Origin: Pseudomonas sp. G2-4
Lineage (GTDB): Bacteria; Pseudomonadota; Gammaproteobacteria; Pseudomonadales; Pseudomonadaceae
NCBI RefSeq assembly: GCF_030064125.1
Contig: NZ_CP125957.1
Location: 1,798,001-1,862,000, forward strand
Direction: 5' to 3'
DNA length: 64,000 nt
Shown here: one piece after another, positions 1 to 64,000 of the stretch
How positions within the stretch are numbered: position 1 is the stretch's first letter
Layout: each line of letters starts with the position of its first letter
Notes under the pieces: generated by a model
Databases searched by the model: none
What the model was told of the DNA's origin: nothing
What the model saw: the letters and a program-made list of their open reading frames with translations, nothing else
Made by a program: the position numbers and the translations under genes

Positions 1-19
1 AGAAGAACCGCAGGACTAA
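1..19 (+). CDS. gyrA: 3' end of upstream gene, probably gyrA (partial)
   Basis: Only the last five codons (E-E-P-Q-D) and a TAA stop at 17-19 are inside the window. A factor-independent terminator follows directly, so this is a gene end. An acidic tail and a position directly upstream of serC fit DNA gyrase subunit A, which precedes serC in Pseudomonas genomes. The identity is inferred from gene order; five residues cannot prove it. Confidence 0.4.
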
Positions 20-30
20 GCGGGCACACA

Positions 31-60
31 GGGGGCGGATGAAGATTCGCCCCCTTGTTG
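31..60 (+). terminator. Rho-independent terminator after gyrA
   Basis: A perfect 7-bp GC stem (GGGGGCG at 31-37 pairing with CGCCCCC at 48-54) encloses a 10-base loop and is followed by a T-rich tract (TTGTTGTTTGT). It closes the upstream transcription unit and separates it from serC. Confidence 0.8.
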
Positions 61-141
61 TTTGTCCCGTTTGAAAATTTGCGACACGGCGCATTCTCCT
101 GTGGGGCTGATGCTGCTCACTCAAGGGTTGTTCGAGTCACT

Positions 142-230
142 GTGGCGAGGGAGCTTGCTCCCGCTTGGGTGCGAAGCGCCCATAAAATGGGTCTGCTGCG
201 CAGCCCAGCGGGAGCAAGCTCCCTCGCCAC
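142..230. repeat. REP doublet, GAGGGAGCTTGCTCCC family
   Basis: Two inverted copies of a palindromic REP with core GAGGGAGCTTGCTCCC: the first starts GTGGCGAGGGAG, the second ends CTCCCTCGCCAC. About 40 bases separate them. The arrangement matches the REPIN elements known from the P. fluorescens group. It lies in the gap between the gyrA terminator and serC. Four more copies of this family occur in the window. Confidence 0.9.
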
Positions 231-322
231 GGGTTCAATGCAATCCTTATGGGCGGTGATCACCCTCGGGTGATGGGTTGAATGAAGATTTAAGTGACCA
301 CTAGATCAGAGCGAGATTGGAT

Positions 323-1408
323 GTGAGCAAGAGAGCCTATAACTTCTGTGCCGGCCCGGCGGCGCTGCCTGAAGCGGTCCTGAAGCGTGCCCAGGGTGAA
401 CTTCTCGACTGGCATGGCAAAGGCCTGTCCGTCATGGAAATGAGCCATCGTAGCGATGAGTTCGTGTCCATTGCCACCAAGGCCGAGCAGGACCTGCGTG
501 ATCTGCTGAACATCCCGTCCAACTACAAGGTGCTGTTCCTGCAGGGCGGCGCCAGCCAGCAGTTCGCCCAGATCCCGCTGAACCTGCTGCCGGAAAGCGG
601 CAAGGCCGACTACATCGACACCGGCATCTGGTCGCAGAAAGCCATCGAAGAAGCTTCGCGTTATGGCCACGTCAACGTTGCCGCGACCGCCAAGCCCTAC
701 GACTACTTCGCCATTCCCGGGCAGAACGAATGGAGCCTGTCCAAGGACGCGGCCTACGTTCACTACGCGCCGAACGAAACCATCGGCGGCCTGGAATTCA
801 ACTGGATCCCGGAAACTGGCGACGTGCCCCTGGTGGCCGACATGTCTTCGGACATCCTCTCGCGTCCTGTGGATATTTCCCGTTTCGGCATGATCTACGC
901 CGGCGCCCAGAAGAACATCGGTCCGAGCGGCATCCTGGTCAACATCATTCGTGAAGACCTGCTGGGACGCGCCCGTTCCCTGTGCCCGACCATGCTCAAC
1001 TACAAGGTCGCGGCCGACAACGGCTCGATGTACAACACCCCGCCGACCCTGGCCTGGTACCTGTCGGGCCTGGTGTTCGAATGGCTGAAGGAGCAGGGCG
1101 GTGTCGAAGCCATCGGCAAGCTCAACGAAGTGAAGCAGCGCACGCTGTATGACTTTATCGACGCCAGCGGCCTGTACAGCAACCCGATCAACAAGACCGA
1201 TCGTTCGTGGATGAACGTTCCGTTCCGCCTGGCCGACGACCGTCTCGACAAGCCGTTCCTGGCCGGGGCCGACGAACGCGGCCTGCTGAACCTCAAGGGG
1301 CACCGCTCGGTCGGTGGCATGCGCGCCTCCATCTATAACGCCGTCGATATCACCGCGGTCAACGCGCTGATTTCCTACATGGCAGAGTTCGAGAAGGAAC
1401 ACGGTTAA
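323..1408 (+). CDS. serC: Phosphoserine aminotransferase SerC
   Basis: SerC is a PLP enzyme that converts 3-phosphohydroxypyruvate and glutamate to 3-phosphoserine in serine biosynthesis; it also acts in pyridoxal phosphate synthesis. The protein is 361 residues, the usual size, and opens MSKRAYNFCAGPAALP, a hallmark of the family. FLQGGASQQF (phosphate-binding region) and AGAQKNIGPSG (containing the PLP lysine) are present. I chose GTG at 323 because it gives this conserved N-terminus; a TTG six bases upstream is in frame. The stop overlaps the pheA start by one base (TAATG), so the two are translationally coupled. Confidence 0.96.
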   Translation: MSKRAYNFCAGPAALPEAVLKRAQGELLDWHGKGLSVMEMSHRSDEFVSIATKAEQDLRDLLNIPSNYKVLFLQGGASQQFAQIPLNLLPESGKADYIDTGIWSQKAIEEASRYGHVNVAATAKPYDYFAIPGQNEWSLSKDAAYVHYAPNETIGGLEFNWIPETGDVPLVADMSSDILSRPVDISRFGMIYAGAQKNIGPSGILVNIIREDLLGRARSLCPTMLNYKVAADNGSMYNTPPTLAWYLSGLVFEWLKEQGGVEAIGKLNEVKQRTLYDFIDASGLYSNPINKTDRSWMNVPFRLADDRLDKPFLAGADERGLLNLKGHRSVGGMRASIYNAVDITAVNALISYMAEFEKEHG

Positions 1409-2502
1409 TGTCCGAGCAAGAACTCAAGGCGCTGCGCCTGCGCATCGATGCCCTGGACGAAAAAGTCCTCGAGCTGATCAGTGAGCGTGCGCGCTGCGCC
1501 CAGGAAGTCGCCCGGGTGAAGATGGCTTCCCTGGCGGAGGGCGAAGTGCCGGTGTTCTACCGTCCCGAGCGGGAGGCGCAGGTCCTCAAGCGGGTCATGG
1601 AGCGCAACCAGGGGCCGCTGGGCAACGAAGAAATGGCGCGGTTGTTCCGCGAGATCATGTCGTCGTGCCTGGCCCTCGAACAGCCGTTGAAAGTCGCCTA
1701 CCTGGGGCCAGAAGGTACCTTCACCCAGGCCGCTGCCATGAAGCACTTCGGTCACGCCGTGATCAGCAAGCCCATGGCGGCCATCGACGAAGTCTTCCGC
1801 GAAGTGGCGGCCGGCGCAGTGAATTTTGGCGTGGTGCCGGTGGAAAACTCCACCGAAGGCGCGGTCAACCACACGCTGGACAGCTTCCTCGAACACGACA
1901 TGGTGATTTGCGGCGAAGTCGAGCTGCGCATCCACCATCACCTGTTGGTGGGCGAGAACACCAAGACCGACAGCATCAGCCGGATCTATTCCCACGCCCA
2001 GTCCCTGGCCCAGTGCCGCAAGTGGCTGGACGCGCATTACCCGAATGTCGAGCGCGTGGCGGTGTCGAGCAACGCCGAAGCGGCCAAGCGGGTCAAGGGT
2101 GAGTGGAACTCGGCGGCGATTGCCGGCGATATGGCGGCCGGCCTCTACGGGCTGACGCGCCTGGCTGAGAAGATCGAGGACCGTCCGGACAATTCCACGC
2201 GGTTCCTGATGATTGGCAGCCAGGAAGTACCGCCGACCGGCGACGACAAGACATCGATCATCGTCTCCATGAGCAACAAGCCCGGCGCGCTCCATGAACT
2301 GCTGGTGCCGTTCCACGACAACGGTATCGACCTGACTCGGATCGAGACCCGTCCGTCGCGCAGCGGTAAATGGACCTACGTGTTCTTCATCGATTTCGTC
2401 GGCCACCACCGCGATCCGCTGGTAAAAGGTGTGCTTGAGAAAATCAGTCAGGAAGCAGTGGCACTCAAGGTGCTGGGTTCCTACCCCAAGGCAGTTCTTT
2501 AA
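1408..2502 (+). CDS. pheA: Bifunctional chorismate mutase / prephenate dehydratase (P-protein)
   Basis: This enzyme turns chorismate into prephenate and then phenylpyruvate, the committed steps to phenylalanine. The 364 residues divide into an AroQ-type chorismate mutase domain (about 1-90, starting LRLRIDALDEKVLELI), a prephenate dehydratase domain (about 95-275, with YLGPEGTFTQAA and VVPVENSTEGAV) and a C-terminal ACT domain (about 280-364). GALHELLVPF and the regulatory ESRP-type stretch IETRPSR are visible in the ACT domain, which suggests phenylalanine feedback inhibition. It overlaps serC by one base and is followed by hisC after 13 bases. Confidence 0.97.
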   Translation: MSEQELKALRLRIDALDEKVLELISERARCAQEVARVKMASLAEGEVPVFYRPEREAQVLKRVMERNQGPLGNEEMARLFREIMSSCLALEQPLKVAYLGPEGTFTQAAAMKHFGHAVISKPMAAIDEVFREVAAGAVNFGVVPVENSTEGAVNHTLDSFLEHDMVICGEVELRIHHHLLVGENTKTDSISRIYSHAQSLAQCRKWLDAHYPNVERVAVSSNAEAAKRVKGEWNSAAIAGDMAAGLYGLTRLAEKIEDRPDNSTRFLMIGSQEVPPTGDDKTSIIVSMSNKPGALHELLVPFHDNGIDLTRIETRPSRSGKWTYVFFIDFVGHHRDPLVKGVLEKISQEAVALKVLGSYPKAVL

Positions 2503-2515
2503 GGGCGGATAGCAA

Positions 2516-3628
2516 ATGAGTGGCAACTTCCTCGCTCTGGCACAGCCAGGCGTGCAACAACTCTCGCCTTACGTTCCGGGCAAGCCTGTGGACGAACTGG
2601 CCCGCGAGCTGGACCTGGACCCGGCCAGCATCGTCAAGTTGGCGAGCAACGAAAACCCGTTGGGGGCGAGTCCCAAGGCGCTGGCGGCGATTCGTGATGA
2701 GCTGGCCGAGCTGACCCGTTACCCCGATGGCAACGGCTTCTCGCTCAAGAGCCTGCTGGCCGAGCGCTGTGGCGTGGAGCTGAATCAGGTCACCCTGGGC
2801 AACGGCTCCAATGACATTCTCGAGTTGGTGGCGCGCGCCTACCTGGCGCCGGGCCTCAACGCGGTGTTCAGCGAACATGCGTTTGCGGTCTACCCGATTG
2901 CGACCCAGGCCGTCGGTGCGGACGCCCATGTGGTCCCGGCCAAGGCGTGGGGGCACGATCTGCTGGCCATGCTGGCCGCGATCGACGCCAACACCCGTGT
3001 GGTCTTCATCGCCAACCCGAACAACCCGACCGGCACCTGGTTCGACGCCCAGGCCCTGGACGACTTCCTGCAGGATGTGCCCGAGCACGTGCTGGTGGTG
3101 CTGGACGAGGCCTATATTGAATACGCCGAAGGCAGCGACTTGCCCGACGGCCTGGATTTCCTCGCGGCCTATCCGAACCTGCTGGTCTCGCGCACGTTCT
3201 CCAAGGCCTATGGCCTGGCATCGTTGCGGGTCGGCTACGGCCTGTCCACCGCCGTGGTGGCCGATGTGCTGAACCGCGTGCGTCAGCCGTTCAACGTCAA
3301 CAGTTTCGCCCTGGCCGCCGCCTGCGCCGCATTGCAGGATGAGGCTTACCTGGCCGAAAGCCGTCGCCTGAACGAGGCGGGCATGCAGCAATTGGAAGCC
3401 GGGTTCCGTGAATTGGGCCTGAGCTGGATTCCATCGAAAGGCAATTTCATCTGCGTCGACATCGGTCGTGTGGCGGCGCCGGTCTTCCAAGGCTTGCTGC
3501 GTGAAGGCGTGATCGTGCGTCCGGTGGCCAACTACGGCATGCCGAACCACTTGCGCATCACCATCGGCCTGCCTGCGGAAAACAGCCGTTTCCTTGAGGC
3601 GTTGAGCAAGGTTCTAGCTCGTGGTTGA
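2516..3628 (+). CDS. hisC: Histidinol-phosphate aminotransferase HisC
   Basis: A class I/II PLP aminotransferase of 370 residues. It carries out the glutamate/imidazole acetol-phosphate transamination of histidine biosynthesis, and in this genomic position it may also serve aromatic amino-acid transamination. KLASNENPLGASP near the N-terminus, NPNNPTGT, and SRTFSKAYGLASLRVGYG with the PLP lysine at about residue 230 are diagnostic. A GGGCGGA ribosome-binding site precedes the ATG. Its placement between pheA and tyrA fits the aromatic role of the 'hisC2' copy seen in pseudomonads; that role is inferred from context. The next gene starts inside its last codons. Confidence 0.95.
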   Translation: MSGNFLALAQPGVQQLSPYVPGKPVDELARELDLDPASIVKLASNENPLGASPKALAAIRDELAELTRYPDGNGFSLKSLLAERCGVELNQVTLGNGSNDILELVARAYLAPGLNAVFSEHAFAVYPIATQAVGADAHVVPAKAWGHDLLAMLAAIDANTRVVFIANPNNPTGTWFDAQALDDFLQDVPEHVLVVLDEAYIEYAEGSDLPDGLDFLAAYPNLLVSRTFSKAYGLASLRVGYGLSTAVVADVLNRVRQPFNVNSFALAAACAALQDEAYLAESRRLNEAGMQQLEAGFRELGLSWIPSKGNFICVDIGRVAAPVFQGLLREGVIVRPVANYGMPNHLRITIGLPAENSRFLEALSKVLARG

Positions 3629-5864
3629 TGTCACTTCACTGCAACCTGCTAGCCCTATGATCGGTCGCCTGGTGGTGGTCGGCCTGGGGTTGATCGGCGG
3701 TTCGTTTGCCAAGGGCCTGCGAGAAAGCGGCCTGTGCCGGGAAGTGGTCGGTGTCGACCTGGACCCGCAGTCGCGCAAGCTGGCGGTGGAGCTGGGGGTG
3801 GTGGATCGCTGTGAAGATGACCTGGCGATTGCTTGCCAGGGCGCGGACGTGATCCAGCTGGCGGTGCCGATCCTGGCCATGGAGAAGCTGCTGGTGCGTC
3901 TGGCTGCCATGGACCTGGGCCGTGCCATCCTCACGGATGTCGGCAGCGCCAAGGGCAACGTCGTGCGCGCCGCCACCGAAGCCTTCGGCAGCATGCCCGC
4001 ACGCTTTGTGCCCGGCCATCCGATTGCCGGCTCCGAGCAGAGCGGGGTGGAGGCTTCCAATGCTGAGCTGTTTCGTCGCCACAAGGTGATCCTGACGCCG
4101 CTGGAGCAGACCGATCCGGCTGCGCTGGCAGTGGTGGACCGTTTGTGGCGCGAGCTGGGCGCCGATGTCGAGCACATGCAGGTCCAGCGTCACGATGAAG
4201 TATTGGCCGCCACCAGTCATTTGCCACATCTATTGGCGTTTGGTCTGGTGGATTCATTGGCCAAACGCAATGAAAATCTTGAGATCTTCCGTTACGCTGC
4301 CGGCGGTTTCCGCGATTTCACGAGAATCGCCGGTAGCGACCCGGTCATGTGGCACGACATCTTCCTCGCTAACCGCGAAGCTGTCCTGCGCACACTCGAT
4401 ACATTTCGCAGTGACCTCGACGCCTTGCGCGACGCGGTCGATGCAGGGGACGGGCACCAATTGCTGGGCGTTTTCACACGCGCCAGGGTGGCCCGCGAGC
4501 ATTTCAGTAAAATCCTGGCCCGTCGGGCCTATGTGGACGCTATGAACTCCAACGATCTGATTTTCCTGGCACAACCTGGTGGCTCCCTGAGTGGGCGTAT
4601 TCGTGTACCGGGCGATAAATCGATTTCCCACCGTTCGATCATGCTCGGCTCCCTGGCCGAGGGCGTGACCGAAGTGGAAGGTTTCCTCGAGGGCGAAGAC
4701 GCCCTGGCGACGCTGCAAGCGTTTCGCGACATGGGCGTGGTCATCGAAGGCCCGCATCACGGCCGCGTGACCATCCATGGCGTCGGCCTGCACGGTCTCA
4801 AGCCTGCCCCGGGACCGATCTACCTGGGTAACTCAGGTACCTCGATGCGCCTGTTGTCCGGCCTGCTGGCGGCGCAAGACTTCGACAGCACGCTGACCGG
4901 TGACGCCTCGCTGTCCAAACGCCCGATGAATCGCGTGGCCAACCCGCTGCGGGAAATGGGTGCGGTCATCGAGACCGCGGCCGACGGTCGTCCGCCGATG
5001 ACCATTCGGGGCGGCAACAAGCTCAAGGGCCTGACCTACACCATGCCGATGGCCAGCGCCCAGGTGAAATCCTGCCTGCTGCTGGCCGGTCTCTATGCCG
5101 AAGGCAAGACCACCGTCACCGAGCCGGCGCCGACCCGCGACCACACCGAGCGCATGCTGCGCGGCTTCGGCTACCCGGTCACGGTCAACGGTGCCACGGC
5201 CTCCGTCGAGTCCGGCGGCAAACTGACCGCGACCCACATTGAAGTGCCGGGCGACATCTCGTCGTCGGCGTTCTTCCTGGTGGCGGCGTCGATTGCCGAA
5301 GGCTCCGACCTGGTGCTCGAACACGTCGGCATCAACCCGACCCGTACCGGCGTGATCGACATCCTGCGCCTGATGGGCGCGGACATCACTTTGGAAAACC
5401 AGCGTGAAGTCGGTGGCGAACCGGTAGCCGACCTGCACGTAAGAGCGGCTAAACTCAAGGGTATCGAGATTCCCGAGGCGCTGGTTCCGCTGGCCATCGA
5501 CGAATTCCCGGTGCTGTTCGTGGCGGCCGCCTGTGCAGAAGGGCGCACCGTGCTGACCGGCGCCGAAGAGCTGCGGGTCAAGGAGTCGGATCGCATCCAG
5601 GTGATGGCGGACGGCTTGCTGTCCCTGGGCGTCAAGTGCCAGCCGACGCCGGACGGCATCATCATCGACGGCGGCCAGATCGGCGGCGGTGAAGTCCACG
5701 GTCACGGTGACCACCGTATCGCCATGGCCTTCAGTGTTGCGTCCCTGCGCGCCAATGCGCCGATTCGCATCCATGATTGCGCCAACGTCGCCACGTCGTT
5801 CCCGAACTTCCTGGCGCTGTGCGCGCAGGTCGGTATTCGAGTAGCACAAGAGGCACAGTCGTGA
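3621..5864 (+). CDS. tyrA-aroA: Fused prephenate dehydrogenase (TyrA) / EPSP synthase (AroA)
   Basis: One 747-residue reading frame joins two enzymes. Residues 1-307 are a TyrA-type prephenate dehydrogenase with the NAD-binding motif [14 protein letters not shown] and [11 protein letters not shown]. Residues from 308 ([14 protein letters not shown]) are 5-enolpyruvylshikimate-3-phosphate synthase, with [19 protein letters not shown] and the late motif [10 protein letters not shown]. The fusion is known in Pseudomonas and links the last common step to chorismate with the tyrosine branch. GTG at 3621 has an AAGG site nine bases upstream and overlaps hisC by eight bases; ATG 3657 is a shorter alternative start used for many relatives. 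cmk overlaps its stop (GTGA). Confidence 0.96.
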
Positions 5865-6550
5865 ACATCAAGGCACCGGTCGTCACCATCGATGGCCCAA
5901 GCGGCTCGGGCAAGGGCACCGTCGCCGGGATCCTGGCCAAGCAACTGGGCTGGAACCTGCTCGATTCAGGTGCCTTGTATCGTCTGCTGGCGTTCGCCGC
6001 CGCCAACCATGGCGTCGATCTGACCAACGAAGAGCTGCTCAAGGCACTGGCCGCCCACCTGGACGTACAGTTCATCGCCGCGACCGACGGTCAGCTGCAG
6101 CGCATCATTCTGGAAGGCGACGAAGTCAGTGATGTCATCCGCACCGAAAGTGTTGGCGCCGGCGCTTCCCAGGTCGCCGCGCTGCCGGCGGTGCGCGAGG
6201 CGTTGCTGCAGCGCCAGCGGGCCTTTCAGGAGCCGCCGGGGCTGGTAGCCGACGGTCGCGACATGGGCACGGTGGTGTTTCCCGATGCGCCACTGAAGAT
6301 TTTCCTCACCGCCAGCGCGGAGGAGAGGGCGCGTCGCCGTTATTTGCAGTTGAAGGGCAAAGGCGAGGATGTTAGTCTGTCGAGTCTGCTAGATGAGATC
6401 CGTGCACGCGATGAGCGTGACACCCAGCGCGCAGTAGCCCCGCTAAAGCCGGCGGCCGACGCGATTCAGCTGGATTCCACGGAGTTGTCCATCGATCAGG
6501 TGTTGCAACGCATCATGAGTGAGATCGCCATTCGCGATATCGCCGGGTGA
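5861..6550 (+). CDS. cmk: Cytidylate kinase
   Basis: Phosphorylates CMP and dCMP with ATP for nucleotide salvage. The 229 residues match the normal length. The P-loop GPSGSGKGT lies near residue 12, [15 protein letters not shown] is the conserved nucleotide-binding segment, and [12 protein letters not shown] is the lid region. GTG at 5861 is chosen because it starts the conserved sequence [15 protein letters not shown] and overlaps the preceding stop in the GTGA pattern. It is the last gene of the serC-cmk operon, and a hairpin follows before rpsA. Confidence 0.95.
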
Positions 6551-6552
6551 CC

Positions 6553-6602
6553 AGGAAGCTCTGCAGGGGACCAGTCATAGTCCTGCGGTGCTTCTTTTAT
6601 AT
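6553..6602 (+). terminator. Probable terminator or attenuator between cmk and rpsA
   Basis: GAAGCTCTGCAGG (from 6556) can pair with CCTGCGGTGCTTC (to about 6596), allowing G-T pairs, and is followed by TTTTAT. The hairpin lies directly after the cmk stop. It probably reduces readthrough into the highly expressed rpsA gene; termination strength cannot be judged by eye. Confidence 0.55.
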
Positions 6603-6610
6603 GAAACTAA

Positions 6611-6632
6611 CCCACACCGTCTGGGGTGTGGA
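6611..6632 (+). promoter_or_regulatory. Hairpin in the rpsA 5' leader
   Basis: CCACACC at 6612-6618 pairs perfectly with GGTGTGG at 6625-6631, about 30 bases before the rpsA ribosome-binding site. S1 is known in enterobacteria to repress its own translation through structured leader RNA; a similar role here is an inference from position only. Confidence 0.4.
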
Positions 6633-6670
6633 GGCGGGCGTATTCTTCGCCCTAATCAACAGGAATTAAA

Positions 6671-8365
6671 ATGAGCGAAAGCTTTGCGGAACTCTTTGAA
6701 GAAAGCCTGAAAACCCTGAACCTTCAGGCAGGCTCCATCATCACCGGTGTTATCGTTGATATCGATTACCAAGCTCGCTGGGTAACCGTTCACGCTGGTC
6801 TGAAGTCTGAAGCACTCATCCCGCTTGAGCAGTTCTACAACGACGCTGGCGAACTGAACATCAACGTCGGTGACGAAGTTCACGTTGCTCTGGACTCGGT
6901 TGAAGATGGCTTTGGTGAAACCAAGCTGTCCCGTGAAAAAGCCAAGCGCGCTGAATGCTGGATCGTTCTCGAAGCGGCTTTCGCAGCTGAGGAAGTGGTC
7001 AAGGGCGTTATCAACGGTAAGGTTAAAGGCGGCTTCACTGTCGACGTTAACGGCATCCGTGCGTTCCTGCCAGGTTCCCTGGTTGACGTTCGTCCAGTGC
7101 GCGACACCACGCACCTGGAAGGTAAAGAGCTGGAATTCAAGGTCATCAAGCTGGACCAGAAGCGCAACAACGTTGTCGTTTCCCGTCGCAGTGTCCTGGA
7201 AGCCGAGAACTCCGCCGAGCGTGAAGCTCTGCTGGAATCGCTGCAGGAAGGCCAACAGGTCAAGGGTATCGTCAAGAACCTCACCGATTACGGCGCATTC
7301 GTCGATCTGGGTGGCGTCGATGGCCTGCTGCACATCACCGACATGGCCTGGAAGCGTATCAAGCATCCTTCGGAAATCGTCAACGTTGGCGACGAGATCG
7401 ATGTCAAGGTTCTGAAATACGATCGCGAACGCAACCGTGTTTCCCTGGGCCTCAAGCAACTGGGTGAAGATCCATGGGTTGCTATCAAAGCCCGTTACCC
7501 AGAAAGCACCCGCGTCACCGCTCGTGTTACCAACCTGACCGACTACGGCTGCTTCGCTGAGCTGGAAGAAGGCGTTGAAGGCCTGGTACACGTTTCCGAA
7601 ATGGACTGGACCAACAAGAACATCCACCCTTCGAAAGTCGTACAAGTCGGCGACGAAGTGGAAGTCATGGTTCTGGACATCGACGAAGAGCGTCGTCGTA
7701 TCTCCCTCGGCATCAAGCAGTGCAAATCTAACCCATGGGAAGATTTCTCTGGCCAGTTCAACAAGGGCGATAAAATCTCCGGCACCATCAAGTCGATCAC
7801 CGATTTCGGTATCTTCATTGGTCTGGACGGCGGCATCGACGGCCTGGTTCACCTGTCCGACATCTCCTGGAACGAAGTGGGCGAAGAAGCCGTACGCCGT
7901 TTCAAGAAGGGCGACGAGCTGGACACCGTTATCCTGTCGGTTGACCCAGAGCGCGAGCGCATCTCCCTGGGTATCAAGCAACTGGAAAGCGATCCGTTCT
8001 CCGAGTACGTTCAAGAGAACGACAAAGGCGCAATCGTTAAGGGCATCGTGAAAGAAGTTGACGCTAAAGGCGCCATCATCACCCTGGCCGACGATATCGA
8101 AGCGACTCTGAAAGCCTCCGAAATCAGCCGTGACCGCGTTGAAGACGCGCGTAACGTCCTGAAAGAAGGCGAAGAAGTAGAAGCCAAGATCATCAGCGTT
8201 GACCGCAAGAGCCGCGTAATCCAGCTCTCCATCAAGTCGAAAGACGTTGAAGAAGAGAAAGAAGCAATCCAGAGCCTGCGCGACAAGCCAGCTTCGGACA
8301 CTGCTGCTCCTGGTCCTACCACTCTGGGCGACCTGTTGCGTGCACAGATGGAAAAACAGAACTGA
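6671..8365 (+). CDS. rpsA: 30S ribosomal protein S1
   Basis: S1 binds mRNA upstream of start codons and helps the 30S subunit unfold and load transcripts. The protein has 564 residues and six S1/OB-fold repeats, seen as recurring segments such as [49 protein letters not shown] and [25 protein letters not shown], each ending in a [12 protein letters not shown] strand. It opens [13 protein letters not shown], the typical start. An AGGA site precedes the ATG. The codon choice looks like that of a highly expressed gene, with runs of GGT, GTT and CTG. Confidence 0.98.
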
Positions 8366-8382
8366 GTTCTGTCAGACCATAG

Positions 8383-8412
8383 AAAAAGGGCGACTTCGGT
8401 CGCCCTTTTTTG
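8383..8412 (+). terminator. Strong terminator after rpsA
   Basis: AAAAAGGGCGAC and GTCGCCCTTTTTT form a 12-bp stem closed by a TTCG tetraloop and followed by a T-run, 18 bases after the rpsA stop. This is a textbook factor-independent terminator. Confidence 0.95.
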
Positions 8413-8592
8413 TGGGCGCGATTTTTCAGACTTTTCCGACTCCCATAAGTACTGTCGAACTGCGATCATTCAAGGCCCAACGAAACCAACGCCCCTGCCT
8501 GGCTGTCTCTTTTATGAAGCAGATCAATAATCTACTCAGGGGCTCCGACTTGTGCGCGTAATCGGTCCGGGCTCTCTACCTTAAGGATCTGA

Positions 8593-8871
8593 ATGAACAA
8601 GCTCTTTCTGGTGTTGGCCGCCCTGGTACTGGCAGGTTGCTCTACAAGCGCCAAGACTCACGCAGTGCGCGGTGTCAGTGGTATCGAGGTCGACTGCTCA
8701 GGATTGGGGTCCGGCTGGGAGAAGTGCCATAAGAGGGCCGCCAGGGAGTGCAAGGGGGCAGGCTACAAAGTCATTACCCGATCCGACGACGCGAAGGATG
8801 AAGATCAATACCCCTTTGGTTTCAATCCGGCAGGTTATCTGACTCGAACGATGTTGGTGATCTGTCGATAG
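8593..8871 (+). CDS. Small predicted lipoprotein, function unknown
   Basis: A 92-residue protein with a lipoprotein signal peptide: hydrophobic stretch LFLVLAALVLAGC with the lipobox LAGC, so Cys15 is the predicted lipid anchor. The mature part has several cysteines and a pattern (VDCSGLGSGWEKCHKRAARECKGAGY) seen in small Pseudomonas envelope proteins of unknown role. AAGGA sits ahead of the ATG. It lies between the rpsA terminator and ihfB. Residues after the lipobox (S, T) favour outer-membrane sorting. I do not recognise a characterised family. Confidence 0.8.
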   Translation: MNKLFLVLAALVLAGCSTSAKTHAVRGVSGIEVDCSGLGSGWEKCHKRAARECKGAGYKVITRSDDAKDEDQYPFGFNPAGYLTRTMLVICR

Positions 8872-8972
8872 CTTGAGCAAAGGTCTCGCTATCGGCACGG
8901 GAAGGGGCGCGCAAGGGAGTAAAGAAGAATGTCAATACATGGGCTGTTCAAATCCCTCCGACCATGCTAAAA

Positions 8973-9007
8973 CCTTTTCAAGCGATTTTCCTAGCTGCTT
9001 GAAAAAG
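8973..9007 (+). promoter_or_regulatory. Hairpin immediately upstream of ihfB
   Basis: CCTTTTCAAGC (8973-8983) and GCTTGAAAAAG (8997-9007) can pair over 10 of 11 positions around a 13-base loop. The 3' arm abuts the ihfB ribosome-binding site (AAGGGAAAAA). It could be a weak terminator for the preceding lipoprotein gene or a translation control element for ihfB. Confidence 0.4.
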
Positions 9008-9018
9008 AAGGGAAAAAT

Positions 9019-9315
9019 ATGACGAAGTCGGAGTTGATCGAACGAATTGTCACCCATCAAGGGCTACTCTCATCCAAGGATGTGGAGCTGGCTATCAAGA
9101 CCATGCTTGAGCAAATGTCCCAATGCCTGGCTACGGGAGATCGTATCGAGATCCGTGGTTTCGGCAGCTTCTCCCTCCACTATCGCGCGCCGCGAGTAGG
9201 CCGCAATCCTAAGACCGGTCAGTCCGTTAGTCTTGATGGGAAGTTTGTACCTCACTTCAAGCCGGGCAAGGAGCTTAGGGATCGTGTGAATGAGGAGGAG
9301 GGGGATGAGCTCTGA
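9019..9315 (+). CDS. ihfB: Integration host factor beta subunit
   Basis: A 98-residue HU/IHF-family protein that pairs with IhfA to bend DNA sharply at specific sites in promoters, recombination sites and origins. The opening [10 protein letters not shown], the DNA-contact arm [25 protein letters not shown] and the following [12 protein letters not shown] are diagnostic of IhfB. Position after rpsA is conserved across gammaproteobacteria. In Pseudomonas this gene marks one border of the O-antigen locus. Confidence 0.97.
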
Positions 9316-9340
9316 CGCAGCGGCCAGGAAAGGGCTATTC

Positions 9341-9565
9341 ATGTGGAACTTTAAACGTCTGGCGATTGTCGTACTTGCGGTTCTCGCCGCCTCAGCTATC
9401 GTACTGTTCGTGCTGGAAAATCATCAGCCCGTCGCGCTCTTGTTCCTGGGCTGGTCAGCCCCGCAGCTCCCAGTTTCAGTTTTCGTGCTATTGGCGTTTC
9501 TCGCAGGTATGCTGATCGGCCCGTTGCTCGCCTGGTTCATGAGTGCGCGCCGGCGGTTGAAATAA
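9341..9565 (+). CDS. LapA-domain (DUF1049) inner-membrane protein
   Basis: A protein of about 74 residues with two membrane segments (LAIVVLAVLAASAIVLFVLEN and VFVLLAFLAGMLIGPLLAWF) separated by QPVALLFLGWSAPQLPVS, the typical LapA/YciS pattern. LapA of E. coli works with LapB in controlling LPS assembly and LpxC turnover; a similar role is inferred. ATG 9341 is preceded by AAGGG and gives the family start MWNFKRLAIV. ATG 9305 is an in-frame alternative with an unusually strong GGAGGAGGGGG site and would overlap the end of ihfB, so the start is uncertain. Confidence 0.8.
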   Translation: MWNFKRLAIVVLAVLAASAIVLFVLENHQPVALLFLGWSAPQLPVSVFVLLAFLAGMLIGPLLAWFMSARRRLK

Positions 9566-9757
9566 TGGATGTGTGAGCCCAGGAGTCTTGGAGTAAGGAT
9601 CACTGCCTACAAATTTTTCTGACTTTGGGTGTTTTTTTGTTCGTATTTAATTTGACTCAGTTTACCGTTGCGTTCGTCGGGGTATTGCCCGTCTTACCTT
9701 TTGATGCGTCCAGTGTGTTTGCAAGCGCAATCTCAAAAAAAGGAAGCGAGGCCACCC

Positions 9758-10831
9758 ATGCAAAATAATCCTGTTGAAGTGCGTAGCTCGGATGAGATTG
9801 ATCTGATTGAGCTTGTGTGTGGCCTTTGGGCTCAGAAGTGGTTGATCGTTGGTATTGCTCTTTTGGTCACTGCTGGCGCAGCTGCGTATGCGTTTGTTAG
9901 TAAGCCAATCTATGAATCCAAGCTTTTTATCATGCCCCCGACCCAGAATGGTATTGCCGAGCTGAATTATGGTCGGGGTGGAAAAAACTCTGATCTGGAA
10001 CCTTATTCCATTCAATATGTTTATGACGTGTTCGCCCGAAATCTTCAGGGTGAGTCCCTTCGTCAAAGCTTCTTCAATGACATATATCTTCCCTCGCTTG
10101 ACGAATCTCAGCGAAAGGGTGCGCTGGACCGTCTGTATGGGCGTTTCTCTCGAGAGTTAGTCATAAAGGGGCCTGGTAAGGATACTCCTGATCGTTTTTC
10201 GGTAACTGTGCAAGGTGGCGACCCCGCGCGGGTGACAGAATGGGCCAAAGCATATGTTACACGTGCCAGCGAGGCTGCCGAGTCTGAGTTGATCAAGAAC
10301 GTCACGACTGAAGCGTCTGTGAAGGCGCGAAATCTGGAGCAGCGAATTGTCAGCTTGCGCGAGACCGCGCAACGGGTACGTGAGGATCGGATTCAGCAAT
10401 TGCGCGAGGCGCTAAAAATAGCCGAGGCGATTGGCCTGACTACGCCAACTATAAACTCTTCTGCTGCGGTGGATATTACTGTAGATACGGGTAACAAGAT
10501 GGATTACCAGCGAGGCAGCAAAGCTTTGAATGCTGAGATTATCGCGCTGGAATCCAGAACTTCCGACGATGCGTTTATAGCGAATTTACGATCGCTGCAA
10601 ATGCGCTATAACTTTTATCGTAAGTTGAATATAGACCCTGAGCATATTTCAGTTTATCGGCAGGATGGTAGTGTTGAGGTACCGGAAAGTCCGATTAAGC
10701 CCAAAAAAGTCTTAATCGTTGGGCTTGGCCTTTTCGCTGGGCTTGTGTTGGGCGTATTTATCGCATTGGTTTGCTTCGTCTTGCTTCGCAATCACGGTGG
10801 TCGATGGTCCAGGGGGGGCGGTAGGAGCTGA
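9758..10831 (+). CDS. wzz: O-antigen chain-length regulator Wzz
   Basis: A 357-residue polysaccharide co-polymerase that sets the modal length of Wzy-dependent O-antigen. It has the class layout: an N-terminal cytoplasmic segment with IDLIELVCGLWAQKW, a first membrane helix (LIVGIALLVTAGAAAYAF), a large periplasmic domain with a coiled-coil stretch (about 200-240), and a second membrane helix near the C-terminus (VLIVGLGLFAGLVLGVFIALVCFVLL) preceded by the proline-rich PESPIKPKK motif. ATG 9758 is chosen for the AGGAAGCGAGG site before it. The ihfB-wzz order matches the O-antigen locus border in P. aeruginosa. The tail is glycine- and arginine-rich (GGRWSRGGGRS). Confidence 0.93.
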   Translation: MQNNPVEVRSSDEIDLIELVCGLWAQKWLIVGIALLVTAGAAAYAFVSKPIYESKLFIMPPTQNGIAELNYGRGGKNSDLEPYSIQYVYDVFARNLQGESLRQSFFNDIYLPSLDESQRKGALDRLYGRFSRELVIKGPGKDTPDRFSVTVQGGDPARVTEWAKAYVTRASEAAESELIKNVTTEASVKARNLEQRIVSLRETAQRVREDRIQQLREALKIAEAIGLTTPTINSSAAVDITVDTGNKMDYQRGSKALNAEIIALESRTSDDAFIANLRSLQMRYNFYRKLNIDPEHISVYRQDGSVEVPESPIKPKKVLIVGLGLFAGLVLGVFIALVCFVLLRNHGGRWSRGGGRS

Positions 10832-11549
10832 GCACAGCCCCATATACCTCATTCATTATTGAGTTCTCGGCGTAGCAAATACTAAATAGCTTATGCTCGT
10901 TGAGTATGGCTCCTGATAGTGAGAGGCTTTTTGATATTGCCTAACTTTCAAGCTAACGCCTGTCTGGAGGTTGCTTTATAGGTTAGACAATTTGAAGCGC
11001 TGAAGGCGCCGCCTGGTATTTGCAGTGGCGGTGGCGCGTTCCCCTGATGCCGTTCAAATTCACATGTGCTCCTCGGGAGAAGGGTTTCTCGGCGTCATAC
11101 TGTCACTGCAGGTGGCAGGGGCTACACCTATGCCGCCTTCATTGCCGCTGATTGCGCTTGTATTTTACCATTGATGCAGCGGTAGTTGATGCACAGGCTT
11201 TGCGGAGCAGCAAGATTGATGAGGCTTATCGCTATCAGGTACTGTCAGTACGCTTCGCAAAAAATCGGCTGGCATCTCCCTGTGCTCTTCGCAGTCGCCG
11301 CAAGCAATCTGTTTGGCTGCTGCCGCTGGTATTCCCCGTTTTATTGAATAGGGATGGCGCTCTACCCTATAGCGGCGGCTTGCGTGCCGCTGGTGCTTCT
11401 TGATCAAGATTCATGCAGGCAAAACTGGAGAGGGTCTAATCTGGAGTAAGGCTCATATTTGGGCTAGGGCTGTCGAATCTTTTTTACGTGAATTTGAATC
11501 CCGGGAATGGATCTATTTTTAGGAGCTGGCCAAGGTGCATGAAGGGGTT
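10832..11549 (+). other. 718-base non-coding stretch between wzz and wbpM
   Basis: No convincing gene is present. An open frame at 11152-11403 starts with a non-ATG codon, lacks a ribosome-binding site and has no recognisable motif. There is no REP element and no clear terminator. The length and the lack of codon structure suggest either a long leader for wbpM or sequence left over from an earlier O-antigen gene; I cannot identify any remnant. Confidence 0.5.
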
Positions 11550-13544
11550 ATGGATAAAATAAGATCGGCTCTGCTGGGGTTGCCAAGGCGCCACAAGCGC
11601 GCAATCCAAGTAGCTACAGATGTGGTGTTGGTTTGGGCCGCTCTGTGGCTGGCATTCGTCGTTCGGCTGGGCGTCGAGGCGTTGGCCAGCCCGATCGAAA
11701 CGCACCTGTGGCTTTTTGCATCCGCGCCGTTGATCGCTATTCCGATTTTCATCCGCTTTGGCATGTACCGTGCTGTCATGCGGTATTTCGGTAACGACGC
11801 GCTGATCACCATTTGCAAGGCGGTAAGCCTTTCAGCGTTGCTGTTAGCCCTCTTAGTGTATTGGTACAGCAACCATAAAACCGTGGTCCCACGCTCGATC
11901 ATTTTCAACTACTGGTGGCTCAGCCTGATCATGATCGGCGGTTTACGCCTGCTGATGCGGCAGTATTTCCTGGGCGACTGGTTCACCGCCGCCCAGCATG
12001 TACCGTTTACCAATCGTGATGATGGTCTGCCGAAAGTCGCTATTTATGGTGCCGGGGCTGCGGGTAATCAGCTCGTGGCGGCATTGCGCATGGGGCGGGT
12101 GATGCGGCCGGTTGCGTTTATTGACGACGACAACAGCATCACTGATCGTGTCATTGCCGGGCTGCAGGTGTACCAACCCAAGCACATTCAAAAAATGATC
12201 GATACGACTGGCGCGCAGGAGATCCTGCTGGCAGTGCCTTCTTCGTCAAGAGGCCGACGCCGTGAAATATTGACGCTGCTTGAAGGGTTCCCGTTGCATG
12301 TGCGAAGCGTCCCAGGTTTCATGGATCTGGCCAGTGGTCGGGTCAAGGTCGACGACATTCAGGAAGTGGATATTGCAGACCTTCTCGGGCGTGATCCGGT
12401 GCCTGCGCAAGCTGACCTGCTTGAACATTGCATCGTAGGACAATCCGTTCTGGTGACAGGGGCAGGGGGGTCAATCGGCTCCGAGCTTTGTCGGCAAATC
12501 CTGGCGCTAAAGCCAACAACGTTGCTGCTTCTTGATCATAGCGAATTCAATCTCTACAGCATTTTGTCCGAGCTTGAACCTCGCATCGCTCGGGAATCGT
12601 TGTCCCTTCGGTTGTTGCCTATCTTGGGGTCTGTCCGGGATCAGAGCAAGTTACTGGACGTCATGAAGACCTGGAATGTCGATACGGTCTATCACGCCGC
12701 GGCTTATAAACACGTCCCGATGGTTGAGCACAATATCGCCGAAGGCGTCCTGAACAATGTGATCGGAACATTGAACACGGCACAGGCTGCGTTGCAGGCT
12801 GGCGTGTCGAATTTCGTCTTGATCTCTACAGACAAGGCCGTGCGCCCGACCAATGTGATGGGCAGTACCAAGCGGCTTGCCGAACTGACGTTGCAGGCCC
12901 TCAGTCGTGAGTTGGCCCCCGTGTTGTTTGGCGACAAGGCCAACGTGTCACGCGTCAATAAAACCCGTTTCACTATGGTCCGGTTCGGTAATGTGCTGGG
13001 CTCGTCCGGGTCGGTTATCCCGCTGTTCCATAAACAGATCAAGTCAGGCGGGCCGTTGACCGTTACCCACCCCAAGATCACCCGCTATTTCATGACGATC
13101 CCCGAGGCCGCTCAGTTAGTGATTCAGGCTGGGTCGCTGGGGTTGGGCGGGGATGTATTTGTGCTCGATATGGGTGAGCCCGTGAAGATAGTCGAGCTGG
13201 CGCAGAAAATGATTCATCTGTCTGGCTTGAGTATTCGCTCGGAAAAGAATCCTCAAGGGGACATTTCAATCGAGTTCACGGGGCTACGTCCAGGTGAGAA
13301 GCTTTACGAAGAGCTGCTCATCGGCGACAACGTCGTCGCAACCCCGCACCCGATGATCATGAGTGCCAACGAAGATCATCTGCCATGGGATGTGCTCAAA
13401 GCTAAGTTGACCGAGTTGCTGGCTGCCATTGAACATGATGACTACTCGAGAGTTCGTCAGTTGCTCAGAGATACGGTGAGCGGCTATGCCCCAGACGGCG
13501 AAATTGTTGACTGGATCTATCAGCAGCGCCGTCTCGAACCCTGA
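11550..13544 (+). CDS. wbpM: WbpM-family UDP-GlcNAc 4,6-dehydratase (intact copy)
   Basis: A 664-residue membrane-bound nucleotide-sugar dehydratase of the FlaA1/WbpM/PglF type. In P. aeruginosa WbpM makes the UDP-4-keto-6-deoxy-GlcNAc needed for O-antigen. The N-terminal third has four membrane helices (RLG..., LFASAPLIAIPIFIRFGMYR and others); a first Rossmann segment (VAIYGAGAAGNQL) follows, then the catalytic short-chain dehydrogenase domain with VLVTGAGGSIGSELCRQ and FGNVLGSSGSVIPLF. The usual tyrosine of the YxxxK motif is replaced by methionine (NVMGSTKR), as is normal for large WbpM-type enzymes. ATG 11550 gives the family N-terminus; GTG 11535 is a possible earlier start. A diverged partial copy lies at 30905-31176. 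Confidence 0.95.
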   Translation: MDKIRSALLGLPRRHKRAIQVATDVVLVWAALWLAFVVRLGVEALASPIETHLWLFASAPLIAIPIFIRFGMYRAVMRYFGNDALITICKAVSLSALLLALLVYWYSNHKTVVPRSIIFNYWWLSLIMIGGLRLLMRQYFLGDWFTAAQHVPFTNRDDGLPKVAIYGAGAAGNQLVAALRMGRVMRPVAFIDDDNSITDRVIAGLQVYQPKHIQKMIDTTGAQEILLAVPSSSRGRRREILTLLEGFPLHVRSVPGFMDLASGRVKVDDIQEVDIADLLGRDPVPAQADLLEHCIVGQSVLVTGAGGSIGSELCRQILALKPTTLLLLDHSEFNLYSILSELEPRIARESLSLRLLPILGSVRDQSKLLDVMKTWNVDTVYHAAAYKHVPMVEHNIAEGVLNNVIGTLNTAQAALQAGVSNFVLISTDKAVRPTNVMGSTKRLAELTLQALSRELAPVLFGDKANVSRVNKTRFTMVRFGNVLGSSGSVIPLFHKQIKSGGPLTVTHPKITRYFMTIPEAAQLVIQAGSLGLGGDVFVLDMGEPVKIVELAQKMIHLSGLSIRSEKNPQGDISIEFTGLRPGEKLYEELLIGDNVVATPHPMIMSANEDHLPWDVLKAKLTELLAAIEHDDYSRVRQLLRDTVSGYAPDGEIVDWIYQQRRLEP

Positions 13545-14055
13545 TTGTTACATGCCGTGTAGCGTACACATTTGCGACATTGCTCCATCCTTGCTTGGGT
13601 AGGGTGCGGGGAGCGAGACCTCTGTATTTCCTGGCCTAGGAATGATGCCGGAGTGCGAACAAAGCCAAAATCGGATGGTCTGTCATCTACAACCAGGGCG
13701 CTACGTAACCTGGAGCTATTGATTCCCAGTGACACCAGCGATGCTAGACTGTGAGGGTGTTGGAGGGCCTCTAGTCTTGGGTGTTTAGAAGTCAACGGCT
13801 TCGGGGCTAAAGCGGGGCGCGGTAGTTCGTGTCCAGGTGGAGGAGGTTTTCCACAAAGGGTAAAATGGGCAAATAGGTCACCACTGTGCACCTGGGGGCA
13901 CAGAAAAATGTGGCTTCGACAGCCCAAAGTTCTCCCTCTTCATCCTAACCAGCTGGCTAGGCTAAGCGAATCCTGCAATCAGCTTGATCGAGCTGGGTGC
14001 ACAGAGGAGTAAACTGTCGGTGTGCAAATGTCGCACCGGTTTGCTTGTTACCTAT
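13545..14055 (+). other. Non-coding stretch between wbpM and rfaH
   Basis: About 510 bases with no supported gene. The first 35 or so bases after the wbpM stop (TGATTGTTACA..., then GTAGCGTACACA) are similar to the sequence after the decayed wbpM copy at 31174. At 13819-13825 there is a GCGGTAG that partly resembles an ops site. Nothing else is recognisable; the promoter for rfaH presumably lies here. Confidence 0.5.
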
Positions 14056-14577
14056 ATGAATGTAAGCGTTGCGAATCCCATAAACACTGCAGATACGGCC
14101 CCGGCCTGGTATCTCGTGCACTGCAAGCCCCGCCAGGATGAGCGTGCGGAAGAGAACCTGCTACGCCAGGGTTACACCTGCTATCGGCCGCAGCACAGCT
14201 ACGAGCGAGTAGTGCGGAGCCGTCGGCTAATCATTACTGAATCGCTGTTCCCTGGATATTTATTCATTCAACTGGCTGCCGGTGCCAATTGGGCACCCCT
14301 GCGATCGACTCGCGGGGTCTACCGCATAGTGAGTTTCGGTGGTACTCCTCTTCGGCTCGATAACAGTCTGATTATCCACTTGCAGCAACGCGCGGCAGAA
14401 GCTATCACACCGGCGTTTTCGGCAGGGGATAGTGTACGGATTATCCAAGGAGGCTTTGCCGAGCTGGATGCGGTCTTCATATCAATGGATGGCGAGCAGC
14501 GCGTAATACTGCTGCTCAATATGCTCAACCGCCAGCAAAAGATCAGCATGCCACTGGTGAGTATAATCAAGAATTGA
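14056..14577 (+). CDS. rfaH: RfaH-type transcription antiterminator (NusG paralogue)
   Basis: A 173-residue NusG-family factor. E. coli RfaH is recruited to RNA polymerase paused at ops sites, suppresses Rho termination and couples translation in long surface-polysaccharide operons. An N-terminal NGN domain (about 15-115) starts AWYLVHCKPRQDERAEENLLRQGY, the RfaH signature, and includes SLFPGYLFI. A linker is followed by a C-terminal KOW domain (about 118-173, FSAGDSVRIIQGGFAELDAVF). ATG 14056 gives the normal length; the frame extends 24 codons upstream without a good start. A perfect ops site lies 101 bases after its stop, so its target operon is next door. Confidence 0.9.
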   Translation: MNVSVANPINTADTAPAWYLVHCKPRQDERAEENLLRQGYTCYRPQHSYERVVRSRRLIITESLFPGYLFIQLAAGANWAPLRSTRGVYRIVSFGGTPLRLDNSLIIHLQQRAAEAITPAFSAGDSVRIIQGGFAELDAVFISMDGEQRVILLLNMLNRQQKISMPLVSIIKN

Positions 14578-14582
14578 ATCAG

Positions 14583-14600
14583 CCTCGGCAGCGGCCGAGG
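14583..14600 (+). other. GC hairpin directly after rfaH
   Basis: CCTCGGC (14583-14589) pairs with GCCGAGG (14594-14600) around a four-base loop, five bases after the rfaH stop codon. There is no T-run, so it is not a standard terminator. It may stabilise the rfaH mRNA end or be a pause hairpin before the ops site. Confidence 0.4.
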
Positions 14601-14650
14601 CCAAAGCAGCACCCTGGCTATGCCAGTAGAAATTTTGAAGCCTTCGACGT

Positions 14651-14692
14651 TCTCAGGAAACCAACGGTAAATCCTGGGGCGGTAGCGTGTCT
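14651..14692 (+). promoter_or_regulatory. JUMPstart-like leader with perfect ops element
   Basis: GGCGGTAGCGTG at 14678-14689 is identical to the core of the E. coli ops element that pauses RNA polymerase and recruits RfaH. The preceding bases (GGTAAATCCTGG) resemble the latter part of the longer JUMPstart motif. It lies in the 524-base untranslated stretch between rfaH and wecB, ahead of a run of more than a dozen polysaccharide genes on the same strand, exactly where an RfaH-dependent antitermination site is expected. That RfaH acts here is inferred. Confidence 0.85.
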
Positions 14693-15007
14693 GATGCAGA
14701 TCAAACTTCCAACCGGACATTTACGGGTAGGCGGGTTGGGCTGCGTTCGGTGCCCGGCGCCATACTTTTGTTTTCAGGTTTGATTTCGGATGGAAGTTAT
14801 CCGCCATCGCCCCGGGCATCCCATAAGGAATGCGGTGCCTACATCTGTCGGGAAGGGGGGGCGTCAGGGCGCGACGCTTTGCGGGTCTAGAAATCTTGTC
14901 CTAAAGCTGCTGGTCGCCGAACTGATAAGCAGCCAGGGCAGGTCCTTATCGCAATGGGCGGAGCGTATGACGGACCATCCTAGAGTAATTGAGAAGTAAC
15001 GGACAAA

Positions 15008-15028
15008 TGTCAGCATTAAATGCTGACA
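15008..15028 (+). other. Perfect hairpin in the wecB leader
   Basis: TGTCAGCAT (15008-15016) and ATGCTGACA (15020-15028) form a perfect 9-bp stem with a three-base loop about 75 bases before wecB. No T-run follows at once, though TTTTTTG occurs 22 bases later. It may be a binding palindrome or an RNA structure in the leader. Confidence 0.4.
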
Positions 15029-15101
15029 GATTTCGAATTAAAGCTGTGATTTTTTGAGCTAAAAAGGCCCGTTGTATATTCTGGCCAAGGAATTTATTTA
15101 G

Positions 15102-16223
15102 ATGAAAACTCTTTGTGTATTTGGTACCCGTCCCGAAGCAATCAAGATGGCACCTTTGGCTTTGGCTTTGGCTGCTGATGAGCGTTTCGAGTCCAAGGTA
15201 TGCGTGACTGGCCAGCACCGAGAAATGCTTGATCAAGTTTTGGGGTTGTTTGCCATCAAGCCGGATTTCGACCTAAATATCATGAAACCTGGCCAGGATC
15301 TGACAGATGTAACGACTTCGATTCTTCAGGGTATGAAAACGGTTTTTGCTGAGTTCAAGCCAGACGTCGTATTGGTTCATGGCGATACGGCCACAACGTT
15401 TGCAACCAGCCTAGCGGCTTATTACCAGCAAATCCCGGTTGCGCATGTAGAAGCGGGCTTGCGAACAGGTAATATTTACTCCCCCTGGCCAGAAGAAGCC
15501 AATCGCAAACTGACCGGTGCATTGGCCAACCTTCATTTCGCTCCCACCGAAACCTCCCGGGCCAACTTGCTGCGAGAGGGCGTTGCTCCTGCGAAAATCA
15601 TTGTCACGGGCAATACAGTGATCGATGCGCTGGTGGATGTTATCAAGCGGCTCGACCATGATGCAGAGCTGAACGCCATAGCCTCAGCGCCTTCGGCATT
15701 CCTGGATCCTGCTCGCAAACTTATCCTGGTTACCGGGCATCGCCGTGAAAGTTTCGGTGACGGCTTCGAGCGTATTTGCCAGGCACTGATGGAGGTTGCC
15801 CAGCAACATCCTGATGTCGATATCGTTTACCCGGTTCACCTCAATCCCAACGTGCGTGAGCCGGTCAATCGTCTGCTCACTGGTATCAGCAACGTTTACC
15901 TGATCGAACCGTTGGATTACCTGCCCTTCGCCTCCTTGATGAGCCGCGCCCACATCATCCTGACCGACTCGGGTGGCATTCAGGAAGAAGCGCCTTCGTT
16001 GGGTAAACCGGTGTTGGTCATGCGCGATACCACTGAGCGTCCCGAAGCGGTAGATGCAGGTACCGTTAGATTAGTAGGTACGGAGACGAGCAATATAGTT
16101 AGCGAACTGAATCGGCTGCTAACGGATCAAGACGCATATCGCGCCATGAGTTACGCCCATAATCCCTATGGCGATGGTCACGCCTGCGGTCGAATCATTG
16201 ACGCCTTGTGCAAGATATCCTGA
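15102..16223 (+). CDS. wecB: UDP-N-acetylglucosamine 2-epimerase (non-hydrolysing)
   Basis: Converts UDP-GlcNAc to UDP-ManNAc in the cytoplasm. The 373 residues begin [18 protein letters not shown], the family signature, followed by [32 protein letters not shown] and a C-terminal UDP-binding region with [36 protein letters not shown] precedes the ATG. It pairs with the following wecC to give UDP-ManNAcA. It is the first coding gene after the ops site. Confidence 0.96.
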
Positions 16224-16319
16224 GCTTGCATCCAGCACTGCCGGTTGTAGGGGCGGCCCTGCTCGCATTAACCGACTCTAGCGCAAACATATTTATTTAA
16301 GAATATTCAAGGAAGCACC

Positions 16320-17591
16320 ATGCTCTTCCAAACCATTTCCGTCATAGGTCTCGGCTACATTGGTTTACCTACGGCAGCAGTATTCGCATCCCGCAAGAAG
16401 AAAGTGATTGGTGTTGACGTCAATCAGCAGGCGGTGGATACCATCAACCGCGGGGGAATTCATATTATCGAACCCGATCTAGATATGGTCGTGCATGCCG
16501 CGGTCACCGAAGGTTATCTGCGTGCTACGACACAGGCAGAGCCAGCGGATGCGTTTTTAATTGCGGTGCCAACCCCATTCAAGGGCGATCACGAACCGGA
16601 TCTCTCATATATAGAGTCAGCGAGTAAGGCTATTGCGCCAGTCTTGAAGAAAGGTGACTTGGTGATTCTAGAATCCACCTCCCCGGTGGGCGCGACTGAA
16701 CAAATGGCGGCCTGGTTGGCTGCGTCGCGCCCCGATCTGAGTTTCCCGCAAACTCATGGGGAAGACTCTGATATTCGCGTAGCGCACTGCCCCGAGCGGG
16801 TTTTACCAGGCCATGTCTTGCGGGAGCTTGTGCAGAATGATCGAGTGATTGGCGGTATGACAGCCAAATGTTCCGAGGCAGCGGTAATACTTTACAAGAC
16901 TTTCGTAGAGGGCGAGTGTGTCATTACCAATGCACGCACCGCAGAAATGTGCAAGCTGACCGAAAACAGTTTCCGTGACGTGAATATCGCCTTCGCCAAT
17001 GAGTTATCGATCATTTGCGATAAGCTGGATATCAACGTATGGGAATTAATCCGTCTGGCTAATCGTCATCCGCGGGTTAGCATCTTGCAGCCAGGTCCGG
17101 GGGTTGGTGGACACTGCATTGCTGTGGATCCTTGGTTTATCGTTAGTAGCACTCCAGAAGAAGCAAAGCTTATCCGTGCTGCGCGCGAGGTTAACGACGG
17201 CAAGCCTCATTGGGTTGAGAATAAAGTGAAATTGGCCGTAGCAGAGTTCTTGCAGCAGAATCCAGAGAGGACTGCTTCGGAAGTGACTATTGCCTGCTTT
17301 GGCCTGGCTTTTAAGCCTGATATCGATGATCTGCGTGAAAGCCCCGCCTTAGCAATTTCCCAGAAGATTGCCGCAGCCCACCCCGGTTGCGTATTGGTGG
17401 TTGAGCCAAATATTGACGCGCTACCGATGAAGTTGGCGGGCAAAAAGCTGGTTCTAAAAAGTATTGATCAAGCACTTTCCGAATCTGACGTTTTGGTGTT
17501 GTTGGTCGATCACAAGGTATTTAAGAATATTCCTATGGATGCACTTCGGGATCTTAAGATCATTGATACCCGGGGTGTTTGGATCTCTTGA
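16320..17591 (+). CDS. wecC: UDP-N-acetyl-D-mannosamine dehydrogenase
   Basis: An NAD-dependent four-electron oxidoreductase of 423 residues that oxidises UDP-ManNAc to UDP-ManNAcA. It has the three-part UDP-sugar dehydrogenase layout: N-terminal Rossmann fold (VIGLGYIGLPTAAVFA), a central domain with GPGVGGHCIAVDPWF (catalytic Cys at about 266), and a C-terminal UDP-binding domain (CFGLAFKPDIDDLRESPA). The ATG follows AAGGAAGC. It lies 96 bases after wecB; together they suggest a mannosaminuronic acid residue in the O-unit. Confidence 0.95.
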   Translation: MLFQTISVIGLGYIGLPTAAVFASRKKKVIGVDVNQQAVDTINRGGIHIIEPDLDMVVHAAVTEGYLRATTQAEPADAFLIAVPTPFKGDHEPDLSYIESASKAIAPVLKKGDLVILESTSPVGATEQMAAWLAASRPDLSFPQTHGEDSDIRVAHCPERVLPGHVLRELVQNDRVIGGMTAKCSEAAVILYKTFVEGECVITNARTAEMCKLTENSFRDVNIAFANELSIICDKLDINVWELIRLANRHPRVSILQPGPGVGGHCIAVDPWFIVSSTPEEAKLIRAAREVNDGKPHWVENKVKLAVAEFLQQNPERTASEVTIACFGLAFKPDIDDLRESPALAISQKIAAAHPGCVLVVEPNIDALPMKLAGKKLVLKSIDQALSESDVLVLLVDHKVFKNIPMDALRDLKIIDTRGVWIS

Positions 17592-17673
17592 TTGGCAAGT
17601 TGTTCGTGGGTGTCGAGATTTAAATCCACTCAATAGAATCATTTTAAAGTTTAACTTAAACGGGATTGATCAA

Positions 17674-18672
17674 ATGTTCACTAACCAAACTATTCTGGTC
17701 ACTGGCGGAACTGGCTCTTTCGGCAACACTTTCGTACCGATGACCCTGGCCAAGTACAATCCGAAGAAAATTATCATTTTCTCCCGTGATGAGATGAAGC
17801 AGTGGGACATGGCGAAGAAATTCGAGGGTGACCCCCGCGTGCGTTTTTTCATCGGCGATGTGCGTGACAAGGACCGTCTGTACCGTGCCCTAGATGGTGT
17901 CGACTACGTGGTGCATGCTGCCGCCACCAAGATCGTTCCGACCGCTGAGTACAACCCGTTCGAGTGCGTCAAGACCAACATCAATGGCGCCATGAACTTG
18001 ATTGATGCCTGTATCGACAAGGGCGTCAAGCGTGTGGTCGCGCTGTCCACGGACAAGGCCAGCAGCCCCATCAATCTGTATGGCGCAACCAAGTTGGCTT
18101 CGGATAAGCTATTCGTCTCTGGCAACTCCTATGCCGGTGGGCATGACACCCGTTTCGCCGTCGTCCGTTACGGCAATGTAATGGGCTCGCGTGGTTCGGT
18201 GATTCCGTTCTTTATGTCAATCAAGGACAAGGGAGTGCTGCCTATCACCGACGACCGCATGACCCGCTTCATGATTTCCCTCGAAGAAGGCGTCGAACTG
18301 GTTTGGCACGCTTTCGAAGACATGGAGGGCGGCGAGATCTACGTGAAGAAAATCCCATCCATGAAGGTGACGGATTTGGCTCGTGTGGTTGCACCCGACG
18401 CTAGGCAGGAAGTGATCGGCATTCGTCCCGGCGAAAAGCTGCATGAGCAGATGATCAGCGCAGAAGACTCGCACTACACCTATGACTACCCGGAGCATTA
18501 CAAGATCCTGCCAGTCATCAACGACTGGTCGACATGCGCCAAACGGATCAAGGATGGCACGAAAGTCCCCGAAGGCTTTGTCTACTCCAGCGACAACAAC
18601 GCTGAGTGGATGAGCGACAAGGAACTGCAGGTCTGGATCGATACGAACCGCGAAAAAATCGGGAGCATCTGA
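17674..18672 (+). CDS. pseB: PseB: UDP-GlcNAc 4,6-dehydratase (5-inverting)
   Basis: First enzyme of CMP-pseudaminic acid synthesis: it makes UDP-2-acetamido-2,6-dideoxy-beta-L-arabino-hex-4-ulose from UDP-GlcNAc. It is a soluble short-chain dehydrogenase of 332 residues with ILVTGGTGSFGNTF at the N-terminus, VVHAAATKIVPTAEYNP, and GATKLASDKLF where the catalytic Lys lies in a YGATK context. ATG 17674 gives the standard start MFTNQTILVTGG; the frame continues upstream into wecC sequence with no good start. It is immediately followed by pseC (three-base gap). Confidence 0.95.
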   Translation: MFTNQTILVTGGTGSFGNTFVPMTLAKYNPKKIIIFSRDEMKQWDMAKKFEGDPRVRFFIGDVRDKDRLYRALDGVDYVVHAAATKIVPTAEYNPFECVKTNINGAMNLIDACIDKGVKRVVALSTDKASSPINLYGATKLASDKLFVSGNSYAGGHDTRFAVVRYGNVMGSRGSVIPFFMSIKDKGVLPITDDRMTRFMISLEEGVELVWHAFEDMEGGEIYVKKIPSMKVTDLARVVAPDARQEVIGIRPGEKLHEQMISAEDSHYTYDYPEHYKILPVINDWSTCAKRIKDGTKVPEGFVYSSDNNAEWMSDKELQVWIDTNREKIGSI

Positions 18673-18675
18673 TCC

Positions 18676-19836
18676 ATGATCCCCTACGGTCGCCAAGACA
18701 TCACCCAGGCCGATATCGATGCGGTTCTGGAAGTACTCAAATCCGACTTCCTGACTCAGGGCCCCATGGTGCCGCGTTTCGAGCAAAGTGTGGCGCAGCA
18801 CGTCGGGGCGGGCCATGCATTGGCCGTGAACAGCGCCACCTCGGCGCTCCATATCGCCTGCCTGGCGCTTGGGCTTGGTCGCGGTGACCGTTTGTGGACC
18901 ACCCCGATCACCTTCGTCGCCTCTGCCAACTGTGGCCTGTACTGCGGAGCGGAGGTCGACTTCGTCGATATCGACCCGCACACCTATAACCTCTGCCCGC
19001 TAGCCCTTCAGCGCAAGCTGGAACGTGCCGAGCATGAAGGCAAGTTGCCCAAGGTCGTGGTTTCCGTGCATCTGTGCGGGCAACCCTGCGATATGCAAGC
19101 CATCCATGTTCTGGCCCGGCGCTATGGTTTCAAGGTGATAGAGGATGCCTCTCATGCCATCGGCGGGAAATACCGCGGCGAATTCATTGGCAATTGCCGT
19201 TACAGTGATATCACTGTGTTCAGCTTCCATCCGGTGAAGATAATCACCACCGCCGAAGGTGGCATGGCGCTGACCAACGATGCCGAACTGGCCCGCAAGA
19301 TGGCCTTGCTGCGCAGTCACGGTATCACCCGCGATCCGGCACTGATGACTCACGAGGCCGATGGCCCCTGGTACTACCAGCAGGTCGACCTCGGCTTCAA
19401 TTACCGTATGACCGACTTGCAGGCTGCCTTGGGTGTAAGCCAGATGGCGCGCCTGGATCAGTATGTGGCGCGTCGTCACCAGTTGGCTCGCCGCTACGAC
19501 GAGTTGCTGGCAGAGTTACCGGTCACCACGCCCTGGCAGCATCCGGACAGCTACTCAGGGTTGCACCTGTATGTCATCCGCCTGCAACTGGGCAAGCTCC
19601 AGAAGAGTCATCTCCAAGTATTCGAATCCCTGCATGAGTTGGGTATTGGGGTCAACCTGCACTACATTCCGGTGCATACCCAGCCTTATTATCAACGTAT
19701 GGGGTTCAAGGTCGGTAACTTCCCTTTAGCAGAAAGCTATTACAGCGAAGCTATTAGCCTACCGATGTTCCAGACCATGAGTGAGGAGCAGCAGGACACT
19801 GTTGTTGCCGCTCTGCGTGAGGTGCTCGACGCATGA
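18676..19836 (+). CDS. pseC: PseC: UDP-4-amino-4,6-dideoxy-N-acetyl-beta-L-altrosamine transaminase
   Basis: A PLP aminotransferase of the DegT/DnrJ/EryC1 group that transfers an amino group from glutamate to C4 of the PseB product. The 386 residues begin MIPYGRQDITQADIDAV, the PseC hallmark. SATSALHIACLALGLGRGD binds the cofactor phosphate, VIEDASHAIGGKYRG carries the Asp for the pyridine nitrogen, and FSFHPVKIITTAEGGM places the Schiff-base lysine at residue 188. Its stop overlaps the pseF start (ATGA). Confidence 0.95.
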   Translation: MIPYGRQDITQADIDAVLEVLKSDFLTQGPMVPRFEQSVAQHVGAGHALAVNSATSALHIACLALGLGRGDRLWTTPITFVASANCGLYCGAEVDFVDIDPHTYNLCPLALQRKLERAEHEGKLPKVVVSVHLCGQPCDMQAIHVLARRYGFKVIEDASHAIGGKYRGEFIGNCRYSDITVFSFHPVKIITTAEGGMALTNDAELARKMALLRSHGITRDPALMTHEADGPWYYQQVDLGFNYRMTDLQAALGVSQMARLDQYVARRHQLARRYDELLAELPVTTPWQHPDSYSGLHLYVIRLQLGKLQKSHLQVFESLHELGIGVNLHYIPVHTQPYYQRMGFKVGNFPLAESYYSEAISLPMFQTMSEEQQDTVVAALREVLDA

Positions 19837-20540
19837 GACTGGCTGTTATCCCTGCACGAGGCGGCAGCAAACGCATCCCGCGCAAGAACATCAAACCGTT
19901 CTGCGGCAAACCGATGATCGTTTGGTCCATCGAGACTGCGCTGCGAAGTGGCTGCTTCGATCAGGTCATCGTCTCCACCGACGATGCGGAAATTGCCGAT
20001 GTCGCTCGCCAGTATGGCGCCAGCGTACCGTTCATGCGCCCGGCCGAACTGTCTGACGATTACACCGGCACCCTCCCGGTGATTCGGCACGTCATCGAGT
20101 GGTTCAACGCTCAGGAGCAGGCGATTGAACAAGTCTGTTGCCTGTACGCTACCGCGCCTTTTGTCCAAGTTGAGGATATTCAGCGAGGGTTGCAGATCCT
20201 CGAAGAGACGGATAGCGACTATGCCTTTTCGGTGACTAGCTACGCTTTCCCGATTCAGCGGGCCATTCGTCTCACCGAGGAGGGTCAAGTTGAGATGTTC
20301 AGCCCCGAATATTTCAATACCCGCTCGCAAGATCTGGAAGAGGCTTTCCATGATGCAGGCCAGTTCTACTGGGGCCGAGCCAGCGCATGGCTGCAAGGCA
20401 AAATGATCTTCAAGCCCGGCTCGGCGCCTGTTCTCTTGCCGCGCCATCGTGTGCAGGATATTGATACGCTGGAAGACTGGGTGCGAGCTGAATGGCTGTT
20501 CAAAGCTATGCAGGCGCAACAGGGTACAGATCAGTTATGA
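19833..20540 (+). CDS. pseF: PseF: pseudaminic acid cytidylyltransferase
   Basis: Activates pseudaminic acid with CTP to CMP-Pse, the donor for glycosyltransferases. The 235-residue protein has the CMP-sialate synthetase signature IPARGGSKRIPRKNIKPFCGKPMI at the N-terminus, and LYATAPFVQVEDI and VQDIDTLEDWVRAE later. It starts within the pseC stop and ends within the pseG start, so the three genes are tightly coupled. Relatives acting on Neu5Ac or legionaminic acid share these motifs; the assignment to Pse rests on the complete pse set around it. Confidence 0.93.
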   Translation: MRLAVIPARGGSKRIPRKNIKPFCGKPMIVWSIETALRSGCFDQVIVSTDDAEIADVARQYGASVPFMRPAELSDDYTGTLPVIRHVIEWFNAQEQAIEQVCCLYATAPFVQVEDIQRGLQILEETDSDYAFSVTSYAFPIQRAIRLTEEGQVEMFSPEYFNTRSQDLEEAFHDAGQFYWGRASAWLQGKMIFKPGSAPVLLPRHRVQDIDTLEDWVRAEWLFKAMQAQQGTDQL

Positions 20541-21649
20541 AGGTTGTCTTCCGCGCCGACGCCTCGCAACAGATCGGTACCGGCCATGTCATGCGCTGCC
20601 TGACCCTGGCCGATGCTCTTAATGCCCGGGGCGCAGAATGCCGGTTCATCTGTCGCGAGCTCCCCGGCAACCTGATTGAACTCATTCGTAGCAAGGGTTA
20701 TCCAGTCCATAGCTTGCCTCTCAGCGAATCGCAAGAAGCTAGCTTGCTCGTGACCAATGAAGCTGGCAGCGGAGCAAAATTGCCCCACACTGCTTGGCTC
20801 GGTACCTCCCAAGAGCAGGATGTCGCCGAGTGCGCCGTCATCCTTGGCGAGTTGAGCACCGATTGGTTAGTGGTCGATCATTACGCCCTCGATGCCCGCT
20901 GGGAAGTTGCACTCAAACGGCACTGCCGCAAGCTGATGGTGATCGATGACCTGGCCGATCGTCCCCATCAAGGCGACCTCTTGCTGGATCAGACCTTCGG
21001 TCGCAATCCGGCGGACTATGCTCCGTGCGTGCCTGCTACATGCACGGTACTCTGCGGCTCGCAATATGCCCTGTTACGCCCCGAGTTTGCCGAGCTGCGT
21101 CCCTACAGTCTGGCTCGTCGGGGAGATGCGCAGCTCAGGCATCTGCTCATCACCATGGGCGGTGTTGATAAGGACAATGCCACCGGGCAGGTACTGTATG
21201 CCCTCCAGTCCAGCGAACTTCCTGCCAATTGCCGTATCACTGTGGTGATGGGCGCAACTGCGCCCTGGCTAACTGAAGTTCGTCAGCGGGCTGAGCAGAT
21301 GCCATGGCCCACCGACGTCCGAGTAAACGTTGGCGATATGGCACAGCTGATGGCCGATAGCGACTTGGCGATTGGCGCTGCCGGCTCGACGTCCTGGGAA
21401 CGCTGCTGTTTGGGATTACCGACGGTGCTGGTCGTTCTTGCCGACAATCAACATCAGGTCGCAAAAGGTCTCGAACAAGCGGGAGCGGTCCATGTCCTGC
21501 AGGAACCGCATCGGATCGCGGAGCATCTCCCACAGGCACTGGCTTCACTGATCTCATCGACAGTCTTTCGGGCTGCCATGAGCCAGGCTGCGCAGCGCAT
21601 TGCGGACGGCAATGGCGTAGCTACTGTAATCCAGCACCTGGAGTCTTGA
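20537..21649 (+). CDS. pseG: PseG: UDP-2,4-diacetamido-2,4,6-trideoxy-beta-L-altrose hydrolase
   Basis: Removes UDP from the fully acetylated sugar nucleotide, releasing the hexose used by PseI. The 370-residue GT-B-fold protein begins MKVVFRADASQQIGTGHVMRCLTLADAL, typical of PseG, and has DDLADRPHQGDLLLDQ and GAAGSTSWERCCLGLPTVLV in the UDP-binding half. ATG 20537 is preferred because it begins this motif and overlaps the pseF stop (ATGA). In some bacteria PseG and PseH are fused; here they are separate genes. Confidence 0.94.
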   Translation: MKVVFRADASQQIGTGHVMRCLTLADALNARGAECRFICRELPGNLIELIRSKGYPVHSLPLSESQEASLLVTNEAGSGAKLPHTAWLGTSQEQDVAECAVILGELSTDWLVVDHYALDARWEVALKRHCRKLMVIDDLADRPHQGDLLLDQTFGRNPADYAPCVPATCTVLCGSQYALLRPEFAELRPYSLARRGDAQLRHLLITMGGVDKDNATGQVLYALQSSELPANCRITVVMGATAPWLTEVRQRAEQMPWPTDVRVNVGDMAQLMADSDLAIGAAGSTSWERCCLGLPTVLVVLADNQHQVAKGLEQAGAVHVLQEPHRIAEHLPQALASLISSTVFRAAMSQAAQRIADGNGVATVIQHLES

Positions 21650-21650
21650 A

Positions 21651-22172
21651 GTGACCGGAACAGTATCGGCTCAACAGCGAGTACGTCCGATGACATACGA
21701 GGATCTCGAGCGAGTGCTTGCTTGGCGAAACCATGAAGAGGTGCGCCGCTACATGTACACTCAGCATGAAATCAGCCTAATCGAACACTCGCGCTGGTTC
21801 GAGCGGGCATCCCAGGACTCCAGCCGTCACCTACTGGTATTTGAAAGCAATGCTGTGCCTCTAGGCTTCATAAACCTCCATCAGATTGCACCCGGTGGTG
21901 TGGCAGATTGGGGCTTCTATGTTGCTCCTGACGCACCGAGAGGAACAGGCCGTCTACTGGGGCATGCAGTATTGCAACATGCTTTCGCTCATCTAGCCTT
22001 GCACAAGCTCTGTGGGCAGGCGCTGCGCTTCAATACGCGGTCCATCAAGTTTCATCAGAGACTTGGCTTTCAGCAGGAAGGAATTCTGCGTGAGCAACAC
22101 TTTGACGGCCAGAGCTATCACGATGTTGTGTGCTTTGGCCTTCTTGCCTCTGAATGGCAATCGAACCTCTGA
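21651..22172 (+). CDS. pseH: PseH: UDP-4-amino-4,6-dideoxy-N-acetyl-beta-L-altrosamine N-acetyltransferase
   Basis: A GNAT-fold acetyltransferase of 173 residues that acetylates the C4 amino group with acetyl-CoA. RPMTYEDLERVLAWRNHEEVRRYM is the common start of sugar N-acetyltransferases of this group, and DAPRGTGRLLGHAVLQHAF is the CoA pyrophosphate loop. GTG at 21651 follows the pseG stop by one base. Its place between pseG and pseI supports the assignment. Confidence 0.9.
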   Translation: MTGTVSAQQRVRPMTYEDLERVLAWRNHEEVRRYMYTQHEISLIEHSRWFERASQDSSRHLLVFESNAVPLGFINLHQIAPGGVADWGFYVAPDAPRGTGRLLGHAVLQHAFAHLALHKLCGQALRFNTRSIKFHQRLGFQQEGILREQHFDGQSYHDVVCFGLLASEWQSNL

Positions 22173-22183
22173 GAGATAACCGT

Positions 22184-23245
22184 ATGTCGACTATCCCAAG
22201 TATCAGCATTGCCGGCCGACGCATCGCTCTCGATGCGCCGCCTTACATAATTGCCGAACTTTCCGCGAACCATAATGGCAAGTTGGAAACGGCACTGAAG
22301 ATAATCGAAGAAGCCAAAAAGGCGGGCGCCGACGCCATCAAGCTTCAGACCTACACCGCCGATACCATTACCTTGGATTGCGATTCGGAAGAATTTCAGA
22401 TCCACGGTGGACTGTGGGACGGCAAGAGTCTCTATCAGCTTTACCAAGAAGCTCATATGCCTTGGGACTGGCATGTTCCGCTGTTCGAGCATGCGCGTAA
22501 ATTAGGTATCACCATCTTCAGTTCGCCGTTCGACAACACAGCTGTCGACCTCCTGGAAAGCCTCCGCGCCCCAGCCTACAAGATTGCCTCCTTCGAGGCC
22601 GTCGATTTGGCGCTGATCAAATATGTCGCCAGCACTGGCAAGCCGATGATCATCTCCACCGGTATGGCTGATGCGGAGGAGATTCAGGAAGCGATAGCGG
22701 CTGCGCGCGATGGGGGATGCAAGGAGTTGGCTATATTGCATTGCGTAAGTGGCTATCCTGCCCCAGCAGAAGACTACAACCTACGTACTATCCCCGACAT
22801 GATCCAGCGCTTCGGCTTGGTTACGGGATTGTCTGATCACACGCTTGATAATACTACCGCTATTACAAGTGTTGCTCTGGGGGCTTCGGTGATTGAAAAA
22901 CACTTCACCCTAGATCGGAACGGTGGAGGGGCGGATGACAGCTTCTCTCTAGAGCCCGCCGAACTCACTGCGCTTTGTCGTGACAGTAAGACCGCGTGGG
23001 CAGCTTTAGGTAGGGTTGATTATGGTCGCAAGTCCAGCGAGCAAACTAACGCAAAGTTTCGACGATCTCTTTACTTTGTGAAGGACCTGAAGGCCGGCGA
23101 TGTAATTACTGAAAGTGCAGTGAGAAGTGTGCGGCCAGGGTATGGTGCTGCACCAAAATATTTAGACTATGTGCTTGATAAAAAAGTAATATCTGATGTT
23201 TCTGCTAACAGCCCTGTTGTGTTGGAAGGGTTAAAAGATGCATGA
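22184..23245 (+). CDS. pseI: PseI: pseudaminic acid synthase
   Basis: Condenses the PseG product with phosphoenolpyruvate to give pseudaminic acid. The 353-residue protein has an N-terminal NeuB-type TIM barrel (PYIIAELSANHNGKLETALKIIEEAKKAGADAIKLQTY is the signature) and a C-terminal SAF/antifreeze-like domain from about residue 290 (RRSLYFVKDLKAGDVITESAVRSVRPG). ATG 22184 is chosen over upstream alternatives because of the GAGAGA site and normal family length. It completes the six-enzyme set B, C, F, G, H, I in one run. Codons become more AT-rich toward its end, at the edge of the AT-rich block. Confidence 0.95.
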   Translation: MSTIPSISIAGRRIALDAPPYIIAELSANHNGKLETALKIIEEAKKAGADAIKLQTYTADTITLDCDSEEFQIHGGLWDGKSLYQLYQEAHMPWDWHVPLFEHARKLGITIFSSPFDNTAVDLLESLRAPAYKIASFEAVDLALIKYVASTGKPMIISTGMADAEEIQEAIAAARDGGCKELAILHCVSGYPAPAEDYNLRTIPDMIQRFGLVTGLSDHTLDNTTAITSVALGASVIEKHFTLDRNGGGADDSFSLEPAELTALCRDSKTAWAALGRVDYGRKSSEQTNAKFRRSLYFVKDLKAGDVITESAVRSVRPGYGAAPKYLDYVLDKKVISDVSANSPVVLEGLKDA

Positions 23246-23276
23246 GCGGTGTCTTATAATTTTTGAGTTTGAGTAA

Positions 23277-24194
23277 ATGAAGAATAAGGTGTTGATTCTG
23301 GTAGAAACGCCGTTTCAACTGCTATGTGCTTATGAATATTTACGTAAGCACCAAGCCTGTATTTCTTTATATATTAGGAATAGCGGCGTTGGCAGCAATG
23401 ATCAGCAAATGAGCGCAATGGTCAGAGACTTAAACCTTAAAGTAAAAAAAGAATTTCTGGTAAGGCCAGGCAATAAGTTAGATTACTTTTTGTCGGTCTT
23501 GGGTTTCTTGTTCAGCAATTTTCATTGCTATGATAAGGTAGTTTTAGGTAGTTTTTTCTCTGGCTTTCAGAAGCTACTTTCTTCAATTGTTCTAAAAAAA
23601 GAAATAATTCTGTTGGACGATGGTGTTGCGACTTTGCTGGCTGATAAAATAATAAATGAGCGAGGAGGGAAGTATTCAGTATTTAGTATATTTGATCTGG
23701 ATGAAAAAAATTATCTTAATTGTGAAGTGAATCGATTTGATTCTATTGCCGGTGAGTATGATTGTAAGGGGAGTGAGGAGTATGCTGTTTTTTTTATAGG
23801 ACAAAAGCTGGTTGATATCGGTGCAATGGATGTCGCTGCCTATATTAGGGTTTTAGAGTCTGCAGTAAAAGACTCGCCTGAATCAGTTGTGCACTACATT
23901 CCGCATCGCACGGAAAGTCTAGAGTGTCTAGAAGTCGTTAAGGAAGTAAAAGGTCTCCAGTTATTGCATGCAGACGTAGCGGTGGAGTATTTCATGTTGC
24001 GAAACAAGTGGCGTCCGCGGAAAATCTATTCAGTTAACTCTACGGCACTTTTTACGCTTGCGAGCCTATTTCCTGATGCTAGGGCCGTTGCCATAATACC
24101 TAGTACGTTAAAGACGCAAATGTTTGTGCATCATGATCTGATAATGGAGTCTTTTGAAAGGCATAAATCGATCGTAATAAATCGCGTTTCATAG
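23277..24194 (+). CDS. Putative sialyltransferase-like glycosyltransferase, candidate pseudaminyltransferase
   Basis: A 305-residue protein with no membrane helix predicted by eye. Its start VLILVETPFQLLCAYEYL and the acidic motif LLDDG (residues 112-116) resemble bacterial GT-B sialyltransferases and polysialyltransferases (GT52/GT38 type), which carry a D/E-D/E-G motif, an HP motif and a serine motif. Here the second motif reads YIPHR (207-211), so the usual His-Pro order is altered, and a serine motif may be SVNSTALFTL (252-261). It follows pseI by 31 bases in AT-rich DNA. Since CMP-Pse is a nonulosonate donor like CMP-Neu5Ac, the likely job is attaching Pse to the O-unit; this is inference. 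Alternatively it may use another donor. Confidence 0.6.
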   Translation: MKNKVLILVETPFQLLCAYEYLRKHQACISLYIRNSGVGSNDQQMSAMVRDLNLKVKKEFLVRPGNKLDYFLSVLGFLFSNFHCYDKVVLGSFFSGFQKLLSSIVLKKEIILLDDGVATLLADKIINERGGKYSVFSIFDLDEKNYLNCEVNRFDSIAGEYDCKGSEEYAVFFIGQKLVDIGAMDVAAYIRVLESAVKDSPESVVHYIPHRTESLECLEVVKEVKGLQLLHADVAVEYFMLRNKWRPRKIYSVNSTALFTLASLFPDARAVAIIPSTLKTQMFVHHDLIMESFERHKSIVINRVS

Positions 24195-24274
24195 ATTTTG
24201 CCAGAAACATTTGTCGTGTTGTATGGTGGCTAGGCTTCTTTCGTTAATAGATAAAATTATCTTAAGGCATTTAA

Positions 24275-25417
24275 ATGCTTGGATTGCTCGCTTTTCTTTC
24301 GACGATTGTGTTCTTTTCACCAGTCGTTAATTTATTACTTCTCCCGATTGTCTTCTATAGATTGTTTTTGACCAGCTATGGAAGGGATTTGAGTTTTCTA
24401 AAGAGTGGACATGTTGTTGGGTTGATGCTGCTGCTGTTGTCAGCGCTTCTGTCAGTTGTTGTATTTGCCTTTGCGGAACCTTTAATTGATAATTTTGAAA
24501 AGTCAATATTAGGTGCTTTTCCTTATGTGGTGCTAATACTGATTTCTTTATTTGCGGGTATGGTCTTTCGCAGGAGTGATTTGATAGTAGTACTTTTGCT
24601 GGTTTTGTTCGAAATAGCTGTGGGTTTCGCTGAGTATATTGCTGGAACTCACTCGTTTTTTTCGGTTGCACATAAAGGACAGACCCAGATCGGTGACACT
24701 GAGTTGCTTTACTATAATCGGGTTTTCGGTTTGAGTGTGAACTCCAGTGTCTATGCCTTCAAGGTATTAGTTGGCTTTGTTGTTTTGATGGCAATAAGGT
24801 CGGAGTTGTCTCGGCGTGTCTTCCTGGTTTGTGCGGGAATACTCGCTGTCGGATTTGTTACATCTTTCAATAGAACCGCAATTGTTGCTGCCGCGATTAG
24901 CCTGATGTTCTATTATGCGACTAATTGGAGGGTTGTGCTTTCCGGAGGGGTGGTAGGTTGTGCAGTAGGCGTTCTCTACTTATCCACTATCATTGAGAAT
25001 CTTACGCGTGGTAGAGGTGAGCTAGACTTGTCTGGCCGGGATTTTATTTTTTATGAGTTTTTTAGTGTTCTGAAGCAAAGTCCATTCTTTGGTAACGCTG
25101 CGCAAAAAGTTTGGTTGCAGCTTAATGATGGTTTGTATCACGCACACAGTTCATATCTTGAGTTTTTGGTATCAAACGGCGTTTTCATCTCACTTTTGTT
25201 TTTTTCGGGCTATTATCTCTTGGTTTTACGTGGCCGAATGCTGGCCGCGTTACCCTTGCTGATCTATTCTGTGTTTCAGTATGGGTTGCTTTGGGGGTTG
25301 GTTTTTAACGACGTAGTGTTTTTTGGGTTGATGTTTTATTTGTTAAGATCGAACTCCGATAAGCGGGCAGCGGCTAATAATAAAGCTTCTCTAGAAACGA
25401 AGGTGATTGATGTTTAA
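24275..25417 (+). CDS. wzy: O-antigen polymerase Wzy
   Basis: A 380-residue membrane protein with about ten or eleven hydrophobic segments and a large periplasmic loop, as in Wzy O-antigen polymerases. The loop ends in HAHSSYLEFLVSNGVF, matching the HxHNxYL pattern of the Wzy_C/O-antigen ligase-like superfamily; FNRTAIVAAAISLM carries the conserved arginine before it. Wzy links undecaprenyl-bound repeat units in the periplasm, with length set by Wzz. WaaL ligases share the fold, but their genes usually sit in core-oligosaccharide loci. The DNA is AT-rich. The stop overlaps the next start. Confidence 0.85.
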   Translation: MLGLLAFLSTIVFFSPVVNLLLLPIVFYRLFLTSYGRDLSFLKSGHVVGLMLLLLSALLSVVVFAFAEPLIDNFEKSILGAFPYVVLILISLFAGMVFRRSDLIVVLLLVLFEIAVGFAEYIAGTHSFFSVAHKGQTQIGDTELLYYNRVFGLSVNSSVYAFKVLVGFVVLMAIRSELSRRVFLVCAGILAVGFVTSFNRTAIVAAAISLMFYYATNWRVVLSGGVVGCAVGVLYLSTIIENLTRGRGELDLSGRDFIFYEFFSVLKQSPFFGNAAQKVWLQLNDGLYHAHSSYLEFLVSNGVFISLLFFSGYYLLVLRGRMLAALPLLIYSVFQYGLLWGLVFNDVVFFGLMFYLLRSNSDKRAAANNKASLETKVIDV

Positions 25418-25907
25418 GTACGTAGTTAAAAAAATACTTTCCGAGATCTTCTATCTGACTTCTGGACGCAATTTTGTCGCGTCATCAGGTCGGCCTAAAA
25501 TAAACGGCTTCTGTAGGTTTGGGGCTAAGTTAGTTTTGGGAGCTAACGCCAATTTTAATGGGGCGAGAACGTATGGCGCTGGTAAAATCCATGTTGGGGA
25601 TAATTTTCACTCGGGTGTGGGGTTGAAAGTATTGACTCAGAGTCATAACTATAATGGCGAATCTATCCCTTATGACAGAACTGTTATAGTAAAAGATGTC
25701 GTTATCGGTGATAACGTTTGGTTTGGTATGAATGTAATGGTTCTGCCAGGCGTGAGAATTGGGGAGGGGGCGATCATTCAAGCTGGATCGGTAGTTTCGA
25801 AATCAATACCTGATTTGGCCATTGCGGGCGGTAATCCAGCCGAAGTTATTCGGTTTCGTGATAAGAATCATTATTTTAAGATGAAGCAAGATGACCGCTA
25901 TCTGTAA
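25410..25907 (+). CDS. Hexapeptide-repeat O-acetyltransferase
   Basis: A 165-residue left-handed beta-helix acetyltransferase. Hexapeptide repeats cover about residues 40-145, and the segment VIGDNVWFGMNVMVLPGVRIGEGAIIQAGSVV followed by IPDLAIAGGNPAEVIRFR is the classic C-terminal pattern of the CatB/WcaF/NodL group that uses acetyl-CoA. The conserved histidine of the active site is in LTQSHNYNG. Likely role: O-acetylation of one sugar of the O-unit. It overlaps the end of wzy by eight bases and the start of wzx by 17 bases, all in the AT-rich block. Confidence 0.85.
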   Translation: MFKYVVKKILSEIFYLTSGRNFVASSGRPKINGFCRFGAKLVLGANANFNGARTYGAGKIHVGDNFHSGVGLKVLTQSHNYNGESIPYDRTVIVKDVVIGDNVWFGMNVMVLPGVRIGEGAIIQAGSVVSKSIPDLAIAGGNPAEVIRFRDKNHYFKMKQDDRYL

Positions 25908-27114
25908 AACCTTAGGTATGGTGTTTGGTTACTCTTCGGTCTTGTTGGTGTCAAAAGGACTTACCTTGCTGGTAAGTTACTTGGTTGCTTTCTCTGTGGG
26001 TAACGCAGAATTCGGCTATTTTTCCCTTGCGCAAGCACTGTTTGTTACTGCGGTTACTTTGTTGGGGTTCAATTCTTCCGCCGCATACGTTAGATATTTT
26101 TATAGTAAAGGAGTTTCTGCGATTTATAAAGCGTTGAAGCGGGTTTATTATCTATTGTTTGTACTCTCTGTTTTTTTTGGATTGCTATTATATTTTATTT
26201 TCTCAGGGCATCCATATTTCGTTTGGTTTGCATTACTTCCTATTTCTGGTTTTTTGGCAGCGCATATTGCTAGCTTTAATGCGATATATAGATGTTCAAA
26301 TAGTTTGATGGGTTATGCTTTCGCTGAGTTGGGGAGGCCCGTTCTAGTCTTTCTTTCATTGGCGGTTTTTTTGTGGATGAAATTCGAGTTTTCTATTGTT
26401 GCAGTATATTTACTTGCTTTGTGTGCTTCTTTGTTGTTGGTCGTTTTTTTCTCGGTCTTTCACTTTCGTTCAAAACTACTCAATAAGTCGCAGTCATCTC
26501 TGGAAGAGAGGGAAGTTGTGGTATATCTACTTCCGTTGGTTTTGGTTCAGTTGATGGCGTTGCTTAATAATGTGGGCGATAGATATATTTTGAGCGCCTT
26601 TGTAACTGTTGACGAGATTGGAAAATACGGTAAGGCCTATCTTATAGGATCTGCTGCGGGAATGCTCATTGATAGCTTTTCCTTGTTGTGGGCACCATAT
26701 GTTGTCAGAAGAGTCGATGATTTTAAGACTGATCTGTATCCTAAGGCCTTGCTTGTTTTTGGAGGTGCGACCTTCTTATCTTTGCTTTTGCTATTTGGGG
26801 CGGGCTTTGTTTTTATCTATGAAGTTTCATTTTTTTCTTTCGATTACCTTTTCTTGGTAATGGCGATCATTGTGCTTTCTGCATTTATGGCTCGTGTAGG
26901 ATATCAAATATTTGTGCCCGTGTTGAGCGCCTATGATCTTACAGGTGTTGTCGCCAAGTTGTCTTTTGTGGGCGCGATTGGCGGAATTGCTGCAAACTTT
27001 GCTTTGATTCCATTTTGGGGCGGGGTAGGGGCAGCTATAGCGACCTGGATTTCATTTTCCATTTTTTCCATGCTTTCTTTCTGGGTTGTACGAGAAAAAA
27101 TGCTTCGGGTATGA
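25891..27114 (+). CDS. wzx: O-antigen flippase Wzx
   Basis: A 407-residue polytopic protein of the MATE/Wzx (polysaccharide biosynthesis) superfamily with about twelve hydrophobic segments. It starts with SSVLLVSKGLTLLVSYLVAFSVGNAEFGYFSLAQALF, the usual first two helices and the short loop GxxEFG found in Wzx. It moves the undecaprenyl-diphosphate-linked unit across the inner membrane for Wzy. The start lies inside the acetyltransferase gene. AT-rich coding sequence with many TTT and ATT codons points to lateral transfer. Confidence 0.87.
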   Translation: MTAICKTLGMVFGYSSVLLVSKGLTLLVSYLVAFSVGNAEFGYFSLAQALFVTAVTLLGFNSSAAYVRYFYSKGVSAIYKALKRVYYLLFVLSVFFGLLLYFIFSGHPYFVWFALLPISGFLAAHIASFNAIYRCSNSLMGYAFAELGRPVLVFLSLAVFLWMKFEFSIVAVYLLALCASLLLVVFFSVFHFRSKLLNKSQSSLEEREVVVYLLPLVLVQLMALLNNVGDRYILSAFVTVDEIGKYGKAYLIGSAAGMLIDSFSLLWAPYVVRRVDDFKTDLYPKALLVFGGATFLSLLLLFGAGFVFIYEVSFFSFDYLFLVMAIIVLSAFMARVGYQIFVPVLSAYDLTGVVAKLSFVGAIGGIAANFALIPFWGGVGAAIATWISFSIFSMLSFWVVREKMLRV

Positions 27115-27233
27115 GCCTTTATCAAATAGATTGTTATTCTTTGTAATATAAATCGAGCTGTAGAACAAACACCGGTACTGGAAATTTAACTCCGTCAGCC
27201 GGAATCGCTAATTACGGAGTATCGCAGGGTCCT

Positions 27234-28448
27234 ATGAAAGTTCTGTATTTTCACCAACACTTTTCGACCCCGAAAGGCACGGTCGGTACCCGCTCTTATG
27301 AAATGGCTCGTCGTTTGCTTGCGCGTGGTCATCATGTGACGATGGTGTGCGGGAGTTATAGTGGCGGGGAGACTGGTCTGGGTCTTCCTTTCATTGGCGG
27401 TAAACGACGCGGAACAGTCGATGGTATTAACATCATTGAGTTCGATCTGGCGTATTCAAATAGTGATGGCTTAGTAAAGAGAGCTGTGACCTTCGCCAAG
27501 TTTGCTCTACGCAGCATCAGTTTGGCATTTACTGAGCGCTACGATCTAGTATTTGCAACGACTACGCCATTAACTGCGGGTATTCCTGGTATTTTCGCCC
27601 GCTGGTTACGAGGTAAACCGTTCGTATTTGAGGTGCGCGATCTGTGGCCGGAATTGCCCAAGGCTATGGGGGTGATCCGGAATCCTCTAGTATTGTGTGC
27701 CATGTCGATACTGGAGTGGATAAGTTATCGCTCGGCACATAGGTTGATTGGCTTGTCCCCCGGGATAGTTGAAGGCATTGTTAAGCGTGGGGTCGCACGC
27801 GAGCGGGTTGCTCTGGTCCCCAATGGCTGCGATCTGGGTATTTTTTCCGGCGACGTTGAACCTTGGCGTCCCGAGCAGGTAAAACCGGACGATATGCTGG
27901 CTGTTTTTGCGGGCACCCATGGCGTGGCCAATGGCCTGGATGCCGTACTCGATGCGGCAGCGGAACTGAAACGGCGTGGACGTGACGATATCAAGTTGCT
28001 TTTGATCGGCCAGGGCAAGCTCAAACCGGCTTTACAGGCACGGGCGCAGCGCGAAGCGTTGCACTGTGTTGTGTTTCATGAACCAGTGAACAAGTCTCGA
28101 CTTGCTGGTCTGATGGCTAGTACGGATGTTGGGTTGCAGGTATTGGCAAATGTGCCTGCTTTCTACGTTGGCACTTCACCAAACAAGTTTTTCGACTACA
28201 TTGCATCTGGCTTGCCCGTACTCAACAATTATCCCGGCTGGTTGGCGGGGATGATTCGCGATAACCATTGCGGCTATGCAGTTGAGCCGGAAAATCGGCA
28301 CGCTTTTGCCGATGCGCTGGAGCAGGTTGCAGGTGATAAGACGGCAGCAAAGGAAATGGGCAAACGGAGTCGTGAGTTGGCTGAGCGAGAGTTTGACCGC
28401 GAACTGCTGGCGAATCGCTTTGTCGATTGGCTGGAGGGAGTAAGGTGA
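27234..28448 (+). CDS. GT4-family glycosyltransferase, WbuB-like
   Basis: A 404-residue GT-B glycosyltransferase. The start MKVLYFHQHFSTPKGTVGTRSYEMARRLLARGHHVTMV and FEVRDLWPELPKAMGV are typical of WbuB/WbpY-like enzymes that add an amino sugar or L-FucNAc early in the O-unit. The C-terminal nucleotide-sugar site is SPNKFFDYIASGLPVLNN, where the common Glu of the EX7E motif is partly replaced. The acceptor and donor cannot be read from sequence. GC content returns towards that of the host here. It overlaps the following sugar-phosphate transferase gene (GTGA). Confidence 0.87.
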   Translation: MKVLYFHQHFSTPKGTVGTRSYEMARRLLARGHHVTMVCGSYSGGETGLGLPFIGGKRRGTVDGINIIEFDLAYSNSDGLVKRAVTFAKFALRSISLAFTERYDLVFATTTPLTAGIPGIFARWLRGKPFVFEVRDLWPELPKAMGVIRNPLVLCAMSILEWISYRSAHRLIGLSPGIVEGIVKRGVARERVALVPNGCDLGIFSGDVEPWRPEQVKPDDMLAVFAGTHGVANGLDAVLDAAAELKRRGRDDIKLLLIGQGKLKPALQARAQREALHCVVFHEPVNKSRLAGLMASTDVGLQVLANVPAFYVGTSPNKFFDYIASGLPVLNNYPGWLAGMIRDNHCGYAVEPENRHAFADALEQVAGDKTAAKEMGKRSRELAEREFDRELLANRFVDWLEGVR

Positions 28449-29044
28449 ATATCAAGCGCCTTTCCGATATCGTCGCCTCCGTTTGCGGTCTTTTACTGCT
28501 AGCACCAGTTATTGCCATCGTTGCGTGGCAGGTTCGCCGCAAACTTGGTTCTCCTGTGCTGTTCCGTCAAGTGCGGCCCGGTCTGAATGGTGAGCCATTC
28601 GAGATGATCAAGTTCCGTTCCATGCGCGATGCTGTGGATGTTGTCGGCAACCCATTACCAGACTCCGAGCGTATGACACCATTTGGCAGTTTCCTGCGTT
28701 CCAGTAGTTTGGACGAATTGCCAGGGCTGTGGAACGTGTTAAAGGGGCACATGAGCCTAGTGGGGCCGCGTCCGCTTTTGATGGAGTACCTTCCGCTTTA
28801 TAGCCCTGAGCAATACCGTCGCCATGAGGTGCGTCCCGGAGTTACCGGTTGGGCGCAAATTAATGGCCGTAATGGACTTGGCTGGGACGATAAGTTTAAG
28901 CTGGATGTCTGGTATGTCGACAATCGCTCATTCTGGCTGGATCTTAAAATCATCTTATTGACCATCAAGAAGGTGCTGGTGCGTGATGGCATCAACGCCG
29001 AAGGGGAGGCAACCATGTCCAAGTTTACGGGGAATAAACCGTGA
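28445..29044 (+). CDS. Initiating sugar-phosphate transferase, PglC-type
   Basis: A 199-residue monotopic phosphoglycosyltransferase (bacterial sugar transferase family, PF02397). It has one N-terminal membrane-associated segment (SDIVASVCGLLLLAPVIAIVAW), KRLSDI before it, and the catalytic region SSLDELPGLWNVLKGHMSLVGPRPLL containing the Asp-Glu pair used by PglC. The short length, without the four-helix N-terminus of WbaP/WcaJ, fits PglC, which moves phospho-bacillosamine to undecaprenyl phosphate. It probably starts the O-unit. GTG 28445 is taken because it overlaps the preceding stop; the end overlaps the PglD-like gene by four bases. Confidence 0.9.
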   Translation: MNIKRLSDIVASVCGLLLLAPVIAIVAWQVRRKLGSPVLFRQVRPGLNGEPFEMIKFRSMRDAVDVVGNPLPDSERMTPFGSFLRSSSLDELPGLWNVLKGHMSLVGPRPLLMEYLPLYSPEQYRRHEVRPGVTGWAQINGRNGLGWDDKFKLDVWYVDNRSFWLDLKIILLTIKKVLVRDGINAEGEATMSKFTGNKP

Positions 29045-29664
29045 ACCGTCTAGCCATTTTGGGCGCTAGCGGCCACGGCAAGGTAGTGGCAGATACAGCT
29101 GAGTGTTCTGGTTGGGACTCGATATGTTTTTTTGATGATGCTTGGCCGTCAGTTAAGAAAAATGGAATATGGTCAGTCGTGGGTAATACGGACCGCTTAC
29201 TCTCGGAACTTGAAACGTTTTCCGGTGTGGTTGTCGCCATTGGCGATAATCGAATACGTCAGGATAAACTCCAAAAATTACTTCTGGTCAACGCTAGGTT
29301 GGTTACGCTGATACATCCTGCCGCCACGGTGAGTCGATATGCGACGATTGGAGCCGGTTCCGTAGTTTTTGCAGGTGTCGTAGTAAATGTAGGAGTTCGG
29401 GTCGGATTAGGTGCGATTTTGAACACAGGTTGTAGCGTTGATCATGATTGTGTTTTGGGGGATTCTATCCATATTAGTCCGGGAGCGCATCTTTCAGGCG
29501 GTGTAACACTGGGTGATCGGAGCTGGATCGGTGTTGGTGCGTGTATCAGGCAGCAGATTAGTATTGGTTGTGATGTAGTTGTAGGGGCTGGCGCGGCGGT
29601 GGTGAATGACATTGCCTCCCGTCGAGTCGTGGCTGGTGTGCCGGCCAAGCAGCTGAAAGGCTAA
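29041..29664 (+). CDS. PglD-type sugar N-acetyltransferase
   Basis: A 207-residue enzyme of the NeuD/PglD group: an N-terminal Rossmann-like domain (LAILGASGHGKVVADTAE, about 1-80) that binds the UDP-sugar, and a left-handed beta-helix of hexapeptide repeats (about 90-195) ending RVVAGVPAKQLKG. The segment SVDHDCVLGDSIHISPGAHLSGGV has the catalytic histidine and the CoA-site histidine. PglD acetylates the C4 amine of UDP-4-amino sugars. It sits between the PglC-like transferase and the aminotransferase, so a 2,4-diacetamido-trideoxyhexose product is likely. The start is GTG. Confidence 0.88.
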   Translation: MNRLAILGASGHGKVVADTAECSGWDSICFFDDAWPSVKKNGIWSVVGNTDRLLSELETFSGVVVAIGDNRIRQDKLQKLLLVNARLVTLIHPAATVSRYATIGAGSVVFAGVVVNVGVRVGLGAILNTGCSVDHDCVLGDSIHISPGAHLSGGVTLGDRSWIGVGACIRQQISIGCDVVVGAGAAVVNDIASRRVVAGVPAKQLKG

Positions 29665-29711
29665 TTCAGGACGGGTTACTTGGGTAGTATTAATTTATAT
29701 AGGTATAGATT

Positions 29712-30890
29712 GTGCTGAATACACCATTTTCACCTTGGCCTTCTTTCACCGAAGAAGAAGCGGACGCGGTTCGGGCGGTTATATTATCTAATAAGGTTAA
29801 TTATTGGACAGGGCAAGAGTGTCGCGAGTTCGAGAAGGAATTTGCAGCGTGGATTGAGGTAAAGCATGCTGTAGCCGTTACAAATGGCACCTTAGCGTTA
29901 GATTTAGCGCTAAAGGCGCTGGGAATTGGCACGGGAGATGAAGTGGTTGTCACGCCCCGGACTTTTTTAGCATCTGTATCCAGTATCGTTAATTGTGGCG
30001 CGGTCCCTGTATTTGCGGATGTAGACCGCGATACACAAAACTTTACTGCAGATTCAATTCGTGCGGTGTTGACATCTAGAACTCGTGCCTTTATTTGCGT
30101 CCATTTGGCGGGGTGGCCTTGTGATATGGATCCAATAATATCTTTGGCGAAAGAATTTGGTATTAAAGTTATCGAGGATTGTGCTCAAGCTCATGGGGCA
30201 GTCTATAAAGGGAGGCCGGTTGGTTCGATCGGAGATATTGGGGCATGGTCTTTTTGCCAAGACAAAATAATGACCACAGGTGGTGAGGGCGGAATGGTCA
30301 CGACTAATGATAGTAAACTGTGGTCTAGTATGTGGTCATTTAAAGATCATGGCAAAAGTTGGGAAGCAGTTTACGAACAAGAGCACCCGCCAGGCTTTCG
30401 TTGGCTCCACGGAAGTTTTGGCACTAACTGGCGTATGCTAGAACTACAGGCTGTTATAGGTCGCATTCAGCTACGGCGCATGAGAGATTGGCATACAAGT
30501 CGCCTGAATAATGCTCGCCAGATCTGGGCATGTGCACGAACATGCGCTGCTTTACGAGCCCCAATAGTTCCCGAAGAAATTGTTCACGCAGCATACAAAT
30601 GTTATGTGTTCGTGCGGCCAGATAAGTTAAAAGTAAACTGGAGTCGTGATCGGATATTAACGGAGATCGCCGCCCAGGGTGTACCATGTTTTTCCGGTTC
30701 ATGCTCTGAGGTATATCTTGAGAAGGCCTTTGATAACACTAGGTGGCGACCTGAAAAACGGCTAGCTGCAGCGAAAGAATTAGGGGAGACCAGTCTGATG
30801 TTTATGGTGCATCCCACGATAACTGAGGCCCAAGTCGCCAAAACCTGCAACGTTTTGAAGCATGTAATGAACGAGGCTACTGAAGGTTAA
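29712..30890 (+). CDS. DegT/DnrJ/EryC1 aminotransferase, PglE-like
   Basis: A 392-residue PLP sugar aminotransferase. NGTLALDLALKALGIGTGDEVVVTPRTFLASVSS forms the cofactor phosphate pocket, VIEDCAQAHGAVYKG has the Asp facing the pyridine nitrogen, and FCQDKIMTTGGEGGM holds the Schiff-base lysine at 185. It probably transaminates the 4-keto sugar made by WbpM, giving the substrate for the PglD-like enzyme. GTG at 29712 is the likely start (LNTPFSPWPSFTEEEADAV follows). It is the last intact gene of the O-antigen operon; the wbpM remnant follows. Confidence 0.9.
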   Translation: MLNTPFSPWPSFTEEEADAVRAVILSNKVNYWTGQECREFEKEFAAWIEVKHAVAVTNGTLALDLALKALGIGTGDEVVVTPRTFLASVSSIVNCGAVPVFADVDRDTQNFTADSIRAVLTSRTRAFICVHLAGWPCDMDPIISLAKEFGIKVIEDCAQAHGAVYKGRPVGSIGDIGAWSFCQDKIMTTGGEGGMVTTNDSKLWSSMWSFKDHGKSWEAVYEQEHPPGFRWLHGSFGTNWRMLELQAVIGRIQLRRMRDWHTSRLNNARQIWACARTCAALRAPIVPEEIVHAAYKCYVFVRPDKLKVNWSRDRILTEIAAQGVPCFSGSCSEVYLEKAFDNTRWRPEKRLAAAKELGETSLMFMVHPTITEAQVAKTCNVLKHVMNEATEG

Positions 30891-30904
30891 TTTAGTGGTG
30901 GATA

Positions 30905-31176
30905 GTGTTCGCTCGGATAAGAGTCGCCCAAGGCGATATTTCAATCAAGTTTATGGTGGCTGCATCTAGGTGAGAAGCGTTACAAAGAGTTGTTAGTTGG
31001 CGACAACGTCGTTGCAGCCTCTCATTCTATGATCATGATTGCCAACGAAGACGGCTGCCATCGAGCATGATGACTACGGAAGGGTTCGTCAGTTGCTCAG
31101 GGATACGGTGAGCGGCTACGCCCCGGACGGCGAGATTGTCGACTGGATCTACCAGCAGCGCCGTCTCGACCCCTGA
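30905..31176 (+). pseudogene. wbpM: Decayed 3' end of a second wbpM gene
   Basis: This stretch aligns with the last part of intact wbpM (from about 13228 to the stop at 13544). The final 110 bases differ at about a dozen positions, mostly third codon positions. Further upstream changes accumulate, including Glu to Lys and Pro to Leu replacements. About 45 bases are deleted after the codons for ANED, shifting the frame and giving an early stop. The region 5' of 30905 shows no further similarity. It lies next to comEA, where intact wbpM stands in P. aeruginosa, so it looks like the old resident copy left after the island was rearranged. Confidence 0.88.
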
Positions 31177-31236
31177 TTGTTACACAAGCTGTAACGTACA
31201 CACTTTTGACAGTACCCCATCATCGCCTAAGTTTGA

Positions 31237-31266
31237 GAAGCAGCTTCGGAAAAGCTGCTTCTTTCT
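31237..31266 (+). terminator. Terminator at the end of the O-antigen locus
   Basis: GAAGCAGCTT (31237-31246) and AAGCTGCTTC (31252-31261) form a perfect 10-bp stem followed by TTTCTT. It lies 60 bases after the wbpM remnant and before comEA, so it ends the O-antigen transcription unit. Confidence 0.85.
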
Positions 31267-31290
31267 TAACGATGTCATGGAGCGTCACTT

Positions 31291-31626
31291 ATGCGTACAG
31301 GCTATTTCTACTCTCTGGTTTTTGCCCTTCTGACCAGTGCCTCTATAGCAGTTATCGCTGCACCCGCGGTCAAGTCCGAGACGACGGCTGCTCCGCAGGT
31401 ATTGGACGTGTCGGCGAAGTCGCAAAGCGCCAAGGTGGATCTTAACGGGGCGGATGCCGCGACTCTGCAACGCGAGTTGACGGGAATAGGCAAGACCAAG
31501 GCCGAGGCGATTGTTGCGTATCGGGAGAGTAATGGAGCCTTCTCGTCGGTGGAGGAGTTGCTGGAGGTCAAGGGAATTGGTAAAGCGCTTCTGGACAGGA
31601 ATCGCGACAAGTTGGAAGTGAACTGA
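31291..31626 (+). CDS. comEA: ComEA-family helix-hairpin-helix protein
   Basis: A 111-residue exported protein: signal peptide (about 1-24, YFYSLVFALLTSASIAVIAAPA), a short linker, and a C-terminal pair of helix-hairpin-helix motifs (KVDLNGADAATLQRELTGIGKTKAEAIVAYRE and VEELLEVKGIGKALLDRNRDKLEVN). ComEA proteins bind incoming double-stranded DNA in the periplasm during natural transformation. Pseudomonads keep this gene next to wbpM, as here, often without full proof of competence. It has its own terminator. Confidence 0.9.
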   Translation: MRTGYFYSLVFALLTSASIAVIAAPAVKSETTAAPQVLDVSAKSQSAKVDLNGADAATLQRELTGIGKTKAEAIVAYRESNGAFSSVEELLEVKGIGKALLDRNRDKLEVN

Positions 31627-31637
31627 GGTGAGATAGC

Positions 31638-31672
31638 GAAAAGGCCGGTCGAGATGACTGGCCTTTTTGCGT
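31638..31672 (+). terminator. Terminator after comEA
   Basis: AAAAGGCCGGTC and GACTGGCCTTTTT pair (one mismatch) around GAGAT, followed by T-rich sequence, 12 bases after the comEA stop. Confidence 0.88.
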
Positions 31673-31765
31673 TATGCCTAATGAAAGCTGGTGGTCGATC
31701 ACTCATGGCACAAAATGTGATTACTCATTGCCATTCGATTGTTGAACAATCTAGGGCCTTCCATC

Positions 31766-32419
31766 ATGACCAACGAGCTGTCCCTCGCCGACCAAATCAC
31801 CCTAGAGCTACGCGCCGACATCATCGCCGGTCGCCTGATCCCAGGCATGGCCCTGGTAGAGAGCAATCTGGTCTCAGCCTACAACGCTTCACGCAACACC
31901 ATCCGCGAGGCGTTACACCGCCTGGGCCAGGAAGGGTTGACCCGTTATGTGCGTAACAAGGGAGTAATGGTCCGCAGGCTGGACGCCGAAGATCTGCGGG
32001 ACGTGTTCAAGGTCCGTCGCACTCTGGAGCTTCAAGCCATCATGTGCAGTGCGCCACTGCGCGAGTACCAATCCGACCGTATGCTCGAAGCCCTCGAGGC
32101 GGCCGAGCTGGCTCGGGAGCGTGAAGACTGGCGTGCAGTAGGTACCCATGGCCTGGCGTTCCATCAACATATCGTCGGGTTGATGCGCAGTCCTTTGCTC
32201 GATGGGTTTTTCACCAACGTGGTTGCGCAGTTGCGCCTGGTGTTCTGTGCCGCGCCCGACGAGCCGCGCTTCCAGGCCCCGTGGCTGGTTCGTGATCGCG
32301 AGATCCATGACTGGCTAGCCGAAGGCGACAAGGGCGCAGCCTATGAAGCGATGAGTCTTTATCTCGACGATTCCGAGCAATTGCTTTTGCAGTTCTTGAC
32401 CCCCGCTATCCATCACTGA
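31766..32419 (+). CDS. GntR-family transcriptional regulator (FCD subfamily)
   Basis: A 217-residue regulator with an N-terminal winged helix (about 5-70; ALVESNLVSAYNASRNTIREALHRLGQEGL is the recognition region) and an all-helical FCD ligand domain (about 80-210). The metal-binding residues of FCD domains may be represented by Asp, and His in AVGTHGLAFHQHIV. It stands 15 bases before the DUF1989 gene on the same strand, so it probably controls that gene or itself. The ligand is unknown. ATG 31766 starts MTNELSLADQI; an ORF extends nine codons upstream. Confidence 0.88.
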   Translation: MTNELSLADQITLELRADIIAGRLIPGMALVESNLVSAYNASRNTIREALHRLGQEGLTRYVRNKGVMVRRLDAEDLRDVFKVRRTLELQAIMCSAPLREYQSDRMLEALEAAELAREREDWRAVGTHGLAFHQHIVGLMRSPLLDGFFTNVVAQLRLVFCAAPDEPRFQAPWLVRDREIHDWLAEGDKGAAYEAMSLYLDDSEQLLLQFLTPAIHH

Positions 32420-32434
32420 TCGAGGATGTGTGCC

Positions 32435-33286
32435 ATGTACAAAGACTATCCAGCCGCCTATCAGGTCAGCAAAGGCTCAGCCCTGCAGGTGGATAAACCC
32501 TTCTACGACCGCATCCGCGCCGAGCAGGACAAGCGCACGCTGATCGAGCAGTTCGAAGTGCCGACCCGCACCGGGCGGGCCTGGCATGTGCCGGCCGGTC
32601 ATGTATTCCGCGTCACGACGCCGGTAGGCCCGCAAGTGGGGGATCTCAATGTCTGGAACGCCCACGATCCACGGGAGCGGCTTTGGGCGGCGCGCACACG
32701 TCAGCTGCAGGGCGCCCATGTCAGCACCCATGATCGGTTGTGGTCGAACCTCCCATTCCTGCGGCCCCTGGTGACCATCACCGATGACAGCCTGGCCGGT
32801 TACGGCATCGACGAGCATGGTGGGCGGCTGCACGATTTGCTGGGGACCCGTTGTGACCCGTACGTGAACAAGATGCTGACGGGGGAGGACTTTCACCATC
32901 ACTGCCATTCGAACCTGACCCGTGCGGTGTTGCCCCATGGCTTGACGGAGTTCGATGTGCATGACGTGCTGAATATTTTCCAATGCACTGGGCTCAATCA
33001 TGACGACATGTATTTCATGAAGGCCTGTCCGGCGCAGAAGGGCGATTACCTGGAGTTTTTTGCCGAGATTGATCTGCTGTGTGCTTTGTCGACTTGCCCT
33101 GGCGGTGACTTGTCGCTGGCGATGTGGGGGCCGGATGCGCAGGATCCCCTTAGCGTTTGCCGTCCGTTGGGGGTGGAGATCTATCGGTTGGAGGATTCAT
33201 TGCTGGCGGGCTGGAGCCAGCCTGAGCGGGCGGCGTACAACGGGTTGCATGGGTTGCAGATTGCCAAGGCGGATTGGGAGAAGTAA
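32435..33286 (+). CDS. DUF1989 (urea carboxylase-associated family) protein
   Basis: A 283-residue cytosolic protein. The core RTGRAWHVPAGHVFRVTTPVGPQVGDLNVWNAHDPRERLW and the later HHHCHSNLTRAVLPHGL and CPAQKGDYLEFFAEIDLL are features of DUF1989, a family found beside urea carboxylase genes and in other amine catabolism clusters. The several conserved Cys and His residues suggest a metal site. No urea carboxylase gene is present nearby. ATG 32435 is preferred because GAGGA is nine bases upstream; ATG 32426 is too close to it. Biochemical function is not established. Confidence 0.85.
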   Translation: MYKDYPAAYQVSKGSALQVDKPFYDRIRAEQDKRTLIEQFEVPTRTGRAWHVPAGHVFRVTTPVGPQVGDLNVWNAHDPRERLWAARTRQLQGAHVSTHDRLWSNLPFLRPLVTITDDSLAGYGIDEHGGRLHDLLGTRCDPYVNKMLTGEDFHHHCHSNLTRAVLPHGLTEFDVHDVLNIFQCTGLNHDDMYFMKACPAQKGDYLEFFAEIDLLCALSTCPGGDLSLAMWGPDAQDPLSVCRPLGVEIYRLEDSLLAGWSQPERAAYNGLHGLQIAKADWEK

Positions 33287-33308
33287 CACTGCAGTGCATG
33301 GGGCTTTT

Positions 33309-33441
33309 GTGGCGAGGGAGCTTGCTCCCGCTGGGCTGCGCAGCAGTCCCCAAAGTCACGACTGAATCAGCCTGGTACACCGCGCTGGCAGGTTTGAGGG
33401 GGGGCGCTTCGCGCCCCAGCGGGAGCAAGCTCCCTCGCCAC
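33309..33441. repeat. REP doublet, GAGGGAGCTTGCTCCC family
   Basis: Inverted pair of REP cores: GTGGCGAGGGAGCTTGCTCC at 33309 and its complement ending at 33441. The inner sequence between the arms includes CGCTGGGCTGCGCAGCAG. It lies between the convergent DUF1989 and DUF2897 genes and may act as a bidirectional mRNA end. Confidence 0.9.
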
Positions 33442-33442
33442 A

Positions 33443-33482
33443 AGAGCGGTGTGCCTGGCTGTAGAGCGGTGTGCCAGGCTGT
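33443..33482. repeat. Tandem duplication of a 20-base unit
   Basis: Two adjacent 20-base units beginning AGAGCGGTGTGCC (33443-33462 and 33463-33482) differ at one base. They lie between the REP pair and the stop codon of the DUF2897 gene. Confidence 0.85.
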
Positions 33483-33485
33483 GGA

Positions 33486-33653
33486 TCAACGATCCTTGGC
33501 CTCCTTCGCATCCATCTCCGCATTGCGCTCAGCCACGCGTTTGCGCTGTTCATCCGTCAGTTCGACCTTGTTGGCGGTGTCGCGCAGCATCATCAGGCCA
33601 CCGACGATCGAGCCGATTGCAACAATCAGAATCAACCAGGCATACCAGGGCAT
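33486..33653 (-). CDS. DUF2897 small membrane protein
   Basis: A 55-residue protein: one N-terminal membrane helix (MPWYAWLILIVAIGSIVGGLMML) followed by a charged cytoplasmic or periplasmic tail (RDTANKVELTDEQRKRVAERNAEMDAKEAKDR). This matches DUF2897, common in Pseudomonas. AAGGAG sits ahead of the ATG. It is 120 bases downstream of the permease gene on the same strand and may be cotranscribed with it. Function unknown. Confidence 0.85.
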   Translation of the reverse strand: MPWYAWLILIVAIGSIVGGLMMLRDTANKVELTDEQRKRVAERNAEMDAKEAKDR

Positions 33654-33773
33654 AGGGTTCTCCTTGAGGGGGCGATGGACGCGGGAAGATTTCGCCGATC
33701 CATCGCACCTACCACTTATGAGCGAAGGTTGTTCGCAGTGGTTCAATACTACGCCCGTTCTGCCGGGTTCACC

Positions 33774-35138
33774 TCAAAGGCCGGTCAGCATTGCATCGGC
33801 CGGGGCATCGGCGCGCAGTTGTGCGGTGAGCGTGAAATACAAGAAGCCCACCGCCATGAAGCCGAGGAAGATCAGGCCGATCAGCGTGTTGAACCAGGCC
33901 ATCGCTACCAGGCACACGACTGCCAGCACCAAGGCGATCCCCGGTACGATCGGATAGCCCGGCGCGCGGAAGGTGCGTTCCAGGTTGGGTTCGGTTTTAC
34001 GCAACTTGAACAGGCTGAGCATGCTCATGATGTACATGACGATGGCGCCGAATACGGCCATGGTGATCATCGCGGCGGTCAGGGTCATGCCGCCGAGGTT
34101 GATCAGGCCATCGCTGTAGATCGCTGCGATGCCGATCAGCCCGCCGGCGATGATGGCTCGGTGCGGCGTCTGGAAGCGTGACAGTTTGGCGAGGGAGGCG
34201 GGCAGGTAGCCGGCGCGGGCCAGGGCGAAGAACTGCCGCGAGTAGCCGAGGATGATGCCGTGGAAACTCGCCACCAGGCCGAACAGGCCGATCCACACCA
34301 GCATGTGCAGCCAGCCGGAGCTTTCGCCGACCACGGTTTTCATGGCCTGGGGCAGGGGATCGTTGATGTTCGACAAAGTGCGCCAATCGCCGACGCCGCC
34401 GGCAAAGAACATCACACCCATCGCCAGGAACACCAGGGTCAGGATGCCGCTGATGTAGGCCTTGGGAATCGTGCGTTTTGGGTCCTTGGCTTCTTCGGCG
34501 GCCATGGCGGCGCCTTCAATCGCCAGGAAGAACCAGATGGCGAAGGGAATCGCGGCGAACATCCCGGCAATGGCCGGTGCGCCGAACACATCCGAGCCGG
34601 CCCAGCCGTTCAGGGCGAAATTGCTGAAGCTGAACGCCGGGGCGACGACGCCCATGAAGACCAGCAACTCGGCCACCGCCAGGACGCAGACGATCAGTTC
34701 GAACGTCGCCGCCAGCTTGACCCCGAGAATGTTCAGGCCCATGAACACGATGTAGGCGCCGACCGCCGCGTGTTTCGGGTCGAGGGCCGGGAACTGCACG
34801 TTCAGGTAGGCACCGATGGCCAGGGCGATGGCCGGTGGCGCGAAGACGAATTCGATCAGTGTCGCCAGGCCGGCGATCAGGCCGCCTTTCTCGCCAAAGG
34901 CCCGACGGCTATAGGCAAACGGCCCGCCGGCATGGGGAATGGCGGTGGTCAGCTCGGTGAAGCTGAAGATGAAGCAGGTGTACATGGCCGCGACCATGAA
35001 CGACGTCACCAGGAAGCCCAGTGTCCCGGCCACCCCCCAGCCATAGCTCCAGCCAAAGTACTCGCCGGAAATCACCAGCCCGACGGCAATGCCCCATAAA
35101 TGCAGGGTGCCCAGGGTGGGTTTGAGTTGTGTGTTCAT
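33774..35138 (-). CDS. eat: Amino acid/amine permease, ethanolamine permease type
   Basis: A 454-residue APC-superfamily transporter with about twelve membrane helices. The start TLHLWGIAVGLVISGEYFGWSYGWG and the conserved AIPHAGGPFAYSRRAFGEKGG match ethanolamine permeases of the Eat type (TIGR00908 group). It probably imports ethanolamine or a related amine by cation symport. Ethanolamine ammonia-lyase genes, the usual partners, are not in the window, so the substrate is a family-based inference. GGGGAG precedes ATG 35138. Confidence 0.85.
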   Translation of the reverse strand: MNTQLKPTLGTLHLWGIAVGLVISGEYFGWSYGWGVAGTLGFLVTSFMVAAMYTCFIFSFTELTTAIPHAGGPFAYSRRAFGEKGGLIAGLATLIEFVFAPPAIALAIGAYLNVQFPALDPKHAAVGAYIVFMGLNILGVKLAATFELIVCVLAVAELLVFMGVVAPAFSFSNFALNGWAGSDVFGAPAIAGMFAAIPFAIWFFLAIEGAAMAAEEAKDPKRTIPKAYISGILTLVFLAMGVMFFAGGVGDWRTLSNINDPLPQAMKTVVGESSGWLHMLVWIGLFGLVASFHGIILGYSRQFFALARAGYLPASLAKLSRFQTPHRAIIAGGLIGIAAIYSDGLINLGGMTLTAAMITMAVFGAIVMYIMSMLSLFKLRKTEPNLERTFRAPGYPIVPGIALVLAVVCLVAMAWFNTLIGLIFLGFMAVGFLYFTLTAQLRADAPADAMLTGL

Positions 35139-35310
35139 CGGTGGCTCCCCTTTGATCCATAGCAAAAGCGCTGGAAGGGGGCAGTGCAGTGGGCGTGCCA
35201 GGGCGGCGAGGGCGGTCGTAATGGGTGAAATCGTGTCGTATCGGAGATGTTCGCTGCCGGATCGCTCGGTTTCGTGCTCCAGTTCAGGGCATCAGTGGCT
35301 GGGCTGGCCT

Positions 35311-35407
35311 CATCGCGAGCAAGCTCGCTCCCACAGGGGCTCTCCAGTGGCCACAGATTTTCTATTCACAACAGGTCAAATGTGGGAGCGAGCTTGCTCG
35401 CGATGAG
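35311..35407. repeat. REP doublet, GGAGCGAGCTTGCTCGCG family
   Basis: Inverted pair: ATCGCGAGCAAGCTCGCTCC from 35312 and GTGGGAGCGAGCTTGCTCGC ending near 35402. The order of the arms is opposite to that in the other doublets of this family. It lies between the divergent eat and kdp genes. Confidence 0.88.
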
Positions 35408-35430
35408 GCCATCTCGGTTAGCCGAAAAAA

Positions 35431-35492
35431 CCATTTTTTACACATTCTTTATCCCCCAAGCCCCCTCTCGATCTCGTTCCTTTACACCCTCC
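35431..35492 (+). promoter_or_regulatory. Possible KdpE-controlled promoter region of kdpFABC
   Basis: The stretch ATTTTTTACACATTCTTTAT (35433-35452) and a second TTTACACCC (from 35482) resemble the T-rich, TTTACACCC-containing operator bound by KdpE upstream of E. coli kdpFABC. It lies 50-110 bases before kdpF, after the REP pair. The comparison is from memory and the boxes of the core promoter are not clear. Confidence 0.35.
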
Positions 35493-35544
35493 CTGCCGAC
35501 AATCACTCCACACACGGCACGACGCCGTACCACGGAGAAATCCC

Positions 35545-35634
35545 ATGAGCCTTCTGGACGGGGTGTCGCTGCTGCTGGCAGTGGCGCTGTTCATTTATCT
35601 ACTGGTTGCGCTGTTGCGCGCGGATCGGAACTAG
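35545..35634 (+). CDS. kdpF: K+-transporting ATPase small subunit KdpF
   Basis: A 29-residue single-helix peptide (SLLDGVSLLLAVALFIYLLV, then ALLRADRN). KdpF stabilises the KdpABC complex in the membrane. The sequence and the position nine bases before kdpA are typical. A GGAGA site precedes the ATG. It is easy to miss because of its size. Confidence 0.92.
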   Translation: MSLLDGVSLLLAVALFIYLLVALLRADRN

Positions 35635-35642
35635 GAGCGGCT

Positions 35643-37337
35643 ATGCACGGTTATGACTACGGGCTGATCCTCGCCTTTTTCGCCCTGGTGCTGATTCCGG
35701 CACCGTTTCTGGGGCGTTTTTACTACCGGGTGATGGAAGGCCAGCGCACTTGGCTTTCACCCGTCCTCGGCCCGCTGGAGCGCGGTTGTTATCGCCTGGC
35801 CGGTGTCGATCCCGCTGTGGAGCAGAGCTGGCAGAAGTACACCCTGGCCTTGCTCGCGTTCAACCTGGCGGGTTTTTTGTTGCTGTTCGCGATCCTTCTG
35901 CTGCAGGGGCATCTGCCCCTCAATACCGAGCAAGTGCCCGGCATGGAGTGGACCCAGGCCTTCAACACGGCCGTGAGTTTCACGACCAATACCAACTGGC
36001 AGTCCTACAGCGGTGAAGCGTCCCTGAGCTACCTGAGCCAGATGGTCGGCCTGACGGTGCAGAACTTCGTCAGCGCCGCCACCGGCCTGGCCGTGCTGGT
36101 GGCGCTGTGTCGCGGGATCGGGCGTAAGTCCGCTGCGACGCTGGGTAATTTCTGGGTCGACATGACCCGCGCCACCCTCTATGGCCTGTTGCCGCTGTGC
36201 CTGTTGCTGGCGTTGTTCCTGGTGTGGCAGGGCGTGCCGCAGACCTTCGCGCACTATGTGCACGGTCTGACGATGCAGGGCGCCGACCAGGTGATCCCCC
36301 TGGGCCCGGCCGCCAGCCAGATCGCCATCAAGCAACTGGGCACCAACGGCGGCGGTTTCTTCGGCGTCAACTCGGCGCACCCGTTCGAGAATCCAACGGC
36401 CTGGAGCAATCTGTTTGAACTCGCTTCGATCATCCTGATTCCTGCCGCGCTGGTGTTCACCTTCGGCCATTACGTCAAGGACCTGCGCCAGAGCCGGGCG
36501 ATCATTGCCTGCATGCTCGTGCTGTTTCTGATCGGTGGAGCGACATCGCTGTGGGCCGAGTACCAGCCCAACCCGGCCCTGAACAACGTAGCCGTGGAAC
36601 AGACTGCGCCGCTGGAAGGCAAGGAGTCGCGCTTTGGCACCACCGCCACGGTGCTGTGGTCGGTGACCACCACGGCAGCCTCCAACGGCTCGGTCAATGG
36701 CATGCACGACAGCCTCAATCCGCTCAGCGGCATGGTTTCGCTGGTGAACATGATGGTCGGCGAAGTGATCTTCGGTGGCGTCGGGGCCGGGCTCTACGGG
36801 ATGTTGTTGAACGTGCTGATCGCGGTGTTCCTGGCCGGGCTGATGATTGGTCGCACCCCGGAATATCTGGGCAAGAAGCTCGGCGCCAGGGAGGTGCAAC
36901 TGCTGGTGGTGACCCTGTTGGTGATGCCAGTGAGCGTGCTGGTGCTGGGCGCCATTGCGGCGAGCCTGCCCGGGCCGGCAGCTGCCGTGACTAACCCCGG
37001 TGCCCATGGTTTCAGCCAGTTGCTCTACGCCTACACCTCGGCGGGGGCGAACAACGGTTCGGCGTTCGCCGGTTTCGGTGCCAACACGCCGTTCCACAAC
37101 CTGATGCTGGGCCTGGGCATGTTGATCGGTCGTTTCGGCTACATCCTGCCGGTGCTGGCGTTGGCCGGCAGCCTGGCGCTGAAGAAAACCGCGCCTATTG
37201 GCCAGAACAGCTTCCCCACTCACGGCCCGCTGTTCGTGACCTTGTTGACTGTGACCATCCTGTTGGTGGGCGGCTTGACCTTCCTGCCGACCCTGGCCCT
37301 GGGGCCGATTGCCGAACACTTGAGCCTGGGCTTCTGA
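35643..37337 (+). CDS. kdpA: K+-transporting ATPase subunit KdpA
   Basis: The 564-residue potassium-binding and channel-like subunit with about ten membrane helices. Selectivity-filter loops are visible: [55 protein letters not shown] and [16 protein letters not shown], one per pore repeat. KdpA imports K+ at low external concentration. ATG 35643 starts [13 protein letters not shown] with AGGAG upstream; the frame is open far upstream, but there is no gene there. Confidence 0.97.
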
Positions 37338-37342
37338 GGGAT

Positions 37343-39403
37343 ATGAAGATGAATATGCCGATGAGCAAAACCGCCGTCGCCAAGGCGCCGGAACAACCGA
37401 AAACCGCCATCTCCGCCCTGTGGCGGCCAGCGCTGGTACAAGCCTTCGTCAAGCTCGATCCGCGCCAGTTGCATCGCGCGCCGGTGATGTTGGTGGTGGA
37501 GCTGACCGCAATCCTCACCACCGTGCTGTGCTTCATTCCCGATAACGCCGTGCCGACTTTCGTCGCCGCACAAATCGCCCTGTGGCTGTGGTTCACCGTA
37601 CTGTTCGCCAACTTCGCCGAGGCGTTGGCCGAAGGTCGCGGCAAGGCCCGGGCCGACAGCCTCAAGGCCGGCAGCGAAGGCCTGAACGCACGGCGCCAGA
37701 CCGCCAATGGTTTTGAAGTGATACCCGCCACCCGTTTGCGCAAGGGCGATGTGGTGCGCGTCGAGGCGGGGGACATGATCCCTGGCGACGGCGAAGTGAT
37801 CGAAGGCATTGCCGCCGTCAACGAGGCAGCGATCACTGGCGAATCGGCGCCGGTCATTCGCGAATCCGGTGGGGATCGCTCGGCCGTCACCGGCAATACA
37901 CGGCTGGTTTCCGACTGGCTACTGGTGCGCATCACCAGTAACCCCGGCGAGTCGACCCTGGACCGCATGATCGCCCTGGTCGAAGGCGCCAAGCGCCAGA
38001 AAACGCCGAACGAAGTGGCGTTGGATATCCTGCTGATCGGCCTGACGCTGATCTTCCTGCTGGTGGTGGTGACGCTGCAACCGTTCGCCCATTTCGCCAA
38101 CGGCAGCTTGCCGCTGGTGTTCCTGGTGGCGCTGTTGGTGACGTTGATTCCCACCACCATCGGCGGGCTGCTGTCGGCCATCGGCATCGCCGGGATGGAT
38201 CGGCTGGTGCGCCTGAATGTGATCGCCAAGTCCGGCCGCGCGGTGGAAGCGGCGGGAGACGTGCATGTGCTGATGCTGGACAAGACCGGCACCATCACCT
38301 TTGGTAATCGTCGCTGTGCAGCGGTCTACTCTGCCCCTGGCGTGAGCACCAAGGCGTTGGCCGAAGGCGCGCTGTTCGCTTCGTTGGCCGATGACACGGC
38401 GGAGGGCAAGTCCATCGTCGAGTACCTGCGCGGTTTGCATCCGCAGCCCGAACCGGGCCTCGAATCGCTGACCGCCGTGCCGTTCAGCGCGGAAACCCGG
38501 TTGTCCGGCGTTGATTATCAGGGACACGTTTACCGCAAGGGTGCTGTGGATTCGCTGCTGAGTTTTATCGGTCTGGCAAAAACCGAGTTGCCGCCGGCGC
38601 TGGCCCGGGAGATCGACAAGATTGCCCAAAGCGGCGGCACGCCTTTGCTGGTGTGTGCCGATGGCAAGCTGTTGGGGGCCATTCATCTGAAGGACGTGGT
38701 CAAGCCCGGCATCCGTGAGCGTTTCGCCGAGCTGCGCAAGCTGGGCATCCGCACCGTGATGGTCACCGGCGACAATCCGCTGACCGCCGCCGCGATTGCG
38801 GCCGAGGCGGGTGTCGACGACGTGCTGGCCGAGGCCACGCCAGAGAAAAAACTCGCGCGCATTCGTCATGAGCAGAATGACGGTCGATTGGTGGCGATGT
38901 GCGGCGACGGCGCCAACGACGCCCCGGCCCTGGCCCAGGCCGACGTCGGCATGGCGATGAACGATGGCACCCAAGCGGCGCGGGAGGCGGCCAACATGGT
39001 CGACCTCGACAGCGACCCGACCAAGTTGCTGGACGTGGTGCAGATCGGCAAGGAATTGCTGGTGACCCGCGGGGCGCTGACGACGTTTTCCATCGCCAAT
39101 GACATCGCCAAGTATTTCGCGATCCTGCCGGCGCTGTTCGCTTCGATTTATCCGCAGCTCGGCGTGTTGAACGTCATGCACCTGAGCAGCCCGCAGAGCG
39201 CGATCCTCTCGGCCATCGTGTTCAACGCGTTGATCATCGTCGTGCTGATCCCCCTGGCCCTGCGCGGCGTGCGGGTGCAGGCGGCGAGCGCGGCGGCGCT
39301 GTTGCGCCGCAACCTGTTGATCTATGGCCTGGGCGGGATCGTGGTGCCGTTCGTGGGGATCAAGGCGATTGATATGTTGCTGACGGGGTTGGGGCTGGTT
39401 TGA
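37343..39403 (+). CDS. kdpB: K+-transporting P-type ATPase subunit KdpB
   Basis: The 686-residue catalytic subunit. The phosphorylated Asp is in [13 protein letters not shown] (about residue 313), TGES is in [13 protein letters not shown], the nucleotide-binding lysine region is around YRKGAVDSL, and the hinge is [25 protein letters not shown]. It drives K+ uptake through KdpA. A GAGGG site lies before ATG 37343, five bases after kdpA. The kdpB-kdpC gap here is unusually long and holds a microsatellite and a REP pair. Confidence 0.97.
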
Positions 39404-39443
39404 GCCCGATGTCTGGCGCACAGATTTTTTGTGCCAGGAGAGG

Positions 39444-39614
<171 letters not shown>

Positions 39615-39644
39615 AATGAATTATTGCCATTCGAGGATATCTGG

Positions 39645-40190
39645 ATGTTCACTCTGATCCGCCCGGCCCTGAGCCTGTTGCTTCTGATGAGCCTGCTCAC
39701 CGGCGTCGCTTACCCACTGCTGGTCACGGGAATAGCGCAAGTCGCTTTTCCCACCCAGGCCAACGGCAGCCTGATCGTCGATGCCGCCGGTAAAGTCCGG
39801 GGCTCGACGCTGATCGCCCAGGATTTCACTGGCGATGCCTGGTTCCATCCACGGCCCTCGGCCGGTGCATTCGCCACGGTCGCCAGCGGTGCCAGCAACT
39901 TTTCCCCGAGCAACCCGGCCCTGGCCACTCGGGTGATCGAAGACGCCCACACACTGCAAGTGCCCGGCCAGGGACCGGTGCCGCTGGCATTGCTGACCGC
40001 CTCCGGCAGTGGGCTGGATCCGCACTTGCCTCCGGCCGCGATTGCCTATCAACTGGCGCGTGTCGCCACGGCGCGCAACCTGCCGGTCTCGACGTTGCAG
40101 CAGTTGCTCGACACCCACATCGAGCAGCCTCTGGTGGGGCCGCCGGTGGTGAATGTGTTGGCGTTGAACCTGGCGCTGGAAAAACTGTAA
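39645..40190 (+). CDS. kdpC: K+-transporting ATPase subunit KdpC
   Basis: A 181-residue subunit with one N-terminal membrane helix ([23 protein letters not shown]) and a periplasmic domain with the family motifs [30 protein letters not shown] and [22 protein letters not shown]. KdpC is needed for a functional complex. The frame extends upstream through the TTG repeat and REP with poly-leucine, but ATG 39645 with GAGGA nine bases before it is the obvious start. Confidence 0.95.
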
Positions 40191-40195
40191 AACCT

Positions 40196-40284
40196 GTGGG
40201 AGCGAGCTTGCTCGCGATGAGGGTGTGTCAGCCAACATCATTGCTGACTGAAGCACCGCTATCGCGAGCAGGCTCGCTCCCACA
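40196..40284. repeat. REP doublet between kdpC and kdpD (GGAGCGAGCTTGCTCGCG family)
   Basis: An inverted pair from GTGGGAGCGAGCTTGCTCGC at 40196 to GCTCGCTCCCAC ending 40283. It starts six bases after the kdpC stop and separates the transporter genes from the sensor genes. The second arm has CAGGCTCG instead of CAAGCTCG. Confidence 0.92.
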
Positions 40285-40322
40285 GGGGGACTTAATACAT
40301 TTGAAATATGAGAACCCCCAGC

Positions 40323-42974
40323 ATGAGCGATTCCGGCCGCGCCGACGCGCTGTTAGCCAATCTGCCCCGCAACGATCGCGGTCGGCTCAAGGTCTTCCTG
40401 GGCGCGGCGCCCGGTGTTGGCAAGACCTACGCCATGTTGCAAGCGGCCCACACCCAACTGCGCCAAGGCGTGAAGGTTACCGCCGGGGTGGTGGAAACCC
40501 ATGGTCGCGCCGAAACCGAAGCGTTGCTCGGTGGCCTGGCGCAGCAGCCGTTGGTGCGTTCGGAATATCGCGGTGTGATGCTCGAAGAAATGGACCTCGA
40601 CGGCCTGCTCGCGGCGCGGCCGAGCCTGGTGCTGGTGGACGAGCTGGCGCACAGCAACGCCCCCGGCAGTCGCCACGCCAAACGCTGGCAGGACATCCAG
40701 GAACTGCTCGCCGCCGGCATCGATGTCTACACCACCGTCAACGTCCAGCATCTGGAAAGCCTCAACGACCAGGTGCGCGGTATCACTGGCGTGCAGGTCC
40801 GCGAGACGTTGCCGGACTGGGTCCTGCAGGAAGCCGACGAACTGCTGCTGGTCGACCTGCCACCACGGGAGCTGCTGGAGCGCCTGCGCGATGGCAAGGT
40901 CTACGTGCCGGAACAGGCCCGGGCGGCGATCGATGCGTTTTTCACCCAGACCAACCTGACCGCGCTGCGTGAACTGGCCATGCAAACCGCCGCCGCCCAA
41001 GTCGACAATGATTTGGCCCAGGGTTATCGACAACTGGGCCAGGCGGCTCCGGCGGTGCGGGGGCGATTGTTGGTAGGGGTGGACGGCGACGACCAGGCTG
41101 AACGTCTGGTGCGCCACGCCAGCCGCGTCGCCCAGCGTCGACATCTGCCGTGGAGCCTGGTGCATGTGGACAATGGCAGTGCCCGGGACGAGTCATCGCG
41201 CCAGCGCCTGCAGAATGCCCAGCTCCTGGCTGAACGCCTCGGCGGGGAAGTGGTGCTGTTGCGGGCCGGTGAAGTCGCGAAAACCTTGATCCAACACGCC
41301 GCCGAACGACGCGCCACGCTGGTGTTGGTGGGCCAGTCCCGGCCGCGTTTGCGTCGGCGGCTGTTCGGCGGTGGCTTGGCTTCACGCTTGCTGCGCGATG
41401 CCCGCGGCCTGGAAATCAACGTGCTGGACAGCGACGAACAGCCCCGGCCCGCCCATGTGCGCTCGAGCACCGTCCAGACCGGTTTCGACTACGTGCTGGC
41501 GTTGCTGGCAACCGGCGCGGCCAGTGCCTTGGCCTGGGGGATTTCGGGGCTGTTGGCGCTGCCCAATATTTCCCTGGTGTTCCTGATGGCGGTGTTGCTG
41601 GTGGCGGTTCGCAGCAGCCTCGGTCCGGCGCTGGCCTGCGCGGCCATGTCATTCCTGGCCTATGATTTTCTGTTCATCCCGCCGAATTTCTCCCTCACCA
41701 TCCAGCGCGAAGAAGATGTGCTGACGCTGGTGTTTTTCCTGCTGATGGCGGCCCTGACCGGCAACCTGGCGGCCCGTCAGCGCCGACAGCTGCAAGCCTT
41801 GCGCGACACCCAGCAGGAAACCGGTGAGTTGCTCGACTTGTCGCGCAAACTCACCGCCGCCACTGACCGTCAGGCAGTGGTCAGCGCCGCCGTGCAGCAC
41901 CTCAACGGTTTGCATGACTTGCAGCTGTGCCTGCTCAATCGCGACGGCCAAGGTGATTGGAAGGTCGAGACCGGTGAGCCGTTGACCTTCACCGAGGCCG
42001 AGCGCGTGGCGGCCGACTGGGCTTGGCAGCACGTTCAACCGGCTGGCGCGGGCACCGGGACGTTGCCGTCCGGGCGTTGGTGGTGGTGGCCGCTGTCGGC
42101 GGAGGGCGGGCCGCTGGCGTTGTTGGGCGTGTGCCCGAAGGAAGGCAAGTCGCTGAGTGGCCAGCGTCGGCGTTTGCTGGCCGCCCTCAGCCAGCCACTG
42201 GCCCAGGCGCTGGCCCGGGCGCAACTGGCCCAGGATCTGGAAGCGGCGCGCCTGCACGGCGAAACCGAGCAACTGCGCAGCGCCTTGCTGGCCTCGGTGT
42301 CCCACGATTTGCGCACGCCGCTGACGTCCATGCGCGGCAGCATCGACAGTCTGCTGGCGCTGGGGGAGGCGATCCCGCTGGCAGATCGGCGTGAACTGCT
42401 CGAAGGCACCCGCGATGAAGCCGAACGGTTGGATCGCTACATTCAGAACCTGCTGGACATGACCCGCCTCGGTCATGGCGCCCTGAAGCTGGCGCGAGAC
42501 TGGGTGTCGCCGGCCGACATCGTCGGCAGCGCGCTGAACCGTCTGCGGGCAGTGCTGGCGCCCCTGGCGGTCGGCGTCGAGGTGCCTGCTGAGTTGCCCT
42601 TGCTGTATGTCCACGCGGCGCTGATCGAGCAAGCCCTGGTCAACGTGCTGGAGAACGCCGCGCGCTTTTCACCGGTCCACGGACGGCTGCTGTTGAGCGC
42701 GGGTACGACCGGCAGCGAAGTGTTTTTCGCCGTCGCCGATGAAGGGCCCGGAATTCCTCAGCAAGAGCGGGAGAAAATCTTCGACATGTTCTACACCGCC
42801 GCGCGCGGTGACCGCGGCGGGCAGGGCACCGGGTTGGGGTTGGCGATCTGCCAGGGCATGGTGGGCGCCCATGGTGGGCGCATCAGCGTCGACGACGGTC
42901 TCGACGGACGCGGCACCTGTATCACTTTGCACCTGCCGCTGCAGACGCAACCGGGCATGGACGATGAAGCTTGA
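40323..42974 (+). CDS. kdpD: Sensor histidine kinase KdpD
   Basis: An 883-residue membrane sensor of K+ limitation and turgor. The N-terminal KdpD domain has the P-loop GAAPGVGKT (27-35) and VDELAHSNAPGSRHAKRWQD; a USP-like domain (about 245-365) follows. Four closely spaced membrane helices (about 385-480, FDYVLALLATGAASALAW onward) and a GAF-like region come next. The kinase core carries SVSHDLRTPLTSMRGS (H-box), ENAARFSP (N-box) and GTGLGLAICQ. ATG 40323 gives the typical length; ATG 40308 is an alternative. Neither has a strong ribosome-binding site, so expression may be low. Confidence 0.96.
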   Translation: MSDSGRADALLANLPRNDRGRLKVFLGAAPGVGKTYAMLQAAHTQLRQGVKVTAGVVETHGRAETEALLGGLAQQPLVRSEYRGVMLEEMDLDGLLAARPSLVLVDELAHSNAPGSRHAKRWQDIQELLAAGIDVYTTVNVQHLESLNDQVRGITGVQVRETLPDWVLQEADELLLVDLPPRELLERLRDGKVYVPEQARAAIDAFFTQTNLTALRELAMQTAAAQVDNDLAQGYRQLGQAAPAVRGRLLVGVDGDDQAERLVRHASRVAQRRHLPWSLVHVDNGSARDESSRQRLQNAQLLAERLGGEVVLLRAGEVAKTLIQHAAERRATLVLVGQSRPRLRRRLFGGGLASRLLRDARGLEINVLDSDEQPRPAHVRSSTVQTGFDYVLALLATGAASALAWGISGLLALPNISLVFLMAVLLVAVRSSLGPALACAAMSFLAYDFLFIPPNFSLTIQREEDVLTLVFFLLMAALTGNLAARQRRQLQALRDTQQETGELLDLSRKLTAATDRQAVVSAAVQHLNGLHDLQLCLLNRDGQGDWKVETGEPLTFTEAERVAADWAWQHVQPAGAGTGTLPSGRWWWWPLSAEGGPLALLGVCPKEGKSLSGQRRRLLAALSQPLAQALARAQLAQDLEAARLHGETEQLRSALLASVSHDLRTPLTSMRGSIDSLLALGEAIPLADRRELLEGTRDEAERLDRYIQNLLDMTRLGHGALKLARDWVSPADIVGSALNRLRAVLAPLAVGVEVPAELPLLYVHAALIEQALVNVLENAARFSPVHGRLLLSAGTTGSEVFFAVADEGPGIPQQEREKIFDMFYTAARGDRGGQGTGLGLAICQGMVGAHGGRISVDDGLDGRGTCITLHLPLQTQPGMDDEA

Positions 42975-43022
42975 GCGGCGCTGCGTTACTCTCTTGTCAA
43001 TTGATTGCATTGAATGGACCCC

Positions 43023-43721
43023 ATGAGCCAGACCGCGACCCTTTTGGTCATCGATGACGAACCGCAGATCCGCAAATTCCTGCGCATCAGCCTGACTTCC
43101 CAAGGCTACAAGGTGCTGGAAGCCGGTACCGGAACCGAAGGCCTGGCCCTCGCGGCGTTGAACAAGCCCGACCTGCTGGTGCTCGACCTGGGCCTGCCGG
43201 ACATGGACGGCCAGCAGGTGCTGCGCGAGTTTCGCCAATGGTCGGCAGTGCCGGTGCTGGTGCTTTCGGTGCGGGCCAGCGAAGCACAGAAAGTCGAGGC
43301 GCTGGACAACGGCGCCAACGATTACGTGACCAAGCCGTTCGGCATCCAGGAGTTCCTCGCCCGCATCCGCGCGCTGTTGCGCCAGGCTCCGGCAGGCGAA
43401 GCGCAGGGCGCGGCGCTGAGCTTTGGCCCCTTGACGGTGGACCTGGCCTACCGTCGAGTGCTGCTGGACGGCGTCGAAGTGGCCTTGACCCGTAAGGAGT
43501 ACGCCGTGCTGGCGCAACTGGCGCGGCACCCGGGGCGGGTCATCACCCAACAGCAACTGCTCAAGGACATCTGGGGCCCGACCCACACCGAGGACACGCA
43601 TTACCTGCGGATCGTGGTCGGCCATCTGCGCCAGAAACTGGCCGACGACCCGACCGGGCCGCGATTCATTGCGACCGAGGCTGGGGTGGGGTATCGGTTG
43701 TTGGGGGAGGGCAGTGCCTGA
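43023..43721 (+). CDS. kdpE: Response regulator KdpE
   Basis: A 232-residue OmpR-type regulator. The receiver domain (about 1-118) has VIDDEP, the phosphoacceptor Asp55 in LLVLDLGLPDMDG and the conserved VTKPF lysine; the winged-helix DNA-binding domain follows (about 128-230, including LTRKEYAVLAQLARHPGRV and THYLRIVVGHLRQKL). Phosphorylated by KdpD, it activates kdpFABC. Start ATG 43023 is 48 bases after kdpD. Confidence 0.96.
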   Translation: MSQTATLLVIDDEPQIRKFLRISLTSQGYKVLEAGTGTEGLALAALNKPDLLVLDLGLPDMDGQQVLREFRQWSAVPVLVLSVRASEAQKVEALDNGANDYVTKPFGIQEFLARIRALLRQAPAGEAQGAALSFGPLTVDLAYRRVLLDGVEVALTRKEYAVLAQLARHPGRVITQQQLLKDIWGPTHTEDTHYLRIVVGHLRQKLADDPTGPRFIATEAGVGYRLLGEGSA

Positions 43722-43748
43722 CTACAAGGTTTCAAGCCAGACACTATT

Positions 43749-43883
43749 GTGGCGAGGGAGCTTGCTCCCGCTGGGCTGCGAAGCAGCCCCAAAAAAGCTA
43801 CAGACATGATTTTTGCCTGACACACCGAGTGTTCAGGTTTTGGGGGCGCTTCGCACCCCAGCGGGAGCAAGCTCCCTCGCCAC
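43749..43883. repeat. REP doublet between kdpE and the patatin gene
   Basis: GAGGGAGCTTGCTCCC-family inverted pair, from GTGGCGAGGGAG (43749) to CTCCCTCGCCAC (43883). The two genes on either side converge on it, so it may serve as a shared 3' end structure. Confidence 0.92.
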
Positions 43884-43896
43884 AGAGCGGTCACAT

Positions 43897-44934
43897 TCAG
43901 TTCTGCTCATTCTCATACCGATCCAACGTATCCCGGGCAATCTCCCGCCCCAACGCGATCAACTCCGGCGCCTTGTAGAACTCGAAAAACCGACACACCC
44001 GTTTCGGCACATTGATCAGTACATCCGGTGGATAACCGGCGATTTTGTATTGGGCTAGGGACGTCTGCATCACCTCGAAGCTCTGGTTGATCAAGTCCAG
44101 CAACGAGGCCGGGCCGACGTTGTCGATGATGAACGAGCCGGTGGCGGATTTCGGTGCGCCTTCGGTTTCTGGCGCGGCGGCCGGTTGCTGGCCTTCGGGC
44201 TCGGCCGATTCGAGCCATGGATTGATTTCGCCGGCCTCGGCCTTCAACGCTTCCTGCTCCAGCAGCAGCAATTGCTCGGCCTGCTTGCGGCGAAACGGCA
44301 GGCGCGAACCCAGTGAATTGACCAGGGTGTCGAAGCGGCGCCTGAATGCGGCAGGGCGCTGGATCACCGGCAGTTTGTACTGCTTCTGATTGGTGGCGTT
44401 GAGGTTGACTGCGATGATCAGATCGCAGTGACTCGACACCACCGGCACGATGGGTAGCGGGTTGAGCAGGCCGCCGTCCACCAGCATGCGGTTGCCTTGC
44501 ATCACCGGCGTGAACAGGCTGGGAATCGCCGCCGAGGCACGCATCGCCTGGTGCAGGCAACCTTCCTGGAACCAGATCTCCTGCTGATTGGTCAGGTCGG
44601 TGGCCACAGCGGTATAGGGGATGCGCAAGTCCTCGATATTGATGTCGCCGACGATCTTGTGGATCTGCCCGAAGACTTTTTCACCGCGAATCGCGCCCAG
44701 GCGAAAGCTGACGTCTACCAGCCGCAGGACATCCAGGTAATCGAGGCTTTCGATCCAGTTGCGGTAGTCCTTGAGCTTGCCCGCGGCATAGATCCCGCCC
44801 ACGACCGCGCCCATGGAGCAACCGGCGATGCAGGCAATGTCGTAGCCTCGTCGTTCGATTTCTTCGATCACCCCGATATGGGCATAGCCCCGGGCGCCGC
44901 CCGAACCCAATACCAATGCGACACGTTTTGTCAT
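43897..44934 (-). CDS. Patatin-like phospholipase (RssA-like)
   Basis: A 345-residue protein with a patatin fold in its first 200 residues: oxyanion loop GSGGARGYAHIG (10-21), nucleophile elbow GCSMG with Ser40, and the dyad Asp153 in LVDGG. Patatin-like enzymes hydrolyse membrane lipids; the bacterial RssA/YchK type is cytosolic and its substrate is unknown. The C-terminal part (about 215-345) is charged and less conserved. ATG 44934 starts MTKRVALVLGSGG and yields the family N-terminus. Confidence 0.9.
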   Translation of the reverse strand: MTKRVALVLGSGGARGYAHIGVIEEIERRGYDIACIAGCSMGAVVGGIYAAGKLKDYRNWIESLDYLDVLRLVDVSFRLGAIRGEKVFGQIHKIVGDINIEDLRIPYTAVATDLTNQQEIWFQEGCLHQAMRASAAIPSLFTPVMQGNRMLVDGGLLNPLPIVPVVSSHCDLIIAVNLNATNQKQYKLPVIQRPAAFRRRFDTLVNSLGSRLPFRRKQAEQLLLLEQEALKAEAGEINPWLESAEPEGQQPAAAPETEGAPKSATGSFIIDNVGPASLLDLINQSFEVMQTSLAQYKIAGYPPDVLINVPKRVCRFFEFYKAPELIALGREIARDTLDRYENEQN

Positions 44935-45143
44935 GACCCGGCCTCTTGTCGAACAGACTTCAACAATGCACTGATCGACGTCTGGGCTCAATCGTTGTGG
45001 CGCATGCGTCGTTTTTTGACACGCCGTGGCGGCATTTGCGTATGCTCGCCCACACTTGAATTTCCGCGGTCAAGCCAAGGCACTTTTCGCCTTTGCCACC
45101 GTCTTAACACCACGACTGTTTGACCTGACTTGAGGTGTAATCG

Positions 45144-45434
45144 ATGAAAGCCCGGATCTGCCTGCCCCTGGTGGCGTCCCTGATGGTGTTGGCCCTGGCC
45201 GGTTGTGCAGGCAAAACCGCTTACCGCGACAGCTGTGGCAGCCAACTCGACAGTGCCTGGCGTGAACTCGACCTGGCCAAGGCCGAAGGTTTTGCCGGCA
45301 CCGTCAGCTACTCCAAAGCCCTGTCGCTGCTGACCGGTGCCAAGACCCAGCAACAATTCGAAGCGTTCGAAGGCTGCTCCAAGAAAGCCGAGAAGGCGCG
45401 TTTCTACATCCGCGAGTCCCGCGCAGGGCGATAA
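45144..45434 (+). CDS. Small predicted lipoprotein, function unknown
   Basis: A 96-residue protein with signal peptide and lipobox (LPLVASLMVLALAGC, Cys21 as anchor). The mature part is helical and has two more cysteines (CGSQLDSAWRELDLAKAEGF and FEGCSKKAEKARFYIRES), pointing to a disulphide in the periplasm. No characterised family is recognised, though such proteins are common in Pseudomonas. An inverted repeat that could act as terminator follows. Confidence 0.82.
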   Translation: MKARICLPLVASLMVLALAGCAGKTAYRDSCGSQLDSAWRELDLAKAEGFAGTVSYSKALSLLTGAKTQQQFEAFEGCSKKAEKARFYIRESRAGR

Positions 45435-45437
45435 AAA

Positions 45438-45530
45438 AAAGCAGCCGCAAGTTTCAAGTTGCAAGCTGCAAGAGGGGGGACACGCTGCTTCCCCTTGCAG
45501 CTTGAAGCTTGCCGCTCAAAGCTGCGTACG
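45438..45530. repeat. Inverted repeat of another family (GCAAGCTGCAAG type)
   Basis: GCAGCCGCAAGTTTCAAG followed by TTGCAAGCTGCAAG (from 45441) is mirrored by CTTGCAGCTTGAAGCTTGCC (from 45495). The two arms of about 32 bases can form a hairpin. It is unlike the two REP families and sits between the lipoprotein and CHAD genes. Similar repeats with AAGCTTGCAGCTTGAAG cores occur in pseudomonads. Confidence 0.75.
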
Positions 45531-45541
45531 GAGTACGCCCC

Positions 45542-46303
45542 ATGATCGATCGGCTGGTGGCCCAAATACTGGGCCTGGAAGTCCGCCTGCTGGCCTGCCA
45601 GGCCCGCCTGAATGCCCATACCGACAGCGAAGCGCTGCATGATCTGCGCACCACGGTTCGCCGTTTGCGCAGTTTGCTTCGACCGTTGCGCGGATTGCCC
45701 GGCGTCGAACAGCTGGAAACAGCCGCTTCGGCGGTCGGCACCCTGACCACACCGTTGCGCGACCGGGAAGTGCTGGCGGCTTATCTTGAGCAGCATGGCA
45801 AGATCGAAGCGGCGAAGCGGCGCCAGGTGCAAATGGCAGCGGCATATCCCGCCGTGGCGGCCAGCCCGGAGCTGGCGCAGTTGCTGATGATCCTCGACGC
45901 GTTTCCACGTTTCGTTCGTGCCGCCCAGCGCCAGGGCCTGCTCAAAGGATTGCGCAAACGCATCGAAAAGCGCCTGGACAAACAGTGGAAAAAACTCGGT
46001 GAGGCCTTGCGCGACCCTGCCCATGACCGCCATCGCTTGCGTCTGCTGATCAAGCGCGTGCGCTATGCCATCGAAGCCTACCCTGAACTTGACCGCCTGC
46101 CCAAAGCGGCCATGCCACGGCTCAAATCTGCCCAAGGCGCACTGGGCGACTGGCACGATTGCTGGCAATGGCTGGCCAGGGCCGAGGAGGAAACCGATCT
46201 TCAAACTTGCGTGCCGACTTGGCAGGTAACGATGGAAAAGGCCGAGGCCAAGTCCGATAAGGTGCTCGACAAGCTGGTTGCGAGTTGCTTCAAAAAATCC
46301 TGA
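45542..46303 (+). CDS. CHAD-domain protein
   Basis: A 253-residue, mostly alpha-helical basic protein. CHAD domains carry conserved histidines and positive charges and bind polyphosphate. Visible features are ALHDLRTTVRRLRSLLRPL (residues around 35-53) and HRLRLLIKRVRYAIEAYPEL, with the repeated H-x-x-R-x-x-x-[RK] pattern, and ALGDWHDCWQWL. ATG 45542 is chosen; an upstream in-frame start would run into the repeat. No triphosphatase domain is attached. Confidence 0.88.
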   Translation: MIDRLVAQILGLEVRLLACQARLNAHTDSEALHDLRTTVRRLRSLLRPLRGLPGVEQLETAASAVGTLTTPLRDREVLAAYLEQHGKIEAAKRRQVQMAAAYPAVAASPELAQLLMILDAFPRFVRAAQRQGLLKGLRKRIEKRLDKQWKKLGEALRDPAHDRHRLRLLIKRVRYAIEAYPELDRLPKAAMPRLKSAQGALGDWHDCWQWLARAEEETDLQTCVPTWQVTMEKAEAKSDKVLDKLVASCFKKS

Positions 46304-46317
46304 GTTCACTACTTCCT

Positions 46318-46404
46318 GTGGGAGCGAGCTTGCTCGCGATGACGCTGGGTCAGCTTGCATCTAGTTGACTGACCCACCGCTATCGCGAGCAAGCTCGCTC
46401 CCAC
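46318..46404. repeat. REP doublet, GGAGCGAGCTTGCTCGCG family
   Basis: Inverted pair beginning GTGGGAGCGAGCTTGC (46318) and ending GCTCGCTCCCAC (46404), 15 bases after the CHAD stop. Confidence 0.92.
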
Positions 46405-46530
46405 AGTCGATTGGGGTGAATTCAGGGTTCTCGGCTCTTCTGTCAGTCTCTTTGGCCGGAATGAGCGCTGTGCGGCTGATCCGGGCTGGTTAAGATCCCT
46501 TCATCTTTTTCCCCTGTTTTCGAGGTCGTC

Positions 46531-47328
46531 ATGCGCTTTTCCGATTTGATCGATGCCGTGCGCCGTCAGCCAGACGCCGTGACCATCGCGCCCGAATGGG
46601 GTCAGGGGCGCGCCATGTTTGGCGGCCTGGTGGCGGCGCTGCAATACGAGGCGATGCGCGCCCAGGTGCCGGCGGATCGCCCGGTGCGCTCGTTGGCGAT
46701 CACTTTTGTCGGCCCGGTCGAGCCCGACGTCCCCGTCAGTTTCGAAGTCGACGTATTGCGTGAAGGCAAGGCGGTCAGTCAGGTATTGGGGCGGGCCGTG
46801 CAGAACGGCCAGGTGGTGACTGTGGTGCAGGGCAGCTTTGGCGCATCGCGGTCCTCCGTGGTGGCGGTGCAGGCCGACCCCGCGCCTGAATTCAGAAGCG
46901 TGGAGCAATGCCAGGAGTTGCCCTACATCAAAGGTGGCACGCCGGAATTCATGCGCCACTTGGCGATGTGCTGGAGCGTCGGTGGCTTACCGTTCTCGGG
47001 CAACAAATCCCGGAGCATGGGGGGGTGGGTGCGTTTGCGCGGGGACGTGAAAGAAGAAGCGTTGAACGAAGGCCACATCCTGGCCCTGGTGGACGCCTGG
47101 CCGCCAGCGTTGTTGCCGCACCTCACGCAAATGACGCCGGGCAGTACGCTCACCTGGACCATCGAATTCGTCCAGCCGCTGCTGGAACTCACCACACTGG
47201 ACTGGTGCAAATACCTGGCCGAGATCGACCACGCCCAGGACGGCTACGGCCACGTCGCCGCAAAGTTCTGGAGTGCCGATGGCCGCTTGATCGCCTTGAG
47301 CCGGCAGACGGTGACCATCTTCGGCTAA
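46531..47328 (+). CDS. Acyl-CoA thioesterase-like double hot-dog protein
   Basis: A 265-residue protein with two hot-dog halves. The first (about 10-115) begins VTIAPEWGQGRAMFGGLVAALQYEAM and has SLAITFVGPVEPDVPVSFEVDVLREGKAVSQV; the second (about 150-265) has the equivalent LAEIDHAQDGYGHVAAKFWSADGRLIALSRQTV. This matches TesB-like acyl-CoA thioesterases of the 4HBT_3 type. It probably hydrolyses acyl-CoA in the cytosol; substrate unknown. Confidence 0.85.
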   Translation: MRFSDLIDAVRRQPDAVTIAPEWGQGRAMFGGLVAALQYEAMRAQVPADRPVRSLAITFVGPVEPDVPVSFEVDVLREGKAVSQVLGRAVQNGQVVTVVQGSFGASRSSVVAVQADPAPEFRSVEQCQELPYIKGGTPEFMRHLAMCWSVGGLPFSGNKSRSMGGWVRLRGDVKEEALNEGHILALVDAWPPALLPHLTQMTPGSTLTWTIEFVQPLLELTTLDWCKYLAEIDHAQDGYGHVAAKFWSADGRLIALSRQTVTIFG

Positions 47329-47555
47329 GGCTTTTCGTGACTGTGGCGCTGCAACCCGAGTGCAGCGACCACACCGATGATGCCGATGGCGACATTAGCC
47401 AGGCTCAAACTGAATACGCCCGACACCATCAACAGAAACGCGATGATGAACAGCGGCACGGCCATCAGGTGCAATACCTGATTGGTCGGGTGACGGTGGA
47501 GGGCAGGATCGGCGCGCCATTGCCAGGCCGGAAGGTGGGGGTGACGTTTGCCCAT
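47325..47555 (-). CDS. Small two-helix membrane protein, Mpo1-like
   Basis: A 76-residue protein with two hydrophobic segments (VLHLMAVPLFIIAFLLMVSGVF and LANVAIGIIGVVAALGLQ). HPTNQVLHLMAVPLF resembles the His-Pro-x-Asn-x-x-x-His pattern of the Mpo1/YGL010w group, whose yeast member is an iron-dependent fatty-acid dioxygenase; that activity is not established for such short bacterial proteins. AAGGAT precedes ATG 47555. The gene overlaps the end of the thioesterase gene by four bases, tail to tail. Confidence 0.78.
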   Translation of the reverse strand: MGKRHPHLPAWQWRADPALHRHPTNQVLHLMAVPLFIIAFLLMVSGVFSLSLANVAIGIIGVVAALGLQRHSHEKP

Positions 47556-47696
47556 GATGCTGATCCTTGAGTTCATGATACTGATACTGAATGACCCCAG
47601 AATAGGCTTGCCCGGGCGGGGCGGCGAATCGCGGTTGGCTATGGGCGCGATAGGTGGCCATAGCCTTTTCCCCCTGTGTCGCGATGACTTGCTTTT

Positions 47697-47826
47697 GTGG
47701 AGAGGGAGCTTGCTCCCGCTGGGCCGCGAAGCGGCCCCCAACGATAACCCCGGTGCGTCAGATTGATTGGGGGGCTTTTGGGACGGGGGCGCTGCGCACC
47801 CCAGCGGGAGCAAGCTCCCTCGCCAC
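47697..47826. repeat. REP doublet, GAGGGAGCTTGCTCCC family (left arm variant)
   Basis: Inverted pair from GTGGAGAGGGAG (47697; A instead of C at the fifth base) to CTCCCTCGCCAC (47826), 25 bases downstream of the chemoreceptor gene end. Confidence 0.9.
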
Positions 47827-47851
47827 GGGGGAAGTCGAGCAGGTCGGTATT

Positions 47852-49333
47852 CTAAAGCTTGAGCTGCCCAATCGCCTTGTTCAACTCGCCCGCCAATGTC
47901 GCCAGTTCATGACTGGTGGTGGCCGAGTCCACGGTCTGGCGTACGGTGTTTTCGGTCACGTCGCGAATACTTACCACTGCCCGGTTCATCTCTTCGGCGA
48001 CCTGGCTTTGCTGCTCGGCCGCGACCGCAATCTGGGTGTTGCTTTCGCGCATCTGTGCCACGGCACCGGTGATCTGTTCCAGTGCCTCGCCGGCCTCGCG
48101 GGCCTGTTGCACACAATCGTCGGCCTTGTTTGAACTCTCCTGCATGAAATTCACAGCGTCCCGGGTTCCGGCTTGCAGGGCCGCGATCATGGCGGTGATT
48201 TCATCCGTGGAACTCTGTACCCGCTTGGCCAGGTTGCGTACCTCATCGGCCACCACGGCAAAACCACGGCCCATTTCCCCGGCCCGTGCTGCTTCGATGG
48301 CCGCGTTGAGGGCCAGCAGGTTGGTTTGCTCGGCAATGCTGTGGATCACAGTGACCACGCCATTGATCTTCTGGCTGTCTTCGGCCAGGCGCCCGATCAT
48401 CTCGGCGGTCTGCTGCACGCCCGACGACAGCCCGGTGATCGACTGTTGCACGCGGCTGACCACTTCACGGCCGTTGCCGGCCAGGGTGTCGGCGGTTTTC
48501 GACAGGTCGCGGGTGGCGCCCGCGTGCTGGGCAATGTGATAAACCGTGGCAGACATTTCGTTGATCGCCGTGGCCGCCTGATCAGTCTCGCTCTGCTGGC
48601 CGAGCATGCCGCGACGAACATCGTTCATGCTCGATGCCAGGCGCGCCGCACCACTGTCCAGTTGCCGGGCAGTGCTGGCCACCGTATCAACCACCCGTTG
48701 ATAACCGGCTTGCATAGCATTGAAGGCGGTGGCCATCTGGCCCACTTCGTCCTTGCAGGCCAGGGGCACGCGGGCGGACAAGTCACCGGTTTTTTCCACG
48801 TGCAGCATCACGTCCTTCAGGGTGTTGAGTTGGCTGAGCAGAAAACGGATCAACAGCTGCGAGGCCCCGAGCATCGCCAGCATCAACACAAACACCGCCA
48901 CGGCGTATTGGCTGAAGCGCTCACCAAACACTTGGCCCAGGCTGGCGCCATGGGCGAAGACCGCGAGCCGTTGGTCGTCGCTTCGCCGGATCACTTCGGC
49001 ACCCAGCAGTGGATCGTCGCCGAACAGAGGTGCGGCGTTCAATTCGACCCAGCCATCGGCCTGCACCAGCGAAGGCAGTGACTGTCCGTTGAAAACCGGG
49101 GCCTGATCGCGCTGGAAGGTCAGGACGTAGTCGAGCTTGGGCAACGTTTGTCCCGCAGGCCAGGCATTGAGCAAGTGTGCCTGGGCCTGGGCGTTCGCCT
49201 GGGCCGCGTGGTTGCGCGCCTGTTGTTCCAGGTGCACGGCGTAGAGCACCAGCAGTAAGGTGGTGACAAAGGCGACCGCATTGACCGCCCAGAATTTGTA
49301 CTTCAGTGAGATATTGCTAAGCCAGGCACCCAT
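47852..49333 (-). CDS. Methyl-accepting chemotaxis protein
   Basis: A 493-residue chemoreceptor. A membrane helix (about 13-35, [20 protein letters not shown]), a small periplasmic sensor of about 105 residues, a second helix (about 142-165, [20 protein letters not shown]), a HAMP linker (about 166-220), and the long coiled-coil signalling domain follow. The tip sequence [42 protein letters not shown] is the invariant CheW/CheA contact. The sensor is too short for a double Cache module. No che genes are nearby, as usual for orphan receptors. Confidence 0.95.
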
Positions 49334-49440
49334 GGAAGGTCTTCTCTGATAGCGGAAACAGCATTGGCAAGGTGCCAGTATTCTGCTGCTACTCGAGGAC
49401 GTGAGTGTTGATGCGGGTCAACAGACAAAGTGGTTCCCCT

Positions 49441-49529
49441 GTGGGAGCGAGCTTGCTCGCGATCGCGGTGAATCAGCTTTCAGGCAGGCTGATTGACCCA
49501 TCGCCATCGCGAGCAAGCTCGCTCCCACA
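49441..49529. repeat. REP doublet, GGAGCGAGCTTGCTCGCG family
   Basis: Inverted pair beginning GTGGGAGCGAGCTTGCTCGC (49441) and ending GCTCGCTCCCAC (49528), between the chemoreceptor start and the tatD gene end. Confidence 0.92.
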
Positions 49530-49544
49530 AGGGATTTATGTCGT

Positions 49545-50351
49545 TCAGGAAATCAGTGGCAACCCAAAAAACGCCCGGGCGCACGCCGTGCTATGGGCCG
49601 CCAGGTCTTCCTGGGTTTCCCCACGGTGTAAAGCCACCTCGCGCAAAACCTCCGGTAAATAGGCCGGTTCGTTGCGACCGTTCTTGGGTTTAGGTCGTAG
49701 CGTGCGGGGCAGCAGGTACGGCGCGTCGCTTTCGAGCATCAGCCGTCCGCGGGGAATGTCGCGTACCAAGGGATGCAGGTGGGTGCCTCGGCGTTCATCG
49801 CAGATCCAACCGGTGATGCCGATGTGCAGGTCCAGGTCGAGGTAACTGAACAGCGCCTTTTTTTCGCCGGTGAAGCAGTGCACCACCGCTGCAGGCAACT
49901 GGTCGCGAAACTCCCGGAGGATCTCCAGCAGGCGTTGGTCGGCGTCCCGCTCATGGAGGAAGACCGGCAGTTGCAATTCCACCGCCAGGGCGAGGTGTTC
50001 TTCCAGGACTTTTTCCTGTTGTGGGCGGGGGGAGAAGTCCCGATTGAAATCCAGCCCGCATTCACCCACCGCGCGGACGCGGCTTTGCCGAAGCAGATCC
50101 TTGAGGTGCCGGGCGCTGTCGGCGGTCCAGTCGCTGGCGCTGTGGGGGTGGATACCGGCGGTGGAAAATAGCCGCTCTGCGCTGTCATCAAGGCGCTCGC
50201 ACAGCGCCAACGCCTGCTCGCTGCCCTCGATGCTGGTGCCAGTCAGGACCAGTTGGCAGACCCCGGCTTCATAGGCGCGCTCAAGCACCGCCTGGTGTTT
50301 GTCGGCGAAACTGGGGTTGGTCAGGTTGACGCCGATATCGATGAGTTGCAT
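49545..50351 (-). CDS. tatD: TatD-family deoxyribonuclease
   Basis: A 268-residue metal-dependent hydrolase of the amidohydrolase fold. It starts [15 protein letters not shown], has [22 protein letters not shown] (metal-ligand Glu), [21 protein letters not shown] and [10 protein letters not shown], all TatD signatures. TatD enzymes are 3'-5' exonucleases. ATG 50351 gives the family start; longer open frames exist upstream but extend into the shared promoter region with the divergent transglycosylase gene. Confidence 0.93.
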
Positions 50352-50585
50352 GGTGCTACCTCGGCCCAAAGGCCGGAAAGCATACCAGAGCTGTAGATTT
50401 ATAAGAAAAGCCAAGAACTACAACGAGTTGAGGCTGTCTGTTGAGGCCGCGAGACAAGTCGGGTTGGTATAAAAGCCATCACTGTGCCAGTCTTTCGCAC
50501 TTTTCAGCGCCTCAGGCGCTCTGCTTCTGTCGACTCCAGCCTCGATTTTCAAGGCGGCGGTCCGCAGTGTTCTTCCGGAGAGTGG

Positions 50586-52007
50586 ATGACACGTCCTCAG
50601 GTCTTGCTACTGCTGTGTTGTTCGCTGTTGTTGCCGATGCCGGCCGAAGCACGGCTGCCCGGACCTGTACAGACAGTGGCGCCGGGCACGGTGCGCGACC
50701 TGGCGCAAATCCGCAGCAGCCGGGTTTTGAAGGTGCTGGTCAACCAGAGCCGCAACAGTTCCGGCGAAGTCCAGGGACAGCCCATTGGCGTCGAATACCA
50801 TCGGTTGCGGGCCTTCGAGCAATACCTCAACGGCCACGCCCGGGACGGGCAGGAAATCACCCTCAAGATCATTCCCAAGGCCAAGGACCAGTTGCTCGGC
50901 GCCTTGCAGCGCGGGGAGGGCGACCTCGTGGCGCCCGGCGAATTGCTCGATCTCCAGGCCGCTCATGCGATCAGCGCCAGTAACCCGATCCGTAGTGACG
51001 TGCCGTTGCTGCTGGTGGGCATCAAGGGCGAGAAGCGCTACACACGTGTGGAACAACTGTCCGGCAAGACCCTGGCCCTGCCCAACGGCAGTGCGGCAGG
51101 GGATGCGGTGAGCCAGATCAACCAGAAGCTCGCGTTGCTCAAGTTGCCACCGGTGAAGATCGAATGGGTCGACCCCAGTTTGGCGGTGGAAGATGTACTG
51201 GAAATGGTCCAGGGCGGGATTTTCCACCTGACGATCGTCGAGCAACCCATTGCCGAGCGCTGGGGCAAGATCCTCCCCAAGTTACGCTTCGATCGTCAGG
51301 TGCTGATTGGTGAACCGGGTGACGAGTATTGGTTCGTGCGTCGCGACGCCGCCATGCTGCGGGCGAGCATCGACCAGTTCCTGGCGACCTACAAGGTACC
51401 CTCCAACCAGGACGCCGCGTTCCTGCGCATCTACCGCCGCTTGTACCAGGTGCACTATCCGCTGGCCCGGGCCAATCGCCAGCGCCTGGAGAAACTGCGC
51501 CCGGTGTTGCAAAAACATGCCCAGGCCCAGGGCATGGACTGGCTCAACCTGGCGGCCCTGGCATTCAAGGAATCAGCCCTGCAACCCAACGTCCGCAGCG
51601 GCAGCGGCCCGACCGGCCTGATGCAGATCACTCCGGCGGCGGCCCAGCGAGTCGGGGTCAGTAACATCCAGAACCTGGATGCCAATGTGCAGGCCGGCGC
51701 CAAGTACCTGGCCCTGATCCGCCGCAAGTTCTTCTCCAGCCCCAAGCTCAACGAGCGCGAGCGCATGGCCTTCGTATTGGCCGCTTACAACATGGGGCCA
51801 GAGCGCGTCCAGGGGATGCGTGCCGAGGCCCGGCGCCGGGGGCTGAACCCCAATCAATGGTTTTTCCAGGTAGAGCGCATCGCCATGGAGCAGGTGGGAA
51901 TGGGCGCCGTCAGCTATGTTAATAGCGTGAATAAATACTATTTGGCGTTTGATCGGGAACGGGAGTCGCTGGAACCTGACGTACAGAAGGTCGTCCAGCG
52001 TAAATAA
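50586..52007 (+). CDS. MltF-like lytic transglycosylase with solute-binding domain
   Basis: A 473-residue exported protein: signal peptide (about 1-22, VLLLLCCSLLLPMPAEA), a periplasmic solute-binding (SBP_bac_3-type) domain (about 40-270), and a C-terminal SLT transglycosylase domain (about 310-450). The catalytic Glu is about residue 329 in ALAFKESALQPN, followed by SGPTGLMQITPAAAQRVGV and AAYNMGPERV. This is the architecture of MltF, a membrane-bound murein lytic enzyme, though relatives vary. GGAGAG precedes ATG 50586. Confidence 0.9.
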   Translation: MTRPQVLLLLCCSLLLPMPAEARLPGPVQTVAPGTVRDLAQIRSSRVLKVLVNQSRNSSGEVQGQPIGVEYHRLRAFEQYLNGHARDGQEITLKIIPKAKDQLLGALQRGEGDLVAPGELLDLQAAHAISASNPIRSDVPLLLVGIKGEKRYTRVEQLSGKTLALPNGSAAGDAVSQINQKLALLKLPPVKIEWVDPSLAVEDVLEMVQGGIFHLTIVEQPIAERWGKILPKLRFDRQVLIGEPGDEYWFVRRDAAMLRASIDQFLATYKVPSNQDAAFLRIYRRLYQVHYPLARANRQRLEKLRPVLQKHAQAQGMDWLNLAALAFKESALQPNVRSGSGPTGLMQITPAAAQRVGVSNIQNLDANVQAGAKYLALIRRKFFSSPKLNERERMAFVLAAYNMGPERVQGMRAEARRRGLNPNQWFFQVERIAMEQVGMGAVSYVNSVNKYYLAFDRERESLEPDVQKVVQRK

Positions 52008-52105
52008 TCGATTAAACTGATTGGTATGTCGGAGTATTTGCGCTTTTAGGACAAGTTTTTTTGATTAATATGGCGACCAACAACCACACACCTAGGGATG
52101 CCCCC

Positions 52106-52540
52106 ATGAGCTCGTTGATCAATAAAGTTTTGTTTACCCGCGCTGGTTACGGTCTGACTGTCTTGCGTATCGTTGTCGGTATCATTTTCGCCGCTCACGG
52201 CTCGCAGAAACTCTTTGGCCTGTTTGGCGGCTACGGCTTGACGGGGACTGCGCAGTGGATGGAAAGCATTGGCCTGACCCCAGGTTATGTGATGGCGACA
52301 CTGGCGGGCGGTACTGAGTTTTTCGCCGGGCTGGCGTTGATCATCGGTTTGCTGGCGCGTCCGGCGGCGTTGGGCCTGGCCTTCTTGTCGCTGGTGGCGA
52401 TTTTCTCTGTGCACATTGGCAACGGTTTGTTCATGGCTAACAACGGTTATGAGTTTGCCCTGGCGTTGCTGGCTGGCAGTATTGCGGTGCTGATTGAAGG
52501 TGCCGGCAGGTTGTCAGTCGATCGTGCCATTGCTGATTGA
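52106..52540 (+). CDS. DoxX-family membrane protein
   Basis: A 144-residue protein with four membrane helices. GLTVLRIVVGIIFAAHGSQKLFGLFGGYGL is the DoxX/YphA signature, followed by GTEFFAGLALIIGLLARPAAL. Members have been linked to thiosulphate oxidation or redox stress, but most have no proven role. AGGGA precedes ATG 52106; the frame extends 15 codons upstream. Confidence 0.88.
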   Translation: MSSLINKVLFTRAGYGLTVLRIVVGIIFAAHGSQKLFGLFGGYGLTGTAQWMESIGLTPGYVMATLAGGTEFFAGLALIIGLLARPAALGLAFLSLVAIFSVHIGNGLFMANNGYEFALALLAGSIAVLIEGAGRLSVDRAIAD

Positions 52541-52590
52541 TTGCATGGTTTGAGGCGCAAGGCCTGTTTTTGTATTCACTGCTGTTCGCT

Positions 52591-53546
52591 AAGAAAACGG
52601 TGCTTCTTCTTGAGGGGGAGCGCTGTTTTTTTGGCTCGTCTTTATGGATGGGTTTTTATAGTGTGTGTATATCCGTTGCTGCGGTAACGGCTACTTAGGG
52701 TTCCGCCCTGACGGCGGGTCACTTTCGAAAAGCGCGAAAGTAACCAAAGCGCTTTTGCCCCACCACTCGGTGCCTCGCCTAGGCTCGGCATGCCCTCACT
52801 CCGGCATTGCTCCGTGGGCCGCCGCGAAGGACCATCCATGGTCCAGCGCGGCTACCTCGGCATCCATGCCGAGGTGCCCACTGCGCAATACCTACGTTCG
52901 GCCATCGTGGTTAACGGGGCGCCGAGATCAACGTCCGCCGCGAGGCGGCCTTATAGCCGACCTGGTTTGGGGTAGGACCGCGTTTCTCCTGTGGGAGCGA
53001 GCTTGCTCGCGAAGAGGCCGGAGCATTCAACATCTTCATTGACTGAGCCATCGCCATCCCGAGCAAGCTCCCACAAGGGGATCGGAGTACAGTCGCAAGA
53101 AACAGGTCGGCTGTCAGGCCGCCTTCGCGAGCAAGCTCGCTCCCACAGTTGGAGCGGAGTACGACCGGAAGAGCCAGGTCGGCTCTCAGGCCGCCTCGGG
53201 GTGGACGTTGATCTCGGCGCCCCATTAACCACGCTGGCCGAACGCAGGCATTGCGCAGTGGGCAACCCGGCATGGATGCCGGGTTAGCCGCGCTGGACCA
53301 TGGATGGTCCTTCGCGGCGGCCCACGGAGCAATGCCGGAGTGAGGGCATGCCGAGCCTAGGCGAGGCACCGAGTGGTGGGGCAAAAGCGTTTTGCTTACT
53401 TTTGCGCTTCTCAAAGTGAGCCGCCGTCAGGGCGGAACCCTAAGTAGCCGTTACCGAAGAAACGGATATACACACCAACTATAAAATCCCACCCCAGAAA
53501 GACAAGCCCAAAAAACGCCCCCTCAGGAAAGAAGCACCGTCTTCTT
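52591..53546. repeat. Long imperfect palindrome, arms about 420 bases
   Basis: The left arm (52591-53014) and right arm (53122-53546) are inverted copies with scattered differences and small gaps. Matching landmarks are GGTTCCGCCCTGACGGCGG (from about 52700 and, inverted, about 53424-53442), GGTGCCTCGCCTAGGCTCGG, GGACCATCCATGGTCCAGCG and GATCAACGTCC. The centre (about 110 bases) holds REP sequences of the GGAGCGAGCTTGCTCGCG family (52991-53076 and 53124-53147) and a repeated unit AGCCGACCTG. No protein gene or transposase is present. It resembles dispersed non-coding repeat elements of P. fluorescens genomes. Confidence 0.88.
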
Positions 53547-53784
53547 AAGTGACATTGCCGTCATGTACAGGCCTTTTTAATGAGCGCCGATTCTTGACAC
53601 TGGCCAGTCAGCTTCTCTAGGATGCCGCTCATGCGCCGATTTAAACAGCTACTTGCGGGGCGCCAGGTGACTCATCCAGTTGCCGACAGAAGCCGGAAAG
53701 CCAGGCTTCGAAATACCGCTAAAGCGCTGGTTCGGTGTTGCCTCTCACCTGCCATGCAGACTTTTGAGGCAGAGACACGACACG

Positions 53785-54093
53785 ATGAACGCACCCAGCC
53801 CCCTTGTACGTCTAGCGCCGATCACGGCGAACCTTCTGCAACGCAATCCAAAAATTCTCCTGGGCGGTACCCACCAGCCAACGCTGTTGCGTTATCTCGA
53901 CGGCTGGCCGCGACGTAGCCACGGGCCTGCGGCTTTCCTGATCCAGTTTGTCGAAGACGGTGAGTCCCTGGCACGTTTTGCCAACGACAGTTTCGACCTG
54001 GCTGTCATCCAGTCCCCAAGTGCGGCCGACGCGCCTGAAATGATCCGGCAACTGACCCGTGTCGCGCGGCAGGGATTGATCACCCGTCGTTGA
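53785..54093 (+). CDS. Small conserved protein of unknown function
   Basis: A 102-residue protein without signal peptide or membrane helix. VRLAPITANLLQRNPKILLGGTHQPTLLRYLDGWP and FANDSFDLAVIQSPSA followed by IRQLTRVARQGLITRR read as a well-formed globular protein. The DSFDLAVIQSP and VARQGLI stretches faintly recall the end of a SAM-dependent methyltransferase fold, but a full domain is not present. It has no strong ribosome-binding site before ATG 53785. I do not recognise a family. Confidence 0.65.
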   Translation: MNAPSPLVRLAPITANLLQRNPKILLGGTHQPTLLRYLDGWPRRSHGPAAFLIQFVEDGESLARFANDSFDLAVIQSPSAADAPEMIRQLTRVARQGLITRR

Positions 54094-54128
54094 GATGTCC
54101 AGGTTGGCTGCAAGCCGAAGGCGTCGGA

Positions 54129-54626
54129 TTACGGGTAAGCAATGTCCACGATGTAGACCCGTTTCTCTCCTGTTGGCGTCTGGACGCTGACTTCGGCGTC
54201 CAGGGCCTTGCCGATCAGTGCCCGCGCCAACGGTGAATCGATACTGATCAGGTTCTGTTTCAAATCCAGCTCGTCCGGACCGACGATGCGATAGCGCGCT
54301 TCTTTGCCATCTTCATCTTCGACAGTGACCCAGGCGCCGAAATACACCTTGTTGGGATCACTGGGTTTTTCGCTGACGACCTTAAGCGCCTCAAGGCGTT
54401 TGGTGAGGAAGCGCACGCGGCTGTCGATTTCCCGCAGCATTTTCTTGCCGTAGGTGTATTCGGCATTTTCCGAACGATCACCCTGGGCTGCCGCTTCGCT
54501 GACCGACTGGGTCACTTGAGGACGGCGCACATGCCACAGTTCATGGAATTCGGCGCGCATCCGCGCTTCACCCTCGGGGGTGATCAGCGCGGTGCCGGCG
54601 GTGCGGGGTGGACGATAGCGGCTCAT
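54129..54626 (-). CDS. greB: Transcription elongation factor GreB
   Basis: A 165-residue Gre factor that rescues backtracked RNA polymerase by stimulating transcript cleavage. The N-terminal coiled-coil (about 15-90) has ITPEGEARMRAEFHELWHVRRPQVTQSVSEAAAQGDRSENAEYTYGKKMLREID, with the acidic tip residues in the DRSENAEY region, and the C-terminal FKBP-like domain has RIVGPDELDLKQNLISIDSPLARALIGK. YGKK and the length favour GreB over GreA. It stands 35 bases after the ABC permease start end on the same strand. Confidence 0.95.
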   Translation of the reverse strand: MSRYRPPRTAGTALITPEGEARMRAEFHELWHVRRPQVTQSVSEAAAQGDRSENAEYTYGKKMLREIDSRVRFLTKRLEALKVVSEKPSDPNKVYFGAWVTVEDEDGKEARYRIVGPDELDLKQNLISIDSPLARALIGKALDAEVSVQTPTGEKRVYIVDIAYP

Positions 54627-54660
54627 GGCAACTTCTTGTCAGGGTGAAGCCGGAAGTCTA

Positions 54661-57168
54661 TCAACCCTCGCGCAATACTGTCAGTGGACTGGCATTGAGC
54701 GCACGACGGGTGCCAAACACGCCGGCCGTGCCGATCAACAATGCGCCCACCAAAGGCAGCACCAGCAGCCATGGGTGCGGATGCCAGGGCAGGTCGAAGG
54801 CATAACGGTAAAGCACCAGGCTCACCAGTTCCGAACCGAGGGCCGCGAGCAGGCCGCTGACCGCACCCAGCAAGCCGAACTCGATGCGCCGGGCCTTGAC
54901 CAGCAGTGGCCGTTCGGCGCCCAGGGCTCGCAGCAACGCGCCTTGGCGAATCCGTTCGTCGAGGGTGGCCTGCAAGCCAGAGAACAGCACGGCCATCCCG
55001 GCCGCCAGGACAAATAGCAACACATACTCCACGGCCAGGGTCACCTGGGCCAGGATGCTGCGCAGTTGTTCAAGCAGGGCTTCGACCTGCAGGATCGTCA
55101 CCGCCGGGAAGGACCGGGACAGGTCGACAATCTGTTGGTCGTGGCCGGCTGCCAGATAGAAGCTGGTGAGATAGGTGGCTGGCAGGTCCTTCAGCGTGCC
55201 GGGCTGGAAGATCATGAAGAAGTTGGGCTGGAAGTTGTCCCAGTTGATCTCCCGCAGGCTGGTGACCTTCGCTTCACGGTTGACACCGCCCACGCTGAAC
55301 ACCAGGCGGTCGCCCAATTTCATCTTGAGGTTGTCGGCGACTTTGCCTTCCACCGAAACCCCCGGGATATCGTCCGGTGGCTGCTGCGGCCACCAGGCTC
55401 CGGCTGTAACGACGTTACCCGCTGGCAGGTCGGCGGCCCAGGTCAGGCTCAGGTCGCGCTGCAGCGCCCGATCACCGGCCGAGTCCTTGGTGACAAACTC
55501 CTTGGCCGGTTCGCCGTTGATGCTGATGAGTCGCCCCGGTACCACGGGGTAGAGCGGCGCCGATTGGGCCGACAGCGCGAGCAACTTGTCGGTGAAGGCC
55601 TGCTTGTCGTTGGGCAGGATGTTCAGGGCGAAATAGTTCGGGGCGTTTTTCGGCAACTGGTTTTGCCAAGTGTCCAGCAACTCGCCGCGCAGCAGCGCGA
55701 TCAATGCCATGGACAACAGAATCAGGCCGAATGCCAGGGCCTGGCCGGCCGCCGCGAGGGGATGACGCAGCAACTGGCCGAGGCCCAGCCGCCAGGGCAG
55801 GGAGGCGCGGGCCAACAGGCGGCGCAGGCTCTGGAGCAGCAACAGCAGCAGGCCGCCGAGCACCAGTGCGGCAATGACGCCGCCACCCAGCAGGGCGAAG
55901 GTCAGGACCAGGTCCAGGCTCAGGCGCCACATGATCAGGCCGAGGGCCCCCAGTGCGGCACCGTAGACCACCCAGGTGCTGGAGGGGATCGGCAGCATGT
56001 CCCGGCGCAGCACGCGCAACGGCGGTACCCGGCCCAGCGCGGCCAGCGGCGGCAGGGCAAACCCCGCCAACGCCACCAGCCCGGTACCGATCCCGGCTAT
56101 CGCCGGCAGCAGGCCTCCCGGCGGTACGGTGGTGGGCAGGAGGTCATGCAGCAGTGCGAACAATCCCAGTTGGGCGATCCAGCCGAGCAGGGCGCCACTG
56201 ATGCTGGCCAGCAGGCCCAGCACCGTCAATTGCAGGCTGAACAGCACCATGGTTTCCCGGCGTGACAGGCCCAGGCAGCGCAGCAGGGCGCTGGCATCGA
56301 AACGTCGGGTGGCAAAGCGATTGGCCGAGAGTGCGACGGCGACGCCGGACAGCAGCACAGCCACCAGGCTGGCCATGTTCAGGTAGCGCTCGGCCTTGCC
56401 CAGGGCTCCACCGATCTGCCGGTTGCCGTCGCGGGCATCCTGCAGGCGCTGATTGGCCTCCAGGCCCGGCTTGACGAGGTCGCGGTAGGTTTGCAGGGCT
56501 GGCGCCGGGCCGCGCCACAGGTCGCGATAACTGACGCGACTGCCGGGCTGCACCACGCCGGTGGCGTCCAGGTCCTTGAGGTTGATCATGACCCGGGGCG
56601 TAAGGCTGTAGAAGTTGCCGGCGCGATCCGGCTCGTAGGTCAAGACTCGGCTCAGGCGCAGGGTCTTGTTGCCTACGTCGATGCTGTCGCCGATTTTCAG
56701 GTCCAGTGCTGTCAGCAGCCGGGCTTCGACCCAGGCCTCGCCAGGGTTCGGTCGTCCGCCAGTTTCTTCCGGCGCGAATGGGGCTGGGGCGCTTTTCAGC
56801 TCGCCGCGCAATGGGTAGATGTCATCGGCGGCCTTGACGCTGGAAAGCTGGATGCCATTGTCGGTGGCGACGACGCTGGAAAACTCCACCACCCGGGCAT
56901 GTTCCAGGCCCAGCTCGGTGCCACTGCGGATTTGTTCGGGACGGGCGGGCGAGCTGCCTTCGAGCAACAGGTCGGCGCCGAGGAATTCGGTGGCGCGCAG
57001 CATCATCGCACCGTTGAGACGAGCGCCGAAGTAACCGATGGCGGTACTCGCTGCCACCGCCACCAGGAGGGCGAAGAACAACACGCGCAACTCGCCGGCG
57101 CGGGCATCGCGCAGCAATTGGCGGACAGCGAGACTGAACAGGCGCAACAGCGGCAAACGTGCCATCAA
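54661..57168 (-). CDS. ybbP: ABC transporter permease, FtsX-like (YbbP type)
   Basis: An 835-residue inner-membrane protein of the FtsX/MacB permease group: a first membrane helix near residue 30-50, a large periplasmic domain, a central group of membrane helices (around 250-500), a second periplasmic domain, and three C-terminal helices (around 700-830). With the adjacent ATPase it forms the YbbA-YbbP pair found beside tesA in many gammaproteobacteria. The role is unproven; such systems often extract lipids or lipoproteins or act in envelope stress. It overlaps the ATPase gene by four bases. Confidence 0.9.
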   Translation of the reverse strand: MMARLPLLRLFSLAVRQLLRDARAGELRVLFFALLVAVAASTAIGYFGARLNGAMMLRATEFLGADLLLEGSSPARPEQIRSGTELGLEHARVVEFSSVVATDNGIQLSSVKAADDIYPLRGELKSAPAPFAPEETGGRPNPGEAWVEARLLTALDLKIGDSIDVGNKTLRLSRVLTYEPDRAGNFYSLTPRVMINLKDLDATGVVQPGSRVSYRDLWRGPAPALQTYRDLVKPGLEANQRLQDARDGNRQIGGALGKAERYLNMASLVAVLLSGVAVALSANRFATRRFDASALLRCLGLSRRETMVLFSLQLTVLGLLASISGALLGWIAQLGLFALLHDLLPTTVPPGGLLPAIAGIGTGLVALAGFALPPLAALGRVPPLRVLRRDMLPIPSSTWVVYGAALGALGLIMWRLSLDLVLTFALLGGGVIAALVLGGLLLLLLQSLRRLLARASLPWRLGLGQLLRHPLAAAGQALAFGLILLSMALIALLRGELLDTWQNQLPKNAPNYFALNILPNDKQAFTDKLLALSAQSAPLYPVVPGRLISINGEPAKEFVTKDSAGDRALQRDLSLTWAADLPAGNVVTAGAWWPQQPPDDIPGVSVEGKVADNLKMKLGDRLVFSVGGVNREAKVTSLREINWDNFQPNFFMIFQPGTLKDLPATYLTSFYLAAGHDQQIVDLSRSFPAVTILQVEALLEQLRSILAQVTLAVEYVLLFVLAAGMAVLFSGLQATLDERIRQGALLRALGAERPLLVKARRIEFGLLGAVSGLLAALGSELVSLVLYRYAFDLPWHPHPWLLVLPLVGALLIGTAGVFGTRRALNASPLTVLREG

Positions 57169-57848
57169 GGCTCCAGTGGCGCGACCATCTGGCCGGCTTC
57201 AAGTCGGATCAGGCGCCGGCAGCGATGGGCCAGGCGTTCATCATGGGTGACCAGCACCAGGGTCGTGCCGCTTTCCTTGTTCAGTTCGAACAGAAGATCG
57301 CTGATGCGCTCGCCGGTGTGGCTGTCGAGGTTGCCGGTGGGTTCGTCGGCAAACAGCACATCAGGCTCGGCGGCAAACGCCCGGGCAATCGCCACGCGTT
57401 GCTGCTCGCCGCCGGAGAGCTGGCGAGGCGAGTGGGTCAGGCGCTGGCCCAGGCCGACCCGCTGCAGCAGTTCCGTGGCGCGTTCGCGGGCATCCTTGCG
57501 GCCGTCCAGCTCCAGCGGCAGCATGACGTTCTCCAGGGCGTTGAGACTGTCGAGCAATTGGAATGACTGGAAAACAAAACCGACATGCTCGGCGCGAATC
57601 CGCGCCCGCTGGTCTTCATCCAGCGTGCTGAGGGCTTGGCCGGCGAGCGTCACTTCGCCGCTGCTCGGCAGGTCGAGGCCCGCCAGCAAGCCCAGGAGCG
57701 TGGATTTGCCGGAACCGGACGCGCCGACGATGGCCAGGCTATCGCCCTTGTTCAGTTCCAGGCTGAGTTCGTGCAGGATAGTCAGTTCACCTTCCGCGCT
57801 GGGAACCACTTTGCTAAGGTCCTTCGCGGTGAGAATGCTTGAGCCCAT
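57165..57848 (-). CDS. ybbA: ABC transporter ATP-binding protein (YbbA)
   Basis: A 227-residue ATPase of the LolD/MacB type. Walker A GASGSGKST, Q-loop FVFQSFQLLDSL, signature LSGGEQQRVAIARAF, Walker B DVLFADEPTGNLDS and switch LVLVTHDERLA are all present. The LLDSLNALENVMLPLEL stretch is typical of MacB-type ATPases. It partners the YbbP-like permease. ATG 57848 starts MGSSILTAKDLSKVV, the usual N-terminus; only 10 bases separate it from the divergent tesA start. Confidence 0.93.
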   Translation of the reverse strand: MGSSILTAKDLSKVVPSAEGELTILHELSLELNKGDSLAIVGASGSGKSTLLGLLAGLDLPSSGEVTLAGQALSTLDEDQRARIRAEHVGFVFQSFQLLDSLNALENVMLPLELDGRKDARERATELLQRVGLGQRLTHSPRQLSGGEQQRVAIARAFAAEPDVLFADEPTGNLDSHTGERISDLLFELNKESGTTLVLVTHDERLAHRCRRLIRLEAGQMVAPLEP

Positions 57849-57858
57849 GGAGAATCCG

Positions 57859-58464
57859 ATGCGTGTGTGGTTTTTGAGTGCCGGCCTGGCCTTGATGTGC
57901 ATGGCCCAGAACGCAGCGGCGGGTACGGTCCTGATCGTTGGCGATAGTATCAGCGCGGCTTTCGGCCTGGATACCCGGCAAGGTTGGGTAGCGTTGCTCG
58001 AACAACGGCTCAAGGCCGAGGGTTTCGACGATAAAGTGGTCAATGCTTCCATCAGTGGCGACACCAGCTCGGGAGGCCAGGCGCGCCTGCCAGCGCTGCT
58101 TGCAGCCCATAAGCCGGACCTGGTGATCCTCGAACTGGGTGGCAACGACGGCTTGCGCGGACAGCCGCCAACACAATTGCAACAAAACCTTGCAGCGATG
58201 ATCGACAGCTCCCGCGCCAGCGGTGCCAAGGTATTGTTGCTGGGCATGCAACTGCCGCCCAATTACGGGCGCCGGTACACCGATGCCTTCGCCCAGGTCT
58301 ACAGCACCCTGGCCGAGGAGAAAAAAGTGCCGCTGGTGCCGTTTTTCCTCAAGGACATCGGGGGTGTTCCCGGGATGATGCAGGGTGACGGACTGCACCC
58401 GTCCGTCGCGGCCCAAGGCAAGTTGCTGGAAAATGTCTGGCCGACGCTGAAACCGCTGCTTTGA
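57859..58464 (+). CDS. tesA: Multifunctional thioesterase/lysophospholipase TesA (GDSL family)
   Basis: A 201-residue periplasmic SGNH hydrolase acting as acyl-CoA thioesterase, protease I and lysophospholipase L1. A signal peptide (about 1-21, VWFLSAGLALMCMAQNAAA) is followed by the GDS block VLIVGDSISAAFG (Ser30), ILELGGNDGLRG (Asn block) and GDGLHPS (catalytic Asp and His). GGAG lies six bases before ATG 57859. It is divergent from ybbA, as in E. coli. Confidence 0.95.
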   Translation: MRVWFLSAGLALMCMAQNAAAGTVLIVGDSISAAFGLDTRQGWVALLEQRLKAEGFDDKVVNASISGDTSSGGQARLPALLAAHKPDLVILELGGNDGLRGQPPTQLQQNLAAMIDSSRASGAKVLLLGMQLPPNYGRRYTDAFAQVYSTLAEEKKVPLVPFFLKDIGGVPGMMQGDGLHPSVAAQGKLLENVWPTLKPLL

Positions 58465-58520
58465 CGCTTTTCTACAGGCGGGCTTTCGGCTAATGTGGCG
58501 CCCCCGATTTGGAGCCCCCG

Positions 58521-58814
58521 ATGCCGCGTCCCGCCTGGTCCCTGTTTGCCTACCAACTGATCGAGCCTGACGAACAGCTGGACCTGTTCGCCTGCCAGGA
58601 AGTGCGGGTACATCTGGTGACTCGGCAGCTGGAGCTCGGCGGCTCGGCCGACCGGACCCTCTGCGGCAGCCTGTTACCGGCTCAGCCGCGCTGGTCGGGG
58701 GTTGATCGCAAGATATTCCAGGATCATCGCCTCTGTTCATTATGCCGGGCGATCCTGGAGTCCCAGAAACGCGGCACCTCGCCGATCTGGCCTGAGCTGC
58801 GGTTCGAATTGTAA
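58521..58814 (+). CDS. Small cysteine-containing protein, unknown function
   Basis: A 97-residue protein without signal peptide. The C-terminal half has Cys pairs (RTLCGSLLP and HRLCSLCRAILESQ, a Cys-x-x-Cys) that could bind a metal. It starts MPRPAWSLFAYQLIEPDEQLDLF. GGAG stands before ATG 58521. It follows tesA by 56 bases and may be in the same transcript. No family is recognised. Confidence 0.7.
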   Translation: MPRPAWSLFAYQLIEPDEQLDLFACQEVRVHLVTRQLELGGSADRTLCGSLLPAQPRWSGVDRKIFQDHRLCSLCRAILESQKRGTSPIWPELRFEL

Positions 58815-58839
58815 TCTTCAGGTTCCAGGCAGGCCCTTT

Positions 58840-58926
58840 GTGGGAGCGAGCTTGCTCGCGATGATGGCGGCACATTCAACATCGGTGCCGGCTGCCCACC
58901 GCTATCGCGAGCCAGCTCGCTCCCAC
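58840..58926. repeat. REP doublet, GGAGCGAGCTTGCTCGCG family
   Basis: Inverted pair starting GTGGGAGCGAGCTTGCTCGC (58840) and ending GCTCGCTCCCAC (58926). The right arm has GAGCCAGCTCGC in place of GAGCAAGCTCGC. It lies 26 bases after the small cysteine protein gene. Confidence 0.9.
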
Positions 58927-59056
58927 AGGGGTTCTTGCAAAGCCCCCTGAGCTGCTGCACATCGGACGCTTGATTGCCGCTCTCCCCGAAATAACAGGTG
59001 GCGGTGTACAATCGCCGTTCAACTACCCCTCTGTTCGATCTGCGAAGGATTCCTGG

Positions 59057-60028
59057 ATGTTGCCGCGCTTGCCTGCCGTCACCCGCTGCTTGTCTCTTGC
59101 CGCCCTGTGTATGGCTGGCCCCGTTGCGGCATTGGAGTTGCCCCTGCCACCGCCAGGTGAAGACATCATTGGCCAGGTGCAGGTCATCAAGGCCAAATAC
59201 GAAGACACTTTCGCCGACCTGGGCACGACCTACGACCTGGGCTACACCGAGATGGTCGCCGCCAACCCTGGGGTCGATCCCTGGTTGCCGGGCGCAGGCA
59301 CCGAGATCGTGCTGCCGACCCGTTTCATTCTGCCCCCGGGTCCGCGCGAGGGCATCGTGATCAACCTCGCTGAATACCGTCTCTACTACTTCCCCAAAGG
59401 CCGCAACGTGGTCTACACCTTCCCACTGGGGATCGGGCGGGAAGGCTGGGGATCGCCGATCGCCCACACCAGCATCATCGCCAAGACCCCGAACCCGACC
59501 TGGACCCCGCCAGCCTCGATCAAGGCCGAGCATGCCGCCGACGGTGACCCGTTGCCGAATGTGGTGCCGGCCGGTCCCGACAACCCGCTGGGTCCGTTCA
59601 AGTTCACCTTGGGCACCCCGGGCTACCTGATTCATGGTTCGAACAAAAAATTTGGCATCGGCATGCGCACCAGCCATGGTTGCTTCCGGATGTTCAATAA
59701 CAACGTCCTGGAAATGGCCGGCATGGTGCCGGTGGGCACCTCGGTGCGGATCATCAACGACCCGTACAAGCTGGGTTTGAGCGGCGGCAAGGTTTACCTG
59801 GAAGCCCATACACCGGTGGACGACAAGGGCAACCCGTCGGTGGTGGACAAGCATACTGCGGTGATCAACGCGATGCTCAAGCGTGAAGACATTACCAGCA
59901 ACCAGCGCATGGACTGGGATGTGGTGCGTGATGTGGTGGCTGCCGAAGACGGGCTGCCGGTCGAGATCGCCGTTCCGAGTACTTCGGCACCGATGGTATC
60001 GAGCGCGCCGATCGACCTTCAGCAATAA
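59057..60028 (+). CDS. L,D-transpeptidase (YkuD family)
   Basis: A 323-residue envelope enzyme that forms or attaches 3-3 peptidoglycan links or lipoprotein. A signal peptide (about 1-25), a LysM-like segment (about 35-90, DLGYTEMVAANPGVDPWLPGAGTEIVLP) and the YkuD domain (about 98-235) are visible. The catalytic motif is HGSNKKFGIGMRTSHGCFR, with Cys209 in SHGCFR and His207. It resembles ErfK/YbiS-type Lpp-linking enzymes. AAGGA lies before ATG 59057. The small C-terminal tail beyond 240 is charged. The lipoprotein gene oprI lies convergent beyond the terminators. Confidence 0.93.
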   Translation: MLPRLPAVTRCLSLAALCMAGPVAALELPLPPPGEDIIGQVQVIKAKYEDTFADLGTTYDLGYTEMVAANPGVDPWLPGAGTEIVLPTRFILPPGPREGIVINLAEYRLYYFPKGRNVVYTFPLGIGREGWGSPIAHTSIIAKTPNPTWTPPASIKAEHAADGDPLPNVVPAGPDNPLGPFKFTLGTPGYLIHGSNKKFGIGMRTSHGCFRMFNNNVLEMAGMVPVGTSVRIINDPYKLGLSGGKVYLEAHTPVDDKGNPSVVDKHTAVINAMLKREDITSNQRMDWDVVRDVVAAEDGLPVEIAVPSTSAPMVSSAPIDLQQ

Positions 60029-60039
60029 AGATCCACTAG

Positions 60040-60076
60040 AACCCGCCGATGTTTCGCGACGTCGGCGGGTTTTTTA
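60040..60076 (+). terminator. Terminator after the L,D-transpeptidase gene
   Basis: AACCCGCCGA (60040-60049) pairs with TCGGCGGGTT (60062-60071) and is followed by TTTTT. The 12-base loop has its own partial pairing. Confidence 0.9.
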
Positions 60077-60097
60077 TCGCCTGGGAAAATCCCGGGC

Positions 60098-60130
60098 AAA
60101 AAAAAAGCCGACCCAAAAATGGGTCGGCTC
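60098..60130 (-). terminator. Terminator of oprI (minus strand)
   Basis: On the minus strand, AGCCGACCC (complement of 60121-60129) pairs with GGGTCGGCT around ATTTTT, and a run of nine T residues follows. It is placed 20 bases beyond the oprI stop codon. The two terminators stand back to back between the convergent genes. Confidence 0.9.
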
Positions 60131-60151
60131 GATAACAATCCCGAAGGACTA

Positions 60152-60403
60152 TTACTTGCGGCTAGCTTTGTCCAGCATGCGCAGAGCACGCTCGTTAGCT
60201 TCGTCAGCAGTCTGTTGTGCTTTTTGAGCAGCAGCCAGAGCTTCATCAGCTTTACGGTAAGCTTCGTCTGCACGAGCCTGGGAGCGAGCTGCTGCGTCTT
60301 CGGTAGCAGTCAGGCGTGCTTCGGTTTCTTTAGATGCGCTGCTGCAACCGGTAGCCAGAACTGCGGCCAGGGCCAAAGCAGAGAATTTCAGAACGTTGTT
60401 CAT
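60152..60403 (-). CDS. oprI: Major outer-membrane lipoprotein OprI
   Basis: An 83-residue lipoprotein, one of the most abundant in Pseudomonas. Signal peptide with lipobox LATGC (Cys19), then a heptad-repeat coiled coil ([20 protein letters not shown] and further, rich in Ala, Glu and Lys) ending in the C-terminal Lys (LDKASRK) by which it may be joined to peptidoglycan, as in Lpp. AAGGGGA precedes ATG 60403. The codon use is that of a strongly expressed gene. An L,D-transpeptidase that could link it is the next gene across the terminators. Confidence 0.96.
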
Positions 60404-60439
60404 CGTGTTCCCCTTCAAGGACTTTCTATTAGTGACTGT

Positions 60440-60456
60440 CTCCTCAGACTGAGGAG
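60440..60456 (-). promoter_or_regulatory. Hairpin in the oprI 5' leader
   Basis: A perfect 7-bp stem (CTCCTCA with TGAGGAG) around a three-base loop lies 37 bases upstream of the oprI start and within the predicted mRNA leader. A 5' stem of this kind may stabilise an abundant messenger; this is inference. Confidence 0.5.
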
Positions 60457-60469
60457 TTAGCCGGCGTAC

Positions 60470-60497
60470 ATACTACCCATTACTTGTAGTAAGTAAA
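60470..60497 (-). promoter_or_regulatory. Possible oprI promoter (minus strand)
   Basis: On the minus strand, TTTACT (60497 down to 60492) and TAGTAT (60475 down to 60470) are separated by 16 bases and lie about 70 bases before the ATG, a plausible -35/-10 pair. Match to the consensus is fair. The surroundings are AT-rich. Confidence 0.35.
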
Positions 60498-61037
60498 CTG
60501 ACGTAGCGCAAGAAGCAAAAAAATTGTAGGCGGTGATTCTTTTTCGAGCAACTTTTCCGAGCGTTGTTTAAAAAATATACAGCCTTGAGCCCATGACTGG
60601 AGCGCGCCGGCGAAGAAAAGTTCCGCTCGCAGGAGAACACTTCCGGCCAGCGCTAACGTCGTTGTTTATTGATTCACCTACACTTTTGTACAAATTTTGC
60701 TCAACACCTCCGGCATCTTTATTGGTTGTTGCGGTGACTTTAATAACGCGCGCTCGTCTCAAGACTCAACAACTGGCGATGTTCAGCTATTGCGCCTTGG
60801 CCGACTAGCGCGCGACCGTGGCGCTCAATCGATAAACCCGACAGGCTTTTCCCCTTCAATGACGGGCGTGCCTTGAGCATTTGCGTCATTGGTGCCTACT
60901 ATTCACGACGTGCTCGGGTTTGAGCGGTTGGGTTTTTGCCCCCGGTGACCAGACAGGCACGGGGTGGCGTAGATGTTCCTTCGCCGGAAAAACATCGGTA
61001 AGGTAGGGGTCAGCATTCAGACCCGCGAGGAGTAGTG
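60498..61037. other. 540-base stretch with no supported gene
   Basis: Between the oprI promoter region and the GNAT gene no gene or repeat is supported. A 71-codon open frame at 60593-60808 begins in AT-rich sequence without a ribosome-binding site. The last part (61020-61034) has GAGGAG for the following start. Confidence 0.5.
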
Positions 61038-61319
61038 ATGAGCGAGGCGTTGTCCATCCACCATGACCAGGCTGGTCATCAGTTCGAGACCAATGTGGAC
61101 GGTCATCGTGCCTATCTGACCTATATGGACCTGGGTAAACAGACCCTGGATATCTATCGCACCTTCGTCCCCAACGCTTTGCGCGGCCGGGGTATTGCGG
61201 CGGCGTTGACCGAAAGGGCGTTGCAGTACGCCGAAGAAATGGGCTACACGGTGATCCCATCCTGCTCCTACGTGGAGCGCTACATGGAGCGTCACCAGCG
61301 GCACGCGGCGAAGCTCTGA
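61038..61319 (+). CDS. GNAT-family N-acetyltransferase, small YjdJ/NATD1 type
   Basis: A 93-residue protein of the Gcn5-related acetyltransferase group. YMDLGKQTLDIYRTFVPNALRGRGIAAALTERALQYAEEMGYTVIPSCSYVERYMERH carries the acetyl-CoA loop (RGRGIAAAL) and is typical of small single-domain members. The substrate is unknown. GAGGAG stands before ATG 61038 (GTG 61035 is in frame). Confidence 0.88.
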   Translation: MSEALSIHHDQAGHQFETNVDGHRAYLTYMDLGKQTLDIYRTFVPNALRGRGIAAALTERALQYAEEMGYTVIPSCSYVERYMERHQRHAAKL

Positions 61320-61334
61320 GACAACGGATTCCAT

Positions 61335-61369
61335 AAAAAACGCCGGGCTGAAAAGCCCGGCGTTTTTTT
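61335..61369. terminator. Bidirectional terminator between GNAT and aroG
   Basis: AAAAAACGCCGGGCT and AGCCCGGCGTTTTTT form a near-perfect 15-bp stem around GAAA, with T-runs on both strands. It can serve the plus-strand GNAT gene and the convergent DAHP synthase gene. Confidence 0.95.
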
Positions 61370-61402
61370 ATGCGTTGCTTTTTATGTGTTGAAGCAGGCC
61401 GA

Positions 61403-62479
61403 TCAGCTGCGCTGGCGCTTTGGCAGCACATCCTTGAGTTTGGCGTGCATGCTGCGCAGGGTGTTCTCGGTCGCGCTCCAGTCGATGCAGGCATCGGTGA
61501 TGGAGACGCCGTACTGCAAGTCGGCGAGGTCTTTGGGGATCGCCTGGCAGCCCCAGTTCAGATGACTTTCGACCATCAGGCCGATAATCGACTGGTTGCC
61601 TTCCAGGATCTGGTTGGCCACGTTCTCCATGACCAGGGGTTGCAGCGCCGGATCCTTGTTGGAGTTGGCGTGGCTGCAGTCGACCATGATGTTCGGCTTG
61701 ATCTTCGCCTTGTTGAGCGCCTGTTCACACAGGGCGACGCTCACCGAGTCGTAGTTTGGCTTGCCGTTGCCACCGCGCAGCACTACGTGACCGTAGGCGT
61801 TGCCCTTGGTGGTGACGATCGACACGCCACCTTCCTGGTTGATGCCCAGGAAGCGGTGAGGGCTGGAAACCGACTGCAAGGCATTGATCGCCACAGTGAG
61901 GCCGCCATCGGTGCCGTTCTTGAAACCGACGGCCGAGGACAAGCCGGAAGCCATCTCGCGGTGGGTCTGGGATTCGGTGGTGCGCGCGCCGATGGCCGAC
62001 CAGCTGATCAGGTCCTGCAAGTATTGCGGGGAGATCGGGTCCAGGGCTTCGGTGGCGGTCGGCAGGCCCATTTCGGCCAGGTCCAGCAGCAATTGACGAC
62101 CGATGTGCAAGCCATCCTGGATCTTGAAGGAGTCGTCCAGGTACGGATCGTTGATCAGGCCTTTCCAGCCGACCGTGGTCCGGGGCTTCTCGAAATACAC
62201 CCGCATGACCAGGTACAAGGTGTCCGAAACTTCCGCCGCCAGCACCTTCAGGCGCTCGGCATACTCGTGGGCGGCCTTGATGTCATGGATCGAGCAGGGC
62301 CCGATGACCACGAACAGGCGATGGTCGGTGCCGTCGAGAATGTTGCGGATGACTTCCCGGCCCTTGGTCACGGTGCGCAGGGCAGCGTCGCTCAGGGGAA
62401 TATCGCGCTTGAGCTGGTCAGGCGTGATGAGGGTCTCGTTGGAGGCGACGTTTAGGTCATTGATCGGTAAATCAGCCAT
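61403..62479 (-). CDS. aroG: 3-deoxy-7-phosphoheptulonate synthase (class I DAHP synthase)
   Basis: The first enzyme of the shikimate pathway: it condenses PEP and erythrose 4-phosphate. The 358-residue protein has VVIGPCSIHD (residues 57-66), YLVMRVYFEKPRTTVGWKG, GARTTESQTHREMASGLSSAVGFKNGTDG and IMVDCSHANSNKD, all AroFGH signatures with the metal-binding Cys and His. Which allosteric type (Phe, Tyr or Trp) cannot be decided by eye. It feeds the aroA, pheA and tyrA steps coded at the start of the window. Start ATG 62479. Confidence 0.93.
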   Translation of the reverse strand: MADLPINDLNVASNETLITPDQLKRDIPLSDAALRTVTKGREVIRNILDGTDHRLFVVIGPCSIHDIKAAHEYAERLKVLAAEVSDTLYLVMRVYFEKPRTTVGWKGLINDPYLDDSFKIQDGLHIGRQLLLDLAEMGLPTATEALDPISPQYLQDLISWSAIGARTTESQTHREMASGLSSAVGFKNGTDGGLTVAINALQSVSSPHRFLGINQEGGVSIVTTKGNAYGHVVLRGGNGKPNYDSVSVALCEQALNKAKIKPNIMVDCSHANSNKDPALQPLVMENVANQILEGNQSIIGLMVESHLNWGCQAIPKDLADLQYGVSITDACIDWSATENTLRSMHAKLKDVLPKRQRS

Positions 62480-62747
62480 CGTGTTACTCGTCAGGTCACG
62501 GGTGCCGGCCGCCAGCGATCCCCGCGCGGCGGTGCACAGCGGATTTTAAGCGCGTCGGGGAGCCGAACCTTATCGCGTTACGAGGCTGCTCGACAATGGG
62601 CTGGCACCGGTTTAATGCCCTATCGGCTGGGGAAAAGCCCTGAATGCCGGGTCAGCAACAGATTCATGAGCGGATGTAATGAAGATTGCATGCCTTACCG
62701 CTCACGCCGATAGTGTGCAGGGACCGTTTACCAGGGGAGTTGCAAAG

Positions 62748-63701
62748 ATGCAGGCAGGCGTTAAACCGCGGATCGGGATGATCGGCACCGGGGCGATTGG
62801 GGGGTTCTACGGCGTGATGCTGGCACGCGCCGGTTTTGACGTGCACTTCTTATTGCGCAGCGAATTTGGCGCCGTGGCCGAAGGTGGCTTGCGGGTCGAC
62901 AGCGCGGTTCATGGCCCGCTGACCCTCAAACCGGTGCAGGCCTATCGCTCAGCGGCCGACATGCCGCCCTGCGACTGGCTGTTGGTCGGCGCCAAGACCA
63001 CCAGCAATGCCGATCTCGCCCCGTCCATCACTCAGGCGGCAGCTGACGGTGCAAAAGTCCTGTTGCTGCAGAATGGCCTGGATGTCGAAGACGATCTTCG
63101 GCCATTGCTGCCTGATTCGCTGCATTTGTTGGGCGGCCTGTGCCTGATCTGCGTGCATCGTGCCAGTCCCGGCGTCGTCGCTCACCAGGCCCTCGGTTCA
63201 GTCAACCTCGGCTATCACAGTGGTCCTTGCCACGATCAGGCTGAGCGCATGGCGATTGTCGAGGCCGGGGCGCAATTGTTCCGTGCTGCCGGTCTTGAAT
63301 CCCAGGCCATGCCCGACCTGCAACAGGCCCGTTGGCAGAAACTGGTGTGGAACGTGCCGTACAACGGCCTTTCGGTTTTGCTGGGGGCCAGTACCACGCC
63401 GTTGATGGCCGACGGGCACAGCCGCGGATTGATCCAGGCGTTGATGGGGGAAGTGGTGCGCGGCGCCCAGGCCTGCGGCCACCACATCGCGCCGGGCTAT
63501 GCCGAATACCTGTTCGCGATGACTGAAAAGATGCCCGACTACTGGCCGAGCATGTACCACGACTATTCCCACAAGCGGGCACTGGAGCTGGAGGCGATCT
63601 ACCACCGGCCATTGGCGGCGGCAAAACTGGCGGGGTGTGAGCTGCCGAAAATCGAAGCCTTGTATCAGGCGTTGGCGTTTATGGACCGACGCAACCGCTG
63701 A
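62748..63701 (+). CDS. 2-dehydropantoate 2-reductase family protein (PanE-like)
   Basis: A 317-residue NADPH-dependent reductase. The N-terminal Rossmann motif GMIGTGAIGGFYGVMLARAGFDVHFLLR, the AKTTSNADL segment and the C-terminal KLVWNVPYNGLSVLLGASTTPLM and DYSHKRALELEAIYHRPL region match ketopantoate reductases (ApbA/PanE). Several paralogues exist in Pseudomonas, so the exact substrate is uncertain. GGGGAG is eight bases before ATG 62748; the frame extends 23 codons upstream. Confidence 0.88.
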   Translation: MQAGVKPRIGMIGTGAIGGFYGVMLARAGFDVHFLLRSEFGAVAEGGLRVDSAVHGPLTLKPVQAYRSAADMPPCDWLLVGAKTTSNADLAPSITQAAADGAKVLLLQNGLDVEDDLRPLLPDSLHLLGGLCLICVHRASPGVVAHQALGSVNLGYHSGPCHDQAERMAIVEAGAQLFRAAGLESQAMPDLQQARWQKLVWNVPYNGLSVLLGASTTPLMADGHSRGLIQALMGEVVRGAQACGHHIAPGYAEYLFAMTEKMPDYWPSMYHDYSHKRALELEAIYHRPLAAAKLAGCELPKIEALYQALAFMDRRNR

Positions 63702-63722
63702 TCGGGCAAAAGGGGGAGTGAC

Positions 63723-64000
63723 ATGGCAAACAACATCGACGACAAACTGGTGCTGGCGATTTCGTCGCGAGCGTTGTTCGACTTGAGTGAAAGTCACAAG
63801 GTGTACCTGTCGAGCGGCGTCGAGGCCTATCGGCAATACCAGATCGAGCATGAAGACGAGGTCCTTGAGCCTGGGGACGCCTTCGCCCTCGTGCAAAAAC
63901 TGCTGAGCCTCAACGAACATCTGGGGCGTGCCCGGGTCGAGGTGATCCTCGTCTCGCGTAACAGCGCCGACACCGGCCTGCGGGTGTTCAACTCGATTCA
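63723..64000 (+). CDS. 5'-nucleotidase (cytosolic cN-I-like), partial
   Basis: The first 92 codons of a gene that runs off the window. The sequence MANNIDDKLVLAISSRALFDLSES, YQIEHEDEVLEPGDAFALVQKLLSLNE and VILVSRNSADTGLRVFNSI matches the 5'-nucleotidase family PF06189, which dephosphorylates nucleoside monophosphates. GGGGGAG lies before ATG 63723. It follows the PanE-like gene by 21 bases, suggesting cotranscription. Confidence 0.88.
   Translation, partial: MANNIDDKLVLAISSRALFDLSESHKVYLSSGVEAYRQYQIEHEDEVLEPGDAFALVQKLLSLNEHLGRARVEVILVSRNSADTGLRVFNSI

Follow-up and report, generated by a model that had tools for sequence, protein, structure and literature searches.

The 64,000-nucleotide stretch of Pseudomonas sp. 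G2-4 analyzed here (the window) carries an rfaH-led O-antigen island located between wbpM and comEA. The homologous anchor at this position is doubled: there are two wbpM 3' ends and two copies of the leader that precedes comEA, one of them orphaned (Table 1). We propose that this arrangement probably arose by stacking, in which new genes are added by a one-side-anchored capture at the wbpM-comEA boundary and erosion follows, and we agree with an earlier note on this DNA that the region is a trace of O-antigen island turnover. Genomes and loci used for comparison carry our handles (G and L numbers, respectively). We take the flanking genes to be rpsA and gntR, and the gene before wbpM to be wbpL.

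Table 1. Features of the wzz-comEA region, in window coordinates.
Feature	Coordinates	Strand	Basis
wzz, chain-length regulator, left chromosomal neighbour	9668..10831	+	Pfam PF02706, E 5e-18
Decayed C-terminal part of wbpL (initiating glycosyltransferase)	~11013..11436	+	Matches to wbpL-type genes of relatives
Upstream flank of wbpM, common to relatives' wbpM	11504..11549	+	85-93% identity over 28-47 bases
Intact wbpM, read as resident	11550..13544	+	PF02719, E 4e-123
Orphan, decayed copy of the wbpM-comEA leader	13537..13597	+	nhmmer, positions 1-61, E 3.5e-6
Left junction zone	13598..13685	.	No leader signal; no recognisable source; G267 the sole match among fetched loci
Island start: rfaH-like gene and upstream stretch	13686..14577	+	NCBIfam TIGR01955, E 9e-48
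wecB, wecC (UDP-ManNAc, UDP-ManNAcA synthesis)	15102..17591	+	TIGR00236, NF008286
pseB, pseC, pseF, pseG, pseH, pseI (pseudaminic acid synthesis)	17674..23245	+	TIGR03589, TIGR03588, TIGR03590, TIGR03586
Polysialyltransferase-like, Wzy-like, hexapeptide transferase, Wzx-like, glycosyltransferase	23277..28448	+	PF07388 (E 3e-5), PF04932, PF00132, PF01943, PF13579
Sugar transferase, pglD-like, degT	28427..30890	+	PF02397, PF17836, PF01041
Second wbpM, 3' remnant only	30904..31176	+	blastn, protein search, lesion alignment
comEA leader with conserved hairpin-like stretch	31171..31290	+	nhmmer, positions 3-119, E 3e-34
comEA	31291..31626	+	PF12836, E 4e-21

The island and its relatives

The onset of the island lies within 13598-13686 and the rfaH-like gene itself occupies 13984-14577. 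GC content is ~39-42% mid-island, pseF and pseH are assigned by PF02348 and GNAT only, and no integrase or transposase was found among the 17 open frames scanned (13984-30890). Right behind the pseudaminic acid set is a polysialyltransferase-like gene (23277-24194), and its product is a candidate transferase of the pseudaminyl or sialyl type.

Among eight other genomes mapped (four only in part) the island was found in the sister genome G267 alone, where its genes and the intact wbpM are 88-98% identical in protein to those of the window. The island-borne rfaH-like gene likewise has a close relative only in G267 among the mapped relatives, G125 having a partial 46% match. Segments of the island start are shared more widely: 13686-13752 matches G223, G179, G082, G060 and G221 (76-83%), and 13888-14694 matches G082, G179, G380, G223, G060, G186, G069 and G221 (76-80%), with G287 matching part of it (74%). 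All seven rfaH-led islands mapped elsewhere have wbpM at the right end; in G223 wecB-wecC-pseB-pseC follow rfaH and wbpM stands at the end, and in G082, G179 and G060 the islands end in transferase-pglD-degT-wbpM. Within the fetched stretches comEA was not found beside the wbpM of these islands. The transferase-pglD-degT trio is also present upstream of wbpM-comEA in L049, L053, L080, L087, L089 and L108. The pse genes leave the origin of the island unsettled, because G125, G039 and G112 carry their own pse genes right behind wzz (PseB protein identity of 90-91%, versus 92% for G223).

In G010 a small decayed wbpM piece follows degT (L157; G010:C1:1876229-1876314), and some 3 kb further on is another wbpM, apparently intact over the part fetched (residues 1-569); the fates of the two copies are thus opposite to those in the window. 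The idea taken from this genome, that a wbpM piece always accompanies the trio, was ruled out by the degT-wbpM gaps of the six loci named above, from which such a piece is absent.

A decayed second wbpM beside comEA

The segment between degT and the comEA leader is confirmed as a frameshifted, internally deleted 3' end of wbpM. Comparison of 11401-13800 with 13801-64000 by blastn gives two matches (85.2% identity over 169 bases, E 3e-45; 79.9% over 159 bases, E 7e-27), the next-best having an E value of 0.25, and a whole-genome wbpM protein search returns the intact gene, the remnant (in two pieces) and two paralogues at 36% and 33%. In a local alignment, 13230-13590 lines up with 30904-31222. 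The remnant is without the first 85% of wbpM, its coding part contains two single-base insertions and one 44-base deletion, and its stop is at 31176. The earlier note had thus recognized the diverged 3' end correctly, together with the spacing of ~17.6 kb between the direct repeats formed by the two 3' ends. It also described a likeness of ~30 bases past both stop codons; the likeness is present and is longer, at 46 bases by pairwise alignment or 53 by profile (to 13597), beyond which it is no better than in shuffles (p 0.91 for the window, 0.24 for G267).

Differences between the remnant and the intact gene fall at codon positions 1/2/3 as 1/1/11 in the last 120 bases, and we agree with the earlier view that the remnant is a real former allele. 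In the 5' part they fall as 9/6/13, so that the description of mostly synonymous differences near the stop holds for the final 120 bases and does not extend to the 5' part; positions 1 and 2 together differ at 2/80 and 15/98 sites, respectively (Fisher p 0.004). We note that the final 120 bases (31053-31176) are functional-like with the remainder decayed, which may reflect a later patch from a working allele.

G267 contains a corresponding remnant, with the same degT junction and different frame lesions. The common junction and the private frameshifts indicate that the truncation is older than the split of the window and G267 and the frame decay younger. Between these two remnants the 5' part differs evenly across codon positions (9/9/10), as expected of decay, and the 3' part differs as 3/7/12. 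The longest exact match between the two wbpM copies is 17 bases in the window versus 33 in G267, and excision by plain homology looks less likely in the window.

The comEA leader and its orphan copy

Every one of the 80 named loci has a leader before comEA, and the 60 canonical ones served to build the nhmmer profile. The leader in the window (31176-31290) and those in the 80 loci contain a TTGACA-like block and a hairpin-like stretch. A by-eye assignment as promoter plus terminator was not upheld by a consensus scan of 31050-31350, which called neither, and we therefore use the neutral name 'leader'. Near the orphan leader the same scan made a single terminator-like call, inside rfaH. The orphan copy follows the intact wbpM, and G267 also has one behind its intact wbpM (E 3.3e-7). 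Stretching the orphan leader by eye past 13597 to a comEA start failed a shuffle test.

Context of the intact wbpM

By its sequence context the intact wbpM looks like the resident gene. Its end is 17.7 kb short of comEA, the island lying in between, and a decayed wbpL piece is all that was found in the interval from wzz to wbpM. The wbpL matches are in pieces in broken frames that end ~113 bases before wbpM, and in seven of the 11 relatives taken a wbpL-type gene adjoins wbpM and ends 112-132 bases before it. Six of these seven genes match the window in pieces (best E 2e-8) and the seventh matches G267 (E 3e-6); the homologue from G398 carries PF00953. An excerpt of a published account also has wbpL preceding wbpM in Pseudomonas (PMC6804347). 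The flank immediately upstream of wbpM matches those in L056, L085, L036, L039, G125, G266, L115 and others.

With as much as 10 kb of upstream sequence taken per locus, 60 of the 80 named comEA loci have an intact wbpM directly before comEA. In a tree of 76 full genes the intact copies of the window and G267 fall inside a clade of 17 rows (SH-aLRT 97) that includes P. kilonensis, P. corrugata, P. tehranensis and Pseudomonas sp. Q11, and the other members of which stand directly before comEA, except G266 (1.4 kb away) and L039. The intact wbpM is 92-96% identical in protein to the comEA-adjacent copies of this clade. The decayed wbpL before it, the leader copy behind it and its position in a native clade together argue that the gene was once between wbpL and comEA, in its native place.

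Relationship of the two wbpM copies

A 32-row tree unites G340 with the two intact copies and the two remnants in a single clade (100/98). In this clade the window remnant joins the intact pair (96/89), and the G267 remnant shows a weak affinity to G340 (87/61). A tree of the last 312 bases alone separates none of the alternatives. Counting differences in the 5' part places the G267 remnant clearly nearest the intact copies (13-14 versus 21 and 24); for the window remnant the same preference is weak (28 and 32 versus 31 and 37). AU tests gave p values of 0.26 for the remnant pair together, 0.38 for all four copies together, 0.42 for the window remnant with the window gene and a borderline 0.05 for joining the remnants to L036 and L037. 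The tests clearly reject none of these groupings, and a remnant of ~300 bases is too short to order or date the copies.

G340 has a native-type wbpM at comEA and a more distant wbpM (78%) behind a wbpL. In none of the five loci with two full wbpM genes in the tree (L042, L046, L052, L064, L110) are the two copies sisters. L046, L052, L110 and L057 each have a more distant wbpM (79-80% protein identity) upstream of the native comEA-adjacent gene; three of these upstream copies form a long-branched clade, and they were apparently brought by islands of another kind. In L154 (G388) the match to the wbpM beside comEA comes as three pieces, the frame changing from one to the next, as if a single copy had broken, and this locus was excluded from the trees for that reason.

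Orphan leaders elsewhere in the genus

Twenty of the 80 named comEA loci are without an intact wbpM directly before comEA. Eight of these keep wbpM 3' coding sequence (L044, L047, L055, L058, L068, L075, L103, L114), 11 have the leader only, and one (L071) begins inside wbpM. In L047, L068 and L103 the break points nearly coincide, ~33-36 bases before the wbpM end (GACTGGATC). A leader query, with two candidates at most scored per genome, matched 207 of 398 genus genomes, ten of them with two copies, and all ten were inspected. With the profile, further orphan leaders come to light: decayed ones in the window, G267 and L042, one in P. zanjanensis (G398, the same as L055) and a partial one in L068; reverse-strand profile matches inside the true leader, which come from the hairpin, were excluded.

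P. zanjanensis has, from the left, wzz, old genes, an open wbpL, an intact wbpM and a leader that reaches a comEA-type start codon; there follow genes for Wzx (flippase), hexapeptide and acyltransferase proteins, a degraded wbpM and comEA. This order suggests an earlier, half-way stage of stacking. Traces of a second comEA are found in other genomes: in G177, 37 codons of comEA can be matched after the distal leader; G168 retains a decayed piece of the gene; in G006 a second comEA behind the distal wbpM is matched over its full length; and G227 has a second comEA split in two on another contig. We sampled 20 open frames from the inserts of G236, G354, G177 and G168, of which 11 have a Pfam match and nine none; the matches are to glycosyltransferases, acyl- and acetyltransferases and an aminotransferase, with two FAD enzymes also in G236.

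Counting the window and G267 as one lineage and excluding L068 (partial) and G231 and G245 (contig ends), there are 11 lineages, a count biased to cases in which the distal side survives. All 11 have a full, open distal wbpM, and the comEA-side wbpM is degraded or absent in ten (window/G267, G398, G177, G168, G006, G336, G135, G236, G354 and G227), being full only in L042; in G135 and G227 the copies are on different contigs and their order is an assumption. In the 90-row comEA tree, the 14 orphan-leader rows (here including G231 and G245) need at least ten changes, which may be gains or losses, and starred branches force five of them; the tree has weak support (14 of 87 inner branches starred), and a row was labelled single on the fetched stretch only. 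The orphan-leader label shows more clustering than its shuffled versions, of which 2 of 500 scored as low. In L236 (G175:C1:1666524-1667021) a wbpM 3' end is followed within ~20 bases by a second short wbpM tail, leader and comEA, and this double tail may be the footprint of a lost insert.

Proposed history and alternatives

Stacking would have begun from an ancestor with the order wzz, old O-antigen genes, wbpL, wbpM, leader and comEA. Incoming DNA, an rfaH-led island ending in its own wbpM and comEA leader, would have joined at the wbpM-comEA boundary, by homologous pairing in wbpM-leader-comEA on the right and by end-joining that cut the resident leader on the left. The product would have been the old cluster, wbpL, wbpM, an orphan leader, the new island, a second wbpM, leader and comEA. 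The old cluster between wzz and mid-wbpL would have been lost later, wbpL would have decayed, a sugar transferase being present in the island itself, and the second wbpM, now redundant, would have lost its 5' part first and its frame afterwards. We infer the order of events, the donor and the one-side-anchored recombination mechanism.

This history is favored by the decayed wbpL, the orphan leader in both the window and G267, the nesting of the intact copies in the native clade, the restriction of the window's island to G267 among the mapped genomes, the right-end wbpM of all seven rfaH-led islands, the earlier stage in G398 and the comEA traces behind the distal wbpM in G177, G168 and G006. 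Against stacking are the shortness of the remnant, which cannot date the copies while AU tests allow all four together and other groupings, and the functional-like last 120 bases of an otherwise decayed gene. The pse genes of G125, G039 and G112, a comEA not found beside the wbpM of rfaH-led islands, and a left junction with neither a recognisable source nor a donor found also speak against it. Moreover, stacking has to assume an intermediate strain of the local lineage: the remnant belongs to that lineage, but the rfaH stretch and the sugar transferase have a foreign look.

The earlier note proposed instead that an incoming island brought the intact wbpM to its place beside wzz and displaced the resident cluster, leaving the remnant as the old resident wbpM. 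The remnant is indeed contiguous with the leader and comEA and was once a working allele; however, it is the intact gene that looks resident, with a decayed wbpL at the native spacing, a place in the native clade and a comEA leader behind it, and the seven rfaH-led islands mapped carry wbpM at their right ends. We regard an island-borne intact wbpM as highly improbable. The same note held that nearest kinship of the two copies would mean a simple local duplication. The free tree does place them in one clade with G340, although the AU tests clearly reject no grouping, and a simple local duplication is insufficient because 17 kb of island genes lie between the copies. A version in which wbpM and the leader were doubled in tandem and the island genes captured between the copies afterwards accords with that clade and with the 5' parts of the remnants, that of G267 in particular; it is unlikely given that two full copies are never sisters in the five loci and that the G267 remnant leans weakly to G340. 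The order of events could also be reversed, with the island replacing the cluster as usual and a short block of partial wbpL, wbpM and partial leader inserted later beside wzz. This gives formally the same layout, and decay of the comEA-side wbpM would follow, but two illegitimate joins are needed for a small block and G398 has an old cluster with an open wbpL in front of its orphan leader, making this order very unlikely.

Relation to known systems and implications

Excerpts of published work give the borders of the O-antigen cluster as himD/ihfB and wbpM (PMC8319346) or wzz and wbpM (PMC6804347). The window resembles the classic exchange at ihfB/wzz-wbpM in its locus, its border genes and the swapping of variable glycan genes as blocks, and differs in that the cluster lies between wbpM and comEA with the old border gene kept in front; the variable genes are not between wzz/ihfB and wbpM, and the intact wbpM is not directly before comEA. 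Among the titles and abstract openings retrieved for this locus from open-licence literature, outside which most subscription journals fall, none deals with O-antigen clusters beyond wbpM.

Homology-facilitated illegitimate recombination combines homology at one end with illegitimate joining at the other (PMC3240628, in excerpt), and PMC5361080 cites such work in transformable P. stutzeri in the part available; in the window the mechanism is read from the junctions. The same part of PMC5361080 proposes anchored insertion for Vibrio cholerae T6SS effector modules, Rhs tips being likewise displaced stepwise. As described there, these systems share with the window the orphaned old parts beside the newcomer and one conserved anchor stretch; the T6SS arrays keep orphan immunity genes, whereas in the window a whole sugar cluster is stacked and the anchor-gene copy decays.

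Stacking at the wbpM-comEA boundary is perhaps a recurrent second route of O-antigen turnover in Pseudomonas, in which newcomers are anchored on the right behind the old cluster, the comEA-side wbpM is regularly lost and the distal one kept, a generalization that we offer tentatively and at less than even confidence. It is not common everywhere, since all 43 strains compared in the lineage treated by PMC13101481 have the cluster between ihfB and wbpM, according to an excerpt of that report. Applied to genomes such as this one, the wzz/ihfB-wbpM border rule recovers little beyond wzz, and the island past wbpM escapes it. The orphan leader provides a sequence marker of additive captures, with which replacement and stacking can be counted across genomes. 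O-antigen genes influence phage and tailocin sensitivity in these bacteria (PMC10715155 and PMC8319346, both in excerpt), and the route of exchange thus bears on receptor turnover. If recurrent stacking is true, orphan comEA leaders would be a countable record of past O-antigen captures.
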